From assembly GCA_013298595.1 (NCBI GenBank), contig JAAFIG010000002.1, positions 62,001-126,000 on the forward strand: DNA of 64,000 nt. Reading direction: 5' to 3'. Both the position numbers and the translations under genes were made by a program. Positions 1-64,000 of this stretch are shown one piece after another (within the stretch, counting starts at the first letter, position 1; each line of letters opens with the position of its first letter). Below the pieces are notes generated by a model, which made no database searches, was not told the origin of the DNA, and saw only the letters and a program-made list of their open reading frames with translations. This stretch comes from Deinococcales bacterium. Lineage in GTDB: Bacteria; Deinococcota; Deinococci; Deinococcales; JAAFIG01.

Positions 1-1362
1 GGTTTACTTAGCCTCGCTGCTTGTCAACCATCGGGCGACACCATCGCGCCCGCCGTCAGCCTCAGCCTGAGTAACCCCACCCCAATTGCAGGCACAGCAT
101 TAACCCTGAGTGCTGTGGCTTCGGATAACATTGGCATCAAACAAGTCGAATTTTTTGCTAATGAAACCAGCCTGAGCGTAGACACCGAAGCACCCTACGA
201 ACTGCTGCTGACCGCCGCTCAAGTCAGCGCAGCCATAACGTCGTTTAAAGCCGTCGCCTCCGATGCCGCAGGCAACACCAGCCAAGCCGTAGCCGAAGTG
301 AGCATCACCAGTGACGACACCACCCCGCCCCTGATCAGCCTGAGTGTTAGCCCCAGTGTTCTGATCGCAGGCACTGCCGCCACCCTGAGCGCCCTGACCG
401 ACGATGATACGTTCGTTTCCCAAGTCGAATTTTTTGATGGGACAACCAGCTTGGGCACAGACATTACCGAACCATTTGAACAAGCATTAACCGCTGAACA
501 AGTGACCGAAGGATCAAAAGCATTTAGAGCAGTTGCCACCGATACAGGCAACAACACCGCCGAAGCGGTACTGGAAGTGACTGTTAAACCCGCAGGCACA
601 GTTCCAGTGATCATGACCTTAACCTCGAGCAACCCCAACCCAGTTGTGGGCAAGGATTTTAAACTGACCGCCGAAATTGACAACAATGACGAAGTTGAAT
701 TTGTTAAATTTTTTAGAAACGATGCTTCACTTTCCTTTTCCTTTGATAACGATGGCGAACCGTATGATACGAAAGTAAGAGGTAATGACCTTGTTGAAGG
801 AGAAGTAACCTTTACAGCAAAAGCTTTTAAGGAGGGTGTCCAAGTTGGTAGTGTTCCTGTTCCCGATATTTTGATTGCCGAAGCAAGCCTTACGCTGACA
901 ATTGCACCTGCGCCACCAAATCCAAATGTTAGTTTTACAGTCAAGGTTAAAGACATTAAAATTCTGGCAAAAAGCGCCGACGAAACAGACAATGCTTTGG
1001 AAATCAATGGTGTACTAAGCGCCCAATTTGTAAATGACACCAATACTGTTTTGGATGATACAACGTTTATTGACATTGCTCGTGACGCTGCACCACTGAC
1101 TCTCAGTGACACCACAACTTTTAGCGCCATCAGCAAACAGCTAGATGGCACAAATTTGGCAGGCAACAAAATTCGTATCAACATCAATTTATTTGAACGG
1201 GACAGGTTTGTTGACCGTAGCAGCTTCGGAGCAAAAGAAATTGGTGTTCCAGTCTCAGATTTACTGAACACCACAGCCGCCGCACCATTTGTCAACGACA
1301 CCACTCTGGAAACCGCCGAAGGTGACAGCATCAAAATCAGCTTTGAAATCTTCAAGAATTAA
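1..1362 (+). CDS. Ig-like domain lipoprotein, 5' end outside the window
   Basis: The open frame runs from base 1, so the true start lies upstream of the window; 453 residues are visible. It begins with a lipoprotein signal tail (LLSLAAC) followed by QPSGD, so the mature protein should be lipid-anchored on the cell surface. Two or three Ig-like repeats of about 90 residues follow, marked by repeated VEFF(D/A/R)xxxSL and FKAVA(S/T)D segments, then a C-terminal region unlike the other lipoproteins here. The Ig repeats match those of the proteins at 4026-5315 and 5485-6771, so it is a divergent paralogue. A CTCGAG hairpin follows the stop. Function is unknown; adhesion or a structural envelope role would fit. 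No catalytic motif is visible. Confidence 0.8.
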   Translation, partial: GLLSLAACQPSGDTIAPAVSLSLSNPTPIAGTALTLSAVASDNIGIKQVEFFANETSLSVDTEAPYELLLTAAQVSAAITSFKAVASDAAGNTSQAVAEVSITSDDTTPPLISLSVSPSVLIAGTAATLSALTDDDTFVSQVEFFDGTTSLGTDITEPFEQALTAEQVTEGSKAFRAVATDTGNNTAEAVLEVTVKPAGTVPVIMTLTSSNPNPVVGKDFKLTAEIDNNDEVEFVKFFRNDASLSFSFDNDGEPYDTKVRGNDLVEGEVTFTAKAFKEGVQVGSVPVPDILIAEASLTLTIAPAPPNPNVSFTVKVKDIKILAKSADETDNALEINGVLSAQFVNDTNTVLDDTTFIDIARDAAPLTLSDTTTFSAISKQLDGTNLAGNKIRININLFERDRFVDRSSFGAKEIGVPVSDLLNTTAAAPFVNDTTLETAEGDSIKISFEIFKN

Positions 1363-1373
1363 AGCCAATTCAC

Positions 1374-1405
1374 CCCTCGAGATTGAAAACTCGAGGGATT
1401 TTATT
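1374..1405 (+). terminator. CTCGAG-stem terminator
   Basis: CCCTCGAG (1374-1381) pairs with CTCGAGGG (1390-1397) across an 8-base loop and is followed by ATTTTATTT. It sits 11 bases after the lipoprotein stop. Confidence 0.75.
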
Positions 1406-1453
1406 TGCAAGCATTGCTCGAGTCCAGCCACTCATAAAGGAGCATTGATTCAA

Positions 1454-1969
1454 ATGAATTTAAGTACAACGCAACAAGCGTATTTGCAACAAATACTGAT
1501 GGTTACGCAAATCAATCCGCATTTAACTTTAGCCAGTAGACAAAGAGCCTTTGAAATCGAATTTGATATGAATACCGAAGGTGAAACAAATATACCCAAA
1601 GACACCCTGCAAAAAATATTAACCACCAGTATTTGCCGAACACTTTGTGGCGATTCCACTTACGAAGTGGACAGTTCCGATAACGAATCTTTTATCGAGT
1701 ACATCAATGCGATTTGTTCGCACTTAAAAATTTGTTTAGATTGGGGAACAAATAATCCATTCTCAAATGAATTCCTCGAGAAGTACAATGTTGGTAATTT
1801 AATCGAAAAAGCCAGTGCTGAACTTCAAAAATCTGGTTTTACCCTTTGCGAATGCCTAATCAAAAACGATACTCGAGCTGGTCTGATTATTGCAACGCCA
1901 TTAATTTATTATGTTCAAGAATTGGCTTTGCAACTGGGTATTCATTTTGTGCCACGTCTGACGACATGA
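1454..1969 (+). CDS. Hypothetical protein
   Basis: 171 residues if the ATG at 1454 is used; AAAGGAG at 1436-1442 lies 11 bases upstream, a little far but the only good ribosome site. No signal peptide or membrane segment is seen. The protein is acidic and rich in Asn/Glu, with several cysteines, and ends IHFVPRLTT. I do not recognise the family. The stop is followed after 7 bases by the small gene at 1977, with GAGG between them, so the two are probably co-transcribed. A two-gene toxin/antitoxin or immunity pair is conceivable from the layout but no motif supports it. Confidence 0.65.
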   Translation: MNLSTTQQAYLQQILMVTQINPHLTLASRQRAFEIEFDMNTEGETNIPKDTLQKILTTSICRTLCGDSTYEVDSSDNESFIEYINAICSHLKICLDWGTNNPFSNEFLEKYNVGNLIEKASAELQKSGFTLCECLIKNDTRAGLIIATPLIYYVQELALQLGIHFVPRLTT

Positions 1970-1976
1970 GGAAAGT

Positions 1977-2171
1977 ATGTCAAAAACCAATAGCAAACAC
2001 TTAGCTCATCTCAGGGCTATTCGAGAAGCATTCTGCGAACAATACGGGGTTTTAGCACCCTTTGAAGCTGTGGAACAAAACAAAGTCAGTATTACCGAGT
2101 GGTGTTCTTTGATACATAAAGACCAAGAATTATCTCGAGTTACAAATCAACAAGAATTTACGTTCGATTGA
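1977..2171 (+). CDS. Small hypothetical protein
   Basis: 64 residues with a good ribosome site (GAGGAAAGT before the ATG). It starts MSKTNSKHLAHLRAIREAF and is helical in character, without membrane segments. It follows the 171-aa gene after 7 bases, so it is likely in the same transcript. No family is recognised. Its reality rests on the ribosome site, the spacing and an intact frame. Confidence 0.55.
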   Translation: MSKTNSKHLAHLRAIREAFCEQYGVLAPFEAVEQNKVSITEWCSLIHKDQELSRVTNQQEFTFD

Positions 2172-2184
2172 ACTAAGAGAACTG

Positions 2185-2203
2185 AAATATAACAGCAACG
2201 TTA
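2185..2203 (+). promoter_or_regulatory. Lipoprotein-type upstream element (partial)
   Basis: AAATATAACAGCAACGTTA, 79 bases before the ATG at 2282. It matches the first 19 bases of the element found before other lipoprotein genes but lacks the final CTGG. Confidence 0.55.
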
Positions 2204-2222
2204 AAGCACTCGAGTACGGTTT

Positions 2223-2285
2223 ATGAAATTAGGACAGTATTTAGTGCTGAGTACATCACAGTTTACATTTTGGAGGTTTTTATGA
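2223..2285 (+). pseudogene. Fossil lipoprotein start (signal peptide remnant)
   Basis: An ATG-initiated frame encodes MKLGQYLVLS and then diverges, stopping at TGA overlapping the next start (ATGA at 2282). The first ten codons match the signal peptide start of the lipoproteins at 4026 and 5485 (MKLGKYLVLV). With the upstream element at 2185 this looks like the 5' end of a deleted paralogue whose control region now serves the 2282 gene. A 20-residue translated leader is the alternative. Confidence 0.5.
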
Positions 2286-3844
2286 AACGAGCACTCTTGA
2301 CTGGTCTTTTTGCGGCTGTTCTGACAAGTTGTTCAGAACCAAAAATACTACCCACACCTAGCTTCAACCTGAGTTTAAGTTCAGCAGCCCTTAGCCTGAA
2401 ACAAAACGAAAATGGCAATACTACCGTGAACATCACCAATTCGGTTGGTTTAACTGTTCCAATTACCCTCTCACTCGAGGGTGCACCTGCGGGTGTCAAC
2501 GGAACTTTTGACCCTACGAGTGTCACAGGAAACTCGAGTGTATTGACCCTCAGTGCTGGAAATGCAACGCCGGGTGATTACGCCTTGAAAGTTGTTGCTT
2601 CCAGTGGCACGGTGACGCAGAACGCCACACTGAATTTGAATGTCAGCCAAGCAACAATTACTGTTCAGGGACGCGTTCTGGCTTTCCCAGAAACCGCTGT
2701 GGCTGATGCAAAGGTGGTTATTCCCGGTCATGAAGCAGTGCGTACCAATGCGCTAGGCGAGTTCAGCGTACCAAATGTCACTACCCCGTACTCGCTTTTA
2801 ATTGTGAAAAAAGGCATTTTTAATTCATCCAAGGATGACATTACTGTTTACGAATCGTTGACGACAGCCACACCAGTTGCCTTTGCACAGGTTCCGTTGG
2901 GTATTGGTAGTGGATCTACGCGCAGGCTCACGGTGCGACACAATGCAGACTGTACAGGCGTAACTCGAGTCATACACTACTTTTCTAGCCCAGGAGAGAC
3001 AGGCAGTACATCTTCTTTGAGCTGTGCAACCCCAGTACCCGTGCAATTGTCTGGTTCGTTAGGTGCACAGCAAGAGCTTCGTGGTGCGTTATACACAATC
3101 ATCTCGAGAGGGGTAGGTGAACAGACAACCTATCAATTTGCTCGAACGGAAGTTGTGGTGTCGGCTGCACAGACAGGACTCGAAGTGAATGCCTCAGTGA
3201 TTGGGGTTGATACAAAACGAGTGACTGTTCAATCCTCGAGCAACACTAATCGTTCATTACGCTTAAATTTTGCAGAAAATCTGCGTGATATATTTGAATT
3301 TGAATCCATAGCAAGCCCTGATGGAACCACTATTCATTTTCTACCCGTGATTCCTGGTGTATCACTGACAGCCACCATCGGTACTGTCACACTTGGCATT
3401 GATAGCCGATCTGCTTCACGCCGCATTTCACTTGCACAAAATCAGGAAGAAACCATCAACATTGACTTGCCCGCACCACTAACACTGCTTGAACCAGCAA
3501 ATGAAGCCACCGATGTGGACATTGCAACGCAGGCTTTAAAATTCTCGAGTATCCCGCAACAAATGAACTTGGTATTTCTGGCTCCTGCATCGCCAAATTC
3601 AACAGTCCCATTCGGATCCATTACTGTAGTAACCCCTCGAGCTGAAATTCGGTTGTCAGAAATATTGAACCCGCTTGGTCTCAGTGTACCTTCGGAAACG
3701 ACTTTCCTTGGGTTCATGTTCCAATTTTCAGGATTAGAATCGGCGATAGACTTGTCACAACTTTTCGCGGGATTGCTTCGCGCACCAGCATTTATCACCG
3801 CAAGCACTTCTAAAGCGAACTTCAAATTCACAACGAAACCGTAA
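2282..3844 (+). CDS. Lipoprotein with Ig-like and carboxypeptidase-regulatory-like domains
   Basis: 520 residues. GGAGG lies 5 bases before the ATG. The N-terminus MKRALLTGLFAAVLTSC is a lipoprotein signal with the lipid-modified Cys at about residue 17. Residues 25-125 form an Ig-like domain with serine/asparagine-rich strands (NITNSVGLTVPITLSLEG). Residues 128-190 resemble a carboxypeptidase-regulatory-like domain (VQGRVLAFPETAVADAKVVIPG, then TNALGEFSVPNV), a fold common in secreted proteins. The rest is beta-rich and unassigned. A CTCGAG terminator follows. Surface role is likely; the ligand is unknown. Confidence 0.8.
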   Translation: MKRALLTGLFAAVLTSCSEPKILPTPSFNLSLSSAALSLKQNENGNTTVNITNSVGLTVPITLSLEGAPAGVNGTFDPTSVTGNSSVLTLSAGNATPGDYALKVVASSGTVTQNATLNLNVSQATITVQGRVLAFPETAVADAKVVIPGHEAVRTNALGEFSVPNVTTPYSLLIVKKGIFNSSKDDITVYESLTTATPVAFAQVPLGIGSGSTRRLTVRHNADCTGVTRVIHYFSSPGETGSTSSLSCATPVPVQLSGSLGAQQELRGALYTIISRGVGEQTTYQFARTEVVVSAAQTGLEVNASVIGVDTKRVTVQSSSNTNRSLRLNFAENLRDIFEFESIASPDGTTIHFLPVIPGVSLTATIGTVTLGIDSRSASRRISLAQNQEETINIDLPAPLTLLEPANEATDVDIATQALKFSSIPQQMNLVFLAPASPNSTVPFGSITVVTPRAEIRLSEILNPLGLSVPSETTFLGFMFQFSGLESAIDLSQLFAGLLRAPAFITASTSKANFKFTTKP

Positions 3845-3870
3845 CCCAACCTGAGCAGCATATTTATTCT

Positions 3871-3898
3871 CCCTCGAGATTGAAGGCTCGAGGGGCTT
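3871..3898 (+). terminator. CTCGAG-stem terminator
   Basis: CCCTCGAG (3871-3878) pairs with CTCGAGGG (3887-3894) across 8 bases. Only a weak T-run follows. Confidence 0.6.
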
Positions 3899-3964
3899 AA
3901 ATTTAAGGCTCGTAAGAATACTTTCCCTAACAAGTAAATCTCGAGTATGAGAAAACCTCTCTCG

Positions 3965-3986
3965 AAATATAACAGCAACGTTACTG
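3965..3986 (+). promoter_or_regulatory. Lipoprotein-type upstream element
   Basis: AAATATAACAGC followed by AACGTTACTG, 39 bases before the ATG at 4026. ATAAC and GTTAC form an imperfect inverted repeat six bases apart. Confidence 0.65.
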
Positions 3987-4025
3987 CACCTAAAGTAGGG
4001 TGCTCGAGGAACAACGGAGGTACTT

Positions 4026-5315
4026 ATGAAATTAGGAAAATATTTGGTGCTGGTCGGTTTGAGTTTAATCGTGGCGTGTGGGAATCCACCAACAACCGTG
4101 ACTTTAACCTCGAGTGAATTAAACCCAGCGTTTGGCTCGAGTGTGACGTTTACAGCAACAGCAACACCCGCAGGTAAAGTTGTGAAACTCGAGTTGCTGG
4201 AAGGTACAACCATTCAAAAAACCGTGGAAAACGCAGCCAACCTCGAGCAAAACGTTTTGATGGATGTTGCTGGTAAGCGTTCTTTTACCGCTCGAGTGAC
4301 CGATTCGGCTGGAGTGGTAGCGAGCAGTGCAGTGGTTGAAGTAGAAACCAAAATACCGCCAGCACCAGTGGTCATGCTGAGTGCAACACCAAACCCTGTT
4401 GTGATTGGTAGCTCAAGTAAACTGACCGCTTCCGTGGTTTCTGGTAGAGGTGTGAGTAAAGTTGAATTTTTTGATGGAGTAACTTTGCTGGGGTCAGATT
4501 CAAGCACGCCATTTACAATTGTTGTTGATGATTTTTCGTTGGCTGGTTCTCGAGATTTCAGAGCGGTAGCCACGGATAATAATGGTTTGAAAGGCGAAGG
4601 TTTAGTTACAGTTACTGTTGTAGATCGTATTCCAACAAGTTTTGAGTTTGAATCCGATGATTTTGTATGTGCTGAAGGTTTTCAATCATGTAGTTTATTA
4701 TCACCAGATGTTGTAAAAATAACAGCAAAGTACGAATTGAATACAATTTCAAAGCAAACAAATTGGGTTATCTTAAAAGATGACCTTGAAACCCCTGCAC
4801 CAACTGATGGGAGTTTCGGAACAATAACCGCTATTGCAGGTGATCCTGATGGTTTACTCTCTTCTCGAGTACAGTACACACCTCCAAGTGTTACTGATTT
4901 TAGTCAACAGCTTACAATTTTCATTCAAGCTATCAGTGTGCAAGATTCTATACAGCGAAAAATTATTCGGCTTAGTGTTTCAAAAAAAGGAACGATAGAG
5001 CGAATCGAATTAGGAGCTTTTCAAAACAGTACAATAAACGTGGGTGTAACTACAGAGATCCGTTTCAGTAGGGTTGGAATAATTGGAAATACCTATAACT
5101 TTGTTCAGATAAAACTTTCAGATTTGAATAACATCGGAAAACTTGAGTGTCTGCAAAATACTCCTTGCAGGTTGACACCTACTAGCATTAGTGGTTTCCG
5201 GTTTAAGTTTACAGGGCTTCAACCTGGCAATGTCACTTTACTTGCGACCAGCTTGGATGTTAAACCAGATGGCAGTCACCCAACGGATACACTCAAACTG
5301 ACCGTTAATCCTTAA
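4026..5315 (+). CDS. Ig-like repeat lipoprotein (tandem unit 1)
   Basis: 429 residues. CGGAGG stands 6 bases before the ATG. The lipobox LIVAC gives a mature N-terminus CGNPP. Residues 22-110 are an Ig-like domain (VTLTSSELNPAFGSSVTF ... FTARVTDSAGVVASSAVVEV), residues 112-200 a second one (VEFFDG, FRAVATDNNGLKGEG). The C-terminal half is beta-rich and specific to this protein and its neighbour at 5485. This is the first of three head-to-tail units (starts at 4026, 5485, 6940) with nearly identical spacers. Expected on the cell surface; function unknown. Confidence 0.85.
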   Translation: MKLGKYLVLVGLSLIVACGNPPTTVTLTSSELNPAFGSSVTFTATATPAGKVVKLELLEGTTIQKTVENAANLEQNVLMDVAGKRSFTARVTDSAGVVASSAVVEVETKIPPAPVVMLSATPNPVVIGSSSKLTASVVSGRGVSKVEFFDGVTLLGSDSSTPFTIVVDDFSLAGSRDFRAVATDNNGLKGEGLVTVTVVDRIPTSFEFESDDFVCAEGFQSCSLLSPDVVKITAKYELNTISKQTNWVILKDDLETPAPTDGSFGTITAIAGDPDGLLSSRVQYTPPSVTDFSQQLTIFIQAISVQDSIQRKIIRLSVSKKGTIERIELGAFQNSTINVGVTTEIRFSRVGIIGNTYNFVQIKLSDLNNIGKLECLQNTPCRLTPTSISGFRFKFTGLQPGNVTLLATSLDVKPDGSHPTDTLKLTVNP

Positions 5316-5328
5316 TCACCATTTTCCC

Positions 5329-5360
5329 CCCTCGAGATTTAAATCTCGAGGGTTTCTTCG
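5329..5360 (+). terminator. Perfect-palindrome terminator
   Basis: A 24-base perfect palindrome (5329-5352) reads CCCTCGAGATTT and its reverse complement, followed by TTTCTTCGTTTT. Confidence 0.7.
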
Positions 5361-5423
5361 TTTTGGTTTTTCAAAAATGCTTTTCCTGACAAGTAAATCT
5401 CGAGTGTGAGAACAACCCGCTCG

Positions 5424-5446
5424 AAATATAACAGCAACGTTACTGG
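5424..5446 (+). promoter_or_regulatory. Lipoprotein-type upstream element
   Basis: AAATATAACAGC then AACGTTACTGG, 38 bases before the ATG at 5485. Same element as at 3965. Confidence 0.65.
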
Positions 5447-5484
5447 GTCTCGAGTACGGTAGCCGAGTGACAACGGAGGTACTT

Positions 5485-6771
5485 ATGAAATTAGGAAAAT
5501 ATTTGGTGCTGGTCAGTCTAAGTTTAATCGTGGCGTGTGGGAATCCACCACCAAGCGTTACTTTAACCTCGAGTGAGTTAAACCCAGTATTTGGCTCGAG
5601 TGTGACGTTCACAGCCACGGCAACACCCGCGAGTAAAATTGTGAAACTCGAGTTGTTAGAAGGAACAACTGTTAAAAAAACTGTGAATAACGCAGCGAAC
5701 CTCGAGCAAAACGTTTTGATGGATAAGGCTGGTAAGCGTTCTTTTACCGCTCGAGTAACCGATTCGGCTGGAGTTGTGGCAAGTAGTGCTGCGGTTGAAG
5801 TGGATACCAAATTACCACCAGCACCCGTTGTTACCTTAAAAGCATCTCGGACTGAGGTTGTTATTGATGATTTAAGTACCTTAACAGCTTCGGTGGTAGC
5901 GAGTAGTGGAGTCAGTGAGGTTGAATTTTTTGAAGGCACAAAATCGTTAGCGAAGGACTCGAGTGTTCCGTTTGAATTGACAATCAATGACTTTACAAGT
6001 GTTGGTTCTCGAGTTTTTAAGGCAGTTGCAACCGATAACAATGGGCTTAAAGGCGAAGAATTAACTTCGATTACTGTTTTGGCGAGTAAGCCAACCAGTT
6101 TCAAGATTTTTGCAAATGGGTTTTCTTTGGGTTCTGGAGGTTCTGGAAATATTATTACTAATTTATCACCTGATGAGACTAACTTAGAAGCTAAATACGA
6201 AACAGGTACAGTTTCAAACCAAACAAAATGGATATTGCTGACAGATTCAAATAGTGGCACACCTGCGCCTGCTGATGGAAGTCTTGGAACAATTGTTGCT
6301 ATTCTTGGAAACCCTGATGGGTTGCGCTCCTCTAAAGTACAATATGTGCCTCCTACTCTTACAAACTTTAATGACAGAATAAACCCTGTAATTGAAGCAA
6401 AAAGCGTACAAGACCCTAAACAAATCACTACTATACAATTGTCTATTTTAAAAAAAGGAACACAAACAGGAATTAGTCTAGTCAAAGATCAACTTGGATT
6501 ACCACCAAAGCTCAATGTGCCCGTAACAATTCTCAGCAACCCCACTGGTAGTGTTGGTAATGTTGACAACAATCAAGTTTGGAGTTTAACAGACCCGAGT
6601 TCGGGGACATTTGCGTGCGTACCCACTACTTTTTGCCGCTTCACGGAACGGGGTGATATTGTAGCTAATCGGGTTCTATTCAGGCCGTTAAAACTAGGTC
6701 TAGTCAGCATAAATGCAACAAGCTTACACGATGGAGCATTTTTTAAACTTGATTTAACCATTGTTCAATAA
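5485..6771 (+). CDS. Ig-like repeat lipoprotein (tandem unit 2)
   Basis: 428 residues; start set by GGAGG 6 bases upstream. The signal peptide and first Ig-like domain are almost identical to those of the 4026 gene. The second Ig-like domain (VEFFEGTKSLAKDSSVPFEL, FKAVATDNNGLKGEEL) and the C-terminal part (about residues 205-428) have diverged more. It arose by tandem duplication of the same unit, start-to-start offset 1459 bases. Lipid-anchored surface protein of unknown role. Confidence 0.85.
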   Translation: MKLGKYLVLVSLSLIVACGNPPPSVTLTSSELNPVFGSSVTFTATATPASKIVKLELLEGTTVKKTVNNAANLEQNVLMDKAGKRSFTARVTDSAGVVASSAAVEVDTKLPPAPVVTLKASRTEVVIDDLSTLTASVVASSGVSEVEFFEGTKSLAKDSSVPFELTINDFTSVGSRVFKAVATDNNGLKGEELTSITVLASKPTSFKIFANGFSLGSGGSGNIITNLSPDETNLEAKYETGTVSNQTKWILLTDSNSGTPAPADGSLGTIVAILGNPDGLRSSKVQYVPPTLTNFNDRINPVIEAKSVQDPKQITTIQLSILKKGTQTGISLVKDQLGLPPKLNVPVTILSNPTGSVGNVDNNQVWSLTDPSSGTFACVPTTFCRFTERGDIVANRVLFRPLKLGLVSINATSLHDGAFFKLDLTIVQ

Positions 6772-6784
6772 AACATCCTCTAAT

Positions 6785-6815
6785 CCCTCAAGCCTTCAAT
6801 CTCGAGGGGTTATTC
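6785..6815 (+). terminator. CTCGAG-type terminator with one mismatch
   Basis: CCCTCAAG (6785-6792) pairs with CTCGAGGG (6801-6808) except at one position; TTATTCGTTTT follows. Confidence 0.6.
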
Positions 6816-6879
6816 GTTTTGGCTTTTCAAAAATGCTTTTCCTGATAGCGAAAACTCGAGTATAAGAACAACCTACTCG

Positions 6880-6902
6880 AAACATAACAGCAACGTTACT
6901 GG
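6880..6902 (+). promoter_or_regulatory. Lipoprotein-type upstream element
   Basis: AAACATAACAGC then AACGTTACTGG, 37 bases before the ATG at 6940. Third tandem copy of the control region. Confidence 0.6.
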
Positions 6903-6939
6903 GTCTCGAGTACGGTAACTAAGTTATTTGGAGGTACTT

Positions 6940-7299
6940 ATGAAATTACTAAGGTATTTAGTGCTGGTTGGACTGAATATTATCACGGCGTGTAAGAATC
7001 CTTTAACCTCGAGTGAATCAAATCCAGCTTTGAACTCGAGTGTGACGTTCAAAACAACACCCGCGAGTAAAATTGTGAAACTCGACTTGCTAGAAGCAAC
7101 AACCATTAAAAAAACAGTAGATAATACAGCAAACCTCGAGCTAAGTGTTTTGATGAATGTTGCTGTTAAGCGTTCTTTTACCGCTCGAGTAACCAAGGTA
7201 TTGGGTTGTATTGCCGAATTGCTTGGTGGTACAGCTATTTGTCAACCTCTGACAGTTGCTTCTCGTTTACCTTTAGCTTATTCAGGACAAAGAACATGA
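6940..7299 (+). pseudogene. Truncated lipoprotein fused to a probable histidine-kinase tail
   Basis: 119 residues in one frame. Residues 1-85 copy the signal peptide and first Ig-like domain of the upstream lipoproteins, but with internal losses (the PPxVTL segment is gone) and substitutions. Similarity stops right after CTCGAGTAACC (7184-7194). The remaining 34 residues contain IAELLGGTAICQ and end ASRLPLAYSGQRT. That pattern resembles the last part of a histidine kinase ATPase domain (G2 region, then S-R-x-x-L-P-L). The stop overlaps the response-regulator start by ATGA, the spacing expected of a kinase-regulator operon. Inference: duplication replaced most of a kinase gene. Confidence 0.6.
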
Positions 7300-7991
7300 T
7301 TTTATTGGTCGAAGATGAAATTCCACTAGCTGAAGTGATCCAAGAGAATTTGCAACTCGAAGGATACGAGGTTCGTGTTGCAAACGATGGTAAAAGTGCT
7401 TTGAAAATGTGGCAATCATTGCGGTTTCGTTTAATTATTTTAGATGTGATGCTGCCTTTTATGTCGGGTATCGAAATTTGTCGGTTAATGCGTCAAAAAG
7501 GTGCTCGAGAACCAGTTTTGTTTTTAAGTGCTAAAGCCCAAGCTGCCGATAAAGTTTTGGGTCTTGAAGTTGGCGGTGATGATTACTTGACTAAACCGTT
7601 TCATCTGACAGAGTTTTTAGCTCGGGTTAAAAGTATTTTTCGTCGTCAAGCTTGGTTTTTTACGCCATTAACGCAAACTTTTTCGTTTGCAGATTTTACT
7701 GTGGATTTTGAAGCTTGGACGGTGCAAACAGCTTTGACAACAGAATCTTTGAATGAACGGGAGTTAATGATTCTACGGATTTTGATTGAACGTGCTAACA
7801 AAGTGGTTAGTCGTGATGAAATTCTCGATTTGGTTTGGGGGCAGGATCAATATCCTTCAAGTCGGACAATAGATAATTTTATGGTTCGTTTGCGTAAAAT
7901 TTTTGAAACCAACCCAGCCGAACCACAATACTTACACACCATTTGGGGTGTTGGTTATAAATTTACGCCCGATGCCTCGCTAAAACTTTAA
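7296..7991 (+). CDS. OmpR/PhoB-family response regulator, orphan
   Basis: 231 residues. The receiver domain (1-120) has the acidic pair in LLVEDE, the phospho-acceptor Asp in LIILDVMLPFMSG and the conserved Lys in DDYLTKPF. The C-terminal winged helix (about 130-228) shows LNERELMILRILIERANKVVSRDEILDLVWG and ends IWGVGYKF, typical of PhoB/OmpR regulators. The start is the ATG whose TGA overlaps the upstream stop. No intact sensor kinase is nearby; the upstream frame seems to keep only a kinase tail. As now arranged, it would be transcribed from a lipoprotein-type control region, so its regulation has probably changed. Its targets are unknown; the repeated upstream element is one candidate. 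Confidence 0.9.
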   Translation: MILLVEDEIPLAEVIQENLQLEGYEVRVANDGKSALKMWQSLRFRLIILDVMLPFMSGIEICRLMRQKGAREPVLFLSAKAQAADKVLGLEVGGDDYLTKPFHLTEFLARVKSIFRRQAWFFTPLTQTFSFADFTVDFEAWTVQTALTTESLNERELMILRILIERANKVVSRDEILDLVWGQDQYPSSRTIDNFMVRLRKIFETNPAEPQYLHTIWGVGYKFTPDASLKL

Positions 7992-8238
7992 TTGACTCGC
8001 AAACTAAAATACATGATACAGAATTAACGTTTGAAGCGCGAACAGCCCGCTTCGCTCCTGTGTGCCACCAGTCCAGCCATGGGCGCGACGGTGCTGTCTT
8101 GTGAGCAGAACGACAGTTTGACCGCTTTTTACGACCCAAGCGCGAGTAGCCCGTGAGGTGCTATTTTACGAGCATCTTGCGAAGCAAGAAGCCCGTGAGG
8201 TGCTGCTTTCAGGGTCAAGATGGTCAGTTGAAGAGTGA

Positions 8239-8393
8239 TTAATACCGTTTTGGACGGAGTACGTGTAATTTTCGCTGTTTTTTGCGAAATGGAGTGTACA
8301 TAGTCCAAAACGGGGGTTCTCACGCGCTCTAGCGCGGTTTTAATGCGAGGCTTACACCTCACATTAAAACGGAATTGGTATAAGTTAATTCCG
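8239..8393. repeat. Cluster of inverted repeats, MITE-like
   Basis: Two long hairpins: CCGTTTTGGAC with GTCCAAAACGG (47 bases apart) and GTTTTAATGCGAGG with CCTCACATTAAAAC (6-base loop). A third palindrome, CGGAATT-N10-AATTCCG, follows. The block lacks an ORF and CTCGAG, unlike its surroundings, so it may be foreign. Confidence 0.4.
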
Positions 8394-8548
8394 TATGAGT
8401 CAACAAACTTACATAACGAATGTATGTTCGACTCGAGCATAATTCGATACTCGAGCCGAACAGGACACACATCAAGCTGGGAGAACCCTAGTGTGCCATA
8501 GCCTTAATCCGATGCGATTCGGGCTACGCTTAACATTTTGTATGACTA

Positions 8549-8571
8549 CCAGTAACGTGGGCATAACAAAA
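8549..8571 (-). promoter_or_regulatory. Upstream element, variant form, no gene downstream
   Basis: On the minus strand it reads TTTTGTTATGCCC then ACGTTACTGG, the variant also seen at 13663 and 23892. No coding sequence follows on that strand before 7992, so it is either orphaned or drives an untranslated RNA through 8500-8240. Confidence 0.45.
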
Positions 8572-8635
8572 CTTTTTTAGTTACTAGACATTTAATAGGT
8601 TAGGCAGAACAATGATGGGGCATGACAAAAAGTGT

Positions 8636-8664
8636 GGCTCGAGACGAGACTTTCTGATCTCGAG
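8636..8664 (-). terminator. CTCGAG-stem terminator
   Basis: GCTCGAGA pairs with TCTCGAGC across 13 bases, just past the stop of the 8673 gene. On the minus strand CACACTTTTTGT follows. The same hairpin is found inverted at 25728-25756 after the paralogous gene. Confidence 0.6.
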
Positions 8665-8672
8665 CGGGTGGA

Positions 8673-10400
8673 TTATGGAACACGGATTTTGAATATGCCA
8701 AGAACAACGGGGTTAGGGATGAATGTATTAATACCCGTGCCGCTATGACTTCCCCATCCGAGCATTGTTCCATCAAATTTAAGAGCAATTGCACTAGAAC
8801 CCACAGCCGAGATTGCCACAGCATTGGTTACGAAAATGCTCTTTATAGGAAGTGGTTCAAAAGCACTGACTTTATCAATGCCCAATAGTCCCCCACTGTT
8901 TTGTCCCCAACTGAGCAGTGTTCCTTTGGAATCCAACGCCATTGAAGAATTTCTTCCAGCAGCTATTGCCACAATATTTGATGCAAGTCCAACAGCTACG
9001 GGAGTAGTTTTATCTGCCAATGCAGAATCATCGCCGAGTTGCCCCAATTCATCTCGTCCCCAACTGAGCAATGTTCCATCAGATTTTAATGCCAATGAAT
9101 GACTGCCCCCTGCTGCTATTGCGACAATATTGTTGATTAGAACAAAATTTGGAACAGTTCCAAAAATACTAGCACTGCTACTGCCATTACCAAGTTGCCC
9201 AGCTTTATTAAAACCCCAACTCAGCAGTTTTCCATCAGCTTTTAACGCTAATGAATGATTGCTTCCTGCTGCAATTGCAATAATGTCTGAAGCATTGAGA
9301 ACACTGACTGGTTTAGCTCGAAAGTTTGTAGTAGTACCACTACCATTGATAGTAGTACCATCACCAAGTTCACCTCGGCTATTTTGTCCCCAACTGAGCA
9401 ATGTTCCATCTGACTCGAGTGCTAATGAATAGTCGCTCCCTGCTGCGATGGCAATAATATTTAATGCACCATCAACAGGTACAGGTGAGGATTTATTGGC
9501 AAGTATATCATCATCACCAAGTTGCCCGTTAGAATCATCTCCCCAACTGAGCAATGTTCCATCAGATTTTAATGCCAATGAATGACCGCTCCCTGTTGCT
9601 ATTGCAACAATGTTCGAGACATTAGGGATAATTTCAGGAATCTCACGAAACGGACTTAAACCTGCATCGCCAAGTTGCCCAAAGTCATTATCTCCCCAAC
9701 TGAGCAGATTTCCATCAGTTGTCAAAGCTAAAGAATGCGAAACATTTGCTGCGATACTGGCTTTAACTGGATTGACACTTAAAAAAATGGTTTTACGTTT
9801 ACTCGAATCTTGCACACTGCTGGCAGTAATCCGAACCACTTTACCAAACGTTGTGCTAGGAGCAGTGTACGTGACCTTAGCACCAGTGGAACTCGAGAGT
9901 GTACCAACCCCAGCAGAATCTATAGTCCAATTCAGATCAGTGTTAATTGCTCCAGTGCCATTGACAATTCCTTGCAATTCACTCGAGCTTCCTTCACGCA
10001 ATGCCACGATTGAAGCCACAATGGTTACATCATTCACAGTTCCACCATTTTTATTGACCCTAAGTGTTACATCTTTGGTTTTACTCGAGTCTTGCAGACT
10101 AACCGCTCGAATTTGCACTACCGAATCAACCCCTAAATTTGGTGCGGTTAAAATCGCACTCGAGGCAGTGATTTCCGATAATGTTCCCGCACCACTGACA
10201 ACGCTCCAAGTGACAGCGGTGTTAAATGCTCCTGTTCCTGTGACAATGGCGTTTAAGGTGACTGTTCCACCTGCGTCCAATGGTTGAGCGCTGGGTGCAA
10301 CGGTAATGCTGACCCTTGTAATAGTGGCTGTGGGTGAACCACAGGCGACTAGGACACTGATGCACAGTGTTAAACAAATAAACCAATTGAGTTGTTTCAT
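8673..10400 (-). CDS. RCC1-repeat lipoprotein
   Basis: 575 residues. The signal MKQLNWFICLTLCISVLVAC ends in a lipobox. Residues 25-210 are two bacterial Ig-like (BIG-type) domains (VTWSVVSGAGTLSEI, RAVSLQDSSKTKDVTLRV). Residues 215-570 are about seven RCC1-type repeats, each with HSLALKSDGTLLSWG and a GQLGD turn, which should fold as a beta-propeller. AGGAGAAAGT precedes the ATG. It is a close inverted paralogue of the gene at 23990-25720; the first 30 residues are nearly identical. RCC1 propellers bind proteins or ligands; none can be named here. Confidence 0.88.
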   Translation of the reverse strand: MKQLNWFICLTLCISVLVACGSPTATITRVSITVAPSAQPLDAGGTVTLNAIVTGTGAFNTAVTWSVVSGAGTLSEITASSAILTAPNLGVDSVVQIRAVSLQDSSKTKDVTLRVNKNGGTVNDVTIVASIVALREGSSSELQGIVNGTGAINTDLNWTIDSAGVGTLSSSTGAKVTYTAPSTTFGKVVRITASSVQDSSKRKTIFLSVNPVKASIAANVSHSLALTTDGNLLSWGDNDFGQLGDAGLSPFREIPEIIPNVSNIVAIATGSGHSLALKSDGTLLSWGDDSNGQLGDDDILANKSSPVPVDGALNIIAIAAGSDYSLALESDGTLLSWGQNSRGELGDGTTINGSGTTTNFRAKPVSVLNASDIIAIAAGSNHSLALKADGKLLSWGFNKAGQLGNGSSSASIFGTVPNFVLINNIVAIAAGGSHSLALKSDGTLLSWGRDELGQLGDDSALADKTTPVAVGLASNIVAIAAGRNSSMALDSKGTLLSWGQNSGGLLGIDKVSAFEPLPIKSIFVTNAVAISAVGSSAIALKFDGTMLGWGSHSGTGINTFIPNPVVLGIFKIRVP

Positions 10401-10471
10401 ACTTTCTCCTTTGTGTTTTACGCTGGCTCGAGCAAAGACACCAGTTCGTCAAAACACAGCTTGCAATACAG

Positions 10472-10494
10472 CCAGTAACGTGGCTGTTATATTT
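10472..10494 (-). promoter_or_regulatory. Lipoprotein-type upstream element
   Basis: Minus strand AAATATAACAGCC then ACGTTACTGG, 72 bases before the start at 10400. It is intermediate between the two variants. Confidence 0.6.
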
Positions 10495-10569
10495 CAAGAA
10501 CGGTAAAAGCAACTCGAGGCTGTTGTGTAGCCTTGAAAGAAGTCTTTACTGCCTTTGCGTACTGTTTTT

Positions 10570-11184
10570 TTACTTAACAATTTTCAGAATCAAAGCGCAA
10601 CCTGTGGGGAAAATTAATTCATCAATGTGGTTGATAAATAGACTTAACAGTGGTTGGTCAAAACCCATACCGTTTCGGGTCATGATAACAGCAGTAAAAA
10701 CCAAACCTGTTATTAAACCAACAATGATGTGATTTAGGTACGAATCTTGCCGATGTTCGGCTAATAAACCAAGTGCAGCCCCTAAAATTGCATACTCGAG
10801 TCCTCGCAAAGCCGCTAACCCAATGGCATTGCCACCCAAAGGTTGGGTGATAGAAGTTGTTAAAACTTCTCGTAGTTGGCTTTCTAAAATACCTGCAATC
10901 AAGGTCGAGCAAGGTGTCAGAATTAAACCTGCTATGCCCATAAAAATGCCTTTGCGCTGAATTAAGCTAAGGGCAATACAAATGGGTAATGACCAAAGAA
11001 TTAATTTACAAGAATCTAAGAGAAATTCGTTGACCGAAGTTGTTTCGCCTAGCCAACCATGAATCACAAAAGCAATTATTTCGAGTAGTAAAACCAATCC
11101 AAGATCTAACCATGTGACTTGAAGTAGATTTTTTAACCAACGAAGATTGTTTTTCATACTGCTTAGTCTAGCAAGGCTTTTCAT
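10570..11184 (-). CDS. Integral membrane protein, unknown
   Basis: 204 residues. AAGGG lies 6 bases before the ATG. About five to six hydrophobic segments are visible (LGLVLLLEIIAFVIHGWL, ILWSLPICIALSLI, FMGIAGLILTPCSTLIAGIL, AALRGLEYAILGAALGLLAEH, IIVGLITGLVFTAVIM). No catalytic motif or known family is recognised. It sits between two minus-strand RCC1 lipoprotein genes and 66 bases after the 11251 gene, so it may be in the same transcript. A polytopic inner-membrane protein of unknown function. Confidence 0.75.
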   Translation of the reverse strand: MKSLARLSSMKNNLRWLKNLLQVTWLDLGLVLLLEIIAFVIHGWLGETTSVNEFLLDSCKLILWSLPICIALSLIQRKGIFMGIAGLILTPCSTLIAGILESQLREVLTTSITQPLGGNAIGLAALRGLEYAILGAALGLLAEHRQDSYLNHIIVGLITGLVFTAVIMTRNGMGFDQPLLSLFINHIDELIFPTGCALILKIVK

Positions 11185-11250
11185 TTGTGTCCCTTAGTAT
11201 TTATACTTGTATGGGCAATTGGTTTCATTGCCCATACAAGTATTGTCAAA

Positions 11251-13395
11251 TTAAAGTTTAAAACTCAGTGCAGCATCTCGAGTTGGTGTTAACGAATTTG
11301 GGCTGGTGGTATTGTTACCCAATTTACCATTTGAGGCATTGCCCCAGCAGAACATCAACCCGTTGGTGGTCATACCGCACGTATGCGTGTTTCCTAGACC
11401 GATACCAGAAAAATGCAAAGGGCTATCAGTGCCATCAGGTTGTTTGATGGATACGGGGGTAGTTGCGTTACTGACAGTGTTATTGCCAAGTTTTCCGTTA
11501 CTTCCTTGTCCCCAACAAAATACCATTGCATTGGTTGTTAAACCGCAAGTATGGTTATTGCCAGCACTGACACTCGAGAAGCGTAAATCAGAATCAGCTC
11601 CTGTTGAGGTTTTAACAGCAATCGGCGTGGTGCTACTGGTTGTGGCGTTATTGCCAAGTTTGCCAAAAGTTCCGTCTCCCCAACAAAAAGCAATGCCTGT
11701 GGTCGTAATGCCGCACGTATGAGAAACCCCATTGCTGATACTCGAGAAACGCAATGGGCTGTCAGCACCTGTAGAAGTTTTGACGGCTACTGGAATAGCA
11801 CTATTGGTGATTGTATTAGTACCAAGTTGTCCACTTGAATTTGCACCCCAACAAAAAGCAATGCCTGTCGTTGTCATACCGCACGTATGTAAAACCCCAG
11901 CGCTGATATTCGAGAAGCGTAAAACCGCTCCGCCAGTTGGAGCTATAACAGCTTGAGGGACAGTAAAATCGCCACTTGTTGTATTATTGCCAAGCAAGAT
12001 TCCAGACCCCCAACAAAAAGCTAAACCTAAACCTTCGGTTGTAATACCACACGTATGGGCTTGCCCAGCGCTGATACTCGAGAAGCGCAAATCAGAATCT
12101 GCCCCACCTGTTTTTTGTACAGCTTTTGGTACATCCGAACCAGTGCTGTTAGTAGAATTATTGCCAAGCATTCCGTTGCTTCCATTTCCCCAACAATACG
12201 CAACGCCATCTAAGCTAATGCCGCAAGTATGCACACTCCCAGCACTGATACTCGAGAAACGCAAATCAGAATCAGCACCAGTTGAAGTTTTTACAGACAC
12301 AGGAATGGCACTGTCTACATTAGAATTATTGCCAAGTTGTCTAAATGTACCGCTGCCCCAGCAAAAAGCTTTCCCTTGGGTGGTTAAGCCACAACTATGA
12401 TCGCTACCCAAATCAATGCGTTCTAACCCCAAAGCACTATAACTTGTGTTGCCATCCACCGAATCTGTCGTGACAGCAAGATCATCTGCACCGATATTCA
12501 CTCGAGTGGAGCTTAGATTAGCGCTTCTGGTCAAACCAATTTGCATAACTTCGTTACTATTAGCAGTTGCACCTACGCTAGTTAATCGGGTCTCTGCTTC
12601 TGCTAAGGTCTCGAGTGATAATTTACTACGAGTCACTCGAGCATTGGTTTCATTGACCACAGCAAAAGTCATCACAAAATTATAAGCAGTAGCTGTGGCT
12701 TGTTTAGGAATGCGGAAACCAAGGTTAATAACACCCGATTGGGCAGGTGGTATGGTACGCGTAAACGAAGTTGGGGCAGCACAATTTGGAACACAACGCC
12801 GTGCCACAAAACCATAACCCAAGGCTTTATCGGCACTCGAGAAACCTCCAAGGGTATTATTCAAATCGGTTTGCAAAGTGGTTACTTCGGCATTGGTAAA
12901 CGCTTGGAAATCTTCGCGTCCCTGTACCAGTGTGGGTGTAAAAGCTGTAGAACTCGGTATCAGACTCAGTTGTGTCGCATGAATTGGCAAGACCAATTTA
13001 GCTATTCGTGTTTGATCAGTAACGTCTACGCCCCCAAAATTGGTGATTGATTTGATGGCAGAACCCGCGATGTTCGCAGATTTTGCTACGGCGTACAGTG
13101 TCAAATTATTAAAAGCAGTGCCACTGGTATTGTTCACTGTAAACCGAGCTTGAAGATAATCAAACGCCCCATCTGTGATAACACTGGCTGTACCCACAGG
13201 TGAAAAAGTCACATCATTTTCGCGTAATGTACCTTGTAATTGTAAGCCTGTCGTAAAACGCACCGAACTTAGTCCATCAGAATTCAGGCTTACCTCGAGA
13301 CCACCAAGGATATTTGGTTTAACAACCGTTACTTGCTGCTGACAAGCCATCAAAGCCACTGCCATTAGCGATGCAAACACCATTATGCGTTTCAT
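11251..13395 (-). CDS. RCC1-repeat lipoprotein, Cys-rich repeat type
   Basis: 714 residues. The signal MKRIMVFASLMAVALMAC is a lipoprotein signal. Residues 20-310 are a beta-rich domain unlike the Ig domains of the other RCC1 proteins. Residues 320-710 carry seven RCC1 repeats with the unusual pattern SAGxxHTCGxTTxGxxFCWGxxxxxxLGNN, so each blade has two cysteines. The start overlaps the stop of a 49-codon frame by ATGA, so translation is probably coupled to that small gene. Surface location is expected; partner unknown. Confidence 0.87.
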   Translation of the reverse strand: MKRIMVFASLMAVALMACQQQVTVVKPNILGGLEVSLNSDGLSSVRFTTGLQLQGTLRENDVTFSPVGTASVITDGAFDYLQARFTVNNTSGTAFNNLTLYAVAKSANIAGSAIKSITNFGGVDVTDQTRIAKLVLPIHATQLSLIPSSTAFTPTLVQGREDFQAFTNAEVTTLQTDLNNTLGGFSSADKALGYGFVARRCVPNCAAPTSFTRTIPPAQSGVINLGFRIPKQATATAYNFVMTFAVVNETNARVTRSKLSLETLAEAETRLTSVGATANSNEVMQIGLTRSANLSSTRVNIGADDLAVTTDSVDGNTSYSALGLERIDLGSDHSCGLTTQGKAFCWGSGTFRQLGNNSNVDSAIPVSVKTSTGADSDLRFSSISAGSVHTCGISLDGVAYCWGNGSNGMLGNNSTNSTGSDVPKAVQKTGGADSDLRFSSISAGQAHTCGITTEGLGLAFCWGSGILLGNNTTSGDFTVPQAVIAPTGGAVLRFSNISAGVLHTCGMTTTGIAFCWGANSSGQLGTNTITNSAIPVAVKTSTGADSPLRFSSISNGVSHTCGITTTGIAFCWGDGTFGKLGNNATTSSTTPIAVKTSTGADSDLRFSSVSAGNNHTCGLTTNAMVFCWGQGSNGKLGNNTVSNATTPVSIKQPDGTDSPLHFSGIGLGNTHTCGMTTNGLMFCWGNASNGKLGNNTTSPNSLTPTRDAALSFKL

Positions 13396-13541
13396 ATTTC
13401 CCCTTGTTCTAATTTCAAGATCAGTGTTTGCACAGGTAAACTTGTACCCGTGACAACACTAAACCTAGGTTGTTGTTCAAGGACTGGTTTTATATATTGC
13501 CCTCGAGCTGGCTTAGTTATTTTAGTGATTTTATCAATCAT
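13392..13541 (-). CDS. 49-residue small protein coupled to the RCC1 gene
   Basis: An ATG at 13541 is preceded by AAGGAG at a 6-base distance. It encodes 49 residues beginning MIDKITKITKPARGQYIKPV and containing FSVVTGTSL, then ends with TGA inside ATGA, overlapping the RCC1 lipoprotein start. No signal peptide. No family is recognised. A peptide precursor or a regulatory leader are possible. A second 49-codon frame sits in the same coupled position before the RCC1 gene at 26006. Confidence 0.6.
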   Translation of the reverse strand: MIDKITKITKPARGQYIKPVLEQQPRFSVVTGTSLPVQTLILKLEQGEI

Positions 13542-13605
13542 ATAATTCTCCTTAGGAAGCACCCAGCAAAAGTGGCTGCTTCCATGCAGCCACTATGAAA
13601 CAGAC

Positions 13606-13625
13606 CCAGTAACGTTGCTGTAACG
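13606..13625 (-). promoter_or_regulatory. Upstream element for the small gene and RCC1 gene
   Basis: Minus strand CGTTACAGCAACGTTACTGG contains the inverted repeat GTTAC/GTTAC variant; 65 bases before the start at 13541. Confidence 0.6.
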
Positions 13626-13662
13626 CGAAAACAGGGTGGCTCTCATAAATGGGCTTTGAAAT

Positions 13663-13681
13663 GTTATGCCCACGTTACCGG
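13663..13681 (+). promoter_or_regulatory. Upstream element, variant form, before the GMC gene
   Basis: GTTATGCCCACGTTACCGG ends only 20 bases before the ATG at 13702. With the minus-strand element at 13606 it forms a divergent control region. Confidence 0.55.
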
Positions 13682-13701
13682 ACGATTCGTAAACTCGAGA
13701 T

Positions 13702-15246
13702 ATGACAAATTATGATTTTATTATTGTAGGTGGTGGAGCAGCAGGTTGTTTACTGGCAAATCGGTTAAGTGCCAATCCCAAGAACTCGGTGTTACTGCTC
13801 GAGACAGGTGGCTCAGATGCAGCGCAGAGTGGTCAGAACGTAATTCTGCAAAACTGTGCTTATGAAACCGAACCAATCCCAGAATTACACCAAAGAAAAA
13901 TGTATTACCCACGAGGTAAATCGCTATGTGGTTCTGGTAATACAAACGCCATGATTTATGTGCGAGGACATTGGAACGATTTTGATACTTGGGAATTAGG
14001 TGGCAATAACGGTTGGAGTTACGATGAAGTGCTACCGTATTTTCGACGTTCCGAGCAATTCATCGGACAAGCTTCGCATTGGCATGGTTTAAACGGAGAA
14101 TTGCAAGTTGCACAAAAACCACCATCTACACTACTAGCAAACGCTTTTCTAAGTGCCTGCGAAGAGATGGGTTGGCAGTACAACCCAGATTGTAACGCCG
14201 AAGACCTCGAGGGTGCAGGATTCACTTGGCTGATGCTGCACCACGGAAACCAGTTTTTTAGTGCTGCTAATGTTTTCCTTAAACCCATTTCGTACCGTAA
14301 AAACTTAACCCGAATTCAGCAAGCTAAAGTCAATAAAGTCTGCATCGAAAATAATCAAGCTGTAGCCCTAGAATACGAATTAAACAATGAAATTCGGAGT
14401 GCTCGAGCTAACCAAGAAATTATTCTTTGTGGTGGCACAATCAATTCCGCCCATCTGTTACTACTCAGCGGTATAGGACCTGCGAATCAACTCTTAGATC
14501 AAGAAATACCAGTTCGGCAATCATTACCGGGTGTAGGACGCGGTTTACAAGATCATTTATTTGCACCTATTGGCTATAAAACAAAAACATCCGTCAATCT
14601 AAACGCAATGCACACCATACCTTATAACTTGCAACACATCGCAACAAAACACGGTTCGTTAAGCTCGAGTAGTGCCGAAGCCTCGGCTTTTATTCGGTCT
14701 AACAAGTACTTAACTGCTCCTGATTTAGAATTAATTTTTACACCCAATTACTCTATGGAGCATGGTTACAACTTACAAAACCAAGAATTTACGATCAGTG
14801 TTGTGTTGCTGCAACCACGCAGCCAAGGCAGTATCGAATTGGTTTCGGCAAACCCAACCGATGCTCCTAGAATAATTCCAGATTACTTACAATCCAACCT
14901 TGACCAAGAAACACTGATAAAAGGTGTACAAATAGCTCAATCACTGGTCAAAACCCAAGCACTGGCAACCTATTGTAATCAAGACATGAAGGATACGACC
15001 CAATGTCCAACCACCATTCTCGAGCAGATTCGTCAACACGCTCAAACACTGTCCCATCCTGTTGGTACGTGCCGTATGGGGCAAGACAAATACGCTGTTG
15101 TGGATGAAAAACTAAGGGTTCATGGTATTCGTGGTTTACGAATTGCTGATGCTTCGGTGATTCCTAAAATTACTCGAGGTCATATTCAAGCTTCAACCAT
15201 GATGATTGCTGAGAGAGCAGCCGATTTTATTTTAACAGGGCAGTAA
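13702..15246 (+). CDS. GMC-family FAD-dependent oxidoreductase
   Basis: 514 residues. The N-terminus YDFIIVGGGAAGCLLANRLS is the FAD-binding Rossmann motif, followed by LLLETGG. GSGNTNAMIYVRGHWNDFDTWE is the GMC signature region; GPANQLLDQEIPVRQSLPGVGRGLQDHL is the second. The C-terminus has the active-site His in HPVGTCRMG and a second His in RGHIQASTMMIAERAADFI. The family oxidises alcohols, choline, glucose and similar compounds; the substrate cannot be read from sequence. No signal peptide, so cytoplasmic. The last 76 bases of the gene are repeated at 17019-17094 as part of the tandem duplication described separately. Confidence 0.92.
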   Translation: MTNYDFIIVGGGAAGCLLANRLSANPKNSVLLLETGGSDAAQSGQNVILQNCAYETEPIPELHQRKMYYPRGKSLCGSGNTNAMIYVRGHWNDFDTWELGGNNGWSYDEVLPYFRRSEQFIGQASHWHGLNGELQVAQKPPSTLLANAFLSACEEMGWQYNPDCNAEDLEGAGFTWLMLHHGNQFFSAANVFLKPISYRKNLTRIQQAKVNKVCIENNQAVALEYELNNEIRSARANQEIILCGGTINSAHLLLLSGIGPANQLLDQEIPVRQSLPGVGRGLQDHLFAPIGYKTKTSVNLNAMHTIPYNLQHIATKHGSLSSSSAEASAFIRSNKYLTAPDLELIFTPNYSMEHGYNLQNQEFTISVVLLQPRSQGSIELVSANPTDAPRIIPDYLQSNLDQETLIKGVQIAQSLVKTQALATYCNQDMKDTTQCPTTILEQIRQHAQTLSHPVGTCRMGQDKYAVVDEKLRVHGIRGLRIADASVIPKITRGHIQASTMMIAERAADFILTGQ

Positions 15247-15272
15247 ATACGTTTCCTAAACACTGTATTTAG

Positions 15273-15295
15273 AAATGTAACAGCAACGTTACTGG
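15273..15295 (+). promoter_or_regulatory. Lipoprotein-type upstream element
   Basis: AAATGTAACAGC then AACGTTACTGG; here the perfect inverted repeat GTAAC-N6-GTTAC is seen. 38 bases before the ATG at 15334. Confidence 0.7.
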
Positions 15296-15333
15296 GTCTC
15301 GAGTAGGGTGCTCGAGGAACAACGGAGGTACTT

Positions 15334-16914
15334 ATGAAATTACTAAGATATTTGGTGCTGGTCGGATTAAGTTTTATGGTGGCGTGTGGTGAACCACCTA
15401 AACCACCTGAACCACCAACCGTAACTTTAACCTCGAGTGAATTAAACCCAGTTTTCAACTCGAGTGTGACGTTTACAGCCACAGCAACACCCGCAGGTAA
15501 AATTGTGAAACTCGAGTTGCTGGAAGGTACAACTGTTAAAAAAACTGTGAATAATGCAGCGAGACTCGAGCAAAGTGTTGTTATGAATGTTGCTGGTAAG
15601 CGTTCTTTTACCGCTCGAGTGACCGATTCGGCTGGAGTTGTGGCGAGTAGTGCAGTGGTTGAAGTGAATACCAAAAATCCAGCATCAGGAACAGTGACTC
15701 AAATGGCATTGGGTGGCAACCATTCCTGTGTATTACTAGCCAATGGTGATGTGCGCTGCTGGGGGAAAAATACAACTGGACAACTTGGTTTGGGAAACAT
15801 AATTAACATTGGGGATGATGAAGCTATTATCAGCGTGCCAGTAATTAAATTCCCAACTGGCTTTAAGGTCAAACAAATTGCCGCAGGTGCAGCACATACT
15901 TGCGCTTTATCCGAAGAATTTCAAGTCATTTGCTGGGGTGCTAATTCAGTGGGTCAACTTGGTTATGGGGACATCATAAACCGTGGTGACACACCAGAAA
16001 CCACTCCTGATAAACTGGATTTTGTTGGTTTGCCACCTGTTAAAAAAATTGTTTCGGGAGGTCACGCTAATTATACTTGTGCCATTCTGAATTCAGGAAA
16101 CGTTAGATGTTGGGGTGAAAATCTCAATGGTCAACTTGGTTTAGGGAATACGAATACCATTGGTGATGAGCCAAATGAACTCAAGGTAACACCTGATGTT
16201 CGACTTGGCTCATCACAAGTCAAGCAAATTGCTATAGGCGGTGGACATACTTGTGCGTTACTCGAGGATAGTCTTCTACACTGCTGGGGAAGAAATATAA
16301 GCGGTCAACTTGGATTTGGAGTGACCGGTAACACTCTAGTTTTTTTTGGTGATGATTCTGAAGAAACACCCAATACTAAAGCAGTACCAATTACTGATGC
16401 TACACAAATTGCACTTGGAGGTGATCATACTTGCGTGATCACCACAAGCAAAAAAGTACGATGTTGGGGAATTAGTTTTGAAGGGCAACTTGGTTACGGC
16501 AATACTAACAATATTGGTGATAACGAACTTCCTACTACGGCTGGATTTGTGAATCTAGGCGCAGATGCCAAACAAATCGCTGCTGGTCGTGGACACACTT
16601 GCGTTTTACTCGAGAACAACAGCATCAAATGCTGGGGGAGCAGTGAATCTGGGCAACTTGGATTCGGTAACACTGACAATATTGGTAACAATGAACTTCC
16701 CTCGAGTGTTGGTGCAGTTGAAGTCAATACTGATGCAACCCAAGGTAAAATCATCCAAGTTTTCTCTGCCCGCAGTCATAATTGCGTGTTATTTGAATCT
16801 GACAACATCAAATGCTGGGGTTTAAATACTGCTGGTCAACTTGGGTATGGCAATACCAAAAACATTGGTGATAACGAAACGCCGTCGAGTGTTGGTATCG
16901 TACCACTGTTCTAA
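15334..16914 (+). CDS. Ig-like/RCC1-repeat lipoprotein (duplication copy 1)
   Basis: 526 residues. GGAGG precedes the ATG. Signal MKLLRYLVLVGLSFMVAC with lipobox. Residues 22-115 are one Ig-like domain as in the 4026 gene. Residues 118-520 are RCC1-type repeats of the cysteine kind (HTCALLxxxxxxCWGxNxxGQLGxGN). The protein therefore joins the N-terminal module of one family in this region to the propeller of the other. It is duplicated at 17182. Expected on the outer surface; ligand unknown. Confidence 0.88.
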   Translation: MKLLRYLVLVGLSFMVACGEPPKPPEPPTVTLTSSELNPVFNSSVTFTATATPAGKIVKLELLEGTTVKKTVNNAARLEQSVVMNVAGKRSFTARVTDSAGVVASSAVVEVNTKNPASGTVTQMALGGNHSCVLLANGDVRCWGKNTTGQLGLGNIINIGDDEAIISVPVIKFPTGFKVKQIAAGAAHTCALSEEFQVICWGANSVGQLGYGDIINRGDTPETTPDKLDFVGLPPVKKIVSGGHANYTCAILNSGNVRCWGENLNGQLGLGNTNTIGDEPNELKVTPDVRLGSSQVKQIAIGGGHTCALLEDSLLHCWGRNISGQLGFGVTGNTLVFFGDDSEETPNTKAVPITDATQIALGGDHTCVITTSKKVRCWGISFEGQLGYGNTNNIGDNELPTTAGFVNLGADAKQIAAGRGHTCVLLENNSIKCWGSSESGQLGFGNTDNIGNNELPSSVGAVEVNTDATQGKIIQVFSARSHNCVLFESDNIKCWGLNTAGQLGYGNTKNIGDNETPSSVGIVPLF

Positions 16915-16981
16915 AATCTATTCTCTCGAGCTTATCAAACCATTCTTGCTCGAGAATATTTTTAATCACTTGAACTACTCC

Positions 16982-17016
16982 CCCTCGAGCCTTCAATCTC
17001 GAGGGCTTTCTTTTGA
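16982..17016 (+). terminator. CTCGAG-stem terminator
   Basis: CCCTCGAG (16982-16989) pairs with CTCGAGGG (16998-17005), followed by CTTTCTTTT. An extra CTCGAG hairpin precedes it at 16924-16954. Confidence 0.75.
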
Positions 17017-17120
17017 ACTACTCGAGGTCATATTCAAGCTTCAACCATGATGATTGCCGAAAGAGCAGCCGATTTTATTTTAACAGGGCAGTAAATACGT
17101 TTCCTAAACACTGTATTTAG

Positions 17121-17143
17121 AAATGTAACAGCAACGTTACTGG
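17121..17143 (+). promoter_or_regulatory. Lipoprotein-type upstream element
   Basis: Identical copy of the element at 15273, shifted by 1848 bases; 38 bases before the ATG at 17182. Confidence 0.7.
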
Positions 17144-17181
17144 GTCTCGAGTAGGGTGCTCGAGGAACAACGGAGGTACTT

Positions 17182-19035
17182 ATGAAATTACTAAGTTTTT
17201 TGGTGCTGGTCGGATTAAGTTTTATGGTGGCGTGTGGTGAACCACCTAAACCACCTGAACCACTCACCGTGACTTTAACCTCGAGTGAATTAAACCCAGC
17301 GTTTAACTCGAGTGTGACGTTTACAGCAACGGCAACACCCGCAGGTAAAATTGTGAAACTCGAGTTGCTAGAAGGTACAATTGTTAAAAAAACTGTGAAT
17401 AATGCGGCGAACCTCGAGCAAAGTGTTGTCATGAATATTGCTGGTAAGCGTTCTTTTGTGGCTCGAGTGACCGATTCGGCTGGGGTGGTGGTAAGCAGTG
17501 CAGTGGTTGAAGTGAATACCATAGCTCCGCCGTTACCAACCGTTACTTTAACCGCCAGCAACTTAAAACCAGTGCCAGGCTCGGATGTGACGTTTACGGT
17601 ACTAGCCACACCTGCTGGTGGCATTGTGAAGCTCGAATTACTAGAAGGAACAATTGTTACGAAAACAGTGTTTGGCGCAGATGGCTTCGAGCAAAACATT
17701 TTGATGGATGCAGAAGGCACGCGTTCTTTTACGGCTCGAGTGACCGATACGGCAGGAGTGATTGTAAATAGTGGCGTGGTTGAAGTGAATACTCAAAATG
17801 GAGCACCGGGATCAGGATCAGTAGCTCAAATGGCATTGGGTAGTCAACATACTTGTGCATTGCTAACCAGTGGTGATGTTCGTTGCTGGGGCAGAGGTAT
17901 AGAAGGGCAACTTGGTTTGGGAAAAAAGCAAGTTATCGGGGATGTTAAAGCGATCACGAGCGTTCCACCAATTAGATTTCCAATTGGTTTTAAGGTCAAA
18001 CAAATTGCTGCGGGTTCTAGTCATACTTGCGCTTTATCTGAAACAGGTAAAGTCATTTGTTGGGGAAGAAATGAATTTGGGCAACTTGGTTATGGCGACA
18101 TCACAAACCGTGGTGACACACCAGAAACTACTCCCGATAAAATTGGTTTTGTTGGACTTCCACAAGTTCAAACAATTATTTCAGGAAATAATGCTTTGCA
18201 TACTTGTGTTATTCTAGTTTCGAGAGCAGTTAAATGCTGGGGATTTAATAATACTGGTCAACTTGGCTTAGGAAATACGAATACTATCGGTGATAGTCCA
18301 AATGAACTTGAGCAAACACCTGCCATTCAACTTGGTAATTCGCTGGTTAAGCAGATTGCTGTAGGATCTAATCATACTTGTGCTTTACTTAATGATAGTT
18401 CTTTACGCTGCTGGGGAAGCGATACGTTTGGGCAACTTGGGGATGGCGACAATGATGAAAATGCTTTTGGTGATGAGCTTGGAGAAATACCCAACACCAA
18501 AGCAGTGGCAATTGCTGATGCAGCCCAAATTGAGCTTGGAAATTCGCATACTTGCGTGCTTACCACAACAAAACAACTTCGCTGCTGGGGTAGTAATACT
18601 GTTGGTCAGCTTGGTTATGGAAATAAGATCGGCATTGGTGATGATGAGCTTCCTGTCACAGCAGGATTTGTGAATGTAGGTGCAGATGTTAAGCAACTTA
18701 GCGTGAACGGCGATTCCACTTGTGTTTTGCGCACGGATGATAAAATAAAATGCTGGGGGTTGAATAATGATGGTCAACTTGGTTATGGAAACCAGATCGA
18801 CATTGGCGATAACGAACCCTTAACCGATGTTGGTACAGTTCAAGTCAATTCTGTTGCAATCCAAGGTAAAGTCACCAGAATTTTTTCTGGTAAAAACCAC
18901 AATTGTGTGTTATTTGAATCAGGTAACATCAAATGCTGGGGAGATAATAGTAGTGCGCAACTTGGGTACGGCAATACCAATAACATTGGTGATAACGAAT
19001 TCCCCTCGAGTGTCGGTATCGTCCCACTATTCTAA
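17182..19035 (+). CDS. Ig-like/RCC1-repeat lipoprotein (duplication copy 2)
   Basis: 617 residues. Signal MKLLSFLVLVGLSFMVAC. Two Ig-like domains (residues 22-110 and 115-205) precede the RCC1 repeats, against one in copy 1; the second contains VTLTASNLKPVPGSDVTF and FTARVTDTAGVIVNSG. The propeller (about 210-615) aligns throughout with copy 1, with many substitutions, so the duplication is not very recent or is diverging quickly. Same ribosome site and control region as copy 1. Surface protein of unknown partner. Confidence 0.88.
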   Translation: MKLLSFLVLVGLSFMVACGEPPKPPEPLTVTLTSSELNPAFNSSVTFTATATPAGKIVKLELLEGTIVKKTVNNAANLEQSVVMNIAGKRSFVARVTDSAGVVVSSAVVEVNTIAPPLPTVTLTASNLKPVPGSDVTFTVLATPAGGIVKLELLEGTIVTKTVFGADGFEQNILMDAEGTRSFTARVTDTAGVIVNSGVVEVNTQNGAPGSGSVAQMALGSQHTCALLTSGDVRCWGRGIEGQLGLGKKQVIGDVKAITSVPPIRFPIGFKVKQIAAGSSHTCALSETGKVICWGRNEFGQLGYGDITNRGDTPETTPDKIGFVGLPQVQTIISGNNALHTCVILVSRAVKCWGFNNTGQLGLGNTNTIGDSPNELEQTPAIQLGNSLVKQIAVGSNHTCALLNDSSLRCWGSDTFGQLGDGDNDENAFGDELGEIPNTKAVAIADAAQIELGNSHTCVLTTTKQLRCWGSNTVGQLGYGNKIGIGDDELPVTAGFVNVGADVKQLSVNGDSTCVLRTDDKIKCWGLNNDGQLGYGNQIDIGDNEPLTDVGTVQVNSVAIQGKVTRIFSGKNHNCVLFESGNIKCWGDNSSAQLGYGNTNNIGDNEFPSSVGIVPLF

Positions 19036-19103
19036 AAAATCCTCTCGAGTTTTGCAGACCATTCTTGCTCGAGAACACTATTTAATTCACTTGATCAACT
19101 CAC

Positions 19104-19138
19104 CCCTCGAGCCTTCAATCTCGAGGGTGGTCTTTTGG
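19104..19138 (+). terminator. CTCGAG-stem terminator
   Basis: CCCTCGAG (19104-19111) pairs with CTCGAGGG (19120-19127), followed by TGGTCTTTT. Copy of the terminator at 16982. Confidence 0.75.
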
Positions 19139-19175
19139 ATTACTCGAGGTCATTGCTTCGTGTGTCACGTTTGTA

Positions 19176-19931
19176 TCATTGCGAATGCCCCAAGCATTCT
19201 TGAGCCGCCTCGAGCGATTGCGCGAGCTTTGCGATCAACACATCTCGAGGTGGCAATTGCGTTAAGTATTCCGCCACATGAATTCTGCTTTTACCCAACT
19301 CGAGCAATTCGATTTGTTCTTGTTTTTTACCTGTGCAAAGAATTTTTAAGCCCAGATAATCCAGAATGTATGGGTCTTTGAACAGCATTTCAGGGGCAAC
19401 CTGACCTGTTTGGTGTAATTGCTCAAGGTCATGCCGAATGGTTTGCTCGGGTTGTTGAGAGAGTGCGCTGCGTTCAAAAAGTTGTGAAGCAATACGTTCT
19501 TGCAATTGCCGTGATGACCAACGCTCGAGTTGTGCCATTTCTTGGTAAAAAGTTCGTTTTAAATCGTCTTTGATGTAAATTAGCGTTTTGATTTTTGTCC
19601 AACTCAATGGTCTCCGCAGTGCAGAGACAATCTCGAGGTTCGTAAAAACCTTAGCAAATTGCAAACAATGACGCAGTTGTGCGACACTCCAACCACTGCC
19701 GAACTCGAGGCTTAAATCTGTTGCCAAGTGCTTCACAATTTGTTTGCCGTATTCGGCTCGAGAATGTTGCAGCACCTCTTGGTTTATTCGTGTGCCAATG
19801 TTCCAGTACAACAAACTGAGTTCGGCATTGACTGCCATGACCGTTTGATTTCGGGCTGTTTTGATCAAATGGTGCACATCGGTCAGTAACTCGAGTGGGG
19901 GTTGAAGTGCAGGGGTTTTTCGGGCGGGCAT
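19176..19931 (-). pseudogene. DUF1016 (YhcG-type) protein lacking its nuclease core
   Basis: 251 residues from the ATG at 19931; an upstream in-frame extension overlaps a terminator-like hairpin and is less likely. The N-terminal DUF1016 domain is well kept (LLYWNIGTRINQEVL, YGKQIVKHLATDLSLEFG, RHCLQFAKVF, LSWTKIKTLIYIKD). After KDPYILDYLGL the protein jumps at about 19345-19352 to ILCTGKKQEQIELLELGKS and HVAEYLTQLPP, which in the family are the extreme C-terminus. The roughly 80 residues between, holding the PD-(D/E)xK catalytic centre, are absent in frame. The family is linked to DNA cleavage in mobile-element and defence contexts. Here nuclease activity must be lost; a regulatory remnant cannot be excluded. 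Confidence 0.8.
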
Positions 19932-20135
19932 GGTGAAGCGTTTAGCAAGTTTGTGGGTAACCCTCCAGCCTTCAATCTCGAGGGTGATTTTTTGTGCAAA
20001 CAACTAGGCTCGAGTAGTTCAAGAATTTATTTGTAACGCACTTACTTGAATATCTCGAGATTGGTCACACGTGCCACCATACAGGTGTACGTCTATGGTC
20101 TCTTGAGCAACCCCTGTGCACTAATATCAAGTTAA

Positions 20136-20162
20136 AACCCCTCGAGTGAGGGGCTTGTTTTG
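20136..20162 (-). terminator. Terminator of the beta-propeller/cytochrome gene
   Basis: CCCCTC pairs with GAGGGG across GAGT (20138-20153). Both sides carry T-runs when read outward, so it could stop transcription from either direction; it lies 24 bases after the minus-strand stop at 20178. Confidence 0.6.
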
Positions 20163-20177
20163 CTTATGAGCTATTGA

Positions 20178-22580
20178 TTACTTTTGGGTTGGGCAAATAT
20201 CAAAGCCTCTTGGTACAGGTAATTCTTTGGTATTGGCATCTATGGATAAAATAAAATTAATTAAATCTTGGCGTTGTTTAGCTGCACTCGAGCCTGTTAA
20301 GAAAACAGGGTTGGCGGCTCTGGTGTGGTCTTCCCATTTTGGATTGGTCAGTAAGTCCTCTAAACTCTTGGCTTGACCATGATGTAAGTAGGGTGCGCCT
20401 AAGCTCATGCCGTACAAACTTGGTACGTTGTAGCCACCTCGTCCTTGTGCCCTTGTACCATCGGGTTTTTTCTCGAGGGCATCCGTATTTTCTTTACCGC
20501 CTGGTACGCCAAAAGTGCCAACGTTGCGAATCACGCAAGCCACTTGCTTCCGTCCAATTGGGTTGGGTTCGGCGGGTCCAGTGCTGGTGTCGGTGATAAT
20601 GGGCTGGTTTTGAATCCAGAAACCACCAAAGTTCCAAGTTGGTGCAAACGGCGGAACTGGAACGTTAAGAACAGCTTTGTTCAGTGCGGCATTGGTTTCT
20701 GTGCTTGGTGTGAATGACAACCTCGAGACTGTCCAACCTGCTCCGCCATGACAGGCGACACAACCACCATTGTTTTGACCTGCAACTGGCATGCCAAATA
20801 ATTGCATTCCTCTGGCGACGCTTTGTGAGTCTAAGAATTTCGCAGCCTTTGGTGGGCGAATACTTTTGGCATAGGCTTCGATTTCATCCCAGTCTTTGGT
20901 GCAACTTGGTTTGGCTTCGTTTTGGGTTTCTCGGACGGGTTTATCGAGGTTGCCGCCAAGCTCTAAACGGCGTTCTTCGTTCAGGTCGCCGCAGCCATCG
21001 GTGGTGATTGCGCCCAAGCCGCCCGAAACATCCCTGGTGTTGCGTTCAAAATCATGGATTTCGTCAAAAACGGCAGTCCAGTTTAAAATGCGTTGTTTTT
21101 GTTCGCCTTGACCGTGACTGAACGTGCCGTCCATGCTGGTGGTTTGGCGTGGTCCTTCCCCAAATGTCCAAGTGATATTGTCGGACAAGCCATCTGGGTG
21201 GCAACTACCGCAACTGCTCCAGCTTTCTTTGCTCCAACGTCCGCGTCCGGTAAAGAAAAAGCGTTTGCCTTTGTTGATGGCTAAGGCTTCGCCTGTTGGG
21301 GCTTCAGCGCTTGGTAGCGTGGCAATAACTTGTTGTACCGATAAATCAATTTCGGCAATGTTACGGCTGACCCAGCAATTGACATAAGCCCTTGGTCCGT
21401 CATGAGCGGTCACAATACCAGTCGGATTCTGACAGGGTTTGTTACCATTTTTGGCTGTGCCAACATCTATTTGTTTATTAAAACTCGAGCCAATACTGAT
21501 GCCTTTGGTTTCATCAAAAACGATGCGTTGCACAACATCTGCACCTTTGGAAACCGTGTAGGCAATGTTGGAACTGCCTGCAAATGCAATGTCGGATAAA
21601 TCGGCTAGGAAATGCCGTGGTTGCCCCGCAGGTATGGCTTCGGCAACTTTTTTAGCTAAATTCACTGTACCTGCATTACCCAAGTCTTCTTTTCGGGTCT
21701 CGAGGTCACCAACATAAACCACGGGTTGGACATTGCCATTGAATTTCGGTGGTCCTTTGGGTGATGCTGAAATCGAGGTCACAAAAACTTTTTGCCCTTG
21801 AATGGCAGCCGCATAAAATTGATTTGGACTGGTTTTAACCGTCCCCGCGTTTGTGCCGTCGGGAACAAAACCGCTGTCCAATGGCGCAAAGCGAATCCCT
21901 TGGGTCGCTGTGTAATCCGAGACTTTATAGACCCGTACCAAACCTGTGCGAAGCTCATCGCTGGCTTCGGCACCTGGTCCTGGTAATCCGTAAAATTCTG
22001 GGGTTAGCACAAATTCGTCGTTGTCATCCGAGTCGCCATCATTGGTTACGGCAAGACTGCGTACATTACTGACCGCATCTATACTGCCAATAATTTTCAT
22101 GGTTGCGGTGTCAATCACCGAAACCCGCCCTTCGGCAAATTCGGCAACAAATAATTTAGCACCCGTTGGTGATAAAGCCAATCCTGTGGGTTCTGAACCC
22201 ACTTCGAGCGGCTGTGAAACCCGAGGTGATGCACTGGTTAAACTGGTTACTTTGACTACAGTGCCATCGGCGCGGTTGGCAACAAAGGCGGTTCGTCCGT
22301 CTGGGTGAATGACCACACTGGAAGGTTCGGCTCCTGTTTTGACGGTGCTGCGTTTGGCTAGGGGTTCAGCGTCGAAGACACTAATCGAATCGTTTTCTTG
22401 GTTGACCATCACAACAAATTGGTCATCGTTAGAAATGGCTATCGTACCAGATTTAGAAGCTCGCTCGAGAATCGGAGCACTTTGTGCAGCGGCACTGAGT
22501 AAATTGGGTTTAGTCACCATGACTGTGCCAAAAATGACACCTAGTCCGAGTAATCCAATTAACGTGGTTGGTTTGAACAT
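20178..22580 (-). CDS. Secreted beta-propeller / di-haem cytochrome c protein
   Basis: 800 residues. GGAGG lies 8 bases before the ATG at 22580. A signal segment (LIGLLGLGVIFGTVMV) is followed by a YVTN-like propeller (about 40-400): VVIHPDGRTAFVANRADGTVVKV, LALSPTGAKLFVAEFAEGRVSVIDT. The C-terminal part has two haem-binding motifs, CGSCH near residue 460 and CVACH near 605, and YLHHGQAKSLEDLL near the end as in MauG/cytochrome c peroxidase-like proteins. It is expected outside the membrane in electron transfer or oxidation. The partner is unknown; the next upstream gene is a CHRD/SOD-like lipoprotein. Confidence 0.87.
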   Translation of the reverse strand: MFKPTTLIGLLGLGVIFGTVMVTKPNLLSAAAQSAPILERASKSGTIAISNDDQFVVMVNQENDSISVFDAEPLAKRSTVKTGAEPSSVVIHPDGRTAFVANRADGTVVKVTSLTSASPRVSQPLEVGSEPTGLALSPTGAKLFVAEFAEGRVSVIDTATMKIIGSIDAVSNVRSLAVTNDGDSDDNDEFVLTPEFYGLPGPGAEASDELRTGLVRVYKVSDYTATQGIRFAPLDSGFVPDGTNAGTVKTSPNQFYAAAIQGQKVFVTSISASPKGPPKFNGNVQPVVYVGDLETRKEDLGNAGTVNLAKKVAEAIPAGQPRHFLADLSDIAFAGSSNIAYTVSKGADVVQRIVFDETKGISIGSSFNKQIDVGTAKNGNKPCQNPTGIVTAHDGPRAYVNCWVSRNIAEIDLSVQQVIATLPSAEAPTGEALAINKGKRFFFTGRGRWSKESWSSCGSCHPDGLSDNITWTFGEGPRQTTSMDGTFSHGQGEQKQRILNWTAVFDEIHDFERNTRDVSGGLGAITTDGCGDLNEERRLELGGNLDKPVRETQNEAKPSCTKDWDEIEAYAKSIRPPKAAKFLDSQSVARGMQLFGMPVAGQNNGGCVACHGGAGWTVSRLSFTPSTETNAALNKAVLNVPVPPFAPTWNFGGFWIQNQPIITDTSTGPAEPNPIGRKQVACVIRNVGTFGVPGGKENTDALEKKPDGTRAQGRGGYNVPSLYGMSLGAPYLHHGQAKSLEDLLTNPKWEDHTRAANPVFLTGSSAAKQRQDLINFILSIDANTKELPVPRGFDICPTQK

Positions 22581-22655
22581 GTGTTTCACCTCCAAATTTT
22601 TTTGTACAACACTACATTGCGTAGCGAAAAAAGAGCTGCCTGAAATATTTCAGAG

Positions 22656-22708
22656 CGATGACACTCGAGAAGAAAAGCATAGGAGGCATGACCTCTGTTG
22701 TGTCATCG
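22656..22708. repeat. 9-bp inverted repeat in the leader region
   Basis: CGATGACAC (22656-22664) with GTGTCATCG (22700-22708), between the 20178-22580 and 22845 genes. It may be an operator or RNA hairpin. Confidence 0.4.
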
Positions 22709-22754
22709 TCTGTCTGAGGAGGCATACTCGATGAGGGTTAAGTAAAAGAGTACA

Positions 22755-22820
22755 TGATGGCTAATGGTGTTAAAGAATAATTCGGTGGAGGACTTATCTA
22801 AGATTTCCCATTAGCCATCA
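22755..22820 (-). terminator. 13-bp inverted repeat after the CHRD-like gene
   Basis: TGATGGCTAATGG (22755-22767) with CCATTAGCCATCA (22808-22820), perfect, 40-base loop, flanked by an A-run at 22820-22828. Located just past the minus-strand stop at 22845; likely a terminator or mRNA-end structure. Confidence 0.45.
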
Positions 22821-22844
22821 AAAAAAAGAAGTACTCGAAGATGT

Positions 22845-23279
22845 TTAAATAATGTCACCACAAACAATGCCCGCGCCTGCACCTTCGGCAGCGCCTGTGC
22901 CACGCTGATGATGTTGCACATAGGCACTGGCAGGGATTTTTGTGGTATCTACAATGGTTTCGGCACTGGCTTTACCAGTGGCATCGGCAATCAATTCGTT
23001 GAGTAGAATCGCTACAGGTCCAGCCGCACTACATTTACCATTATGAATATGACCAATATGCTTGGTATTTGGTGTTAAACCCGTAACTGTCACAACCATT
23101 TTGGTTTTACCATCGGCAAGTAAAAATAATTCTGCTTGCCCTTTGGCAGTACTGCTCGAGCCATCAGCAAATAATCCCAACGGACTTAATGTCATAACTC
23201 GACCATTGCCAATGGTATTGGTGGCTGGTGCACACGAAACCATTGCTAAAGCAATCAATCCAAAACCTATTAACTTCAT
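22845..23279 (-). CDS. CHRD / Cu-Zn SOD-like lipoprotein
   Basis: 144 residues. Signal MKLIGFGLIALAMVSC with lipobox. The body contains LTPNTKHIGHIHNGKCSAAGPVAILL, a His-x-His segment with a Cys and GP turn characteristic of the CHRD/SOD_Cu-like beta-sandwich fold, and ends IVCGDII. The usual full set of copper and zinc ligands of superoxide dismutase is not evident, so enzymatic activity is doubtful. AGGAGATACTT precedes the ATG. It lies upstream of the haem protein gene on the same strand. Confidence 0.75.
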   Translation of the reverse strand: MKLIGFGLIALAMVSCAPATNTIGNGRVMTLSPLGLFADGSSSTAKGQAELFLLADGKTKMVVTVTGLTPNTKHIGHIHNGKCSAAGPVAILLNELIADATGKASAETIVDTTKIPASAYVQHHQRGTGAAEGAGAGIVCGDII

Positions 23280-23362
23280 AAGTATCTCCTAGAAAACCAA
23301 TGTGAGAAACGAAAACCGAGTAGCGTGTCTGAAAAAATCGTTTCCTTTCCGAAGACTAAAAT

Positions 23363-23593
23363 TTAGTCAAGTTGTGCAGGTAATTGCATTGTTTCCCAAT
23401 ACTGCATTCGTATAAAAAATCGGGCGAGTTCTTCTAGGCTCGAGAATCGTTCACGAATAATTCCTGGCATGACTTGGACAGCAGCTTGAAAGCCATTGAT
23501 TGAATCGTTGGTGACGGTTACCAGAATGGTTAATTTTTTAACAGGATCTGTTTCTGGTGGTTGTGTGGCTGTCTGAGTACTGGTTTGCAACAT
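23363..23593 (-). CDS. Small hypothetical protein
   Basis: 76 residues from the ATG at 23593, which has GAGGAG 6-7 bases upstream. The N-terminal 20 residues are polar and Thr/Gln-rich; the rest reads KKLTILVTVTNDSINGFQ then IIRERFSSLEELARFFIRMQYW. No signal peptide. No family recognised. The lipoprotein-type element stands 43 bases upstream (23636), so it shares control with the surface-protein genes. Confidence 0.65.
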   Translation of the reverse strand: MLQTSTQTATQPPETDPVKKLTILVTVTNDSINGFQAAVQVMPGIIRERFSSLEELARFFIRMQYWETMQLPAQLD

Positions 23594-23635
23594 TTTTTCT
23601 CCTCTCGAACTGTTGGGAGGTATGTTGCAATATGG

Positions 23636-23655
23636 CTGGTAACGTTGCTGTAACG
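23636..23655 (-). promoter_or_regulatory. Lipoprotein-type upstream element
   Basis: Minus strand CGTTACAGCAACGTTACCAG, 43 bases before the 23593 start; near-identical to 13606-13625. Confidence 0.6.
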
Positions 23656-23891
23656 AATAAAATTTAAGTCGTTGGCAACAATACAAATGCGTATTTGTAA
23701 AAATGCGTGTTACAAAACCCCAGACTTTTATGAGAACACGGATGCCACAAACGTTACATAGAAAGCACAGGTTGTACTGCTATTTTTTTGCCCTACCAAG
23801 CGGAACTAAGTTGTCATGTACAATAAAAAACAATTTTAGCAACCTTCGTTTGAGCGCAAAATCAGGTCTTTGATTTAGGCTAAAAAGTTTT

Positions 23892-23910
23892 GTTATGCCC
23901 ACGTTACTGG
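23892..23910 (+). promoter_or_regulatory. Upstream element, variant form
   Basis: GTTATGCCCACGTTACTGG, 80 bases before the ATG at 23990. Confidence 0.6.
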
Positions 23911-23989
23911 CTGCAAAGCAGAATGCGTTTCGATGTCTGGTTACGTGGCTCGAGTTGGAACAACGCTTAGTCAGTACAAAGGAGAAAGT

Positions 23990-25720
23990 ATGAAACAACT
24001 CAATTGGTTTATTTGTTTAACCCTGTGCATCAGTGTCCTAGTCGCCTGCGGTTCACCCACAGCCACCATTACAGGGGTCAGTATTACCGCTTCACCCAGC
24101 GCTCAACCACTGGATGCTGGTGGAACAGTCACCTTAAACGCCATTGTTACAGGAACAGGAGCATTTAACACCGCTGTCACTTGGAGCGTAGTCAGTGGTG
24201 CGGGAACATTATCGGAAATCACAACCTCGAGTGCGATTTTAACCGCACCAAATTTAGGGGTTGATTCGGTGGTGCAAATTCGGGCGGTCAGTCTGCAAGA
24301 CTCGAGTAAAACCAAGGATGTAACATTTAGGGTTAATAAGGGTGCAACTGTTTCGGATGTCACCATTGCTGCTTCGCTGGTGGCTTTGCGTGAGGGAAGC
24401 ACCAGTGAAATACAAGCCACTGTTCTTGGAACGGGTGCGTTCAGTTCAGAAGTAAACTGGACTCTTGAACCAAGTGGGTTTGGGACGCTCTCGAGTTCGA
24501 CTGGTGCTAATGTCACGTACACTGCTCCAGCCATAAGTTTTGGTCGGGTGGTGCAAATTACTGCCAGCAGTGTCGAAGACTCGAGTAAGCGTAAATCCAT
24601 TTTTCTCAGTGTCAATGCAGTCAAAGCCAGTATTGCAGCGGGTAGCTTTCATTCATTGGCTTTAAAAACCGATAGAACAATTCTCAGTTGGGGAAGTGAT
24701 ACCAATGGGCAACTTGGCGATGGCGGTTCAAGCACCGATCAATTCTTACCAGTGAGCGTTGCAAATGCCACAAACATTGTTGCAATAGCGGCTGGTGATT
24801 CACATTCATTGGCTTTGAAATTTGATGGCACAATTCTCAGTTGGGGAAATGATTTTAAAGGTCAACTTGGTGATGGTGGTTCAAACACCAATCAATCAGC
24901 ACCTGTTCCCGTTACTGGGGCTAAGAATATTGTGGCAATAGCGGCTAGTGAATCCAATTCACTGGCACTAAAAGAAGATGGCACCATACTGGCTTGGGGA
25001 AGCGATGCGTTTAATCAACTTGGTAATGGCGCTGTAAATGAAACTAAATCTGTACCAGTTCCTGTTTTGAATGCCATAAACATTGTTGCAATTGCGGCTG
25101 GTAGAAGACACGCCTTGGCTTTGCAAGCTGATGGAAGGCTCCTCAGTTGGGGTTCGGATGAGGATGGGCAACTGGGTGATGGTGGTACAAATTCCGATAA
25201 AGACGCGCCTACGTTTATACCCAATGTCAATAACATCATCGCAATTGCGGCTGGAGAAGACTTCTCTTTGGCACTCAAAGCCGACGGAACAATGCTCAGT
25301 TGGGGAAGCGATGAGTTTGGTCAACTTGGTGACAGTGCCGAATTGAGCGATAAAGTCGCACCTGTAGTGGTGGCTGGTGTCACAAATATTATTGGAATAG
25401 CAGCGGGTCTGAATTATGCTCTTGCTCTAAAAGCAGATGGCACACTCATCAGTTGGGGTTCGGATGAGGGTGGTAAACTTGGTAATCCGAACAGTAGCGA
25501 TAACCAGCCAACTTTTGTGCCAGCACTTATTGCAACAAATATTGTTGCAATAAGTGCTGGTGCATTCCATTCACTGGCTCTTAAATCTGATGGAACAATG
25601 CTGAGTTGGGGAAATTTTTTCTTTGGGCAACTGGGACAGGATACTAATTCGCCAACTTTCAATCCTAATGTACCTAGCCCCGTTGCTCTTGGTCAATTCA
25701 ATAAAATCCGTGTTCCATAA
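23990..25720 (+). CDS. RCC1-repeat lipoprotein (inverted paralogue of 8673-10400)
   Basis: 576 residues. AAAGGAGAAAGT precedes the ATG. The signal peptide MKQLNWFICLTLCISVLVAC and first Ig-like domain are nearly identical to those of the minus-strand gene at 8673-10400. Two Ig-like domains are followed by RCC1 repeats (HSLALKFDGTILSWG, GQLGDGG) from about residue 220, ending FNKIRVP as in the paralogue. The 3' flanking hairpin is also shared, so a block including flanks was copied in inverted orientation. Surface protein; ligand unknown. Confidence 0.88.
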   Translation: MKQLNWFICLTLCISVLVACGSPTATITGVSITASPSAQPLDAGGTVTLNAIVTGTGAFNTAVTWSVVSGAGTLSEITTSSAILTAPNLGVDSVVQIRAVSLQDSSKTKDVTFRVNKGATVSDVTIAASLVALREGSTSEIQATVLGTGAFSSEVNWTLEPSGFGTLSSSTGANVTYTAPAISFGRVVQITASSVEDSSKRKSIFLSVNAVKASIAAGSFHSLALKTDRTILSWGSDTNGQLGDGGSSTDQFLPVSVANATNIVAIAAGDSHSLALKFDGTILSWGNDFKGQLGDGGSNTNQSAPVPVTGAKNIVAIAASESNSLALKEDGTILAWGSDAFNQLGNGAVNETKSVPVPVLNAINIVAIAAGRRHALALQADGRLLSWGSDEDGQLGDGGTNSDKDAPTFIPNVNNIIAIAAGEDFSLALKADGTMLSWGSDEFGQLGDSAELSDKVAPVVVAGVTNIIGIAAGLNYALALKADGTLISWGSDEGGKLGNPNSSDNQPTFVPALIATNIVAISAGAFHSLALKSDGTMLSWGNFFFGQLGQDTNSPTFNPNVPSPVALGQFNKIRVP

Positions 25721-25727
25721 ACCACCC

Positions 25728-25766
25728 GCTCGAGATCAGAAAGTCTTGTCTCGAGCCACACTTTTT
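25728..25766 (+). terminator. CTCGAG-stem terminator
   Basis: GCTCGAGA (25728-25735) pairs with TCTCGAGC (25749-25756), followed by CACACTTTTTG. Inverted copy of the hairpin at 8636. Confidence 0.65.
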
Positions 25767-25859
25767 GTTCTGCTCACGTTACCTACTGTATGCAAAACGC
25801 TTGTTGCAGCACCATAAACCTCCCATTGAACTTGCTGCACCCATTAAGGAGCAAACCCC

Positions 25860-26009
25860 ATGAATACCATCCATTGTTATCAAAACTTCCATCTGGCTGC
25901 TTGTGGTCTGATGGCTGTGCAAATCGTATCAAATATCGGTTTAGCCAAGGATTGTTTTGCACCACCCAAGCCAACACTACTTATTGCAACAGGATTGTTA
26001 CGCAAATGA
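25860..26009 (+). CDS. 49-residue small protein coupled to the RCC1 gene
   Basis: An ATG at 25860 with AAGGAG 8 bases upstream encodes 49 residues (MNTIHCYQNFHLAACGLMAV, later PPKPTLLIATGLL). The TGA overlaps the ATG of the RCC1 gene at 26006 by ATGA. The frame has the same length (150 bases) and the same coupled position as the one at 13392-13541; the only shared residues are a P-x-L/F-x-x-x-TG-x-x-L pattern. No family recognised. It may be a leader that sets translation of the RCC1 gene. Confidence 0.5.
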   Translation: MNTIHCYQNFHLAACGLMAVQIVSNIGLAKDCFAPPKPTLLIATGLLRK

Positions 26010-27340
26010 GCGCAGCATTCTCGGAAGTACCGTTGCTCGAGGATTTTCCCGAATTGGAGATTCGAGCGGATCGTTTTGTGGTGTTGCAAGGTCAACAAAT
26101 TCTCTTAGAAGCTTGTATTTTTGCTCATCCAGCCTCAGAGCATAGTGTTCGTTGGACACTCGAGCAAGGCGCGGCTTGTTTATCACAGAATTTTGGTAGA
26201 ACCACAGTGCTGCAAACCGATCATCGCTCGGAAACTGTTGTTGTGGCAGCACACACCGCCGATAGACGTTTGTCGCATCGTGTGGAAGTCAAGGCTAAAC
26301 CGCTCAGTCATCAATCGTTTTCTTGTGGCGATGCCCATAGTTTGGCATTAACATCCGATGGTCAAGTGCTGGTTTGGGGTGAAAAGTATGTTTCAGAACC
26401 AACACTGGTTGGTTTAACACAAATTCAGTCTGTAGCGGCTGGTAGTAAGCATAGTTTAGCTTTAACACAAGCACAGACCGTGCTTTCTTGGGGTGATAAT
26501 TCCTTAAATCAATTAGGGCGTTTATGGCAAGATCCAGGTATTGCATTAGAAGTCACCGATTTAACCGAGGTACTCGAGATTAACGCAGGTACAGTGCATT
26601 CCTTAGCCACTCATCTGGATGGGTCTGCTAGTGCTTGGGGCAGTAATTTGTTTGGACAACTTGGGTTTGCATCATTAAGCGCTCAACTGCAATTTTCTCG
26701 AGTGCCGCGTCTCGAGCGTGTCAGTGCAGTGCAAGCTGGTTTTGGGCATTCTTTAGCTTTGACCGACACTGGTCAGGTGTTGGCGTGGGGTGCAAATGAT
26801 TCTGGTCAACTGGGGATTGGTACAACCAAAGATATGTCCGAACCTACGCCGATTGTATTACCTATGGCTGTGGCTGCGATTCAAACAGGGATGTACCATT
26901 CGGCTGCTTTAACCAACGATGGGCAAGTTTTAACTTGGGGGCGTAGTTTTCGGGATGGAATGGGTAAACCTTTACGCGACTCATATCGCAGCTTGCCAAT
27001 AATTGTTCCCGACTTAGGTGATATTGCTTCGATAGCGGCTGGGCATGGCTTTATAGTGGCACGTAGTGGACAAGGGAATGTTTTTATTTGGAATCAGCAT
27101 CGGGTTTGGAATAGTAAATTCTCGGCAAATAGTCATTATCCAACACTTGTAACTGGTCTCGAGGAAATCGTGGCAGTTCAAGCGGGTACAGCGCACGTAT
27201 TAGCCTTGCGTGCTGATGGAACATTATTTGCTTGGGGCGATAATAGTTTTGGGCAGCTTGGTATCACAGAAACCCATTGTCTAAATTCGCCTTGCAAAGT
27301 GGTTTTACCAAAAGGGATTCGTCTTAAAATGCCTGTGTAA
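26006..27340 (+). CDS. RCC1-repeat protein without signal peptide
   Basis: 444 residues from the coupled ATG at 26006. Residues 1-95 look like one Ig-like domain (VRWTLEQGAACL, VVVAAHTADRRLSHRVEV). Residues 100-440 are RCC1 repeats (HSLALTSDGQVLVWG, HSAALTNDGQVLTWG, HVLALRADGTLFAWGDNSFGQLG). Unlike the other five RCC1 proteins here it lacks a lipoprotein signal from this start; an upstream extension in the same frame also lacks one. It lies 48 bases before the regulator at 27388 on the same strand, so it may be a cytoplasmic partner of that protein. Confidence 0.82.
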   Translation: MSAAFSEVPLLEDFPELEIRADRFVVLQGQQILLEACIFAHPASEHSVRWTLEQGAACLSQNFGRTTVLQTDHRSETVVVAAHTADRRLSHRVEVKAKPLSHQSFSCGDAHSLALTSDGQVLVWGEKYVSEPTLVGLTQIQSVAAGSKHSLALTQAQTVLSWGDNSLNQLGRLWQDPGIALEVTDLTEVLEINAGTVHSLATHLDGSASAWGSNLFGQLGFASLSAQLQFSRVPRLERVSAVQAGFGHSLALTDTGQVLAWGANDSGQLGIGTTKDMSEPTPIVLPMAVAAIQTGMYHSAALTNDGQVLTWGRSFRDGMGKPLRDSYRSLPIIVPDLGDIASIAAGHGFIVARSGQGNVFIWNQHRVWNSKFSANSHYPTLVTGLEEIVAVQAGTAHVLALRADGTLFAWGDNSFGQLGITETHCLNSPCKVVLPKGIRLKMPV

Positions 27341-27387
27341 AGGCTGGCGTTAGTCAACCGTTAGGCAGTTTTACCGATGCTGTTGGC

Positions 27388-30249
27388 ATGACCGAAGTTT
27401 TAACTGGACTGGACTGGCAAATCAAAACCCTTCGCAGCCGTGTGATGAATAACCAACACAAAGTATTTGCAGTTGTTGGTGCAGATGGGCTGGGCAAGTC
27501 TTTTACGGTTCAAACCATGTTGCAGCAATTACCGTGGGCTGTGCTAAGTGTTCCAGCCACCGAATCACTAACGGCGCTTCTTGGGCGTTTAACGGTACTG
27601 AATCCCGAAGCAATTCAGTGGACTGCAGAGACCGTCAATACCCTCGAGTCTGGACAAGACTTACCGAACCATCAGGTTTTACCGTTGCTACAAACCCAAC
27701 TGATGGCATTAGCACCAATTGCAATTCATCTTGAAAATATTGAAAATGTGCAACCGTGGTTGGCTTTTATCAGAACCGCTCAATCAATTCGGGGAGTAAC
27801 CGTTGTTGCCACCAGCCGTCATTCCTTACCAGCAGTATTCAGCGAAATCCGATTAGCTTATTTCAATCAATCACAAATTCAGGCTTTACTCGAGCAACAT
27901 GGGTATGTACTACCTACTCAAGCCATCACATGGTTGTATGCTCGAGCCAACGGCAACCCTCGGTATACCCTCGAGTTTTGTTTGCAACTCTGCCAAATAG
28001 GGGCATTACGCAACGACGCTGGGCAATGGGTCTGGTCTGAACCTCAACAGATTATTGTGCCACTTGGTTTACAAAGCGAAATGACTGAACAACTCGAGGT
28101 TTTGGTTGCTCAAGTCTCAGATCCGCAAAAAGCAAAAATGGTTTTATTAACCAGAGCCTTAGTTACCACCGAGGTATTAGCCAACCAATACTTACCTGCT
28201 TTTATTGGCATTCAAATACAAGCCGAACTGGAAAAAGTTACTCTCAAACAACAATTAGGCAATAAAAACGGATTTTACAATCCTTTATTCAACGATTTAC
28301 TCCGCCAAGATGTCTGGCAGACCGAACGGCGCTTAATTGCTCGGACTTTACTCGAGCCTGTTGGTGCAAAGCAACCTAAAGCAGCAATCCAATTGATACA
28401 AGCTGCACAACTCGAACCCAGTGCCGAATTAGCTGCTTGGCAACTGATTGCCGAACAAGCTATGCAATTACAAATGCTTAGTGTTGCAGGAGAATGCTAT
28501 ATCGCTGCTATGGAACTCTGCACAGGTACTTTACAAGCCGATTTTGCTTTAAAAGCCTCGAGATGCGTTCGTTTGTCCAATCGAGCAAAATCGTTACAAC
28601 TAATCAATCATGCCATGAGTATTGCACCAAATAACGAAACATACCAACTCGAGCGTTGCAAAGCCTTATTAGCTAACGGGCAACTTGAACCCTTACAAGC
28701 ATTTTTACAAACCAAAGATCAGCAAAATCCCGCTTGGCTTGAATTACACTTACAAACCTTATTTCGGTCAGGTCAAGACCAAAAAGCCCTTGACTTATGG
28801 CAAGAAAACCTTTTGTTACAACCATTGTTATGTGAAACAACCCACCAACAAGTAGCAACAGGATTTTTACGAATGGGTCAACAAAAACAGGCTTTTATAA
28901 TTCTTGAACAAAAAAAATCAGTGGCTCGAGATGTCATCACAGCTGTTGGTTTGCGCCAAATCGGACAGTTAAATGCAGCACTTACTTTGCTGAAACAAAC
29001 CTTAGAAACCGATATGGCAAAATTACAACTCGAGTCTGTTTTACATCAAAGAGCTTTAGTACATCAGGAACTAGGTAATTTACCAGCAGCCATGCACGAT
29101 GCCGAAAATGCGCTCGAGATTCTACAAATCTGTGGTGACGAATTTAGAATCGCTGCACGTAAAAACACCTTAGCTGGAATCCTGATCGAACGAGCTGAAT
29201 TTGTAATTGCTGAACAATTATTGCTCGAAGCCAGACGCATCATAGAGCATTTTGGATACTCACAACAATTGGTGTGTATCGAAAGAAATTTAGCTTGGCT
29301 ATATCTCGAATGGCAACCAGAAATGGGTGGGGCTTTGGCGGTAAAACACGCCAGAAATGCTTTACGTCATGCCCGAACCATATGTGGTGTCACAGAATTA
29401 CATGAACACTTAGTTTTTATTGCCTGGGCAGAAGCTTTACATGGCAACCCCAAAACGGCTTTGCAACTCATACTCGAAACACCACGTTCAAGTGCCTTTA
29501 GTCAATGGGTGCATTTGCTTTGCTTAGAGAACACTGGTCAAAAAAATATGGCACAATTGTTTAAAACATGGCTGCGAGACCAACCATACTCCACTCGCCG
29601 CACACGATTTGCTTTGGAATTACAACGACTGACCAAAACAACAAAAACATTACCCCACGAAATGACCGAAAACCCATTAACTTTATTCATTGCAAAACGT
29701 TACTTTCCAACACTTAATCAAACAAATCTAACCGCAAATACACATAAACTCGAGGTGCTAGGAACACTCAAAGTCAATGGCATTATTATGTCTGGCAGGT
29801 TGCGTCGAGCCAAAGACATTTTACTGTTACTACTAGAAGCTCGGATTATGGGTAAACCCGAAGTCACACTCTTAGAATTAATGGATGTCCTCTATCCAAA
29901 CGAAGACGAAATACAAGCCTCGAGTGCAATTCGGCAACTGATTTACCGCTTGCGTAAAACATATGGTGATAATGTAATTACACGTAGCTTACACGGATAT
30001 TCACTAGGAATCCTTTCGGATGTCGAAGAATTCTTAGCAACAAACAACACCTTACTATGGCAAGGTTTATACCAATTTCGAGCAGATAGTGACTCGAGTG
30101 TCAGCACTGCCATTCATCAGCACTTAGAAAAGTGTATTGAGAATTTACGCCACCACAATCCCAGTGAAGCAGCTCGAGTGCAAAGATTTATCCCTCGAAT
30201 GTATCTCAAAACAACTAAAAATACGGATTTACTTGTACTAGAAGCCTAA
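27388..30249 (+). CDS. MalT/SARP-like regulator: ATPase, TPR, winged helix
   Basis: 953 residues. An N-terminal STAND-type ATPase has a Walker A motif (VVGADGLGKSF, residues 29-39) and a later VVATSRH segment. The middle (about 340-740) is helical with TPR-like repeats. The C-terminus (about 785-890) is a winged-helix domain of the kind found after TPRs in transcription activators (LEVLGTLKVNGIIMSG, RAKDILLLLLEARI, SSAIRQLIYRLRKTYGD, LHGYSLG). Such proteins bind an inducer, oligomerise with ATP and activate transcription. It follows the cytoplasmic RCC1 gene by 48 bases and precedes tnsA by 74; whether it belongs to the transposon-like cluster is undecided. Confidence 0.82.
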   Translation: MTEVLTGLDWQIKTLRSRVMNNQHKVFAVVGADGLGKSFTVQTMLQQLPWAVLSVPATESLTALLGRLTVLNPEAIQWTAETVNTLESGQDLPNHQVLPLLQTQLMALAPIAIHLENIENVQPWLAFIRTAQSIRGVTVVATSRHSLPAVFSEIRLAYFNQSQIQALLEQHGYVLPTQAITWLYARANGNPRYTLEFCLQLCQIGALRNDAGQWVWSEPQQIIVPLGLQSEMTEQLEVLVAQVSDPQKAKMVLLTRALVTTEVLANQYLPAFIGIQIQAELEKVTLKQQLGNKNGFYNPLFNDLLRQDVWQTERRLIARTLLEPVGAKQPKAAIQLIQAAQLEPSAELAAWQLIAEQAMQLQMLSVAGECYIAAMELCTGTLQADFALKASRCVRLSNRAKSLQLINHAMSIAPNNETYQLERCKALLANGQLEPLQAFLQTKDQQNPAWLELHLQTLFRSGQDQKALDLWQENLLLQPLLCETTHQQVATGFLRMGQQKQAFIILEQKKSVARDVITAVGLRQIGQLNAALTLLKQTLETDMAKLQLESVLHQRALVHQELGNLPAAMHDAENALEILQICGDEFRIAARKNTLAGILIERAEFVIAEQLLLEARRIIEHFGYSQQLVCIERNLAWLYLEWQPEMGGALAVKHARNALRHARTICGVTELHEHLVFIAWAEALHGNPKTALQLILETPRSSAFSQWVHLLCLENTGQKNMAQLFKTWLRDQPYSTRRTRFALELQRLTKTTKTLPHEMTENPLTLFIAKRYFPTLNQTNLTANTHKLEVLGTLKVNGIIMSGRLRRAKDILLLLLEARIMGKPEVTLLELMDVLYPNEDEIQASSAIRQLIYRLRKTYGDNVITRSLHGYSLGILSDVEEFLATNNTLLWQGLYQFRADSDSSVSTAIHQHLEKCIENLRHHNPSEAARVQRFIPRMYLKTTKNTDLLVLEA

Positions 30250-30323
30250 AATATATACCACTTCGCAAAACTATTTCACTTAAAACTCGAATCAAGTCTA
30301 TTAAACCTGACGGAGCGTTGAGT

Positions 30324-31019
30324 ATGAAAATCCGCATATCATACCGAGATATCCATGAGCAATATCATACTGAATTACCCCTCGAGCAATTACCAGTAAT
30401 TGAACAACTACGATGGATACGACAAGAATGGTCACACAGTAAGCAAAACCACACCCCGTTAATGTTTTATTTCTCGAGCTTAAAACGATTAGTCTACTGT
30501 GAAAGCTATTTAGAAGCACAAACACTGCTGGATCTCGATTTTCGAGGTGAAACAAATTGTATCGTTGAACAACCATTTATCTTACATTACAACAAGAAAT
30601 TTCATATCCCCGATTATGTTCTACGGCAAGGTTTTACAACCATATTGATCAATGTTAAACCAAAAAAATTTCTTGAAACTCCAGAGAATATTACTGATTT
30701 TGCATTGGCATCTGAAGCAGCGCGGCAATTGGGCTGGATGTACCAAACTGTATCAGAATGCAATCCACAATATCTCGAAAATATCAATTGGTTAGGTTCA
30801 TTTAAGCACAGACCGTTTCAAGTTGAAACTTATGAAGTTGAGATTCTGAAGTATCTGAACCAATCATCAACGCTGCTCGAGTTGCTTAAACATTTCAAAA
30901 ACGATTTCATCGTAAAACCAATAGTTTTCTATTTACTGTGGCATCGGCGTATTCAAACCAGTTTAGATCAGCGATTCTCATTGCAAATGCCGTTATGGAA
31001 ATCAACGGAGTATTCATGA
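30324..31019 (+). CDS. tnsA: TnsA-like transposon endonuclease
   Basis: 231 residues. The ATG at 30324 has GGAG 8 bases upstream; the TTG at 30318 is too close to it. The layout matches the PD-(D/E)xK fold of TnsA: acidic residues E60/E64 in CESYLEAQ, D97 in HIPDYVL, K112 in ILINVKPK (the Q-x-K of Tn7 TnsA is N-V-K here). A C-terminal helical part follows (about 165-231). In Tn7-like elements TnsA cuts the non-transferred strand at the 5' ends, so transposition is cut-and-paste. The stop overlaps tnsB by ATGA. Confidence 0.85.
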   Translation: MKIRISYRDIHEQYHTELPLEQLPVIEQLRWIRQEWSHSKQNHTPLMFYFSSLKRLVYCESYLEAQTLLDLDFRGETNCIVEQPFILHYNKKFHIPDYVLRQGFTTILINVKPKKFLETPENITDFALASEAARQLGWMYQTVSECNPQYLENINWLGSFKHRPFQVETYEVEILKYLNQSSTLLELLKHFKNDFIVKPIVFYLLWHRRIQTSLDQRFSLQMPLWKSTEYS

Positions 31020-33094
31020 ATAAGTGGAACTTAGAGATTAACAATCTATATTTATGGTGTGATGAACACGTCAAACTAATGCGATTTGTCAATCAACAAG
31101 TAATCCTCGAACGTGAAAATGGTCAAGTCATAACTATGAAGACTTCTGAATTCGTCAGTAAATATCCTATACCAGTCAATGCTGATCCCTCCTTGATCAT
31201 ACAGCCAACGCCATCAATTTTTGACAATATCTCTAAATCAGCTCTTAAACAAGTTGACGTATTACAAGCTCACCTCGAGATTGCAATTCACGGTATCGAA
31301 CCAATGAATGAAAGTGAAACATGCTACGATGCAGAGTTAACCACGTTAACGTGTCGGATGAAAAAAAAGGCAGAAGAACTGAAAATGGATTTAAGCTCTT
31401 TCTGGCGAAAGAAAAAAAAGTATGAGCGATTTGGGCGATATGGTTTAATAGATCGTCGTTCATTACCGCTAGCACGCAGTAAACGCAATGATTCAGACCC
31501 AGTAGTCTTAACAATTGAAAAAGTACTGAAACAAACTATTGGTGCTTCTGATGTAACGAATATAATTCTATATAGAAAAATCAAGAAACTATTGATACAA
31601 GACTATGGTGATACAGTCTCATTGCCATCGGTTGCGACGCTAAACAGATTATTAGCAGAAATAAGGCATCGATTAGGGATATATGGTAATGCTAATCAGC
31701 GTCAAAAATCTGCGCTAACACCTAAAAAACTATTTGGTTCTTTTCGTTCTACACACCCAGGGCAACTGGTAATGTTCGATAGTACAAAACTTGATATGTT
31801 TGCACTCGACCCAATGAATAACGATTGGATTCAAGTTGCTTTGACTATTGCCTTTGATTTTTATTCTCGTTCAATTATTGGCTGGCGGTTCACACCTGTA
31901 GATACTAAAGGAGTAGATGCAGCTTTAGTTTTGTTTGATGTATTACATCCAAAAATTGCAATGCCAGATTGGGCAGATATTGCTCATTGGAATTATTTTG
32001 GAGTACCAAGTGATATTCGCATTATTGAATACACCAATGATGATTCAAGCATACAGATTGCAGCTGTGCCATTTGTACAACCAGATACAGTACTAATCGA
32101 TCATGGCAAGGTTTTTATCTCGCATACATTTCAAGATGTTTGCACAAGACTTGGTATTCATATTCAACGAGCGCGTATCCGTCGTCCAACGGATAAATCG
32201 CCAGTAGAGAATGTATTTAAGCATATATCTCAGGATTTTTGTCAGCGATTGCCTGGATATAAAGGGCGCAGTATTGCTACTAGAGGCATAGACATTGAAA
32301 AGAAAGCTTTTTATTACATTGAAGAAATCGATACGCTTTTTGCTGAATGGGTTGCGACTAAGTGGCAAAATCACATACCAAGATCGTTGCATTATCCTGC
32401 ATCAGGAGCCGTTGAAGCTGATGTAACCCCTAATGATGCTTATACATTAGGTTTAACCCAAACTGGTTTTATACCGATACCAAATCTGGTTTACTTCGAT
32501 TGTCTTGAGACCGAATACCGTATTGTTAGTGAAAGTGGAATTACCATTCAATACCTTGAGTATGACAGTATTGAACTCGAGCCATTTCGTAATTATCCAT
32601 CCGAGATTAGATCAGGCATTCATAAAGGAGATTATAGGATCAAAGCTGACCCACGAGACCGTAGTCAAATTTTTTTCTTCGATGAAATCCGCAAAACATG
32701 GATCACTATTCCGTGGCGTGGAAAACAGCATTTTTCACATCCATTTAGCGATCTAACACTTGCTTTTGCAAAAGCAACAGCCATTGAACATTTACATGGA
32801 AAAAAACCAACTAATGACGAAATTCGTTTTGCTTTGGAGGAAATGTATTCGCGTTGGGAGGCGAAAGAGTTTAGAACTCGCCGAGAGCGTCGTGTTGCTG
32901 CTCGAGATAAAATCCTAACCCAGCAAGCCCAAAAAGATCGTCTGCAAAAAAGTAAATCTACAGCATTAAATACTATTCCAGCAGCTGAGTTGAATCAATC
33001 AAATCAACCAATGATTCCAGAAGATATTAACGGTATTTTCAAGCGTTTTGACCAAATTAAAAGCTTGTATCAGGAGGATGATGATGAGTTCTAA
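31016..33094 (+). CDS. tnsB: TnsB-like DDE transposase
   Basis: 692 residues from the ATG coupled to the tnsA stop, with GGAG 5 bases upstream. A helix-turn-helix region lies near residues 110-160 (MKKKAEELKMDLSSFWRKKKK). The rve-type catalytic domain shows D255 (LVMFDSTKLD), D362 (TVLIDHGKVF) and E398 (KSPVENVF), with exactly 35 residues between the second and third, the classic DD(35)E. A Mu-type C-terminal domain follows (RSGIHKGDYRI region), and the tail probably contacts TnsC. It would bind the transposon ends and join 3' ends to target DNA. Only three CTCGAG occur in 2.1 kb, fewer than in neighbours. Confidence 0.94.
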   Translation: MNKWNLEINNLYLWCDEHVKLMRFVNQQVILERENGQVITMKTSEFVSKYPIPVNADPSLIIQPTPSIFDNISKSALKQVDVLQAHLEIAIHGIEPMNESETCYDAELTTLTCRMKKKAEELKMDLSSFWRKKKKYERFGRYGLIDRRSLPLARSKRNDSDPVVLTIEKVLKQTIGASDVTNIILYRKIKKLLIQDYGDTVSLPSVATLNRLLAEIRHRLGIYGNANQRQKSALTPKKLFGSFRSTHPGQLVMFDSTKLDMFALDPMNNDWIQVALTIAFDFYSRSIIGWRFTPVDTKGVDAALVLFDVLHPKIAMPDWADIAHWNYFGVPSDIRIIEYTNDDSSIQIAAVPFVQPDTVLIDHGKVFISHTFQDVCTRLGIHIQRARIRRPTDKSPVENVFKHISQDFCQRLPGYKGRSIATRGIDIEKKAFYYIEEIDTLFAEWVATKWQNHIPRSLHYPASGAVEADVTPNDAYTLGLTQTGFIPIPNLVYFDCLETEYRIVSESGITIQYLEYDSIELEPFRNYPSEIRSGIHKGDYRIKADPRDRSQIFFFDEIRKTWITIPWRGKQHFSHPFSDLTLAFAKATAIEHLHGKKPTNDEIRFALEEMYSRWEAKEFRTRRERRVAARDKILTQQAQKDRLQKSKSTALNTIPAAELNQSNQPMIPEDINGIFKRFDQIKSLYQEDDDEF

Positions 33095-34244
33095 ACCTAA
33101 CTTGGAAGGTTTTGGCAACAATGAAACTGAAATGTATTTAGAAGAAGCTCCTATTTCGGAAATCAACAATTTTGATGAATGGCTTCATTTTGTTTACGAA
33201 CCAATATCAATTCGTCCCGATGTACCTACGCCCATAGAGTTTGCCGAAATGAGTCAAAAACAGAAAAAAAATTCGTGTACATTGCGTTTTCAGCATATTG
33301 CACGATTTCAACCGATTTCTACGACATCACGGAATAAAATCATTGATACCTTACTGCAGAGACTTCATGTGAACCGTATTGGAGGTCGTGGTGCTCGAGG
33401 AAGCGCTGTATTAACGGGCTACCCTTACATTGGAAAAACAACAATAGCTGTGGATATTGGCAGACGCTATGATCTTGATATGCGGAAACTTCTCAAAAAG
33501 AGAACAGGTCAAGAACTTTTTATTCCAGAAACAAATGATCGCTTTATCCCTGTAATTTATGTGTGTTTAAGCAGCGAAGATGTCTCCAACCTGAAAGCGT
33601 TGTATGCAACTTTTGCTCGATTCTTAGGTATACCAAAATATGAAAAAAAGACAACCAAACAACTCGAAGATGCTGTTGTTAAATGGGCGAAAGCTTGTCA
33701 AACAAGTTTTATCATCGTAGACGAAATTCATTATATTGATATTCGTTCGCGTGGTGTACGAAAAACCAATAATGCTATTAAAACACTGATGAATCGAATT
33801 CCTGCCACATTTTTATTCGCTGGGATTGAGTGTGAAAACACAGGAATCTTTTTTGACCATGACAGTGATCAAAAACGTAAAGCTGACCCAAGATTAGCGC
33901 AATTAAATCATCGCTGCTTAAAACTCGAACTAAAACCGTTTCAAAGTCTTTATGGTAATTATCAAGAAGGTATCAAACTTATCAATACAATTGACCAAGA
34001 AATCGTACTAGTGAATCATCAAACAGGCGATTTGGTTCAACTAGCACCTTATATTCTAGCTAGAACAAATGGTCATATTGGAAGTATTCGGGATTTTATT
34101 TCACTAGGGTGTTATAAGGCTTTAAAAGAGAAAACCGAACGTCTCACCAAAGAGATATTAGAAGAAATTCAGCTTGATAACGCGGCTGAAACAGCTTATC
34201 AAAATTATTTGGCAAGCAATCCACCCGCCCTCGAGACATACTAA
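33084..34244 (+). CDS. tnsC: TnsC-like AAA+ ATPase
   Basis: 386 residues. Three ATGs in a row follow AGGAGG; the third (33084) is best spaced, overlapping the tnsB end by 11 bases. Walker A is GYPYIGKTT (residues 112-120) and Walker B is FIIVDEIHYID (D213 E214). A sensor-type Asn/Arg region follows (LLFAGIECENTG). The length is close to the TnsC of CRISPR-associated transposons and shorter than Tn7 TnsC (555). It should form filaments on target DNA, linking TniQ/Cascade to the transposase and providing target immunity. Confidence 0.93.
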   Translation: MSSKPNLEGFGNNETEMYLEEAPISEINNFDEWLHFVYEPISIRPDVPTPIEFAEMSQKQKKNSCTLRFQHIARFQPISTTSRNKIIDTLLQRLHVNRIGGRGARGSAVLTGYPYIGKTTIAVDIGRRYDLDMRKLLKKRTGQELFIPETNDRFIPVIYVCLSSEDVSNLKALYATFARFLGIPKYEKKTTKQLEDAVVKWAKACQTSFIIVDEIHYIDIRSRGVRKTNNAIKTLMNRIPATFLFAGIECENTGIFFDHDSDQKRKADPRLAQLNHRCLKLELKPFQSLYGNYQEGIKLINTIDQEIVLVNHQTGDLVQLAPYILARTNGHIGSIRDFISLGCYKALKEKTERLTKEILEEIQLDNAAETAYQNYLASNPPALETY

Positions 34245-34257
34245 GCCTACGAGTCTT

Positions 34258-35406
34258 ATGAATAATCAACATCATCCACTCAACCGCCAATTTCCAAAGC
34301 GTGCCAATCTTAAAGCTGGTAATGCGTTGATTCCCCAATTGATCGAACTGGCTCGAGATTTGGAAATTACAACAGAAGACTTATCAGCATTTCTCGAGGT
34401 CAGATTTGGGTTGGTACAAACAGCATTTGATCGTTTGCCATTCTTGACAACTCGAGAAATGGAGCAACTAGCACATGAGTTCGGCGTTTCAGTGCAAACG
34501 ATAGAAGAAACCACCGCAGCCTATTTCTCGAGCAGAATTGGTACATCTCAGGATTCTGAACTACAGGAGCTTTTAGTTCCCTTTACCAAACGTCTTAAAG
34601 TATGCCCAAAGTGCCTACAAGAAAAACAAAACTACCAACTATCTTGGCAAGTTTCGTGGTCTTTTGTCTGTACTCGACATCACGTTTTGCTCCAAGATAT
34701 TTGTCCACACTGTGAGTATCCAATCGCTTCTAAACGTCGCACAACAGGCATTCCTGTTGAACATTTCCGCTGCGGTAATCACATTGTCAACCAAAGTGTT
34801 TGCCATGAACGACTGGATCAACTTCCTCGAGTCTCTGTGGCAAACTACCCCGCAATTCTGAAAGCCCAAAATATTCTTGAAGCTGTTATCAATGGTAAAT
34901 CGGTTTTGATATTTAACCAAACGGTTGTTCCGAAAGTGTTCTTGCAGAATTGTATTGCACTTCTTAAAATTCTTTGGGGATTTATTGTGCCAGAACAGTT
35001 AGCCTCGGCTCCAATCAAATGCACAGGTGCATACCATCAATTTACCCGCGCTCGAGAAAAATATTTTCAATACCTCGAGCAGGAAAATCCGCTCGAGGAC
35101 TCACCTGCTGCTATTTCTAGGCTTTGGGGAACACTTGATTTGATGACTGGCACAATGCCTTTGGTTTTAGAGATTCTTGCTTTATCCTCGAGACAAGCTA
35201 TGGTGAATAGACTGATTGCCCTGATACAACAAAGCTGTTATCAAAGACCCCAATACCCACTTTGGATTTTGCAACACTTTGAACGACAAGCCATTGAAAA
35301 TCACCATTGGATGTACACAATTAAGGAGTTGCAAAATTGGCTTAGAAGGACGTACTTTTTAAGAAAGGAGGTAGTGGCGCATGTACCAAACCCTTATCCA
35401 CTTTAA
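34258..35406 (+). CDS. tniQ: TniQ-family target adaptor
   Basis: 382 residues from the ATG at 34258, 13 bases after tnsC. The zinc-binding set is C116xxC119, C138xxH141, C149xxC152, in a KVCPKCLQEKQNYQLSWQ context typical of TniQ. Helical DNA/protein-binding domains follow. The length matches the short TniQ that docks on Cascade in type I-F CRISPR-associated transposons rather than the longer TnsD proteins that read a fixed attachment site. It is the only TniQ/TnsD homologue in the window. Its end overlaps cas6e by 26 bases. CTCGAG is dense here (nine copies). Confidence 0.92.
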   Translation: MNNQHHPLNRQFPKRANLKAGNALIPQLIELARDLEITTEDLSAFLEVRFGLVQTAFDRLPFLTTREMEQLAHEFGVSVQTIEETTAAYFSSRIGTSQDSELQELLVPFTKRLKVCPKCLQEKQNYQLSWQVSWSFVCTRHHVLLQDICPHCEYPIASKRRTTGIPVEHFRCGNHIVNQSVCHERLDQLPRVSVANYPAILKAQNILEAVINGKSVLIFNQTVVPKVFLQNCIALLKILWGFIVPEQLASAPIKCTGAYHQFTRAREKYFQYLEQENPLEDSPAAISRLWGTLDLMTGTMPLVLEILALSSRQAMVNRLIALIQQSCYQRPQYPLWILQHFERQAIENHHWMYTIKELQNWLRRTYFLRKEVVAHVPNPYPL

Positions 35407-35953
35407 TCCTTCCTCTCCTCATGCTCAACGATTGCTAGACCAACCTTACCGAATCCACTACATGCTCGAGCATATTAATACAAGTAGAACGCGAATATTA
35501 TGGCGTTTAAGCGAAGATCGATTGCTAGTTAGGCATATTAACCCTCTTGACTGGACTGAACTTGATAAAACGCATCCAAGCCTTGGAGATAGAAGTCATA
35601 CACAGGTGAACTTAGATTTGCCTTTGGGAACAATTCACCTGTTCAACTTGTTCGCGTTTATTTGTAAGCCAGATGACAACGGAAAATGGAAAGTACAACA
35701 ACCCAAACAGTATATTGATTGGCTTATTAAGCGTTCCAAACACATTGGTTTTGAATTACGTGAGATCCAAATCAACAAAGCCCCTGATCACTTTGTCCGA
35801 ATGAACAGCGCTCAAATTAGAGCGCAGCCAATGAAGGTATCTGGAATTTTACAAATTACAGATACAACTGCCTTAATACATAGTTTGGAAAGTGGAATAG
35901 GAAGGATGCGTGCTTATGGTTGTGGAATGTTAATATTGCAACCAATTGGATAA
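35381..35953 (+). CDS. cas6e: Cas6e crRNA-processing endonuclease
   Basis: 190 residues. AGGAGG lies 9 bases before the ATG, inside the end of tniQ, so the two are one operon. The N-terminal PYRIHYML places a His at residue 26, where Cas6e/Cse3 of Thermus has its catalytic His. A central KQYIDWLIKRSKHIGFEL segment and the C-terminal glycine-rich loop SGIGRMRAYGCGMLIL are standard Cas6e features. It would cut the repeat hairpin of the array that starts 46 bases downstream and stay bound as a Cascade subunit. Confidence 0.93.
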   Translation: MYQTLIHFNPSSPHAQRLLDQPYRIHYMLEHINTSRTRILWRLSEDRLLVRHINPLDWTELDKTHPSLGDRSHTQVNLDLPLGTIHLFNLFAFICKPDDNGKWKVQQPKQYIDWLIKRSKHIGFELREIQINKAPDHFVRMNSAQIRAQPMKVSGILQITDTTALIHSLESGIGRMRAYGCGMLILQPIG

Positions 35954-35973
35954 ATACTTAGAAACTTTATAAT
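35946..35973 (+). promoter_or_regulatory. CRISPR leader promoter
   Basis: TTGGAT (35946-35951) and a perfect TATAAT (35968-35973) are 16 bases apart. Transcription would start near 35980, about 20 bases before the first repeat. The -35 overlaps the cas6e stop. Confidence 0.6.
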
Positions 35974-35998
35974 AGTGAAGTTTTGTCTGTTTCAAGCC

Positions 35999-36380
35999 GT
36001 TCTGCCCTCACGTGTAGGGGTCATCCGTAATTGCTGTAGTTGAAGTAAGAATTCTTGTAGTTCTTTCCTTACGTGTAGGGGTCATCCGCGAAACAGCTCT
36101 ACAAAAACCATTGTTCCGCGTTCTTCTCTCACGCGTAGGGGTCATTCGGCGACGAACAGGTTTGATTTTCCAGATTCTTGAGTTCTTCCTTCATGTGTAG
36201 GGGTCATCCAATGTGAATAGAGTCATTGCACATATGTTACCGCGTTCTTCCCTCATGTATAGGGATCATCCGAAAGGAGTTGTGGAACGCCAAACCTCTT
36301 TCGGTGTTCTTCCCTCACGCGTATGGGTTATTCGGCTGCATCTAGCATCGTGTATTTCTCTCACGTATAGGGATCATCCA
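35999..36380 (+). CRISPR. Type I-E CRISPR array, seven degenerate 29-bp repeats
   Basis: Repeats at 35999-36027, 36060-36088, 36120-36148, 36182-36210, 36244-36272, 36306-36334 and 36352-36380. Consensus GTTCTTCCCTCACGTG then TAGGGGTCATCCG, with a CCCT/AGGG stem as in type I-E repeats. Spacers are 32, 31, 33, 33, 33 and 17 bases. No two repeats are identical; most changes are transitions. A very weak eighth repeat may lie at 36409-36437. The orientation matches the cas genes. The array lies between cas6e and cas8e, an unusual place. None of the spacers was seen elsewhere in the window by eye. Confidence 0.92.
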
Positions 36381-36453
36381 GCACAAACACGAGTTCAAGT
36401 TTCATTGGGTACTTTTCTTTTCGTGAGAATCACTCTCTTCTAAGGTCTACAAC

Positions 36454-37638
36454 ATGAATCTACTATTTGATGCTTGGATTCCAACAACAAATTCACTTCA
36501 ATCCCTTGTTTCAGTTCTTGAGAATGCAAATTCTTTGCAGCTTTTTTCTCGAGGAACTCAATTTGCTTCTATTTTGCGGTTGCTGCTGGCGATTTGTTAT
36601 CAAAGTGGTGAAACCAGTCAAACATTAATACGAAATGGCATTAGTAATAAAACATTTAAGCATCTCGAGCAGTACAAAAACGCTTTTGATCTTCATCATG
36701 GTTTTTTGACTTGCCCAGACCTTGATGCCGATTTGAGCACCATGGCAAAATTGATTCCGTTGTTACCTTCGGGCAATACCATCGTTTTTTTTAATCATGC
36801 TCGAGATGATCAATTTCCCATTGTTTCTAGCGACGAACTAGCTCGTTATGTCCTTGATTATCATGCTTTTGCTGCCGCAGGAGGTCAAAGTGTAACTGGT
36901 TATCGTGGGCTTAGCCCTTGTGTTGATGTGGTTCTTGGGATAGCAATTGGAGAAACTCTACTCGAGACACTCGCCCTTAATTTAGTACCTGATTCGCGTC
37001 TGCAAAGCGCAAGCTGGACACTTTCTCGAGTCACTAAACAAGATTTTCAAGATAATAGACGGCAGACAGCTGGAAGTCTCGCAGGGCAGTATTCATGGCT
37101 TGGGCAAGCAGTTCGGTTATTTGAGCATGGTGTTGGTACAGCCAAAGGCTTTAAATTACGCTTTGACTCTGACCCGATGATGAGCAAAAAGATTGATCGA
37201 AATGGTCAACTAATAAGCTTTGTGCGTCCAGAGTCATTTGAGCCTATTCTTTTAGCTGCTCGACTGATGGGTTTGCAGTCTATTTGTGCAGCAACTTTTT
37301 CACATGCACAAAGTTTGGATATTCCTTTCCAGTGGCGAGTCATTTCGCAAGTCAGTTCTCCAACCCACAAAGTCAAAGTGCTTGAAACGATTGATTCGGT
37401 GTATTCACCACAAACCCTAGACCTTCAAACATTAGCTCGAGTTCTTGCCATTCGAGGCGAATTGGTAAAACACCAGTCTGAATTTGTGGCTCGAGCTTTT
37501 GTGTCTACTTTTGAGGATTTTTTAAGACTTAACCAAACTATTGAACTTGATTCGTTTGTAGAACAATACCCTTTTCAAACGGATAATAAATTACTGGGGA
37601 TACTTCGCAAATTAACTCGGAAGGCAATAGGTGAATAA
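36454..37638 (+). CDS. cas8e: Compact Cas8e (Cse1) Cascade large subunit
   Basis: 394 residues; usual Cas8e proteins are near 500. The opening LLFDAWIPT is the family signature. LPSGNTIVFFNHARDDQFPI, ELARYVLDYHAFAAAGGQSVTG and GETLLETLALNLVP match the conserved core. The C-terminal helical bundle (from about 270) is short. In type I-E the protein recognises the PAM, and its C-terminal bundle contacts Cse2; no cse2 gene follows, so cas8e may be adapted to its absence. Cas7e begins 3 bases after the stop. In a transposition complex it would find the PAM but not recruit Cas3, for which there is no gene. Confidence 0.86.
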   Translation: MNLLFDAWIPTTNSLQSLVSVLENANSLQLFSRGTQFASILRLLLAICYQSGETSQTLIRNGISNKTFKHLEQYKNAFDLHHGFLTCPDLDADLSTMAKLIPLLPSGNTIVFFNHARDDQFPIVSSDELARYVLDYHAFAAAGGQSVTGYRGLSPCVDVVLGIAIGETLLETLALNLVPDSRLQSASWTLSRVTKQDFQDNRRQTAGSLAGQYSWLGQAVRLFEHGVGTAKGFKLRFDSDPMMSKKIDRNGQLISFVRPESFEPILLAARLMGLQSICAATFSHAQSLDIPFQWRVISQVSSPTHKVKVLETIDSVYSPQTLDLQTLARVLAIRGELVKHQSEFVARAFVSTFEDFLRLNQTIELDSFVEQYPFQTDNKLLGILRKLTRKAIGE

Positions 37639-37641
37639 TTT

Positions 37642-38865
37642 ATGCTCATTGAAATCCACTGTATTCAATCGGTCCCTATATCTCACTTGAATTCTGATAG
37701 AAATGGTCAACCCAAGACAGTCATGTACGGCGGTGTTCTTCGTGCCCGAATCTCGAGTCAAGCTCAAAAACGCAGTTTAAGGCTCTTTATTCATGAGCAT
37801 GGGCTTTTAGATGTGCTGGATTTCGCGTATCGAACAAGGCGTTTTACGCAACTGGCTGCTGAAAAACTTGAAAAATTAGGTATACAGCAAACAGAAGCCC
37901 TAAATTTGGCAGTTCGTTCGATGGCTGCCCTCAAGCTTGGGCATAAAGAAAAAGCTAATGAGGATGACCCTGTACTGAACGAATTCTTGATCTTTTTTTC
38001 AGAGTCAGAATTACAAGCGTTTGCCAATACAATTTATGAGCATCAGTCTGTAATCTCGAGAATCAACATGGATGTCCATAAAGAACTCGATGCTATAGAC
38101 GCAGTTGAAGGCGAGAAGAAAAAACAAAAATCCAGTAAGTTGACCAAGGCTGAAATCAAATCGGCAATCAAAAAAGAATTCCCACTTGAGGTGATTAAAG
38201 CCCTACAAAACCCCTTTATTGAAACTCGTTCTCTTGAAATGAATTTATTGGGGCGGCAACTCACCAACTTTCCTGATGGTACAGTAGATGGGCAAGTTCA
38301 AGTCGCCCATGCTTTTTCCGTGGATGAAAGTCGTACCACACAAGACTTCTTTACTGCTGTTGATGATTATGCCTTTAAGGGCATGACAAAAGTAGGTATG
38401 CTTGAAGAGATTGGCTTCAATGCACCAACACTATATCGTGTGGCTGCGGTTAACGTCTCTCAGCTTGCTGAAGCTTCTGGCGATCTTGCCGCTGCCAAAC
38501 GCGGGGCTGCCGCTTTTTTAGAGGCATTTGTGTCCACATTAGCGCACGGTGGGCAAAACTCTTTTCTCAGCCTTACTGTTCCGAGTTTTGTATTGATCCA
38601 AATCGTTGATAAAGGTCATGCTTTATCGTATGCCCCAGCGTTTCTTAAACCTGTCCAAAGCAGCAAAGAGTTCAGCACTGCTGAGGCTGCTATTGTGCAG
38701 TTATCCCGATACATTGAATACCAAGAGGCTGCTTTTCCTCGATTTAAGCGTTCACACAAAGTATTTTTTAGTCAAACAGATCAAGATTTCAAAGGTGCTA
38801 AACGAGTCATCGGAATTGACCAAGCAATCAAATTTATTCTAGGCAAAATCGGGGATGAAAAGTGA
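37642..38865 (+). CDS. cas7e: Cas7e (Cse4/CasC) Cascade backbone
   Basis: 407 residues, a little longer than usual. The N-terminus MLIEIHCIQSVPISHLNSDR, then TVMYGGVLRARISSQAQKRSLR, is diagnostic of type I-E Cas7. A lysine-rich insert EGEKKKQKSSKLTKAEIKSA lies near residues 153-175. VAHAFSVDESRTTQDFFTAVDDY and LAHGGQNSFLSLTVPSFVLI are also conserved. Several copies form the backbone along the crRNA. In other CRISPR-associated transposons TniQ docks on the Cas6/Cas7 end of the complex. The stop overlaps the cas5e GTG start. Confidence 0.96.
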   Translation: MLIEIHCIQSVPISHLNSDRNGQPKTVMYGGVLRARISSQAQKRSLRLFIHEHGLLDVLDFAYRTRRFTQLAAEKLEKLGIQQTEALNLAVRSMAALKLGHKEKANEDDPVLNEFLIFFSESELQAFANTIYEHQSVISRINMDVHKELDAIDAVEGEKKKQKSSKLTKAEIKSAIKKEFPLEVIKALQNPFIETRSLEMNLLGRQLTNFPDGTVDGQVQVAHAFSVDESRTTQDFFTAVDDYAFKGMTKVGMLEEIGFNAPTLYRVAAVNVSQLAEASGDLAAAKRGAAAFLEAFVSTLAHGGQNSFLSLTVPSFVLIQIVDKGHALSYAPAFLKPVQSSKEFSTAEAAIVQLSRYIEYQEAAFPRFKRSHKVFFSQTDQDFKGAKRVIGIDQAIKFILGKIGDEK

Positions 38866-39353
38866 AACAGGTTCGTCTTTGTTTGGAAGGTCTACTGCAA
38901 GCATGGGGCGTGGATAATGCGCTTCAGCGTCGCCGTACTCATAACCAACCGCAACGACGAACCGTTTTTGGATTGATTCGGGCTGCAAAAGGACTCAAAC
39001 GACATGAATCTTGGGAAGCTCTCGAGACACTTGATTTCAAGTGTGAAATCCATAAAGCTGGGTATCGAATGTGGGATTTTGCTTCTATGTCTAATATTAT
39101 TCGTGCCAATGGTGAAGGCATTCAAGACCAAGCTATTCAAGAAAAAGAGTATCTGGTTGATGCAGCATTCATAGTCACCCTAACAGGCAAAGATCAACTC
39201 ATTGATGAAGTCATTGCCGCTCTCGAGGATCCTGTTTTCCTTTTAGGGCTTGGAAGGCGCGATTGTATGCCAACACAACCAATTTTGTCGAATTATGATG
39301 TTGAGATTGATTTAGTCAAAATGTCAAAGAAAGCCAAAACGTACACCATATAG
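38862..39353 (+). CDS. cas5e: Short Cas5e Cascade subunit
   Basis: 163 residues from a GTG overlapping the cas7e stop (GTGA). LCLEGLLQAWGVD is the Cas5 N-terminal motif; RTVFGLIRAAKGLKR and EYLVDAAFIVTLTG and DPVFLLGLGRRDCMPTQPI match Cas5e. Typical Cas5e proteins have about 220-240 residues; here the C-terminal 60-odd are missing after the GLGRRDC segment. It would hold the 5' handle of the crRNA. It is the last cas gene of the operon; no cas1, cas2 or cas3 follows. Confidence 0.93.
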   Translation: MKQVRLCLEGLLQAWGVDNALQRRRTHNQPQRRTVFGLIRAAKGLKRHESWEALETLDFKCEIHKAGYRMWDFASMSNIIRANGEGIQDQAIQEKEYLVDAAFIVTLTGKDQLIDEVIAALEDPVFLLGLGRRDCMPTQPILSNYDVEIDLVKMSKKAKTYTI

Positions 39354-39655
39354 TGTAAAACTCAAACTATCTAGATCACACACTAGTGCCAATAAAGTCT
39401 TGATAGACCTAAATGCCGCTCAAAAGCCAGTATCCAAGTAGTCTGAGATAAGCCTGTTTTTAGAGGAAGATGAACTTCAGTCTGAAAGACCAAGAAAACG
39501 TAAACGAGCAAATTGAACAGGAAATTTTCTACGAGAAGTTGAAGTTTTCCTTAACCCCAAGACACACCTTATGAGTTAAGTAGGGGACTACAACCAAATG
39601 TTTGATGAGGAAGTTTATTCGCAGAATTGCTTTTGAGAATTAGAGCACTTAAAAT
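39354..39655. other. Non-coding gap after cas5e
   Basis: 302 bases with no CTCGAG, unlike most of the window. A 34-codon frame (ATG 39470 to TGA 39574, with GAGGAAG just before it) is the only candidate gene and is not convincing. No terminator hairpin, tRNA or transposon end is recognised. Confidence 0.5.
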
Positions 39656-39946
39656 CTAACCACTACTGCTTTTTCGAGGTCGTTTATTGCTTGGGAATGG
39701 CATTACCAGTTCTTTTGCACTTGGCAAAGCTAATAGCTTTGCAATTGGTATCTGGAGCTGAGTGGATACTTGCATGATTGTCTCGAGGGAGGGATTGGTG
39801 CGTTTGGCATTTTCAGACTCAAGTATTTGGTATGTTCGCAAGGGTAAACCAATCAATTCGGATGCTTCTTCTTGGGATAAGCCTTTTTTTAACCGAGCTT
39901 TACGAATTCGGAGTCGAAAAGCTCGGAGGAAAGCAGCGTCAAACAC
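39656..39946 (-). CDS. Xre-family HTH regulator
   Basis: 96 residues from a GTG at 39946. The helix-turn-helix is plain: LKKGLSQEEASELIGLPLRTYQILESENAKRTNPSLETIMQV, with LQIPIAKLLAL closing the domain and a basic tail KRPRKSSSG. No strong ribosome site precedes it. It is divergent from the operon at 40188 and convergent with cas5e. Xre regulators control guide and tniQ expression in type I-F3 CRISPR-associated transposons, so a similar job is possible here; no operator was identified. Confidence 0.8.
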   Translation of the reverse strand: MFDAAFLRAFRLRIRKARLKKGLSQEEASELIGLPLRTYQILESENAKRTNPSLETIMQVSTQLQIPIAKLLALPSAKELVMPFPSNKRPRKSSSG

Positions 39947-40187
39947 AATGCTATGCTGCTCATTTTTATGGTATTTTGTAACGATTCAAATTATGTCATA
40001 AAATAATCTGAGTTAAAATCTTGATTTGTCCCCAAGCACACAAATATGTTACAGTCCTTAAACCAAGCCAAACACATCACCCAGATGTACAGGCAAAAGC
40101 TTTCCCAAAAGGTTCGCAACAGCTTCGCCCCTTCCAACGGGCAACAACCGAAGCTGTTGTTTTTATTTTCCCAAGGAGACAAGCTCA

Positions 40188-40772
40188 ATGCCAAACACTC
40201 TCGAGACCAACAACCCCGATTATGAAGTACAAATCAACCAGCAATACCATGCTTTTCTGGTCTGTAACGTCTTCATTAACGATTCTGGACGTGGTAAACA
40301 AGTACAAATCATCATCGAAGGTAAAGCTTACAAAGCTGTTGTCAGTGTTGAAGCATTACGTGTATCACCAAATTTAACTGGTCAATGGCGAGCTACTTTG
40401 CACATTCGTTGTAAACCCGATGGCACACTAGACAAAACCATGTCCCTAAGACGAATTCGGGCATTAAGCCCACAAACTACTGATCAACCTGCTTTCTGGG
40501 CTTGTACAGGTGATGTTACCAGTATTGATGTAAAAACAGGCTTACTCAAAGTTCGTATTTATCCTGGTAGACGCAAAGCCAGTGTTTTTTCCTTATTCGT
40601 TCAAGCCAGTCCTATTGTGCTCGAGCAAATTTCCCAAGCGAAATTTGTGCATCTAACAGGAACACTCGAAAAGCATTCATTGGTTGTGCAACATTTTGAA
40701 CCTCGAGATAGTGTTGATGCTGTCTTACAGGGTTTGAATGAGATTGAATCTGACAGGAGCAGTCATAAATGA
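40188..40772 (+). CDS. Hypothetical protein, paralogue of the next gene
   Basis: 194 residues. AAGGAG precedes the ATG by 10 bases. Shared with the next protein are WRATLHI, FWACTGDV, VRIYPGRRK, FVHLTGTLE and HFEP, so the two are ancient duplicates. The pattern of short beta strands suggests an OB-fold-like or beta-barrel domain, possibly nucleic-acid-binding, but no known family is recognised. The stop overlaps the next start (ATGA). It is first in a four-gene operon. Confidence 0.75.
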   Translation: MPNTLETNNPDYEVQINQQYHAFLVCNVFINDSGRGKQVQIIIEGKAYKAVVSVEALRVSPNLTGQWRATLHIRCKPDGTLDKTMSLRRIRALSPQTTDQPAFWACTGDVTSIDVKTGLLKVRIYPGRRKASVFSLFVQASPIVLEQISQAKFVHLTGTLEKHSLVVQHFEPRDSVDAVLQGLNEIESDRSSHK

Positions 40773-41485
40773 AATCTAATACAGTAGAAACACCAGTACT
40801 TCAATCCTTAGTAACTATCCCTGTTCTCAAGCCAAAAGGTTTGAACATCGCATATCAACATCATTTCTTTGTCCAAACCAATATCACCATCAGAGACACC
40901 AGTCAAGCAACTCGAGTCTGGTTAGACCTAGACTCTGATAATGGTTCATTCCTAGCTCGAGTGCATTCTAAAGTCTTTGCACAATGGCAAAAATCACATC
41001 CAGAGCAAAGCTCGGTCAATCTTTCTGGTGTATGGCGAGCCACTTTGTATGGTCAAACAATGCCAAATCAGTCCCTCAAGTCCTTACAGATAATTCGATT
41101 AACTCCTCTCGAGAATGCCATTGATCTGAATGGACAAAGTACCTTCTGGAGTGCAGCAGGTAAAGTCCTACGCTTAGACCGAGCTGAACGCATTGTAATC
41201 ATTCGGGTGTACCCAAGAACCAAAGGGTTTGAACCATTTGTGATCAGTGCTAAAACCACCCTCGAGTTACTGAACCTAGTTCAAGATGCCTGGTATGTGC
41301 ATATGACAGGTGTAGTTGAACAAGGGTACTTAATTGCTCAGAACCTCGAGCCAATGCGTTTAGATATTCCAAGCGTGTGGAAAGACTGGATTCCACCAAG
41401 TAAACGCAAAGTCATACTCGAGAATACCTTAAACAGTGAATCCAGTGACTCTTCATTGGATGCTGGTACAAATCTTGGATTTTAA
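40769..41485 (+). CDS. Hypothetical protein, paralogue of the previous gene
   Basis: 238 residues, coupled to the previous gene by ATGA. Conserved blocks against its neighbour: WRATLYG, FWSAAGKV, IRVYPRTK, VHMTGVVE and NLEP. The N-terminal 35 and the C-terminal 45 residues are extra, the latter acidic/serine-rich. No signal peptide, catalytic motif or known family. The retained pair suggests a heteromer. Confidence 0.75.
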   Translation: MKSNTVETPVLQSLVTIPVLKPKGLNIAYQHHFFVQTNITIRDTSQATRVWLDLDSDNGSFLARVHSKVFAQWQKSHPEQSSVNLSGVWRATLYGQTMPNQSLKSLQIIRLTPLENAIDLNGQSTFWSAAGKVLRLDRAERIVIIRVYPRTKGFEPFVISAKTTLELLNLVQDAWYVHMTGVVEQGYLIAQNLEPMRLDIPSVWKDWIPPSKRKVILENTLNSESSDSSLDAGTNLGF

Positions 41486-41496
41486 GGGGTATGAGA

Positions 41497-41967
41497 ATGA
41501 AACAAGCCTTAGTTTATCTTCAAGTCTTACAAAGTATCTTTGTTGTGGTTAATCGAATAAATACTCGAGCTAATGCAGTAATGAACGTAGTGCACGTGGC
41601 ATGGGAATTTTACTTAGCTATGCCAACACAAGATTTAGCGTTAGACGTGATTCATTTAGTGACGGTGCAAACAAGGAATTATCGACAGGTGACCTATGGT
41701 ATTTCAGTGCAAGAAATGAATCTAAATGTAGTAGAAAAACACTCAGTCGAATTTGCAAGGGATCTCGAAGAAGCGCTACTGACTTGTGTAACTCTTTTTG
41801 AATCTGACCAAGCTACTTCTGGTTTACGGCAAGTTAAAAGAAAGATCAAAATGAGTTTCGTGCTTAATGAACAATGCCAATGGACTTTTAAGCACGCTTC
41901 TCAGCAAAGTAAAAGTGATTTATTACAAATTCTTGAATTTAGCATCAACCCCAAGGTTATCAAATGA
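41497..41967 (+). CDS. Hypothetical protein
   Basis: 156 residues from the ATG at 41497, 7 bases after AAGGGG; the ATG at 41491 is too close to it. The N-terminal half is hydrophobic/helical (LVYLQVLQSIFVVVNRI, NVVHVAWEFYLA) without clear membrane segments; the C-terminal half is mixed. No family recognised. It lies 11 bases after the upstream gene and overlaps the next by 4. Confidence 0.65.
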   Translation: MKQALVYLQVLQSIFVVVNRINTRANAVMNVVHVAWEFYLAMPTQDLALDVIHLVTVQTRNYRQVTYGISVQEMNLNVVEKHSVEFARDLEEALLTCVTLFESDQATSGLRQVKRKIKMSFVLNEQCQWTFKHASQQSKSDLLQILEFSINPKVIK

Positions 41968-42296
41968 TGCGTGGTAAACCTGCTTACACATCGGAATTCA
42001 AACTCCGTATGGTTAAAGAAGTACTCGAGCAAGGTAAAAGACCCAGTGCCGTAGCTCGAGAACATAAGATTCTGGCTTCCACATTGTTTTCTTGGCGGGC
42101 TTTGTATGAACGGTTCGGTGAAGCTGCGTTTACAATGGTTGAGCAAAGCAGTTTACTTGAGGTGGAGAACATCAATTTGCAAAAGCAACTCGAGCGATTA
42201 AAATCTCAGGAGATCGTTTTTGAGCGGTTACTGGGCAAAATGACGCTCGAGAATCATCGGTTGCGAGAACAATTAAGTCTGCGCCTATCTGTGTAA
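41964..42296 (+). CDS. OrfA-like HTH protein (IS3-type transposase subunit) without OrfB
   Basis: 110 residues. RGKPAYTSEFKLRMVKEVLEQGKRPSAVAREHKILASTLFSWRALYERFG is the HTH of IS3-family OrfA / transposase-8 proteins, followed by a leucine-zipper-like coiled coil (VENINLQKQLERLKSQEIVFERLLGKMTLENHRLREQL). No integrase-core OrfB follows, and no IS3 terminal repeats were found. It is translationally coupled to the upstream gene, so it looks like a domesticated DNA-binding protein, not a live insertion sequence. Confidence 0.75.
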   Translation: MMRGKPAYTSEFKLRMVKEVLEQGKRPSAVAREHKILASTLFSWRALYERFGEAAFTMVEQSSLLEVENINLQKQLERLKSQEIVFERLLGKMTLENHRLREQLSLRLSV

Positions 42297-42639
42297 CAGT
42301 ACAAATACCACAGCTCCAAAAGATAGCAATTGTTACTTTAGTAACAGTAAATAGGAGGAAGTTATAACATTTGGGTGAATTAGGAGACTACGTCAAATAC
42401 AGTATTTAGGCAACTCTTACATAATTTGATTCAAATCACTCTTATATGCAATGATTTGTGATGAATATACATTGTGTTTAACGTAGATGGCAGTTACAGA
42501 TTAAATGATTTTCTATAATGTTATAGAAAATCATTTGATCTGCAACTAAATCACTGTATATAAGAGTGACTTGAGAGTAAATCAAGCTACTTGAGAGTAA
42601 AACAAAGTTAAAACTACCATTTCCTTTGCCATCAATCTC
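42297..42639. other. Convergent intergenic gap rich in repeats
   Basis: 343 bases between convergent genes. ACTCTTACAT (42413) and ACTCTTATAT (42438) form a loose direct repeat; TCACTCTTATAT (42436-42447) is inverted at 42558-42569; CTTGAGAGTAA recurs 20 bases apart at 42570 and 42590. A long palindrome lies at 42493-42546. Spacing of about 20 bases between direct repeats is what transposase-binding sites at a Tn7-like end would look like, but no terminal TGT/ACA boundary or partner end was identified. Confidence 0.45.
42493..42546. repeat. Long AT-rich palindrome
   Basis: AAATGATTTTCTATA (42503-42517) is the exact reverse complement of 42522-42536, loop of four. The pairing extends outward to 42493/42546 with two imperfect positions. 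It sits between convergent genes, so it could end transcription from both sides. Confidence 0.7.
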
Positions 42640-43560
42640 TTAATCACGTGGGTAAAGTAGTTTTGCAGTTGCAATCCATCCCTCACGGGCACTTGGATAC
42701 TTTGGAACCCAGCCAGTTGCAATGCAAAAGCGTTTGTTACTCACGCGTAATGACCATGTAAGTGACGTTGAACGATCACCAAGCAGTAATGCTGCTCGTC
42801 CAGGAACGCGTAACCAAGCTGTTTTACCAGCAGCGGCTGCAAGTGCATTGGCATATTCACGCTTTTGTAAAGGTTCATCATCAACGATATTGTACGTTCC
42901 CGCTGCTACATTTAAAGCTGCGACTACAGCTGTATCTGCGTCGCTCACGTGAATAGATGACACGTATCCGTTAGGCGATCCCATTTGTACACAGATATGA
43001 TGGCGAGCCAATGCCAAAAATTCTTCGCTGTGTTTTGCGCCCGGTCCGTAAAACCAACCAAACCGTAATACAACACCTATGCTTCCACTGGTTGTAAAAC
43101 GATTTGCATTTGCTTCGGCAGCCAGATTAGCTCGAGCCATTGGATACTGGTCCGTTGGCATAGCCTCGTCAATCCAAGCTGAACCATTATCTGGATAAAG
43201 CATGCTGACCGACTCTTGGATAACTCGAGTAACACCTGCGGCAAGGGCAGCATCTACGATGGCGGTTGAACCTTCGACTCGAACTTTTTCGTTTGCAACC
43301 CAAGCATTTGAATTCATAAACTGAGCTGTCGGTGGAATAGCAGAGGTTAAGTTGATAACTGCGTCTTGCCCTTTAAACACTTTGGTCAAGGCTGACCTGT
43401 CAAACACGGATACATTGACTGCTTTTGCGCCTTGAAGCTCGAGCATGGCGGCTTTTTCTGATGTTCGTGCCAGTGCAGTGACTGTATGCCCAGCATCAAT
43501 GAGTGCTTGAGTGGCATATTTACCACTTGCACCTGTGCCACCAGCAATGAATACCTTCAT
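42640..43560 (-). CDS. NAD(P)-binding epimerase/reductase-like protein
   Basis: 306 residues. MKVFIAGGTGASGKYATQALIDAG carries the GxxGxxG nucleotide-binding motif at the very N-terminus. It is followed by HTVTALAR and DAVINLTSAIPP, and an extended-SDR middle region where SVSMLYP and the later sequence do not show a clear YxxxK pair. The family covers NAD-dependent epimerases and NmrA-like regulators; the substrate is unknown. Alone on its strand, possible outside neighbour of the transposon-like cluster. Confidence 0.8.
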   Translation of the reverse strand: MKVFIAGGTGASGKYATQALIDAGHTVTALARTSEKAAMLELQGAKAVNVSVFDRSALTKVFKGQDAVINLTSAIPPTAQFMNSNAWVANEKVRVEGSTAIVDAALAAGVTRVIQESVSMLYPDNGSAWIDEAMPTDQYPMARANLAAEANANRFTTSGSIGVVLRFGWFYGPGAKHSEEFLALARHHICVQMGSPNGYVSSIHVSDADTAVVAALNVAAGTYNIVDDEPLQKREYANALAAAAGKTAWLRVPGRAALLLGDRSTSLTWSLRVSNKRFCIATGWVPKYPSAREGWIATAKLLYPRD

Positions 43561-43638
43561 TGTATTAAAGTAGCAGTGATAGCTTAGGATTTTGCCCTCA
43601 ACATGTTATTTTACTAAAAATGTGGAGCCAGATCAGTT

Positions 43639-44169
43639 TTATGGCTTTGGATGGATAATACGAGGAAGATTGTCTCGTCTCCAAGCATGATCATGTTCAA
43701 AGGTCGAACGCAACTTTTGCTGGCTGGCAAGCTCAAGGGCTGTAAATAAGATTGTTGCTTGTGGAAAACCTAGGCGTTTACCGATGTCAGAAAGTTCTGT
43801 TATCGAAAGCTCCAAAGATTCGTAATACTCGATTAATAAGTGCGAAAGTAAGTACGCAAATTGCGAACCAAAATCTTTTAATATCTGATCTTGTTCAAGT
43901 GCTAAGTAAACAAATTTTGCCTCGAGTGAATTTGATAAATACACATAGAAAAGGTTGGTGTGACTATCGCAAATCGGGGTGATTTCCCAACCTGCAAGAC
44001 ATTGGTATTTGTCAAAAATTTGGGGTAAATAATGATAAGCAGCATCGGGTGGTTGCAGGATATCGCCAAGACCCACAAAATTCTCGAGGTTATTGAATGC
44101 ACTAAGAAACTCGAGTGGTACGCCAGCGGCGAGTAGTTTGCTCATTCGGTGTTCGTTGCTTGTGATCAT
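43639..44169 (-). CDS. Hypothetical protein, SUKH/SMI1-like in character
   Basis: 176 residues if the ATG at 44169 is used; upstream TTG/GTG starts would add up to 14 residues and none has a strong ribosome site. GVPLEFLSAFNNLENFVGLGDIL near the N-terminus, then DSHTNLFYVYLSN, has the character of SMI1/KNR4 (SUKH) immunity-type proteins, but this is a weak impression. No signal or membrane segment. It is divergent from the ThuA-like gene. Confidence 0.55.
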   Translation of the reverse strand: MITSNEHRMSKLLAAGVPLEFLSAFNNLENFVGLGDILQPPDAAYHYLPQIFDKYQCLAGWEITPICDSHTNLFYVYLSNSLEAKFVYLALEQDQILKDFGSQFAYLLSHLLIEYYESLELSITELSDIGKRLGFPQATILFTALELASQQKLRSTFEHDHAWRRDNLPRIIHPKP

Positions 44170-44234
44170 AACGTTATCCACGAAAACAAAGTTGCTCGAG
44201 TGCCCTATCAACCGAGCTAAGGATAGAATATCGC

Positions 44235-44882
44235 ATGATGAAAAAAGTTTTATTTGTCTGGGGCGGTTGGGAAGGTCATGAACCTAAAGCTTGCACGGAT
44301 TTATTTGCTTTGCATCTTGGGCAACTGGGGTACGATGTGATTGTTTCAGATTCCCTAGATTCGTATTTGGATGCAGATTTGATGGCTTCGCTTGATTTGA
44401 TCGTGCAGTGTTACACAATGAGCCAAATAACCCCTGAGCAAGAACATGGTTTGCTCGAGACGATCAAAGCAGGTACGGGTTTTGCGGGTTGGCATGGTGG
44501 TATGATTGATGCGTTTCGCAACAGTACCGAGTACCAATTTATGGTGGGGGCACAGTGGGTGGCGCATCCTGGAAATATTATTGATTACACAGTGCAGATT
44601 ACCAAACCACTTGACCCAATTGTGGCTGGTTTAGCAGATTTTGCGATGCACTCCGAGCAGTATTTAATGCACATAGACCCAAGTCTCGAGGTGTTAGCCG
44701 CGACAACTTTTACTGCCGAGCATTGTGCTTGGATTGATGGTTTGGTCATGCCTGTTGCTTGGAAAAAACGTTGGGGGCAAGGCAAAGTTTTTGCTTGTGC
44801 CTTGGGGCATGTGCGTCAGGATTTTGATGTGCCAGAAGCTTTGGCAATTACTTTACGTGGGATGCAATGGGCGACGCGCTAA
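44235..44882 (+). CDS. ThuA-like protein
   Basis: 215 residues. AAGGA lies 11 bases before the first of two adjacent ATGs. [13 protein letters not shown], then ELL-like [15 protein letters not shown] and QWVAHPG, and the C-terminal [21 protein letters not shown], are characteristic of the ThuA (trehalose utilisation) family, a glutamine-amidotransferase-like fold. The biochemical role of the family is poorly defined but it usually accompanies sugar-uptake loci. The 3' end overlaps that of the minus-strand fusion gene by 35 bases. Confidence 0.85.
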
Positions 44883-47800
44883 GTTTTTCCACTGGTTGAG
44901 TTGGTGGTTTAGCCTCGAGAAACGGGCTTTCGATGTGCCGATAAGAAATACTGGCAGCAGTGTAGGCTAAGCCCAGTGCTAAACTGGCTAACCATAGAAA
45001 CTCGAGTGGATTTTGAATGCCTGCGTAACGAAAATTTTCGTTGTGTAAAAAATTAATCAGCTCGAGAATTGGGAAGTGCCAGATGTAAAGCCCAAAGGAT
45101 AATTTAGCTGTGAAACGCAAGAATGTATTGTCAAATAATTTACCGAGCACTCGAGAAAATGGCAGAGACACCAGCATAATGGCAATACAAATCGGGAACC
45201 AAGGGTAACGGTATGGTTGGGCTTGGAAACTCCCAGCGTATTCGTCTGTGCCTTTACCAAACCACATAATGGCAATCATTCCGATCAATCCAAGTAGTGC
45301 TAGTGCGTCAAAGGCTGTGCTGGGTTGGCGTTCGCGGCGTTGTCTGTCCACAATAAAACCAGCTGCCAGCACACCAATAATGTAATGGGCGAACATACCA
45401 ATAGCGTTGTAATTAGGCATCCATTGTTTTGCCCCACCAACTAAGCCATGATCCCAACCACGATTAACATTGTCTGGAACTAATCCCTCGAGAATCAGTT
45501 GGTTTGCCATCAGCACCACTGCCAGCACACAAAGCCAGAATTGCAGGGCAAAACGGAATCCTTTGGCTGGGTATTTAGCAAACATTAACCACATACCAAG
45601 TGGCATCAACATATAACAAAAGACTTCAAATCCGATGCTCCAGAGTGGTCCGTTCATTTCGACAGGAAACAGCGTGACATAATGAAAAGCACTGGTAAAG
45701 GTTGCTCCAGAGAGCAGACGAATCCAGACTTTTTCGCCTTCACGCACAAAATACAATGCCAGTAAAAAACAAACAAATAAACTAGCATAAAACCCAGGTA
45801 CAATTCGCACAGCGCGCCGCCGCACATACTCGAGCATATTAGGTAATGGTTGAGCCGCTAAGTAAGCTTTCCAAAACGGAATCGAAAGTAACATACCAGA
45901 TAAAACAAAAAAAGCACTCACGCCAGCGCTGCCTTGCTCGAGAAAACCATCAATGGCTTGTACAGTGCTGTTGGCATTGCTTGCGTCAAAGCGTTGCCAG
46001 AGATGATGCAAAATCACCATTAAACATGCAATGGCACGGACACCATCGGCACCACTGAGGGTATTACTAAGCGGTTGGGTTGCCACTCGAGGGCGTTGTT
46101 GCCAGTCCTGCCAGATTTTCAGCCACCAAGCTGGTTGGGGTTGCCGATTCTCGAGATTGAGAGCTAAACGAATTTGTCCAGCGCAAATCAAAAAAGCCAA
46201 CAATGGAATCAGGCTGGCAAGTGCCATACCAGTGGCATAGCCATTGCTATTTTTGGCTTGCATATACGATAAAATTTGTGAAACCATTTGTTGCTCGGGG
46301 GCTTTTAATAAAGCCAGTGCCACCGAATTATTATTCCAAACGGTGACAAAAGTAATTAAACCCAGTGTCGCCAGAGCTGGTCTGGCAATGGGTAACATGA
46401 TTTGCCAATAAATACGTAAATCTGTAGCACCATCTATCCGAGCCGCCTCGAGTAAGGATTTTGGTACAGCACTTTGCACGTATTGCCGAATTAAAAACAC
46501 ACCAAAAGCACTGACCATACCGGGTACCCAAACAGCTCGGGCTTGGTCTATCCAACCAAGAATTGCCATGTTAATAGCGGTTGGAATCAGATTCATTAAA
46601 CTTGGGAAAAGCATGATGCTCAGCACCACACCATATAAAAAAGCTTTATGACGAAACTCGAGTAAGGCAAAGGCAAATCCTGCTAGACTCGAGATGATTA
46701 CAGCGCCAATGGTGGCGAGACTGGCAATGTAGGTGCTATTCCAGATGTTGCGCCAAAAAGTGGGTTGTTCCTCGAGCAGCAAAGTATAATTAGCACTAAG
46801 TGAATTACCAAAACCAAGCCATTGCCCCGAGTAACTATTGGTGGCATTGAGTAGTAAATTCAGCATTGGTAAAATAGCAATGGCAAGTCCAACAAATAAA
46901 ATAAATTTCATTATAATTCGCCACAGACTCGAGAAGCGCAGGGGAGAGGTATCGGCTTCGTTTAAAGCAGTGGTCTCGAGAGTGGTGAAATTACGTCCAA
47001 CAAAGAAGTAGAAAATACCAACCAGCACAGCAATACCAGCGAAGAAAACCCAAGTTTGAGCACTGGCAAGTCCAAAATCGGTGTCCCAAAAAGCGGTGCG
47101 GATGATATAGGTTGGTAAATCTATGGTGCGAATATCGGATATTGGACCAAACCAAGTACCAACTGAAGTTTGTGTACCACGCAAAAAACTCATGGTAAAT
47201 GCCACAAAAATCATTGGGCGCATCATCGGTAAGGCAACATTCCAAAATAAACGCCAAAAATTTGCGCCGTCAAGTTGAGCCGCTTCGTATAAACTGCGAG
47301 GCACAATATTTAAGACCATTAAGTACAACAACACATTCCAGCCTGTGACATTCCATAATTGCGTAAAAGCAGCGGTAGCTTCGGAATAAAACCCTGCAAT
47401 TGAAGGAATACTCGAGCCAATGATTGGTAATGAACTAAGAAAATCGTTGATTTGAATGAGAAAAGACCACAAAGCTGCAAAAATCGAAGCGAGCACCGCT
47501 GTAGCTGCTAAACTCGATGTCATAAAAGGCACAAAGAGAATCGCTGCGATGCTGCCTTGTACGCGTTTAAAAGCAGTATGTAAACAAAAAGCTAAAGGTA
47601 TGGCGATCAGATGTTGACCAATGGCGGTAAATAAAGCTAAGCGCAATGAACGAAATAAACCTTGCCAGAAAATTGGGTCTTTGAGTGTGTAATCAAATGC
47701 CCATAAACCGTCAAAACGCATTTTGTTGATACCACTGGCAGGGTTCCATTCCATAAAAGAAACAAGCAGTGATAACCCAAGTGGGGCAAAAGCAAAGAGC

Positions 47801-47910
47801 ACCAATAAAGTAAAGAACGGAGCAATAAACCAATAAGCACTACTTGAACGCATTGGTGATGATTTTGATTGAACTCGAGAAGATTGTTTTGGTAATGGCT
47901 GGGTGGTCAT
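44848..47910 (-). CDS. Fusion: MalF-type permease, MalG-type permease, acyltransferase-3
   Basis: 1020 residues from the ATG at 47910 (AGGAG 7 bases upstream). Residues 20-310 are a MalF/UgpA-like permease with the ATPase-docking loop [20 protein letters not shown]. Residues 325-595 are a MalG/UgpE-like permease with [20 protein letters not shown]. Residues 625-1000 are an acyltransferase-3 (OafA-like) domain: [19 protein letters not shown] with its conserved His, [28 protein letters not shown] and [13 protein letters not shown]. The frame has no interruption. Ordinarily these are three polypeptides. Last gene of the xylan locus; it implies transport coupled to acylation, or simple gene fusion for stoichiometry. 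Confidence 0.9.
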
Positions 47911-47974
47911 AAGTACTCCTCGAGTTGAACACAAAACTTTTTAAACAGATACTTGGTAACTATCTGGTGCGATT

Positions 47975-49471
47975 TTATACGCCTGTTTGATTTGATGAAT
48001 TTGAAAAGCCTTTTACTGCTGCAAAACCATGCTTGAAATTGTCATAAGCTGCTTCTAAGGTACTATCTCGAGCAATTTCGACTAAAGCTGATTGTGGGGC
48101 TGTGGCTGCTAAGGCTGTGGCAACATTGGCATACAAACCAGCGCCAACCAATCCAAGAATGGCTGCCCCTCGAGCTGGACCTTCTTCGAGGGCTGGTTTT
48201 TCGAGCGGAACGCCTAAGGCATTACCAATAATTGCTTGCCAGAGGCTCGAGCGAGTACCACCGCCAACAGTTAAGAGTTTATTGGCTTTTGCAATCGGGT
48301 TCATCACTTCGAGGGTGTCGCGTAAACTAAAGGCAACCCCTTCAAGAATGGCTCGAGTCATATGCCCGCGAGTATGGGCAAGGCTTAACCCTAACCACGA
48401 GCCACGTAGATTTGGGTCGAGGTGTGGGCTGCGTTCACCTGCTAAGTATGGCATCCAGACCAAACCTTCCGAGCCACTCGCTACATTGCCAGCCTCGAGC
48501 ATTAATTCGTCAAAAGGGACATCTTTGGCAAGGGTATCGCGGAACCATTGCAAACTGCCAGCTGCACTAAGGGTGCAACCTAAAAAGAAATAGCCACCAT
48601 CGGCATGGCAAAATAAGTGCACACGTCCGTTGGGTTCAGCAATCGGTTGCTCGAGTGGTACAACAATCACACCACTTGTACCCAGTGAAACACTACCGAC
48701 CCCTGGTCTGGCACTGGAAACACCCAACCCAATTTGTGCACCAGCATTATCACCCGCTCCTGCCACCACAGGAATACCTGCGGGCAAGCCTGTCTCGAGC
48801 GCCCAAGTGTCCGATAAGCCACCAACAACACTATGTGAGGGTTGGACAGTTGGGAAAAGGCTCGAGTCGAGTTTAAGGGCACTCAGGATGTCTGTATCCC
48901 AAGTTCGTGAAGCCAAGTTCAAAGCACCAACACCACTGGCATCAGAAGGGTCGGCTGCAATCACACCCGTTAGAGCAAAATTGAGATAATCCTTAGGCAG
49001 TAAAACATGGCGAACTCGAGCGTACACATCGGGTTCGGCTTGGCGTAACCAAACCAACTTAGGCAATTGAAAACCGGTCACTGCTGGATTCCCTGTGCGT
49101 TGAATCAACTCGAGACGCGGAATGGCAGCCTCAATTTCAGTGCAAGCTGCGCCAGTTCGTTGATCGTTCCAAAGCGGGGCAGGGCGCAAAACATTCATCT
49201 TTGCATCCAAAAAAACTGCGCCGTGCATCTGTCCAGCCACACCAATAGCCACAACCTCAAACTTTCCCTCGAGTTGCGGTATTAACGTTTTAAGCGCAGA
49301 TTTTGTACCCTCAAGCCAATCAGTAGGATTTTGCTCAGTCCAACCCGGATGTGGCGTAAACAACGGATAAGACGCACTCGCTTCAGCCACACTCGAGCCA
49401 TCCTTGGTCACTGCCATGATTTTTACACCACTTGTACCAAGGTCAATACCAATTGAAACAGGTTTAGACAT
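47975..49471 (-). CDS. xylB: Xylulokinase
   Basis: 498 residues from the ATG at 49471, with AAAGG upstream. FGGY-kinase signatures: [17 protein letters not shown] (phosphate-1), [27 protein letters not shown], and in the second half [22 protein letters not shown] and [21 protein letters not shown]. It phosphorylates D-xylulose made by XylA, feeding the pentose phosphate pathway. 75 bases after xylA on the same strand. Confidence 0.95.
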
Positions 49472-49546
49472 AATGCCTTTCATGCAATTCTGCGTGGGCG
49501 AGGCATGCCTTGTCCCTACGGGTAGAATCAATAGGATGATAAATCT

Positions 49547-50707
49547 TTAACGAGTACCTAGCAAAACTTCCATCGTCAATTGATCTAAACGTTCCAAACC
49601 AGGTCCACGAGCACCTAGGGCAGCCCGATCAAAGGTGTGGGCTTTGAGGTTAGCAGCATTGTCGCGGCTAAACTTAGCCGTTAAACCAGAAACAATTGGG
49701 TCTTTGAAATGGTAATGCTCGAGTAAAGCTTTGATTTCGCTATCAGCATGAAATTGTTTGACTTTTTCTGCCAAAATTAAGTAGGTTCGCATGCAGCCTT
49801 TAGCAAAATCCCAGACTCCAGCTTCATCTTCGGTACGTAATGCGTGAGCATCGAAGTGTTTCATGCCTGTGTAACCTGTATCCTCGAGCAATTTGACCAG
49901 CAAAAAGGCTTGTTTAATGTTTTCTGCACCAAAGCGTAAATCCTGATCAAAACGACCCATTTTCTGATCGTTTAAGTCAATGTGGAACAGTTTTTTAGCA
50001 TCAATAGCTTGGGCAACTGCGTGCACAAAATTAAGACCTGCCATGGTTTCGTGGGCAACTTCTGGGTTTAAACCAAATAAATCTGGTTTATCAAGGGTGT
50101 AAATAAAGGCAAGAGCAGCACCAACCACTGGAAAGTAAATATCGCCACGAGGTTCGTTTGGTTTTGGCTCGAGTGCAAATTTATACCCATACTTTTGATC
50201 TTCGCTGTACTCAGCTAAGAAATTCATGGCTTCACGCATGTACTCGAGGGCATTGAGTGTATTGCTACCTGCGTCTACTTCTGCGCCTTCACGACCACCC
50301 CAGAAAACATAGGTTTTTGCACCAAGTTCGGCACCTAAATCCATAGCGTTCATGGCTTTTTGAATCGCATAACCACGAATCCGAGCATTCGCATTGGTAA
50401 ATGCACCATCTTTGAAGGCAGGGTCGCCGAACAGATTGGTGGTTGCCATTGGCACTTTCATCCCTGTTTCGGATAGGGCTTTTTTGAAATCACGCAGAAT
50501 TTGATCGCGTTCGCCTGAGGTTGCGTCAATTGGAATTAAATCGTTATCGTGCAAATTCACACCATATGCACCAAGCTTGGCGAGTTTATGAACAATATAC
50601 GGTGCGCTTAGTGGTTGACGAGTTGGATTACCAAATGGGTCGCGTCCGATATTGCCAACAGTCCAGAGTCCAAAAGTAAAGTGATGTTCAGGTTTTGCTT
50701 CGTACAT
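49547..50707 (-). CDS. xylA: Xylose isomerase, short (class I) type
   Basis: 386 residues, the length of the actinobacterial/Thermus class. [17 protein letters not shown] opens the TIM barrel; [11 protein letters not shown] carries the catalytic His; [36 protein letters not shown] (metal-binding Glu) and [22 protein letters not shown] follow. It converts D-xylose to D-xylulose with divalent metal. GGAGGC lies just before the ATG. It sits between the beta-xylosidase and xylB genes. Confidence 0.97.
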
Positions 50708-50774
50708 AGTGCCTCCAAATAGGTTTGAGCTTGCTCGAGGATACAGGATAATGTCATTGTTTGTTCACCCCAGT

Positions 50775-52400
50775 TTACGAAATTGGGGTGTACACAAACA
50801 AATCAAAATCGGCAGAAGCCTTAGTACCTGCTAAATCCTGAGCGCACAAGCCAATGAACGCACCTGTGAACGATAAACCATTGCAGTAATCATCGGAGAG
50901 TTTATAGGTTTCAAAATCGGCACCAATACGTTGCCATGTTGTGCCATCACTCGAGTATTCAAAATGAAAGTGGTGTTTTGCAAAAACAACTTTTAAGTGA
51001 ACACTCTGCCAACCTTCAATACCGATTTCTTGCTCGAGTGGTTCGCTGTAATTACCTGCATCGAGTACTAAGATACTCAGGGTTTTACCAAGTTTTTCAT
51101 CTCTCGAGACCCGCAAGTAAACCCAGTGTTTACTATCGTAAAAAGCCACCATACCAGCCATTTGTTGGAAGTGCTGCGGTTCAAACTCGAGTTTGGTACT
51201 GGCAGTGGCATGGAAATCTTGTAAACGCCGAGCAATCAGGCTTTGGTCGTGGTTGCTTGTTAGGCTTTCGCGTCCGTATAAGCGCAAAAACCCTGGGCGA
51301 TCAGTTAACGATAACCAACTGGAATCCACAGGGATACGTAAACTCTGCCAATCTAAACGCAGTTCGGGTTGGTCAAAATGATCTGTGGTTGGCTCGGTGC
51401 TCCACGGATGCGCCTCGAGTTTTGGTGCAGGAGCAAGGCGATGAGGTGTGTTACCGCCACCTTGCACATAGAGCCAATCATCATCATGCCACTCCATAGC
51501 TTGTAAACTGGTTTCCCGACCAAGTGGGCAATAACCGCGTTCAAGTCCTGCCTCGAGTGGTCTGCCACACAAATGCGCTAAGTACCATTCATCATTTTGG
51601 GTTTGCACAAGGCTGGCATGACCAGCTTTACGAATCTCGAGATGCGGATGCCCCCACGAACTTAACAACGGATTATTGGGATGAATTTCGTACTCACCAT
51701 CAAGGGTTCTCGAGCGTGCCAGCGAAGCTGCGTGCTCGTAGCTAGTGCCACCTTCAGCGGTTAAAAGGTAGTACCAACCATTGCGTTTATAAATATGTGG
51801 ACCTTCGACTAAACCAAGGGGGGTACCTAAGAAAATATTTTTAGTCTCACCCACCAGTTTTTGCTGTTTAGCATCGTATTCTTGTAGTAAAATTCCACTA
51901 AACTGATTTTTGCCAACTCGATGATCCCAAAGCATATTGACCAACCACTTACGACCATCGTCATCGTGAAATAAACTCGGATCAAAACCACTCGAGTTTA
52001 AATAAATTGGTTCTGACCATTCACCTTCGATATCGGTGGCTGTGACCAAATAATTATGCGAGTCCTTAAATGGACCCGAATTCCAAGTTCTCACATTGGT
52101 GTAAATCAAATGAAATTTTTCGCCATCATGGCTTAAACATGGTGCCCAAATCCCACAAGAATTAGGGTTACCTCGCATATCAAGTTGGCTCGAGCGGCGC
52201 AAAGGCGATTTTACGGTGCGCCAATGAATTAAATCGCGGCTATGATGAATCCGTACACCAGGAAACCACTCAAAAGTACTTGTAGCCAAGTAGTAATCGT
52301 TACCAACCCGCAGAATACTGGGGTCTGGATGAAAGCCTGTCAGCACTGGGTTGCTGATATGAGTCATGACAGAAGATGGTGGGTTAAGCAGTTGTGTCAT
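50775..52400 (-). CDS. xynB: GH43 beta-xylosidase
   Basis: 541 residues from the ATG at 52400 (GGAG 6 bases upstream); no signal peptide, so intracellular. The five-bladed propeller shows GFHPDPSILRVGNDYYLATSTFEWFPG (catalytic base Asp), SSGFDPSLFHDDDGRKWLVN (pKa-modulating Asp) and GLVEGPHIYKRNGWYYLLTAEGG (acid Glu). A C-terminal beta-sandwich (from about 330) is usual for this subfamily. It releases xylose (possibly arabinose) from imported oligosaccharides, directly before xylA/xylB. Confidence 0.93.
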   Translation of the reverse strand: MTQLLNPPSSVMTHISNPVLTGFHPDPSILRVGNDYYLATSTFEWFPGVRIHHSRDLIHWRTVKSPLRRSSQLDMRGNPNSCGIWAPCLSHDGEKFHLIYTNVRTWNSGPFKDSHNYLVTATDIEGEWSEPIYLNSSGFDPSLFHDDDGRKWLVNMLWDHRVGKNQFSGILLQEYDAKQQKLVGETKNIFLGTPLGLVEGPHIYKRNGWYYLLTAEGGTSYEHAASLARSRTLDGEYEIHPNNPLLSSWGHPHLEIRKAGHASLVQTQNDEWYLAHLCGRPLEAGLERGYCPLGRETSLQAMEWHDDDWLYVQGGGNTPHRLAPAPKLEAHPWSTEPTTDHFDQPELRLDWQSLRIPVDSSWLSLTDRPGFLRLYGRESLTSNHDQSLIARRLQDFHATASTKLEFEPQHFQQMAGMVAFYDSKHWVYLRVSRDEKLGKTLSILVLDAGNYSEPLEQEIGIEGWQSVHLKVVFAKHHFHFEYSSDGTTWQRIGADFETYKLSDDYCNGLSFTGAFIGLCAQDLAGTKASADFDLFVYTPIS

Positions 52401-52437
52401 GGGTTGCTCCGACGGGTTGGTATTCGCATGTTTTCTC

Positions 52438-53508
52438 CTATTGCTGTATTGTTCGTTTACCACGATTCATCATTAATTTTAATGAGCTTCGCATACGTTC
52501 CAAAGCGTCACTTAAATCAGCAATTTCATCATTTGAAGTAGCGGTTATAACTTGTTCAAGATCACCATCAGACATGGTGTTCGCTTGTTGGGTTAAACGA
52601 GTAATAGGTTGTACGATTCTCGAGATCAAACCAAATGCCAGCAGCGCTGTGATCACAATAGCAATTAGTACCGCCAGAATTGTTGGGATTAAAGTTCGTA
52701 ATAAGTCGGCTTGGGTTCGGTCTTGTTTTAAGCCCACAAATATTCTACCGCTACCAACTCCGTTACCAACCGAAACAATACCAACGGTGTAATCAACACC
52801 TTGGATGTTAAGTATGGCTGTTTGACTATTGCTTGAATCCCCAGCTCGCACATTAACCGAAAGTTTGCGTAGACGTTGATTAAGGTCTTGTTGTAATGCA
52901 GTTGTATCATCTTCTTGTAAACGACTTTCAAAAGCGATAATGCCACCTTGTGAAACACCAGCAAAAGCCACAGCGGGGATTTGTCTACCAAGTCCACGAA
53001 TGACACGTTTGACCTCTTTTAAGTCATCTGGTTCATCCAGAGCAAAATTAATAACTTCAGTAATCGCAATACCACCTGCAATAGATGCTGATAAAGCACG
53101 ATCACGTAATTGGGCATCGAAAATTCCAGGTAGTGTCCAGAGCAAATACCCAGCTAAAGCCAAACCAGCAATCAGCAGTGGTGCTAAAGCACTTAACAAA
53201 ATGCGTTGCCCCAAGCCTCGTCGAGCTTTACGTGGAGCAGCAATTTGACTACTACCAGCTTCAGCAACAGCTGCCATTGTTTCTGGGGCGCTGACAGAAA
53301 CACGCACACCCAAATCGCTCAAGGTTTTAGCCACTTGTTGGGCTTGGAATTCGTTTGGTGCTCGAGCAATGACAGAACCAGTTTGACGTTCGAGTAAAGC
53401 TTCAAGTTGTTGTACCGAAATACCCAGTTGTTTGGCAGCATTCAGGGCAATGCGATTACGCAGTGTCGGGTCTTGGATTGGTTCTTGTAAGTAAATGGTA
53501 AAAATCAT
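52438..53508 (-). CDS. HAMP-domain membrane protein
   Basis: 356 residues. Residues 1-95 are cytoplasmic with an odd helical part (RIALNAAKQLGISVQQLEALL). A membrane segment (ILLSALAPLLIAGLALAGYLLWTL) at about 105, an extracytoplasmic sensor of about 150 residues, a second membrane segment (ILAVLIAIVITALLAFGLI) and a HAMP domain (RIVQPITRLTQQANTMSDGDLEQVI, then DEIADLSDALERMRSSL) follow. It ends right after HAMP, without kinase or methyl-accepting domain. The start overlaps the DUF4388 gene by ATGA. Probably a signalling partner of that protein. Confidence 0.83.
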   Translation of the reverse strand: MIFTIYLQEPIQDPTLRNRIALNAAKQLGISVQQLEALLERQTGSVIARAPNEFQAQQVAKTLSDLGVRVSVSAPETMAAVAEAGSSQIAAPRKARRGLGQRILLSALAPLLIAGLALAGYLLWTLPGIFDAQLRDRALSASIAGGIAITEVINFALDEPDDLKEVKRVIRGLGRQIPAVAFAGVSQGGIIAFESRLQEDDTTALQQDLNQRLRKLSVNVRAGDSSNSQTAILNIQGVDYTVGIVSVGNGVGSGRIFVGLKQDRTQADLLRTLIPTILAVLIAIVITALLAFGLISRIVQPITRLTQQANTMSDGDLEQVITATSNDEIADLSDALERMRSSLKLMMNRGKRTIQQ

Positions 53509-54146
53509 GATTTTGCCCCACTTAACCCAGCTTTTTTGAGTGCAGTTTCTAGTCTTGCATGGGTGCTTGGATCATTGACAATCTGACCAAGTGTCTCGAG
53601 TAATGTAGGTAAGTGTTGTTGTGGTAATGCCACTAATTCCCAACCAAGTTCGGCGGCGGCATCCTCGAGTACCAGACCACCAGCAGGTCCGAGGGCTTCA
53701 ATGGCGACTCGGGTTAAGGTAGTTAACATATTAGCAGTGATTGGTTTTTCAGTGGCACTGTTGTTGCCTTCACCTGTGGTGACTGTAATACTATTTTCGG
53801 TTTTTGCTATTTGTGTTTCACCACTGACATGGGTTGGGTGTTTACGGGTATGTCCAACAGCAATACGGCTAAAACTATCAACAATGGTACGGGTTTGGCT
53901 TTCTAAACCTGATTCAAATTGGTAATCGGCAAATTCGACATCTAAACAAGTAAATAAGGCTTCTGAACCGCTCGAGGTATCGGTTTGGGCATGAATAACC
54001 CAACCTGTGCGAATAAAAATTTCGGCTCGAGTTTCTGGCATTTGTAAAGATAAACGCCCAGTCACATTAGATGTAATAAATTCACGTAATAAATCGACTA
54101 AACGACCACGAAATTGTCCTTGATATGCCAAAACAGCGGACATCAT
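53505..54146 (-). CDS. DUF4388-domain protein
   Basis: 213 residues. The first 90 match the DUF4388 pattern: GQFRGRLVDLLREFITSNVTGRLSLQ, EIFIRTGWVIHAQT, GSEALFTCLDVEFADYQFE. A Ser/Thr-rich linker (about 105-140) leads to a helical C-terminus. These proteins are implicated in small-GTPase and motility signalling in other bacteria. It begins one base inside the GH1 stop (TAATG) and overlaps the HAMP gene, so both signalling genes are embedded in the glycosidase operon. Confidence 0.83.
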   Translation of the reverse strand: MMSAVLAYQGQFRGRLVDLLREFITSNVTGRLSLQMPETRAEIFIRTGWVIHAQTDTSSGSEALFTCLDVEFADYQFESGLESQTRTIVDSFSRIAVGHTRKHPTHVSGETQIAKTENSITVTTGEGNNSATEKPITANMLTTLTRVAIEALGPAGGLVLEDAAAELGWELVALPQQHLPTLLETLGQIVNDPSTHARLETALKKAGLSGAKS

Positions 54147-55540
54147 TACACCTCACCCGAAAGTAAGAAATCTTGAAACCATCTAGCAGATTGTTTAGGA
54201 GTACGTTTTTGTGTGACAAAATCAACGTAGGTAATACCAAAACGTTTTTCGTAACCTTCTGCCCATTCAAAATTATCAAGGAAACTCCAAGCAAAATACC
54301 CATCGAGTTTCACACCATTCTGAACTGCCTCGAGACTGGCGGCTAAGTGCTGTTGAAAATACAAAGTGCGTTCAGTGTCGTGGATACTGCCATCTGCTTC
54401 GAGATGATCTTGGTACGTTGCACCATTCTCGGAAATAAAAATACTTTTTGGTTTGTAATCGTATTGTAAACGCTCGAGGAAATCGGTTAAGCCTTGTGGG
54501 TAGACTTCCCAGTTAAAAAAAGTTCGTGGCACATTTGGTAGATCAACGTATTCATAGCCCAGTAAAGTATGTGGCGCAGGTATAGCTTCAACCACAGCAT
54601 CTTTGACTACGGTTCTTGTATAGTAATTGATGCCAATAAAATCTAGTGGTGCTGCAATAATTTCAAGATCACCCACTTCGACTTTTGGTGCATAAGCCCC
54701 ATACGATGCCAATGTATCAGTGGGGTAGCCTTTACCAAAAACAGGATCAAAGTACCAACGATTCTGGAAACCATCAGCCCGATGCGCCGCTGCAATATCT
54801 GCACTCGAGTTGGAGGCTGGGTAAACAGGGGCTGGATTGAGAACAATGCCAGCTTTGGCATCAGCTACATTGTTACGAATGATTGGCATTGTAAGCCCAT
54901 GAGCCAATAACAAATGATGGGTGGCTTGTAAAGAAGCAGCAAAATCGCTTTGACCAGGCGCATGAACACCAACACCGTAACCAAGAAATGCCGAACACCA
55001 CGGCTCGTTAAGGGTTGTCCAATTTTTCAGACGATCACCAAGAACCTGAGTGACTGCATTGGTATATTCAGCAAAAGCAAAAGCTGTATCACGGTTTAAC
55101 CAGCCACCTGTATCCTCGAGAATCTGAGGTAAATCCCAGTGATACAGTGTTACGTATGGTTCAATACCACGCTCGAGTAAAGCATCCACAATTCGGTCAT
55201 AAAATGCCATACCAGCAGCGTTGATTTCACCACGTCCATTTGGCATGACTCGAGACCACGAAATCGAAAAGCGGTAAGCGTTAAAACCCATTTGCTGCAT
55301 CAGATCAAAATCGTTTTCGTAACGGTGATAATGATCGCAGGCAATATCGCCAGTGTCACCATTTTGCACTTTGCCAGGAGTTTTTGAAAAGGTATCCCAA
55401 ATGCTAGGGCTGCGTCCATCTGTCGCAAAAGCCCCTTCGATTTGGTAGGAAGCGGTAGCAGTTCCCCAAACAAATTTTTTTCCAAAAAGATGTCGTTGAA
55501 ATGCCGTCGTGAGTGACGGTTTATCTAAGAGTTGCGTCAT
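54146..55540 (-). CDS. bglA: GH1 beta-glucosidase
   Basis: 464 residues. FVWGTATASYQIEGAFATDGRSPSIWDTF is the GH1 N-terminal signature; WTTLNEPW holds the acid/base Glu and SIFISENGATYQD the nucleophile Glu; GYFAWSFLDNFEWAEGYEKRFG is the C-terminal signature. No signal peptide. It hydrolyses short beta-glucosides, and could finish laminari- or cello-oligosaccharides produced by the secreted GH81 enzyme encoded just upstream (start overlaps its stop by ATGA). Confidence 0.96.
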   Translation of the reverse strand: MTQLLDKPSLTTAFQRHLFGKKFVWGTATASYQIEGAFATDGRSPSIWDTFSKTPGKVQNGDTGDIACDHYHRYENDFDLMQQMGFNAYRFSISWSRVMPNGRGEINAAGMAFYDRIVDALLERGIEPYVTLYHWDLPQILEDTGGWLNRDTAFAFAEYTNAVTQVLGDRLKNWTTLNEPWCSAFLGYGVGVHAPGQSDFAASLQATHHLLLAHGLTMPIIRNNVADAKAGIVLNPAPVYPASNSSADIAAAHRADGFQNRWYFDPVFGKGYPTDTLASYGAYAPKVEVGDLEIIAAPLDFIGINYYTRTVVKDAVVEAIPAPHTLLGYEYVDLPNVPRTFFNWEVYPQGLTDFLERLQYDYKPKSIFISENGATYQDHLEADGSIHDTERTLYFQQHLAASLEAVQNGVKLDGYFAWSFLDNFEWAEGYEKRFGITYVDFVTQKRTPKQSARWFQDFLLSGEV

Positions 55541-58500
55541 GGTTGAACCTCTTTGGTTTGAGTGGCATACTGACCTGCTGGGATAACCAGTAACGTGCCA
55601 TCAGAAAATGTAGCAGTTTTTATGCGATTACTTTGGTTAAAACCAGCATAGGTACGCTGATTTTGTTTTTGCAGGACAGCAAATTGGGCTACATCTGCGC
55701 TCATGTTCTGTACTGGCGTACCAAATTGTTCAAGACTGCTGAACCAATGAAAAATTTGGGGTTGAGAATTACCAAATTCCACAGGTAATTCTGGGTTGTA
55801 TTCTGCTTGTCCTCGAGTTGGATTTAACAAAGCTAAGTACATTGCGGCAAGGTCGTTCCAGTATCGTTGCTGCTTAAAATTTGCAAAGTTTTCGGCAATA
55901 AAATTTGGTTTTCGAGCTAAGTATAAACTTGCACCAGTTAACGGTAAGGCGTTAATCAGATGAATTGCACCTTTTGACCCTGTCCACCAAGTCCCGTATT
56001 GCCCACCGTCTCCCCAAAGAATACCAATGGCTGAGGGTGTAAAAGCACTTGGGAAATTTTGACCAGCTGCAAACCAGTACTGCCAAACTGCATTGGTCTC
56101 GAGTGTATACATACCTACAGCACGTTCAAGTAGCAAATCGTTACCACTGACTTCGGCATAACGAATTAACCCAGCCCAAGCGTTAATTGCTTCGCTTGAG
56201 CTTTCCTGATTAGCACCACGCATTTGTCCTCGGCTATCACCACTTGCCCATGAATGCCCAGCGTAAGCATCAAAGTTACGGGTTTTGGTAAAACTTGGGT
56301 CGTTGCTTGGTGCAGCTATTTCTCGAGCAATCACGTCGAGCAAAGTGCGATGCTTCTCGAGCCAAATAGGATCTTGGGTTGCAACACTGGCAGCAGCTTG
56401 CAAAAAGTAGCCAAAATTAAAATGATGATCGTTGAGTTGATAATCTGCACCATGTGAAGCAGGCACTGGAATCAGTGTGCCCCAACGTCCATCCCATAGC
56501 AGTGCGTGAGGCGGTGCAGGGTCAAACCATTCATCAAGTCGTTCTTTGAGAGCAGTTAATAATGTTTGCACAGCGCTGGTTTCGCCAAGTTGATTAGCAA
56601 TTTCTAAGGCTTGGCTTAAACGTCCAAAATTTCGGGCATCGGTGTAGGCATCTGTGATGCGAACACTTTCAGGGGCAAGTGGAAAAAAGCGTTTGCGTTC
56701 AACAAAGGCAAGTAAAGCTGTTCGTACACTTTCTCGAGCAGTACTATTTGTGGTCAGAGGTAAATTAGGCAAAATACCAGTGTAAGCAGTACGGGTTGTA
56801 AACGAATTGGTTGTAGCAAGTTTAATCTGTCCTCGAGCGGAAATATAACTCCAAGAAGTCAAAGGCATTTGCGAATTTTTCCATTGGTGAGGATATAAAC
56901 CCATGATGGTTGGCTGACTTGCAACAGTTTCGAGGCGATGCGTGGTTTCGACCATTGCCGAACTTCGCTGCCACTGCCATGAAACGTTGGAGTCCACAGG
57001 TTTTTCTTTGTGCAAATATAAAAACGCTGTGGCTTGGAGTCGTAAAGTAGGATTTTGTTGTGCTTCTTCAGGCAGTGCAGCCACAACCAAAGTGCTACCC
57101 GTCACTGCTCTCGAGACTCCTATACCCTGCCATTGCGCTCCAAGCGAAGTAAAAAGCACATAATCACGCCCTGCAACACGAAGACCAAGAGTGTCACAAG
57201 GTACTTCTTGGCAAGAACGTGCCCAAATTTCTGGGTTTTGAGTAAAGGAAATACTTAGTGGCGCACCTGAAGTAGTAAACCAAGCAAATGGTACACCATG
57301 CCCAAATGTTGAAGTTAATTTCGACTGTCCTGCTTGACTAACAACGCTGACAAGAAAATCACTGGCAGCATCCACTCGAGTATCTAAGAATTGTTTACCC
57401 TGTAACCCAACAGTGATATCAGGTGCAAATGGTGTGGAAAAACCGTCTTCGTTAACCTCGAGTTTAGGGTAATTCAGTGCCATACCTTTGGCTGTGGCTT
57501 GTAATGCCAAAGGATGAGCCATGAGCGCACCCGAAAACTTTTCCCAGAGCACAGAACCCCACCATGTATTGGTTGCATATGGCGCAGCTAAATTAGCGGT
57601 TTTAAATTCTGGTTCAGGTGGTGCACGAAAATTGCCTTCACGCCAGACAGTGGCAAGATTGACCAAAGGTTTTGTGGCAGTGACAGCTTTGCGGTACACC
57701 AAACGCCAGAAACTCCGTGCAGGTAAGGCGAGATTGGCTTTAGTGGCTAAAGCAATGTCAGGTGCTTCTTTTTGTACGGTGGCATTGGTAAAACCTTTGA
57801 CCCCAATTAATTCCCAGCCTGCAATGGTTGACTCGAGTGTTTGCGTAGTAGTGCTGGTATTGGACGCAATGATTGTCAAACGATTCTCGAGTTGCGCTGC
57901 ATGTAGCCACAATTGAGGATTATCTGATCGAACTTCAAAGGCTTGTCCAACAAAATGGGTTAAATGCCGAAACGCATAATAAGTGGCCGTCGGTACACCT
58001 GAAATATCGAGTGTGCCATGGGGTCCAATCCCTTGCAGTGCAAAGTAGGTATTCAAAGTTGCACCAGCTTGTGCCATTCGCAATGTGGTTTCGGCTGCCC
58101 ATAAACCCGCCAATTGATCGCCGATGTGTCTGGCACTTTCGGTGCGATATGATAACCCATACTCGGTTAAACCAAACTCAATGGGTTTAGCAAATGCCAA
58201 AGGATTTTTAACAGGGTCTTTCCATAGTGTTATGTATTGTTCGCGTTCAATATCCACTCGAGCAATACTGGCAATAGCAGCTTCGTCGGTGGCTCTGCCA
58301 TCGGTTGGATAAACATGCCAAGTTAAAACATCTATTTGGTCACCACATAAACGCACAAAATTCTCGAGAAACACCGCATCACCTGTGGTACTCGGACCAG
58401 CAAATTTGGCGTTAGGTTGTACAGCCAAAATCGCTGCCCGATGCGCCTTAAAAGTTTGACAGTATTTCTCAGCTGTCCAACTTTTGTCACCTCGAGTCAC

Positions 58501-58944
58501 AGCGTATAAATTGGGTTCATTACCAACGCTCCAATAATCAACTCGGATATTATTGGCTAACGCCAACCGAGCCGCATTGGCTGCGTCCTCAGCCTGATTT
58601 TTGCCATTGCCTCGAGCACCTTGAAAAGCCCGAGTTTGCATAATCACCTGAGGAGGAACACCATTTTTCTCAAGCAATTTGAGATTAATAGAAAAAATCT
58701 TTAAACTCGAAGCATTCAAATCTTGGTCATCACCAACATTACCCGCAGGGAAACGCACAATAGCGGGTTGTAACTCGAGTAATGCCTTGCGGTTCTCAAT
58801 AATATTCATCATATTGCCAAGATTAAATCCCCGCACGGCTTCAAGTTGAATTTGCGCTAAGGGTTTCCCTAATTCGAGTTTTGCACTTTGTGCAAAAGCC
58901 ATACTCGAGAGTAAAGGCAGAGCAAGAATCCAAGATGTGTTCAT
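55537..58944 (-). CDS. Secreted two-domain glycosidase: clan-A domain plus GH81
   Basis: 1135 residues from the ATG at 58944 (GAGG 6 bases upstream). Signal peptide NTSWILALPLLSSMAFAQ. Residues 20-420 are a TIM-barrel glycosidase of clan GH-A: DYWSVGNEPNLY (acid/base) and FGLTEYGLSY (nucleophile). Residues 450-1080 match GH81 endo-beta-1,3-glucanases: ATNTWWGSVLWEKF, YQLNDHHFNFGYFLQAA (catalytic Asp), GHSWASGD and NQESSSEAINAWAGL. It should cut laminarin-type glucans outside the cell, with the first domain trimming side chains or mixed linkages. The fusion of these two families in one chain is uncommon. Confidence 0.88.
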   Translation of the reverse strand: MNTSWILALPLLSSMAFAQSAKLELGKPLAQIQLEAVRGFNLGNMMNIIENRKALLELQPAIVRFPAGNVGDDQDLNASSLKIFSINLKLLEKNGVPPQVIMQTRAFQGARGNGKNQAEDAANAARLALANNIRVDYWSVGNEPNLYAVTRGDKSWTAEKYCQTFKAHRAAILAVQPNAKFAGPSTTGDAVFLENFVRLCGDQIDVLTWHVYPTDGRATDEAAIASIARVDIEREQYITLWKDPVKNPLAFAKPIEFGLTEYGLSYRTESARHIGDQLAGLWAAETTLRMAQAGATLNTYFALQGIGPHGTLDISGVPTATYYAFRHLTHFVGQAFEVRSDNPQLWLHAAQLENRLTIIASNTSTTTQTLESTIAGWELIGVKGFTNATVQKEAPDIALATKANLALPARSFWRLVYRKAVTATKPLVNLATVWREGNFRAPPEPEFKTANLAAPYATNTWWGSVLWEKFSGALMAHPLALQATAKGMALNYPKLEVNEDGFSTPFAPDITVGLQGKQFLDTRVDAASDFLVSVVSQAGQSKLTSTFGHGVPFAWFTTSGAPLSISFTQNPEIWARSCQEVPCDTLGLRVAGRDYVLFTSLGAQWQGIGVSRAVTGSTLVVAALPEEAQQNPTLRLQATAFLYLHKEKPVDSNVSWQWQRSSAMVETTHRLETVASQPTIMGLYPHQWKNSQMPLTSWSYISARGQIKLATTNSFTTRTAYTGILPNLPLTTNSTARESVRTALLAFVERKRFFPLAPESVRITDAYTDARNFGRLSQALEIANQLGETSAVQTLLTALKERLDEWFDPAPPHALLWDGRWGTLIPVPASHGADYQLNDHHFNFGYFLQAAASVATQDPIWLEKHRTLLDVIAREIAAPSNDPSFTKTRNFDAYAGHSWASGDSRGQMRGANQESSSEAINAWAGLIRYAEVSGNDLLLERAVGMYTLETNAVWQYWFAAGQNFPSAFTPSAIGILWGDGGQYGTWWTGSKGAIHLINALPLTGASLYLARKPNFIAENFANFKQQRYWNDLAAMYLALLNPTRGQAEYNPELPVEFGNSQPQIFHWFSSLEQFGTPVQNMSADVAQFAVLQKQNQRTYAGFNQSNRIKTATFSDGTLLVIPAGQYATQTKEVQP

Positions 58945-59012
58945 CAACAACCTCACTTGATAAGAAGACTATGTATGAATTTCGGGTGGAACTCCAACGA
59001 AACCAATTGAAA

Positions 59013-59861
59013 TTAGCTTTTGACCGAACCAGCGGTTAAACCAGAAATTAGTTGTTTGGAAGTGAAAATAAAAAGAATTAATAAGGGTAATACCGTAATA
59101 GCCGTACCCATCATAAAACCACCGTAATCAATATTGGTAACAGTAGTACCACCAGAAATTGTACGAATCAGGGTTTGCAAAGTACGGGTTTCATTATTAC
59201 GCAGAATCAGGCTTTGTAAAACATACTCGTTCCAAACACCAATAAAAGAAATCAAACCAAGTGTACCAAGCGCAGGTCGGATAAGCGGTAAAATAACGCG
59301 CCAAAAAATACCAAATTCAGTACAACCATCCACTCGAGCAGCGTCCATCAATTCTCGAGGAATAGCACTTTGAATGTACTGACGGGTTAAGAAAATACCA
59401 AAAGCACTTGCCATACCAGGAAACCAAAGGGCTTTTGGTTGATCTATCCAACCAATTAAATTCATGATTAAGAAAAACGGAATTAAATTAAGAGCAGCAG
59501 GAATGGCTTGGGTGGCAACAACGATATTGAAAATCCAGTTTTTACCTTTGAAATCATACATGGCAAAACCGTAACCAGCCAATGTTGAAAAGAATAAGGT
59601 TGTGATGGTTGCAACACTGGCAAGATAAAAACTATTCCAAAAAACACGCCAGAATAACCCTTTGGTCATTTCCATCAGTGCATTGTAATTACTGATAATT
59701 TGCTCAAAACTGCCAGGCAGCATTGGTGGTGGAAAACTAAAGATAACTTCTCGGCTTTGGGTTGCAAAAATAAGCATGAAATACAGCGGAATAATCATTA
59801 ATACACCACCAATAAAAATTAGTGTGTAAATGGCTAAGTTAGGCAAAGAGAATTTGGTCAT
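59013..59861 (-). CDS. ABC sugar transporter permease, MalG type
   Basis: 282 residues with six membrane segments. The docking loop is ELMDAARVDGCTEFGIFWRVILPLIRPALGTLGL. Ends GLTAGSVKS, a frequent ending in this family. It pairs with the MalF-type permease encoded 11 bases upstream. No ATPase gene lies in the locus, so a shared MsmX/MalK-type ATPase elsewhere is implied. It is closely similar to the second permease domain of the fusion at 44848. Confidence 0.95.
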   Translation of the reverse strand: MTKFSLPNLAIYTLIFIGGVLMIIPLYFMLIFATQSREVIFSFPPPMLPGSFEQIISNYNALMEMTKGLFWRVFWNSFYLASVATITTLFFSTLAGYGFAMYDFKGKNWIFNIVVATQAIPAALNLIPFFLIMNLIGWIDQPKALWFPGMASAFGIFLTRQYIQSAIPRELMDAARVDGCTEFGIFWRVILPLIRPALGTLGLISFIGVWNEYVLQSLILRNNETRTLQTLIRTISGGTTVTNIDYGGFMMGTAITVLPLLILFIFTSKQLISGLTAGSVKS

Positions 59862-59872
59862 GACTATTCCTT

Positions 59873-60868
59873 TTAATCGTTACGAATCTTGTTAAATATC
59901 CAGTTGTTAACTGCCGATAACGAGAAAATAATGACAAATAACACCCATGTCTGTGCAGCTGCATCGCCAACCAAGAGATTGTTAAAAGCATTGTCGAGCA
60001 AGTACATCACCGAAGTACGACCAGCATTTTGGTTACCACCACCTCGGTCAACCAAAAGGAATGCCTCGAGGAATAATTGCATACCGCCTAGAATTGAGAA
60101 AGTAACAGCCGTAAACATGGTTGGGCGTAATAAGGGCAATGTGATGTAACGGAAACGCTCAAATTTACTTGCACCATCCACTTCGGCAGCTTCGTATAAA
60201 TCTTGTGGGATGGCTTGTAAACCTGCTAGATACAAAACAGTGTTCCAACCTGTGTAACGCCAGATCACCAGAATTGAAATCGAAATAGGAATCATGTCTT
60301 TGTTGCCTAACCATTTAATTGGTTCGTCAGTAATAATGCTGTTTAATAAAGGTATTTTATTAAGAACTTCCAGAATAAACCAATTCAGGAACCCATTACG
60401 TTCAGAGTACAAAACACCAAAAACAGCCGCAATAGCTGCAACCGAAGTCACAAAAGGCGCAAAATACACGGCTGTCACAAAGCCTTGCATCCGCTTCATA
60501 CCAGTATGAATCATAAAAGCCAATGGAATAGCAATTAAATGTTGCGGTAAACCAGAAATAACTGCAATATAGGCGGTTTGGCGAATGGCTTTCCAAAAAT
60601 CGGTGTCGCCTTTAGAAGGATCAAAAAGACCATCAAGCAAAAATTTATAATTACTTAAACCAACAAATTTCATACCACCCAAACCAGAAATAGCATCCCA
60701 GCTTGTCATAGAAACATAGATTGAAAAAATCATTGGAAAAAGACCAAAAATAAGAAATAAAATAAAAAATGGGCTAATAAAAACATATGGCGCTAAAATT
60801 CGTTGCCAACGCGTATACGTTTGAGTCCAATGTTGTGGTACTTCGGATTTAATCGCAGGACTGATCAC
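59873..60868 (-). CDS. ABC sugar transporter permease, MalF type
   Basis: 331 residues from the GTG at 60868, which has AAGGGG 6 bases upstream; a longer TTG frame is unsupported. Six membrane segments and the loop YEAAEVDGASKFERFRYITLPLLRPTMFTAV. It forms the channel with the MalG-type partner. Two hairpins separate it from the binding-protein gene and would reduce its expression relative to that gene. Confidence 0.94.
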   Translation of the reverse strand: MISPAIKSEVPQHWTQTYTRWQRILAPYVFISPFFILFLIFGLFPMIFSIYVSMTSWDAISGLGGMKFVGLSNYKFLLDGLFDPSKGDTDFWKAIRQTAYIAVISGLPQHLIAIPLAFMIHTGMKRMQGFVTAVYFAPFVTSVAAIAAVFGVLYSERNGFLNWFILEVLNKIPLLNSIITDEPIKWLGNKDMIPISISILVIWRYTGWNTVLYLAGLQAIPQDLYEAAEVDGASKFERFRYITLPLLRPTMFTAVTFSILGGMQLFLEAFLLVDRGGGNQNAGRTSVMYLLDNAFNNLLVGDAAAQTWVLFVIIFSLSAVNNWIFNKIRND

Positions 60869-60900
60869 GTGAAACCCCTTAAATGAACACTGGTGTTTAC

Positions 60901-60978
60901 CCAAGGCTCGAGATTAGCGCAAACTCGAGCCTTGGTACAGCGGAGGAGGAGGCGTTAAGAGTTAAGTACTCTTAACGC
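60901..60978 (-). promoter_or_regulatory. Two hairpins between binding protein and permease genes
   Basis: GCGTTAAGAGT (60952-60962) pairs with 60968-60978, and CCAAGGCTCGAG (60901-60912) with 60924-60935. Both stems are perfect. In this position they would act as partial terminators or 3'-end protectors, keeping binding protein in excess. Confidence 0.65.
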
Positions 60979-60992
60979 AAAGGTGTTTTGTT

Positions 60993-62252
60993 TTAACGAC
61001 GAGCGCGTTTTTCGATTTCAGCGCGGGCTTCTGTAAGAGCAGCTTTGATATCTTTGCCTTCGTCAAGCACTGCGGTGAGTTGGGTGGTGACAATGGTTTC
61101 GGCTACGCTGTCGTACTTGTTGACATCAAGTGGCTTGATACGGTTCGCAGCAGCTTTCCAGAGCAAGCGTGCTTTTTGACCACCAAGGAATTCAACGGGT
61201 TCGTTGAAGCTCGAGTCTGCCCATGCTGATTTGAGTGCTGGGAAGGCACCATTGCCACGGAAAGAAGCGATTTGTTGAGCACGGTCTGTGGTCAAGTACT
61301 TGATGACATTCCAAGCTTCAGGCTTGTTTTTGCTGGCATTAGGAATGGTGTAGAAGCTGCCGCCCCAAGGAGCATAGGCACCATCTGGCAAGTCTTGAAC
61401 GCGCCACAAGCCTTTGGTATCTGGTGCCATCCAGTTTTGGAAGTGACCTTGTAACCATGCACCGCTGAATTGGGTTGCAACTGTGCCACCTTTGAAGCCT
61501 TCGTACCATTCATTGCTCCACTCGCCAATTTTTGCATCGAGTTTTGCATCGCGGATTTGCTTAGCAATGGTGAATGCTTTGACCCAACGTGCGCTGTCTG
61601 GTCCAACAATAACTTTGTTATCCTTGGAGAAGAAAATACCTTCGCCAGAAGGAATATTTGAGCGCCAGATCAAACCTGCTGCACTAGCAGCACTGTTAAT
61701 CAAGAAAACTTTTTTATCTTTGGCTTGGATCTTTTTACCAGCAGCAATGTAGCCTTCCCATGTGGTGAGTTCAGTAGATGAAATGCCAGCTTTGTCGAGG
61801 ATATCTTTGCGGTAGAAAGTTGTACCAGGTCCAATGTCGGCTGGCATACCAATAAAGCGTCCGTCGCTGCTGGTGGCTTGTGCCACGGTGTAATCAACAA
61901 ACAAACGTTGGAAGCTCTTACCGTTATAAGGTGCTTTGTTCAAATCTTCGAGACCGCCGCCTTCAGCAAATTTACCAACAAAGCCAATTTCTACAGCTTC
62001 GATATCGTGTAAACCTTGACCAGTTGCCAGTGCTGTGGTCAATGCTTGGTGGTGATCGCCGTATTGCAAAGCAGTCAATTCGATGTCGTAGTTAGGGTAT
62101 TTCTTTTTTAAACCTGGCAATGCAATTTTCACAGCTTCATCGAGGCTTGGGAAAGCAGCAATGGTAATTTTTTTCATACCTGTTTGGGCGCTGACTAAAC
62201 CAGCAACAGCTGCTGTGGCAAGTCCAAAAGCAATAATGGTACGGAGTTTCAT
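60993..62252 (-). CDS. ABC sugar-binding protein
   Basis: 419 residues. Signal TIIAFGLATAAVAGLVSAQ with type I cleavage, no lipobox. Family-1 solute-binding features: ITIAAFPSLDEAVKIALPGLKKKYPNYDIELTAL, YGDHHQALTTALATGQG, DIEAVEIGFVGKFAEGGGL, IGPGTTFYRKDILDKAG, PWGGSFYTIPNASKNKPEAWNVIKYL. It would deliver xylo- or gluco-oligosaccharides to the permeases downstream. CTGAGGAGGAAAACC precedes the ATG, and a LacI-type operator lies 39 bases upstream. Confidence 0.94.
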   Translation of the reverse strand: MKLRTIIAFGLATAAVAGLVSAQTGMKKITIAAFPSLDEAVKIALPGLKKKYPNYDIELTALQYGDHHQALTTALATGQGLHDIEAVEIGFVGKFAEGGGLEDLNKAPYNGKSFQRLFVDYTVAQATSSDGRFIGMPADIGPGTTFYRKDILDKAGISSTELTTWEGYIAAGKKIQAKDKKVFLINSAASAAGLIWRSNIPSGEGIFFSKDNKVIVGPDSARWVKAFTIAKQIRDAKLDAKIGEWSNEWYEGFKGGTVATQFSGAWLQGHFQNWMAPDTKGLWRVQDLPDGAYAPWGGSFYTIPNASKNKPEAWNVIKYLTTDRAQQIASFRGNGAFPALKSAWADSSFNEPVEFLGGQKARLLWKAAANRIKPLDVNKYDSVAETIVTTQLTAVLDEGKDIKAALTEARAEIEKRARR

Positions 62253-62290
62253 GGTTTTCCTCCTCAGGAATTGAATGATGGCTTAGTGCT

Positions 62291-62304
62291 TGAAACCGCT
62301 TGCA
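62291..62304. promoter_or_regulatory. LacI-type operator before the binding-protein gene
   Basis: TGAAACCGCTTGCA fits the LacI/CRE consensus with the central CG. It lies between the regulator stop and the binding-protein start. Confidence 0.6.
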
Positions 62305-62342
62305 AAATCAGCTTGAAATCCTCCTTTTACTTGTCCAACAAA

Positions 62343-63350
62343 TTACGAATGTCTTAATCGAGTGGTTGACTCACGAACCACTAAATGAGGGGTAAAAATC
62401 AAAGATGGTAGTTTTCGGTGCTCGAGTAGCGACAATACCATTTGAGCTGCGGCATTGCCCATTTCCTGTCCAGGTTGACGAACAGTTGTCAGTGGCGGAG
62501 TTGAATAACTCGAGCCGAATAAATCATCAAAACCAATAATGCTGATGTCTTCTGGAACTCGAATGCCTCGGCGGTATAGGGCTAAACGCGCACCTGATGC
62601 CATTTGGTCGTTGGCTGAAAAAACAGCGGTAATACTGGTATCTCGAGTTAGTAATTGTTCCATAGCAAGTAAGCCACTGTGTTCTTGGAAATTGCCTGAT
62701 ACAACTAAATTAGGGTCAAAAGGGATATCGTTAGCAGCTAAGACTTGTTGGTAACCGTGTAAGCGTCCTGTCGAGTCACGATGTGACGCTGGTCCTGCGA
62801 TATGGGCAATTCGATGGTGTCCTAAGTCAATCAGGTGTTGCACTCCTGCGGCAGCACCTTGTATTTGGTCAATATGAATACATTGATTTTCTAAGCCTTG
62901 AATGAAACGTCCAACGGCTACCAGAGGAATTTGTTGAGATAACTGCAATAAATATTGATCGTCTAAGTTGCCACCTAAAATAATTAGGCTATCTACGCGT
63001 CTAGCGGTCAAAATTTCAATTGCCTCGAGTTCTTTATCCTGTCGCCAATGCCCAGAAATAAACATTGGATGATACACACTATCGGCAAACCCTTGTTCGA
63101 TACCTGCTAGTGTTTCGGCATAAAACGGACTCGAGATGGCTTGGGTGACAACACCAACGGTCATTGAACGTCCTTTGGCAAGGGCTTGCGCCATCACATT
63201 TGGACGATAGCCTAGCGTTGCAATGGCTGTTTCGACTTGCTTACGTTTCTCAGGGCTGACGACTGCCGTGCCATTCAGAATCCTCGAGACAGTACTCGGG
63301 GAGACTTGGGCGATTTTGGCAACATCATTGAGTGTTCGTGTGCGAGACAC
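62343..63350 (-). CDS. LacI-family transcriptional regulator
   Basis: 335 residues from the GTG at 63350, preceded by CGGAGGAAAAGCCA. The HTH and hinge read LNDVAKIAQVSPSTVSRILNGTAVVSPEKRKQVETAI then LGYRPNVMAQAL. The periplasmic-binding-protein-like core contains SMTVGVVTQAISSPFYAETLAG, DSLIILGG, GHHRIAHIAG and TAVFSANDQMASGARLALYRRG. It most likely represses the glycan locus until a sugar ligand binds. Its own upstream region has an operator at 63401, suggesting autoregulation. Confidence 0.93.
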   Translation of the reverse strand: MSRTRTLNDVAKIAQVSPSTVSRILNGTAVVSPEKRKQVETAIATLGYRPNVMAQALAKGRSMTVGVVTQAISSPFYAETLAGIEQGFADSVYHPMFISGHWRQDKELEAIEILTARRVDSLIILGGNLDDQYLLQLSQQIPLVAVGRFIQGLENQCIHIDQIQGAAAGVQHLIDLGHHRIAHIAGPASHRDSTGRLHGYQQVLAANDIPFDPNLVVSGNFQEHSGLLAMEQLLTRDTSITAVFSANDQMASGARLALYRRGIRVPEDISIIGFDDLFGSSYSTPPLTTVRQPGQEMGNAAAQMVLSLLEHRKLPSLIFTPHLVVRESTTRLRHS

Positions 63351-63400
63351 TGGCTTTTCCTCCGTTTGGATGGTTTGATTGTGCGAAGTGTAACAGTATC

Positions 63401-63414
63401 TGAAAGCGCTGTCA
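63401..63414. promoter_or_regulatory. LacI-type operator, autoregulatory
   Basis: TGAAAGCGCTGTCA, one mismatch from a perfect palindrome, 51 bases before the regulator GTG. Confidence 0.65.
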
Positions 63415-63650
63415 AGAGGTTTGGTCACAAGAACAAAAATCAAGAGCAAATCAGTTTGGTGGTATCACAAAGCGCAGCTCTACTGAAGATAAATGTCTAA
63501 AAAAGTAGCTTAGAAAGTCTATTTCTCGAGTATATAACCTAAAATATATAGTGTTTTAGGCAGAGATATTTTTGTGAGCCAGATTTCTTTTTTGGATAAT
63601 ATCGATGGGTAACTGACAAGTGCTTTTGACTAAGTACGTACTTCAATTTA

Positions 63651-63664
63651 TGAAAGGGCTTTCA
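63651..63664. promoter_or_regulatory. LacI-type operator before the SbtA-like gene
   Basis: TGAAAGGGCTTTCA, palindromic arms with a GG centre. 83 bases before the GTG at 63747. Confidence 0.5.
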
Positions 63665-63746
63665 GGCAAAATAAGTAAGTTATTTTTAACAATGCAACAG
63701 CGCACACCACAATTCTGGTAGTACCATTTTTGTAAACTGGTCAGTT

Positions 63747-64000
63747 GTGGATATTCTCGAGTTATTGCGTTTCAATCTGCTTTCACCAATGGTCTTAGCG
63801 TTCTTACTGGGTTTACTGGCTGTTTGGGTGCGTTCTGATCTCAGCTTACCCAAAGATTTTGCAGCCATTATCAGTGTCTACTTATTGTTCGCAATTGGCT
63901 TAAAAGGTGGTGCTGAACTTTCTGTCACACCATTCTCGAGCATTATTATGCCTATCATCGCCACTCTCATTTTAGGTGTGATCACACCACTGATTGCTTT
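63747..64000 (+). CDS. sbtA: SbtA-like sodium/bicarbonate transporter, 3' end outside window
   Basis: 84 residues visible from a GTG; no good ribosome site is seen, so the start is uncertain. FNLLSPMVLAFLLGLLAVWVRSDLSLPKDFAAIISVYLLFAIGLKGGAEL matches the first part of SbtA (DUF897) transporters, with two membrane helices and the LAIGLKGG-type motif. In cyanobacteria SbtA imports bicarbonate; in other bacteria the substrate is often untested. The operator at 63651 hints at control by the neighbouring LacI protein. Confidence 0.75.
   Translation, partial: MDILELLRFNLLSPMVLAFLLGLLAVWVRSDLSLPKDFAAIISVYLLFAIGLKGGAELSVTPFSSIIMPIIATLILGVITPLIA

Follow-up and report, generated by a model that had tools for sequence, protein, structure and literature searches.

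An uncultured Deinococcales bacterium carries, within a stretch of 64,000 nucleotides (the window), transposase genes of the Tn7 type and genes of a type I-E CRISPR system in one run, tnsA-tnsB-tnsC-tniQ-cas6e-CRISPR-cas8e-cas7e-cas5e (30324-39353, + strand). Do these cas genes direct the transposition? The original prediction had recognized in the locus the pattern of RNA-guided transposition. To judge from the sequence comparisons presented here, the element is almost certainly a TniQ-dependent Tn7-type CRISPR-associated transposon (CAST) with a nuclease-free, Cse2-less type I-E Cascade as putative targeting module.

Gene content of the cluster

All eight genes are open frames with the predicted order and strand in the ORF list of the window; their identities were established with Pfam and NCBIfam profiles, and all coordinates in this section refer to the + strand. 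The first gene, tnsA (30324..31019), codes for a TnsA-like endonuclease of 231 aa in an actinobacterial-type family (NF033179, 1.2e-33, above cut-off; PF08722, 0.0006), with 39-44% identity to TnsA of two relatives introduced below. The DDE transposase TnsB (31016..33094) was matched by the rve profile at 4e-6, under the Pfam cut-off, and by TnsB structures in the PDB at 7e-14. The DD35E triad foreseen for this protein, D255/D362/E398, is invariant in the three homologues. TnsC (33084..34244) is an AAA+ ATPase of the TniB/TnsC kind (TniB 2e-11, AAA_22 5e-12), with a Walker A (GYPYIGKTT) and a Walker B motif (FIIVDE) readable in the sequence. A short TniQ of about 383 aa, its start codon uncertain, follows (34255..35406; PF06527 1.4e-12; PDB TniQ 2e-5); its zinc-finger cysteines are invariant in the three homologues.

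Cas6e (35381..35953), the crRNA-processing endonuclease, scored above the cut-off of TIGR01907 and matched T. thermophilus Cse3 structures at 5e-11; its His26 is invariant in the homologue alignment. Above their curated cut-offs were also the Cascade backbone protein Cas7e (37642..38865; TIGR01869, 8e-57) and Cas5e (38862..39353; TIGR01868, 2e-21), the latter 58-59% identical to the proteins of the relatives. The gene overlaps are exactly those predicted: 4 nt for tnsA/tnsB, 11 nt for tnsB/tnsC, given a tnsC start at ATG 33084, and 26 nt for tniQ/cas6e. Neither cas1, cas2, cas3 nor cse2 was among the ORFs of the window cluster or of the clusters of both relatives, where such genes had been named as evidence against the prediction. 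With Cas5e, Cas6e, Cas7e and Cas8e all present, the last assigned by PF09481 and a structure match, and with 29-nt repeats, the assignment to subtype I-E stands. The effector reads as a derived I-E complex that lacks Cse2 (Cas11) and Cas3 and is hence incomplete as an I-E system.

A shortened Cas8e

The large subunit Cas8e (36454..37638, + strand) has 394 aa compared with about 490-560 aa in canonical relatives. Its C-terminal helical bundle is reduced, and PF09481 (1e-25) covered the N-terminal part only. Against TIGR02547 the protein reached 57.8 bits, under the 70-bit cut-off. In a profile search Cas8e aligned to residues 7-351 of the 502 of T. thermophilus CasA. CasA was also the best structural match of the AF2 model, which with 13 sequences had a pLDDT of 64, sufficient to recognize CasA but not contacts; AlphaFold with three sequences gave a pLDDT of 37. 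In a phylum-wide search the short form was present only in the window and in the two relatives; the remaining matches listed were of the canonical long form. A Cascade without Cse2/Cas11 is plausible.

Relatives at other chromosomal sites

The identical gene order was detected in two further Deinococcales genomes of the same family (G001 and G007), with protein identities of 30-59%. A scan of 84,980 genomes yielded only these two relatives, and a search of viral contigs with TnsB and Cas8e yielded none. The three elements reside at unrelated positions on the chromosome: the copy in the window lies downstream of a BTAD/TPR gene, that of G001 in rqcH and that of G007 in comM. In trees of TnsB and of Cas8e they form one clade (100/100) with equal topology. 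The conserved order at different loci shows that the adjacency of tns and cas genes is not due to chance; the separability that would have spoken against the prediction was not observed, the two modules occurring together in three genomes.

Defence cargo is frequent on Tn7-like elements (PMC8649781), and the cas genes might be such cargo, mere neighbours of the transposition genes. This is extremely improbable in view of the missing cas1, cas2 and cas3, the overlap of cas6e with tniQ and the order kept in three elements, and the homing spacers described below, which match sequence beside the insertions, contradict it. Outside the three-element family, the nearest kin of the transposase were Actinobacteria-type Tn7-like elements (TnsB identity 28-34%). 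I-E genes without Cas3 also occur on Streptomyces plasmids, but these loci are of another kind: cse2 is present there, and tnsABC genes were not among the annotated neighbours.

Homing spacers beside the insertions

In both relatives, the gene interrupted by the element contains a match to the last array spacer. The spacer of G001 agrees with rqcH in 24/32 positions, with an AAG PAM and 51 bp to the tnsA-side element end; that of G007 agrees with comM in 20/28 positions, again with an AAG PAM and 52 bp to the tnsA-side end. AAG, which stands before the match in both cases, is the canonical I-E PAM. Mismatches fall on positions 3, 6, 9, 15, 18, 21, 27 and 28 in one spacer and on 6, 12, 15, 18, 21, 24, 27 and 28 in the other, so that 7/8 mismatches in each occupy codon-wobble positions, position 28 being the exception. 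None of 3000 shuffled spacers (0/3000) reached either homing score, the other spacers of the two arrays scored 15-18 against the same flank, and corrected binomial estimates for the two matches were 3e-5 and 1.5e-3. Taken alone, the G007 match is barely the best of its contig (20 versus 19). Outside the array, the wobble-masked pattern of this spacer was found only in comM of G000, G006 and G007, while the backwards control gave zero hits; comM is uninterrupted at the matching site in G000 and G006. The remainder of comM is absent from the 74-kb contig of G007, thus this insertion may be rearranged.

In both relatives, a last spacer that fits the interrupted gene, a PAM and an element end at one fixed distance occur together, a signature of RNA-guided homing, and these elements very probably choose their insertion site by an RNA guide. 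The RNA-guided targeting of the original prediction is thereby supported; the two spacer matches are located in the relatives and not in the window. Homing might alternatively be guided by the TniQ protein, with Cascade and the last spacer only repressing comM or rqcH or blocking a re-insertion. Non-CRISPR sister elements indeed use a large TnsD-like TniQ of 770-850 aa, but the TniQ of the present elements has about half that size, as in crRNA-guided CASTs, and two elements in unrelated genes each match their own spacer at one fixed distance. We regard protein-guided homing as very improbable.

Array and ends of the window copy

The CRISPR array of the window (35999..36380, + strand) consists of seven degenerate 29-nt I-E-type repeats, each unlike every other and with weak hairpins, separated by spacers of 32, 31, 33, 33, 33 and 17 nt. 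By the array layout, the last spacer of 17 nt (36335..36351, + strand) occupies the slot of the homing spacers of both relatives. All spacers were compared with the window, both in full and leaving out each sixth base, and yielded only background; the same holds for a search of the whole genome with the array by BLAST and with spacers 5 and 6 as wobble-masked patterns. A near-match at C24, located in a MarR-type gene, was counted as background. Spacer 5 had no exact match in viral contigs. A protospacer of the own array was not found beside the window copy, a weak test given that the ends of this copy were not located.

The relatives share an element end, TAkGGAAAACT..., which has 32/44 identical positions and is located 235-256 bp before tnsA. 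A scan of the window with this motif revealed no similar end. An inverted pair at 30265-30279 / 42652-42666 was rejected as ends of the window copy, being weak, near chance and within a coding gene. For the distal ends of all three copies, nothing exceeded shuffled controls, and a target-site duplication, 5 bp long in CASTs of the Tn7 type, was likewise not found in any of them.

The window copy may thus have become an immobile remnant of a true I-E CAST lineage, in which the functional homing spacer and a recognizable end were lost and which was kept as a relic or for another use; this is a serious possibility, though the less probable one, and compatible with the assignment of the family to the CASTs. 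The short last spacer, the absence of an adjoining protospacer, the degenerate repeats with weak hairpins and the missing relative-like end fit such a decay. Against it, all eight genes are intact and the catalytic residues are kept at 30-59% identity from the relatives, which indicates long selection.

Downstream of cas5e follow a small HTH regulator on the opposite strand (39656..39946, - strand; HTH_3 1e-9) and two related small proteins of 194 and 238 aa (40188..41485, + strand), without a match in a Pfam search. G001 has a small HTH gene at the equivalent place, with no detectable homology to the regulator in the window. The order of the two small proteins is kept in G001, and one homologue is present in G007; a homologue also occurs in G006, a genome without a CAST. 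The next two genes (41491..42296, + strand) code for a 158-aa protein and an HTH_Tnp_1 protein of 110 aa (PF01527, 1e-13) and have the same order in G001, with 28% and 78% identity. These two are likely accessory genes of the element.

Comparison with known systems

The I-F3 CASTs (Tn6677/VchCAST, PseCAST) also combine a nuclease-free Cascade with separate TnsA, TnsB, TnsC and TniQ, have a homing spacer beside an atypical repeat and insert about 50 bp beyond the protospacer. In I-F3 CASTs the guide mismatches fall at flipped and wobble positions, a likeness to the present homing spacers. However, Cas8 and Cas5 are fused in I-F3 (Cas8f-Cas5f) and accompanied by Cas6f, whereas Cas5e and a short Cas8e are separate here; the models of Cas5e, Cas6e and Cas7e were matched instead of an I-F Cascade. 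The present elements further differ in their AAG PAM, the gene order and a distant TnsB (PDB matches 1e-13). The I-B and I-D CASTs share a type I Cascade without effective interference and TniQ-family proteins, but belong to different subtypes, and I-B homes via the protein TnsD instead of a guide. In I-B2 and I-D CASTs, TnsA is joined to TnsB in one fusion protein (PMC11406308). From the canonical I-E systems of Deinococcota, which have homologous Cas5e, Cas6e, Cas7e and Cas8e, 29-nt repeats and the AAG PAM, the elements are distinguished by the Cas8e of about 500 aa and the additional Cse2, Cas3, Cas1 and Cas2 there.

The original prediction knew of no characterized I-E CAST. This statement has to be narrowed: an I-E CAST variant of telomeric transposons, I-E5, has been described (PMC12669027), the only one described in detail in the accessible literature, and a 2024 review lists 'I-E' among the Tn7 CASTs with no description (PMC11656645). 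The TniQ-coupled form differs from I-E5. Membership of the present elements in I-E5 is very unlikely. Both combine I-E cas genes with a Tn7-like transposase, and the TnsA described here falls in the actinobacterial-type family, but I-E5 is by description telomeric, lacks TniQ/TnsD and has a Cas3 whose HD domain is active (PMC12669027). The present elements possess TniQ, lack Cas3 and Cse2 and insert within genes of the chromosome, where their end is an internal one.

The tnsABC order is shared with the Actinobacteria-type Tn7-like elements (tnsA-tnsB-tnsC-large tniQ), a transposase clade described as uncharacterized (PMC8649781). There, cas genes or arrays did not adjoin the loci inspected, and TniQ has about 770-850 aa in most.

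Proposed mechanism and significance

Cas6e would cut the array transcript into crRNAs, which may assemble with the short Cas8e, Cas7e, Cas5e and Cas6e and bind a target with an AAG-type PAM. The bound target would be spared destruction, Cas3 being absent. TniQ, with its frame overlapping cas6e, may connect TnsC, the AAA+ protein, with the target-bound Cascade. TnsC would then bring in TnsB, to carry out strand transfer at the element ends, and TnsA, to act on the other strand, resulting in cut-and-paste transposition. The assembly of the complex, the contacts between its proteins, the cut-and-paste mode and the polarity of the strands are here modelled on characterized CASTs; gene content and conserved order can be read from the sequence, as can, in both relatives, the match of last spacer, PAM, distance and end. 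The insertion would occur about 50 bp past the protospacer with the tnsA-side end facing the target. The last spacer, adjoining a diverged repeat, would guide homing to conserved genes of the chromosome (comM, rqcH), and the remaining spacers would serve other targets.

We consider it reasonably likely that an Actinobacteria-type Tn7 lineage, in which no crRNA-guided member was found, independently captured a CRISPR system and turned it into a five-part RNA-guided system (Cas5e, Cas6e, Cas7e, short Cas8e, TniQ). Such a system would function in the absence of Cas11/Cse2, and a guide from its own array would direct its homing into conserved coding genes, for instance the competence gene comM.

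The type I-E Cascade of E. coli is the best-understood Cascade. A TniQ-coupled I-E CAST, if true, would make decades of I-E structure and genetics usable for RNA-guided insertion and would reveal how TniQ docks on a Cascade without Cas11. Two loci already reveal the natural guides, the PAM and the insertion distance, thus the system is directly testable. For the transposons themselves, the family would count as one more origin of CASTs, apparently an independent one, within the Actinobacteria-type transposase clade (PMC8649781).

Organization of the tns-cas cluster

All genes of the cluster were located on the plus strand, in the order tnsA (30324-31019; NF033179, 1e-33 in profile searches), tnsB (31016-33094; a weak rve match, with D255, D362 and E398 invariant in three homologues), tnsC (33084-34244; TniB, 2e-11), tniQ (about 34255-35406; PF06527, 1e-12), cas6e (35381-35953; TIGR01907), a CRISPR array with seven repeats (35999-36380, plus strand), cas8e (36454-37638; PF09481, 1e-25), cas7e (37642-38865; TIGR01869) and cas5e (38862-39353; TIGR01868); the three TIGR matches were above the curated cut-offs. 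Coordinates and gene overlaps of the original prediction were correct, and the profile searches bore out its gene identities. The absence of cas1, cas2 and cas3 that it had claimed holds in the cluster, where cse2 is likewise missing. Genes at 40188-42296 recurred in the same order in the relative G001 and are therefore probably members of the element. A small-protein family without Pfam match was present at 40188-41485 and in stretches from other loci (L023:2854-4195, L025:76-711, L074:8145-8840), with one or two copies per element; one homologue lies beside genes for copper P-type ATPases in a genome that lacks the CRISPR-associated transposon (CAST).

The seven repeats of the array were all mutually different, those folded had weaker predicted hairpins than the repeats of the relatives, and the last spacer comprised only 17 nt. 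Cas8e had 394 aa versus about 490-560 aa in canonical relatives. Its profile covered residues 7-351 of the 502 of T. thermophilus CasA, which was also the best structural match of an AlphaFold model (13 sequences, mean pLDDT 64); the shortening was located in the C-terminal helical bundle. In the window's genome (G000) an I-B-type system includes Cas4 as well as cas1, cas2 and cas3, and the relative G007 has two systems of type I-C (stretches L056-L058 for both genomes). Neither the relative G001 nor the CAST-free family member G006 yielded a Cas1. As an I-E adaptation module was not seen in these four genomes, spacer acquisition must be rare or supplied from elsewhere, which accords with the diverged repeats.

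Related elements and their insertion sites

A search within the phylum revealed the short Cas8e in two further genomes, G001 of the same genus and G007 of the same family (Deinococcales MAG contigs JAAFJQ010000050.1 and JANYHH010000002.1); the remaining matches listed were of the canonical long form (28-35 % identity). A scan of 84,980 genomes yielded no element beyond these relatives. The gene order, which the original prediction had proposed to seek in relatives, was identical in both, at low identities of the window proteins to those of G001/G007: TnsA 39/44 %, TnsB 42/45 %, TnsC 33/34 %, TniQ 33/30 %, Cas6e 41/42 %, Cas8e 48/49 %, Cas7e 40/41 % and Cas5e 59/58 %. The three copies occupy unrelated loci, after a BTAD/TPR gene (window), the 3' part of rqcH (G001) and comM (G007). 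Conservation of the order despite such divergence and different sites implies that the tns and cas genes are mobile together as a single unit. In the TnsB tree and in the Cas8e tree the three formed one clade (100/100), in which G001 and G007 grouped with the window outside, at odds with G001 being the closest host to the window. With three taxa, the agreement of both topologies against host kinship is no more than suggestive of a transfer of the whole element.

The tnsA-side end was readable in both relatives, 235-256 bp before tnsA (TATGGAAAACTTCCCTACTTGACATTAAGCCACTTGTATATTAC and TAGGGAAAACTGTTTAACTTGACTTTAACGCAAATGTATACTAC; 32/44 identical); of each end, the leading one or two bases could be target-derived. 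The last spacer of G001 matched rqcH at 24 of 32 positions and that of G007 matched comM at 20 of 28, each match being preceded by AAG and ending 51 and 52 bp, respectively, from the element end. Seven of eight mismatches in either match fell on codon third positions, which include every-sixth positions; in type I crRNAs every sixth position is flipped out, as established for Cascade. Because one of the mismatches of the rqcH guide replaces a Trp codon by a stop, the spacer is not a plain copy of functional rqcH. Neither score was reached by any of 3000 shuffled spacers, and the remaining spacers of both arrays scored 15-18 against the respective flank. After correction for positions, strands and spacers, the binomial estimates were 3e-5 (G001/rqcH) and 1.5e-3 (G007/comM). 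By itself the comM match is little above the contig background (20 versus 19), its weight coming from its place, PAM and mismatch pattern. Across the four genomes scanned, the wobble-masked G007 spacer pattern occurred only in comM of G000, G006 and G007 and in the spacer itself; the backwards control gave zero matches there. In G000 and G006 comM is intact at the corresponding site, with AAA in place of the PAM. comM is a natural-transformation gene (L024:6944-7069; L087, stretches from other loci), present on the G007 contig only from about residue 49 onward; the insertion may lower host transformation.

A homing target of the window copy was sought and none was found. BTAD paralogues align up to residue 938 of 953 of the adjoining gene, placing the tnsA-side end within about 30205-30324, a range without recognisable element end. 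Neither a distal end nor a target duplication came to light in any of the three copies (window, G001 and G007). The window copy may be immobile. The adjoining BTAD/TPR ATPase-type regulator (27388-30249) has several paralogues in each of four family genomes, with 11 matches in G000. Beyond the last gene of the element, a near-perfect 27-bp hairpin (42492-42547) is nested within a second 27-bp inverted pair (42431-42457/42548-42574); the structure may be a small mobile element or the end region of a transposon.

Proposed mechanism and relation to known systems

Cas6e would process the crRNA, and Cas8e, Cas7e, Cas5e and Cas6e would assemble into a Cascade able to bind an AAG-flanked target but not to cut it. 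The bridge from Cascade to TnsC would be TniQ, the gene of which overlaps cas6e, and TnsA and TnsB would release the element and insert it about 50 bp beyond the protospacer. In the relatives, the PAM-proximal base and the element end are 80-83 bp apart, a geometry that agrees with the CAST spacing of roughly 50 bp (PMC8649781). TniQ docks on Cas6 in I-F3 and on Cas11, Cas7 and Cas6 in I-B2 (PMC11406308), and docking here may be similar by analogy; as Cse2 is missing, an I-B2-like dock on Cas11 is impossible unless an internal start yields a Cas11-like product.

A 2025 classification lists CASTs from I-F, I-B, I-D, I-C and IV-A, I-A with Mu, and I-E5 (PMC12669027). I-E5 belongs to telomeric transposons, lacks TniQ and keeps an active Cas3 (PMC12669027), whereas the window element has TniQ and no Cas3. 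A 2024 review counts I-E among the Tn7 captures without detail and with three citations (PMC11656645), one of which lacks the term (PMC10293859). The statement in the original prediction that it knew of no characterised I-E CAST thus has to be qualified by the description of I-E5 and by the I-E entry in the review. We call the element a TniQ-dependent Tn7 CAST with a Cse2-less I-E Cascade, a new variety within the known CASTs; calling it a first description would rest on the open-access literature subset.

Genomic context and origin

CTCGAG occurred 295 times in the 64-kb window versus 11 expected from base composition. Counts covered the whole window and stretches L023, L024-L025, L037-L038 and L074; over-representation was 17-21-fold in contigs of three other family genomes, and only about 3-fold in G092 (another Deinococcota genome). 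The abundance resembles the HIP1 palindrome of cyanobacteria; a literature search found no paper pairing the two terms. The frequency within the element (tniQ 7.8/kb, cas8e 5.9/kb) suggests a long residence. From translations only, many tandem paralogous lipoprotein genes with Ig-like and RCC1-type repeats (2270-18900, 23933-27340) apparently represent an expanded surface-protein family, and 44848-63449 was named a sugar-utilisation cluster (xylose isomerase-like, xylulokinase-like, glycosidases, ABC sugar transporter, LacI-type regulator).

The closest TnsB outside the family were from Deinococcota (G092 and G094, 34 %), followed by Actinobacteria (28-33 %). An Actinobacteria-dominated TnsB clade without characterised members has been described (PMC8649781). 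The outside-family loci opened were mostly tnsA-tnsB-tnsC with a large TnsD-like TniQ (770-850 aa) and without cas genes; TniQ of the I-E element is half as large. These features suggest that an I-E Cascade took the place of the target reader in a Tn7-like element that had been protein-guided.

Follow-up and report, generated by a model that had tools for sequence, protein, structure and literature searches.

The permeases closest to the protein described here are those of CUT1 sugar importers (MalF/MalG, LpqY-SugABC and AlgM1/AlgM2). ABC importers are generally taken to hand over their sugar without altering it. Two BPD_transp_1 domains in a single chain are known from the double-permease ABC proteins ThiP and PhnU2. 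The second family concerned is the acyltransferase-3 (AT3/TmAT) superfamily (OafA, OafB, OatA; PF01757), whose members, according to two reviews, take the acyl group of cytosolic acyl-CoA across the membrane to an extracytosolic acceptor (PMC9833829, PMC12423673). The AT3 fusions named in the available text of three reviews are C-terminal SGNH and alanine-racemase fusions, as well as NRF fusions in animals; no transporter-AT3 fusion is named in that text (PMC9558356, PMC9833829, PMC12423673). In open-access full-text literature the two Pfam domains were not found as one architecture, and the two papers in which both occur list them as separate genes.

We analyzed a stretch of 64,000 nt from a Deinococcales bacterium (the window) in which one uninterrupted minus-strand frame of 1020 codons encodes two BPD_transp_1 stretches followed by a complete Acyl_transf_3 (AT3) domain (Table 1). 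The gene brings known domains into a combination for which we found no description in the open-access literature. The plus strand of the same interval is full of stops. A TTG start would lengthen the product to 1028 aa (44848..47934, minus strand); the ATG start has a ribosome-binding site, GAGGAG, 6 nt upstream. A sequence-only reading of this DNA had described an unbroken 1020-aa frame with MalF-like, MalG-like and AT3 parts. The frame and the domains were confirmed by Pfam matches and by intact motifs, and the strand, which that reading had left unstated, is the minus strand; its view that the architecture is unusual was also supported. A ThuA-family gene (44235-44882, plus strand) converges on the fusion gene and overlaps its 3′ end by 35 bases.

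A scan of 84,980 species' genomes for peptide patterns of the protein returned one close relative, a 1018-aa protein from a Deinococcales MAG, 71% identical end to end and without a stop. This relative (L021:8001-11057) is the full-length orthologue in a second, independently assembled species of the genus, and the whole-genome search yielded in G001 what is apparently the same orthologue. Comparison of the window gene with the sister-species orthologue gave dN values of 0.17 for the MalF half, 0.19 for the MalG half and 0.22 (0.215) for the AT3 domain, while dS was saturated or close to 1.8 throughout (1.87 in AT3). With dN about one-tenth of dS, all three domains are under purifying selection, as judged from this comparison. 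One could suppose that the long frame results from misassembly, or from a stop lost in one genome, and that the genes are truly separate. The window does come from a draft of 68 contigs, and we found no support for such a supposition; the same uninterrupted architecture recurs in independent genomes, and selection acts on all three domains. We consider it vanishingly improbable, and an artefact or frameshift was rejected on the same grounds. Specifically, a frameshift or stop between residues 600 and 630, which the sequence-only reading had named as the observation that would overturn it, is ruled out by the uninterrupted 1018-aa orthologue, whose linker is of nearly equal length. That a single polypeptide contains both transmembrane halves of a CUT1 importer and, after them, an entire AT3 domain is as good as certain.

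Table 1. Features of the fusion gene and of the surrounding xylan/xylose cluster (coordinates in the window; residues of the fusion protein)
Feature	Coordinates	Strand	Basis or remark
MalF-MalG-AT3 fusion gene	44848..47910	-	ATG at 47910, TAA stop, 1020 aa; full-length orthologue L021:8001-11057
MalF-like permease half, about residues 20-315	46966..47853	-	BPD_transp_1; SugA 7cad_A, AlgM1; tree
EAA loop of MalF half, residues 209-232	47215..47286	-	Kept in 6/6 fused copies
MalG-like permease half, about residues 326-588	46147..46935	-	BPD_transp_1; AlgM2, SugB; tree
EAA loop of MalG half, residues 488-511	46378..46449	-	Alignment of fused copies
Linker from MalG to AT3, about residues 589-617	46060..46146	-	Poorly conserved, in frame in every copy
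Acyltransferase-3 domain, complete, about residues 618-1000	44911..46059	-	Pfam PF01757
R-X10-H motif, AT3 TMH1 (R625-H636); DxxR = D622-R625	46003..46038	-	Motif definitions from PMC9833829, PMC12423673
RxxR motif, AT3 TMH3 (R699-R702)	45805..45816	-	Motif inspection
xylB, xylulokinase	47975..49531	-	TIGR01312 above cut-off; 64 nt upstream of fusion
xylA, xylose isomerase	49547..50707	-	TIGR02631 above cut-off
GH43 glycosidase with GH43_C2 domain, beta-xylosidase type	50775..52463	-	Domain search
Separate malG-like permease, xylan cluster	59013..59861	-	Profile matches, tree
Separate malF-like permease, xylan cluster	59873..60904	-	Profile matches, tree
Sugar solute-binding protein	60993..62252	-	Only one found in cluster; 87% identical in sister species
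LacI-family regulator	62343..63449	-	Profile matches
LacI-type operator-like palindrome before solute-binding protein gene	62290..62305	+	2 mismatches to TTGAAAGCGCTTTCAA
LacI-type operator-like palindrome over lacI promoter (-35 TTGACA)	63400..63415	+	Palindrome search

The permease part of the protein resembles CUT1 importers in having both halves and both EAA loops, in its nearest solved relatives and in the presence of a MalK/UgpC-type ATPase in the genome. The two BPD_transp_1 stretches were matched by Pfam (1.5e-21), and each half corresponds to a six-helix permease domain that has its own EAA loop (the helix count, made by hydropathy, is approximate). Both loops are present in six of six fused copies. 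The best solved relatives are SugA and AlgM1 for the MalF half and AlgM2, SugB and MalG for the MalG half. The ATPase, of the UgpC/MalK type, is encoded elsewhere (C34; 485 bits, above the curated UgpC cut-off), so that a candidate MalK-type partner for the fusion protein appears to be available. Unlike the CUT1 permeases, the fusion protein holds both halves in one chain, carries AT3 at its C terminus and forms a second pair beside separate MalF and MalG proteins, to which it is 35-40% identical, with a long stem branch in the tree. It shares with ThiP and PhnU2 the two BPD_transp_1 domains in one chain, but those proteins have different substrates and the fusion has an acyltransferase added; the PhnU2 model TIGR03262 scored 38.9 bits against it, far below the cut-off of 593.

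The AT3 part matches Acyl_transf_3 at essentially full length (1.8e-31; 109.9 bits versus a cut-off of 31; model positions 3-324 of 326). The motifs DxxR, R-X10-H, RxxR, FFVLSG and WSIGFE are all intact in the window protein, as in the AT3/TmAT superfamily (where the last has the form WSxxFE). We found no Pfam match in the fusion protein to the SGNH domain that follows the 11th helix in proteins of the OafA/OatA type; the chain ends about 20-30 residues past the AT3 domain. In the bacterial AT3 fusions reported in one review the partner, SGNH or alanine racemase, sits at the AT3 C terminus (PMC9558356), whereas here a permease pair sits at the N terminus. An AlphaFold model of the whole protein, with an input of two sequences only, had a pLDDT of 32.5, too low for use in assessing the 10-helix TmAT fold. 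The window copy is likely to be an active acyltransferase. One fused copy, L037:7760-10999 (minus strand), has a low-complexity insertion of roughly 45 residues, rich in T, R and K, inside the AT3 domain.

The AT3 motifs are kept in all other fused copies whose sequence reaches them, with one exception. In genome G003, a paralogue (L036:9828-12956, plus strand) lacks the catalytic His (SS in place of HH), the second Arg of RxxR (now Q) and the Glu of WSIGFE, so that neither R-X10-H nor RxxR is recognizable; both EAA loops remain, as does the AT3 domain over its full length. A degenerate AT3 site next to intact permease motifs shows that not all members of the family depend on catalysis. The permease motifs have thus outlived the AT3 catalytic residues at least once, which leaves room for a structural role. 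The AT3 domain could be mainly structural or regulatory, an extra transmembrane module that stabilizes or gates the importer, with catalysis secondary or lost; VanT offers a precedent, as the function of its AT3 domain beside the partner is presented as unsettled in two reviews (PMC9558356, PMC12423673). For the family as a whole we regard such a role as improbable, given the motifs kept in the window protein and in the other copies that reach them and the low dN of the window's AT3 domain.

Permeases of this kind, from type I importers, have a cytosolic C-terminal end, and AT3 domains start in the cytosol; the fusion would therefore need no extra helix between the two. The linker contains several K/R residues and is predicted to be cytosolic, a placement that would follow from the topology. 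Its length varies among fused copies and it drifts fast (31% identity over 32 ungapped codons versus the sister species). A frame that stays open through such a linker in independent genomes is what one expects under selection for one chain. In one copy (L025:1405-3852, plus strand) the MalG-AT3 linker has grown to about 100 residues with low-complexity charged repeats (KEIVEAKEIVGAKEIVE...).

To map the distribution of the fusion we searched 390 genomes, all 111 Deinococcota available plus about 280 from elsewhere. Full fusions were found only in the window's order, in its two families f1 and f2; outside these the best permease matches are pairs with intervening stops or separate genes. Genome G003, from the same family as the window, has two full-length paralogues of 1079 and 1042 aa, 46% and 38% identical (alignment A1), and the fused copies in G016 and G012 run open to contig ends and are partial. 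In the trees the fused MalF halves make one clade (100/100) and so do the fused MalG halves (100/100); both clades sit in a larger group with the separate MalF/MalG of the xylan cluster and their f3 and f5 relatives. Since both permease halves of the fused copies are monophyletic, a single origin is indicated, and one fusion event followed by inheritance and duplication is the simplest account of these sequences. The AT3-domain tree, with nine rows, is too sparse for dating the fusion from the AT3 side. Carriage as mobile-element cargo was rejected: no plasmid or phage record covers at least 80% of the fusion protein in one place. A short ORF nearby (41964-42296, plus strand) has, by eye, the look of a transposase helix-turn-helix protein (orfA-like) and is possibly a mobile-element remnant.

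The fusion is the last gene of a same-strand run with gaps of at most 90 nt and several overlapping genes, in the order lacI, solute-binding protein, malF, malG, the gene of a 1139-aa protein, GH1, DUF4388, HAMP, GH43, xylA, xylB and fusion. The spacing suggests that the run is one transcript, a xylan/xylose operon. The 1139-aa protein (55537-58956, minus strand) has a C-terminal GH81 match and a weak GH39 match, and is conserved beside the same permeases in the sister species (72% identical over the part compared). Two mutually overlapping genes between GH1 and GH43 (52438-54146, minus strand), one for a DUF4388 protein and one for a membrane protein with a HAMP domain, possibly serve signalling.

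In the sister species the fusion gene stands directly before lacI-SBP-malF-malG, and an operator-like palindrome, TTGAAAGGGCTTTCAG, lies 15 nt upstream of its ATG. The same TTGAAAGGGCTTTCAG palindrome precedes lacI and the binding-protein gene there; three matches occurred in 0 of 200 shuffles. No LacI operator was found adjoining the fusion gene in the window itself or near the G003 fused copies. The operator in the sister species and the gene run in the window thus connect the fusion with the xylan regulon although the gene is placed differently in the two. Of the G003 copies, one shares an overlap with a GH2 beta-mannosidase gene that adjoins a LacI/SBP/permease cluster, and the other has genes of fatty-acid-synthesis type and a P450 gene around it; another fused copy is not in an evident sugar operon. 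Near L036:9828-12956 there are genes for FabH-like, ketoacyl-synthase and P450 proteins, which may belong to a cluster for fatty-acid or secondary metabolism. The link to xylan use proposed in the sequence-only reading is borne out by the same-strand xylan/xylose run, the LacI-type operator at the orthologue and the beta-mannosidase gene overlapping another copy. The further ideas in that reading, that the enzyme might acylate or deacylate the sugar during transport or acylate a surface glycan in response to flux, stay conjectural here.

Taken together, the best explanation is that a CUT1 importer core, made as one chain, carries an attached AT3 domain that acylates a carbohydrate at the outer face of the importer; we put its probability as a whole at roughly 0.4. 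The MalF and MalG halves would pair within one chain and, by way of the two EAA loops, would each engage one subunit of a shared ATPase of the MalK/UgpC type whose gene lies elsewhere. Sugar would be delivered by a solute-binding protein, probably that of the cluster, and the linker would hold the AT3 domain beside the channel. There the domain would draw on cytosolic acyl-CoA, probably acetyl-CoA, and transfer the acyl group via its pore to a carbohydrate outside the membrane. Since the enzyme is joined to the importer and shares its regulation with hemicellulose use, a hemicellulose-derived oligosaccharide handled at this importer would be the most plausible acceptor, an assignment that we make tentatively, and the two activities would presumably work together. 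A stronger form, in which the built-in acyltransferase adds or removes acyl groups on the importer's own hemicellulose-oligosaccharide substrate at the channel mouth in a step coupled to ATP-driven uptake, strikes us as rather doubtful. Against the best explanation stands the complete separate MalF/MalG pair that the xylan cluster already owns; the fused permease is thus a second, divergent pair, which may carry another substrate or depend on a different binding protein. So do the paralogue with the degenerate AT3 site, the copy near fatty-acid-synthesis-type genes and the copy outside an evident sugar operon. The cluster's one binding-protein gene adjoins the separate pair.

The relatives of the AT3 domain point elsewhere. 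The closest unfused proteins found, L034:9851-11074 and L035:9324-10547 (407 aa each, from two f5 genomes of the same order), share about 50% identity with the AT3 domain of the fusion, and differ from it in standing alone and unlinked to ABC sugar-transporter genes; the next closest is encoded on a Rhizobium plasmid and adjoins a sugar transferase gene. These locations suggest surface-glycan acylation. The AT3 domain may accordingly acylate a glycan of the cell surface or periplasm that has no relation to the sugar being imported, with the fusion providing equal expression and co-localization, so that the envelope is remodelled during hemicellulose feeding. According to one review, the characterized bacterial AT3 carbohydrate acyltransferases act on cell-surface glycans (PMC9558356), and the fusion is the only PF01757 protein in the window's genome, which leaves no other member for such a job. 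A role of this kind leaves unexplained both the persistence of a permease-enzyme fusion that goes back to a single ancestral event and the placement of several fused genes in or beside hemicellulose gene clusters; we hold it to be somewhat unlikely, just below the oligosaccharide as acceptor.

Xylan and mannan are naturally acetylated, and fused copies adjoin xylan and beta-mannosidase genes, so that one may also imagine the AT3 domain running towards the cytosol: at the mouth of the importer it would strip acetyl groups from acetylated oligosaccharides of xylan or mannan and pass them to CoA, thereby coupling de-acetylation to uptake. In searches of the genome with two acetyl-xylan-esterase profiles, SASA (CE6-type) had no match and AXE1 only weak matches to generic hydrolases, which would fit such a function. 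However, transfer from ester to thioester is uphill, and we know of no AT3 protein that works in the cytosol-ward direction; we judge this reversal very improbable.

If the importer core does acylate a carbohydrate at its outer face, an importer that brings along an enzyme for acyl transfer through the membrane would couple uptake and chemistry in a new way; alternatively, the fusion would couple feeding on plant cell walls to modification of the envelope. Structural and catalytic roles can be told apart more easily with the help of the paralogue whose AT3 site has decayed. It is difficult to identify the acceptor of an AT3 protein by sequence; in this case both the fusion partner and the regulon suggest a candidate, so that the question can be put to the test.
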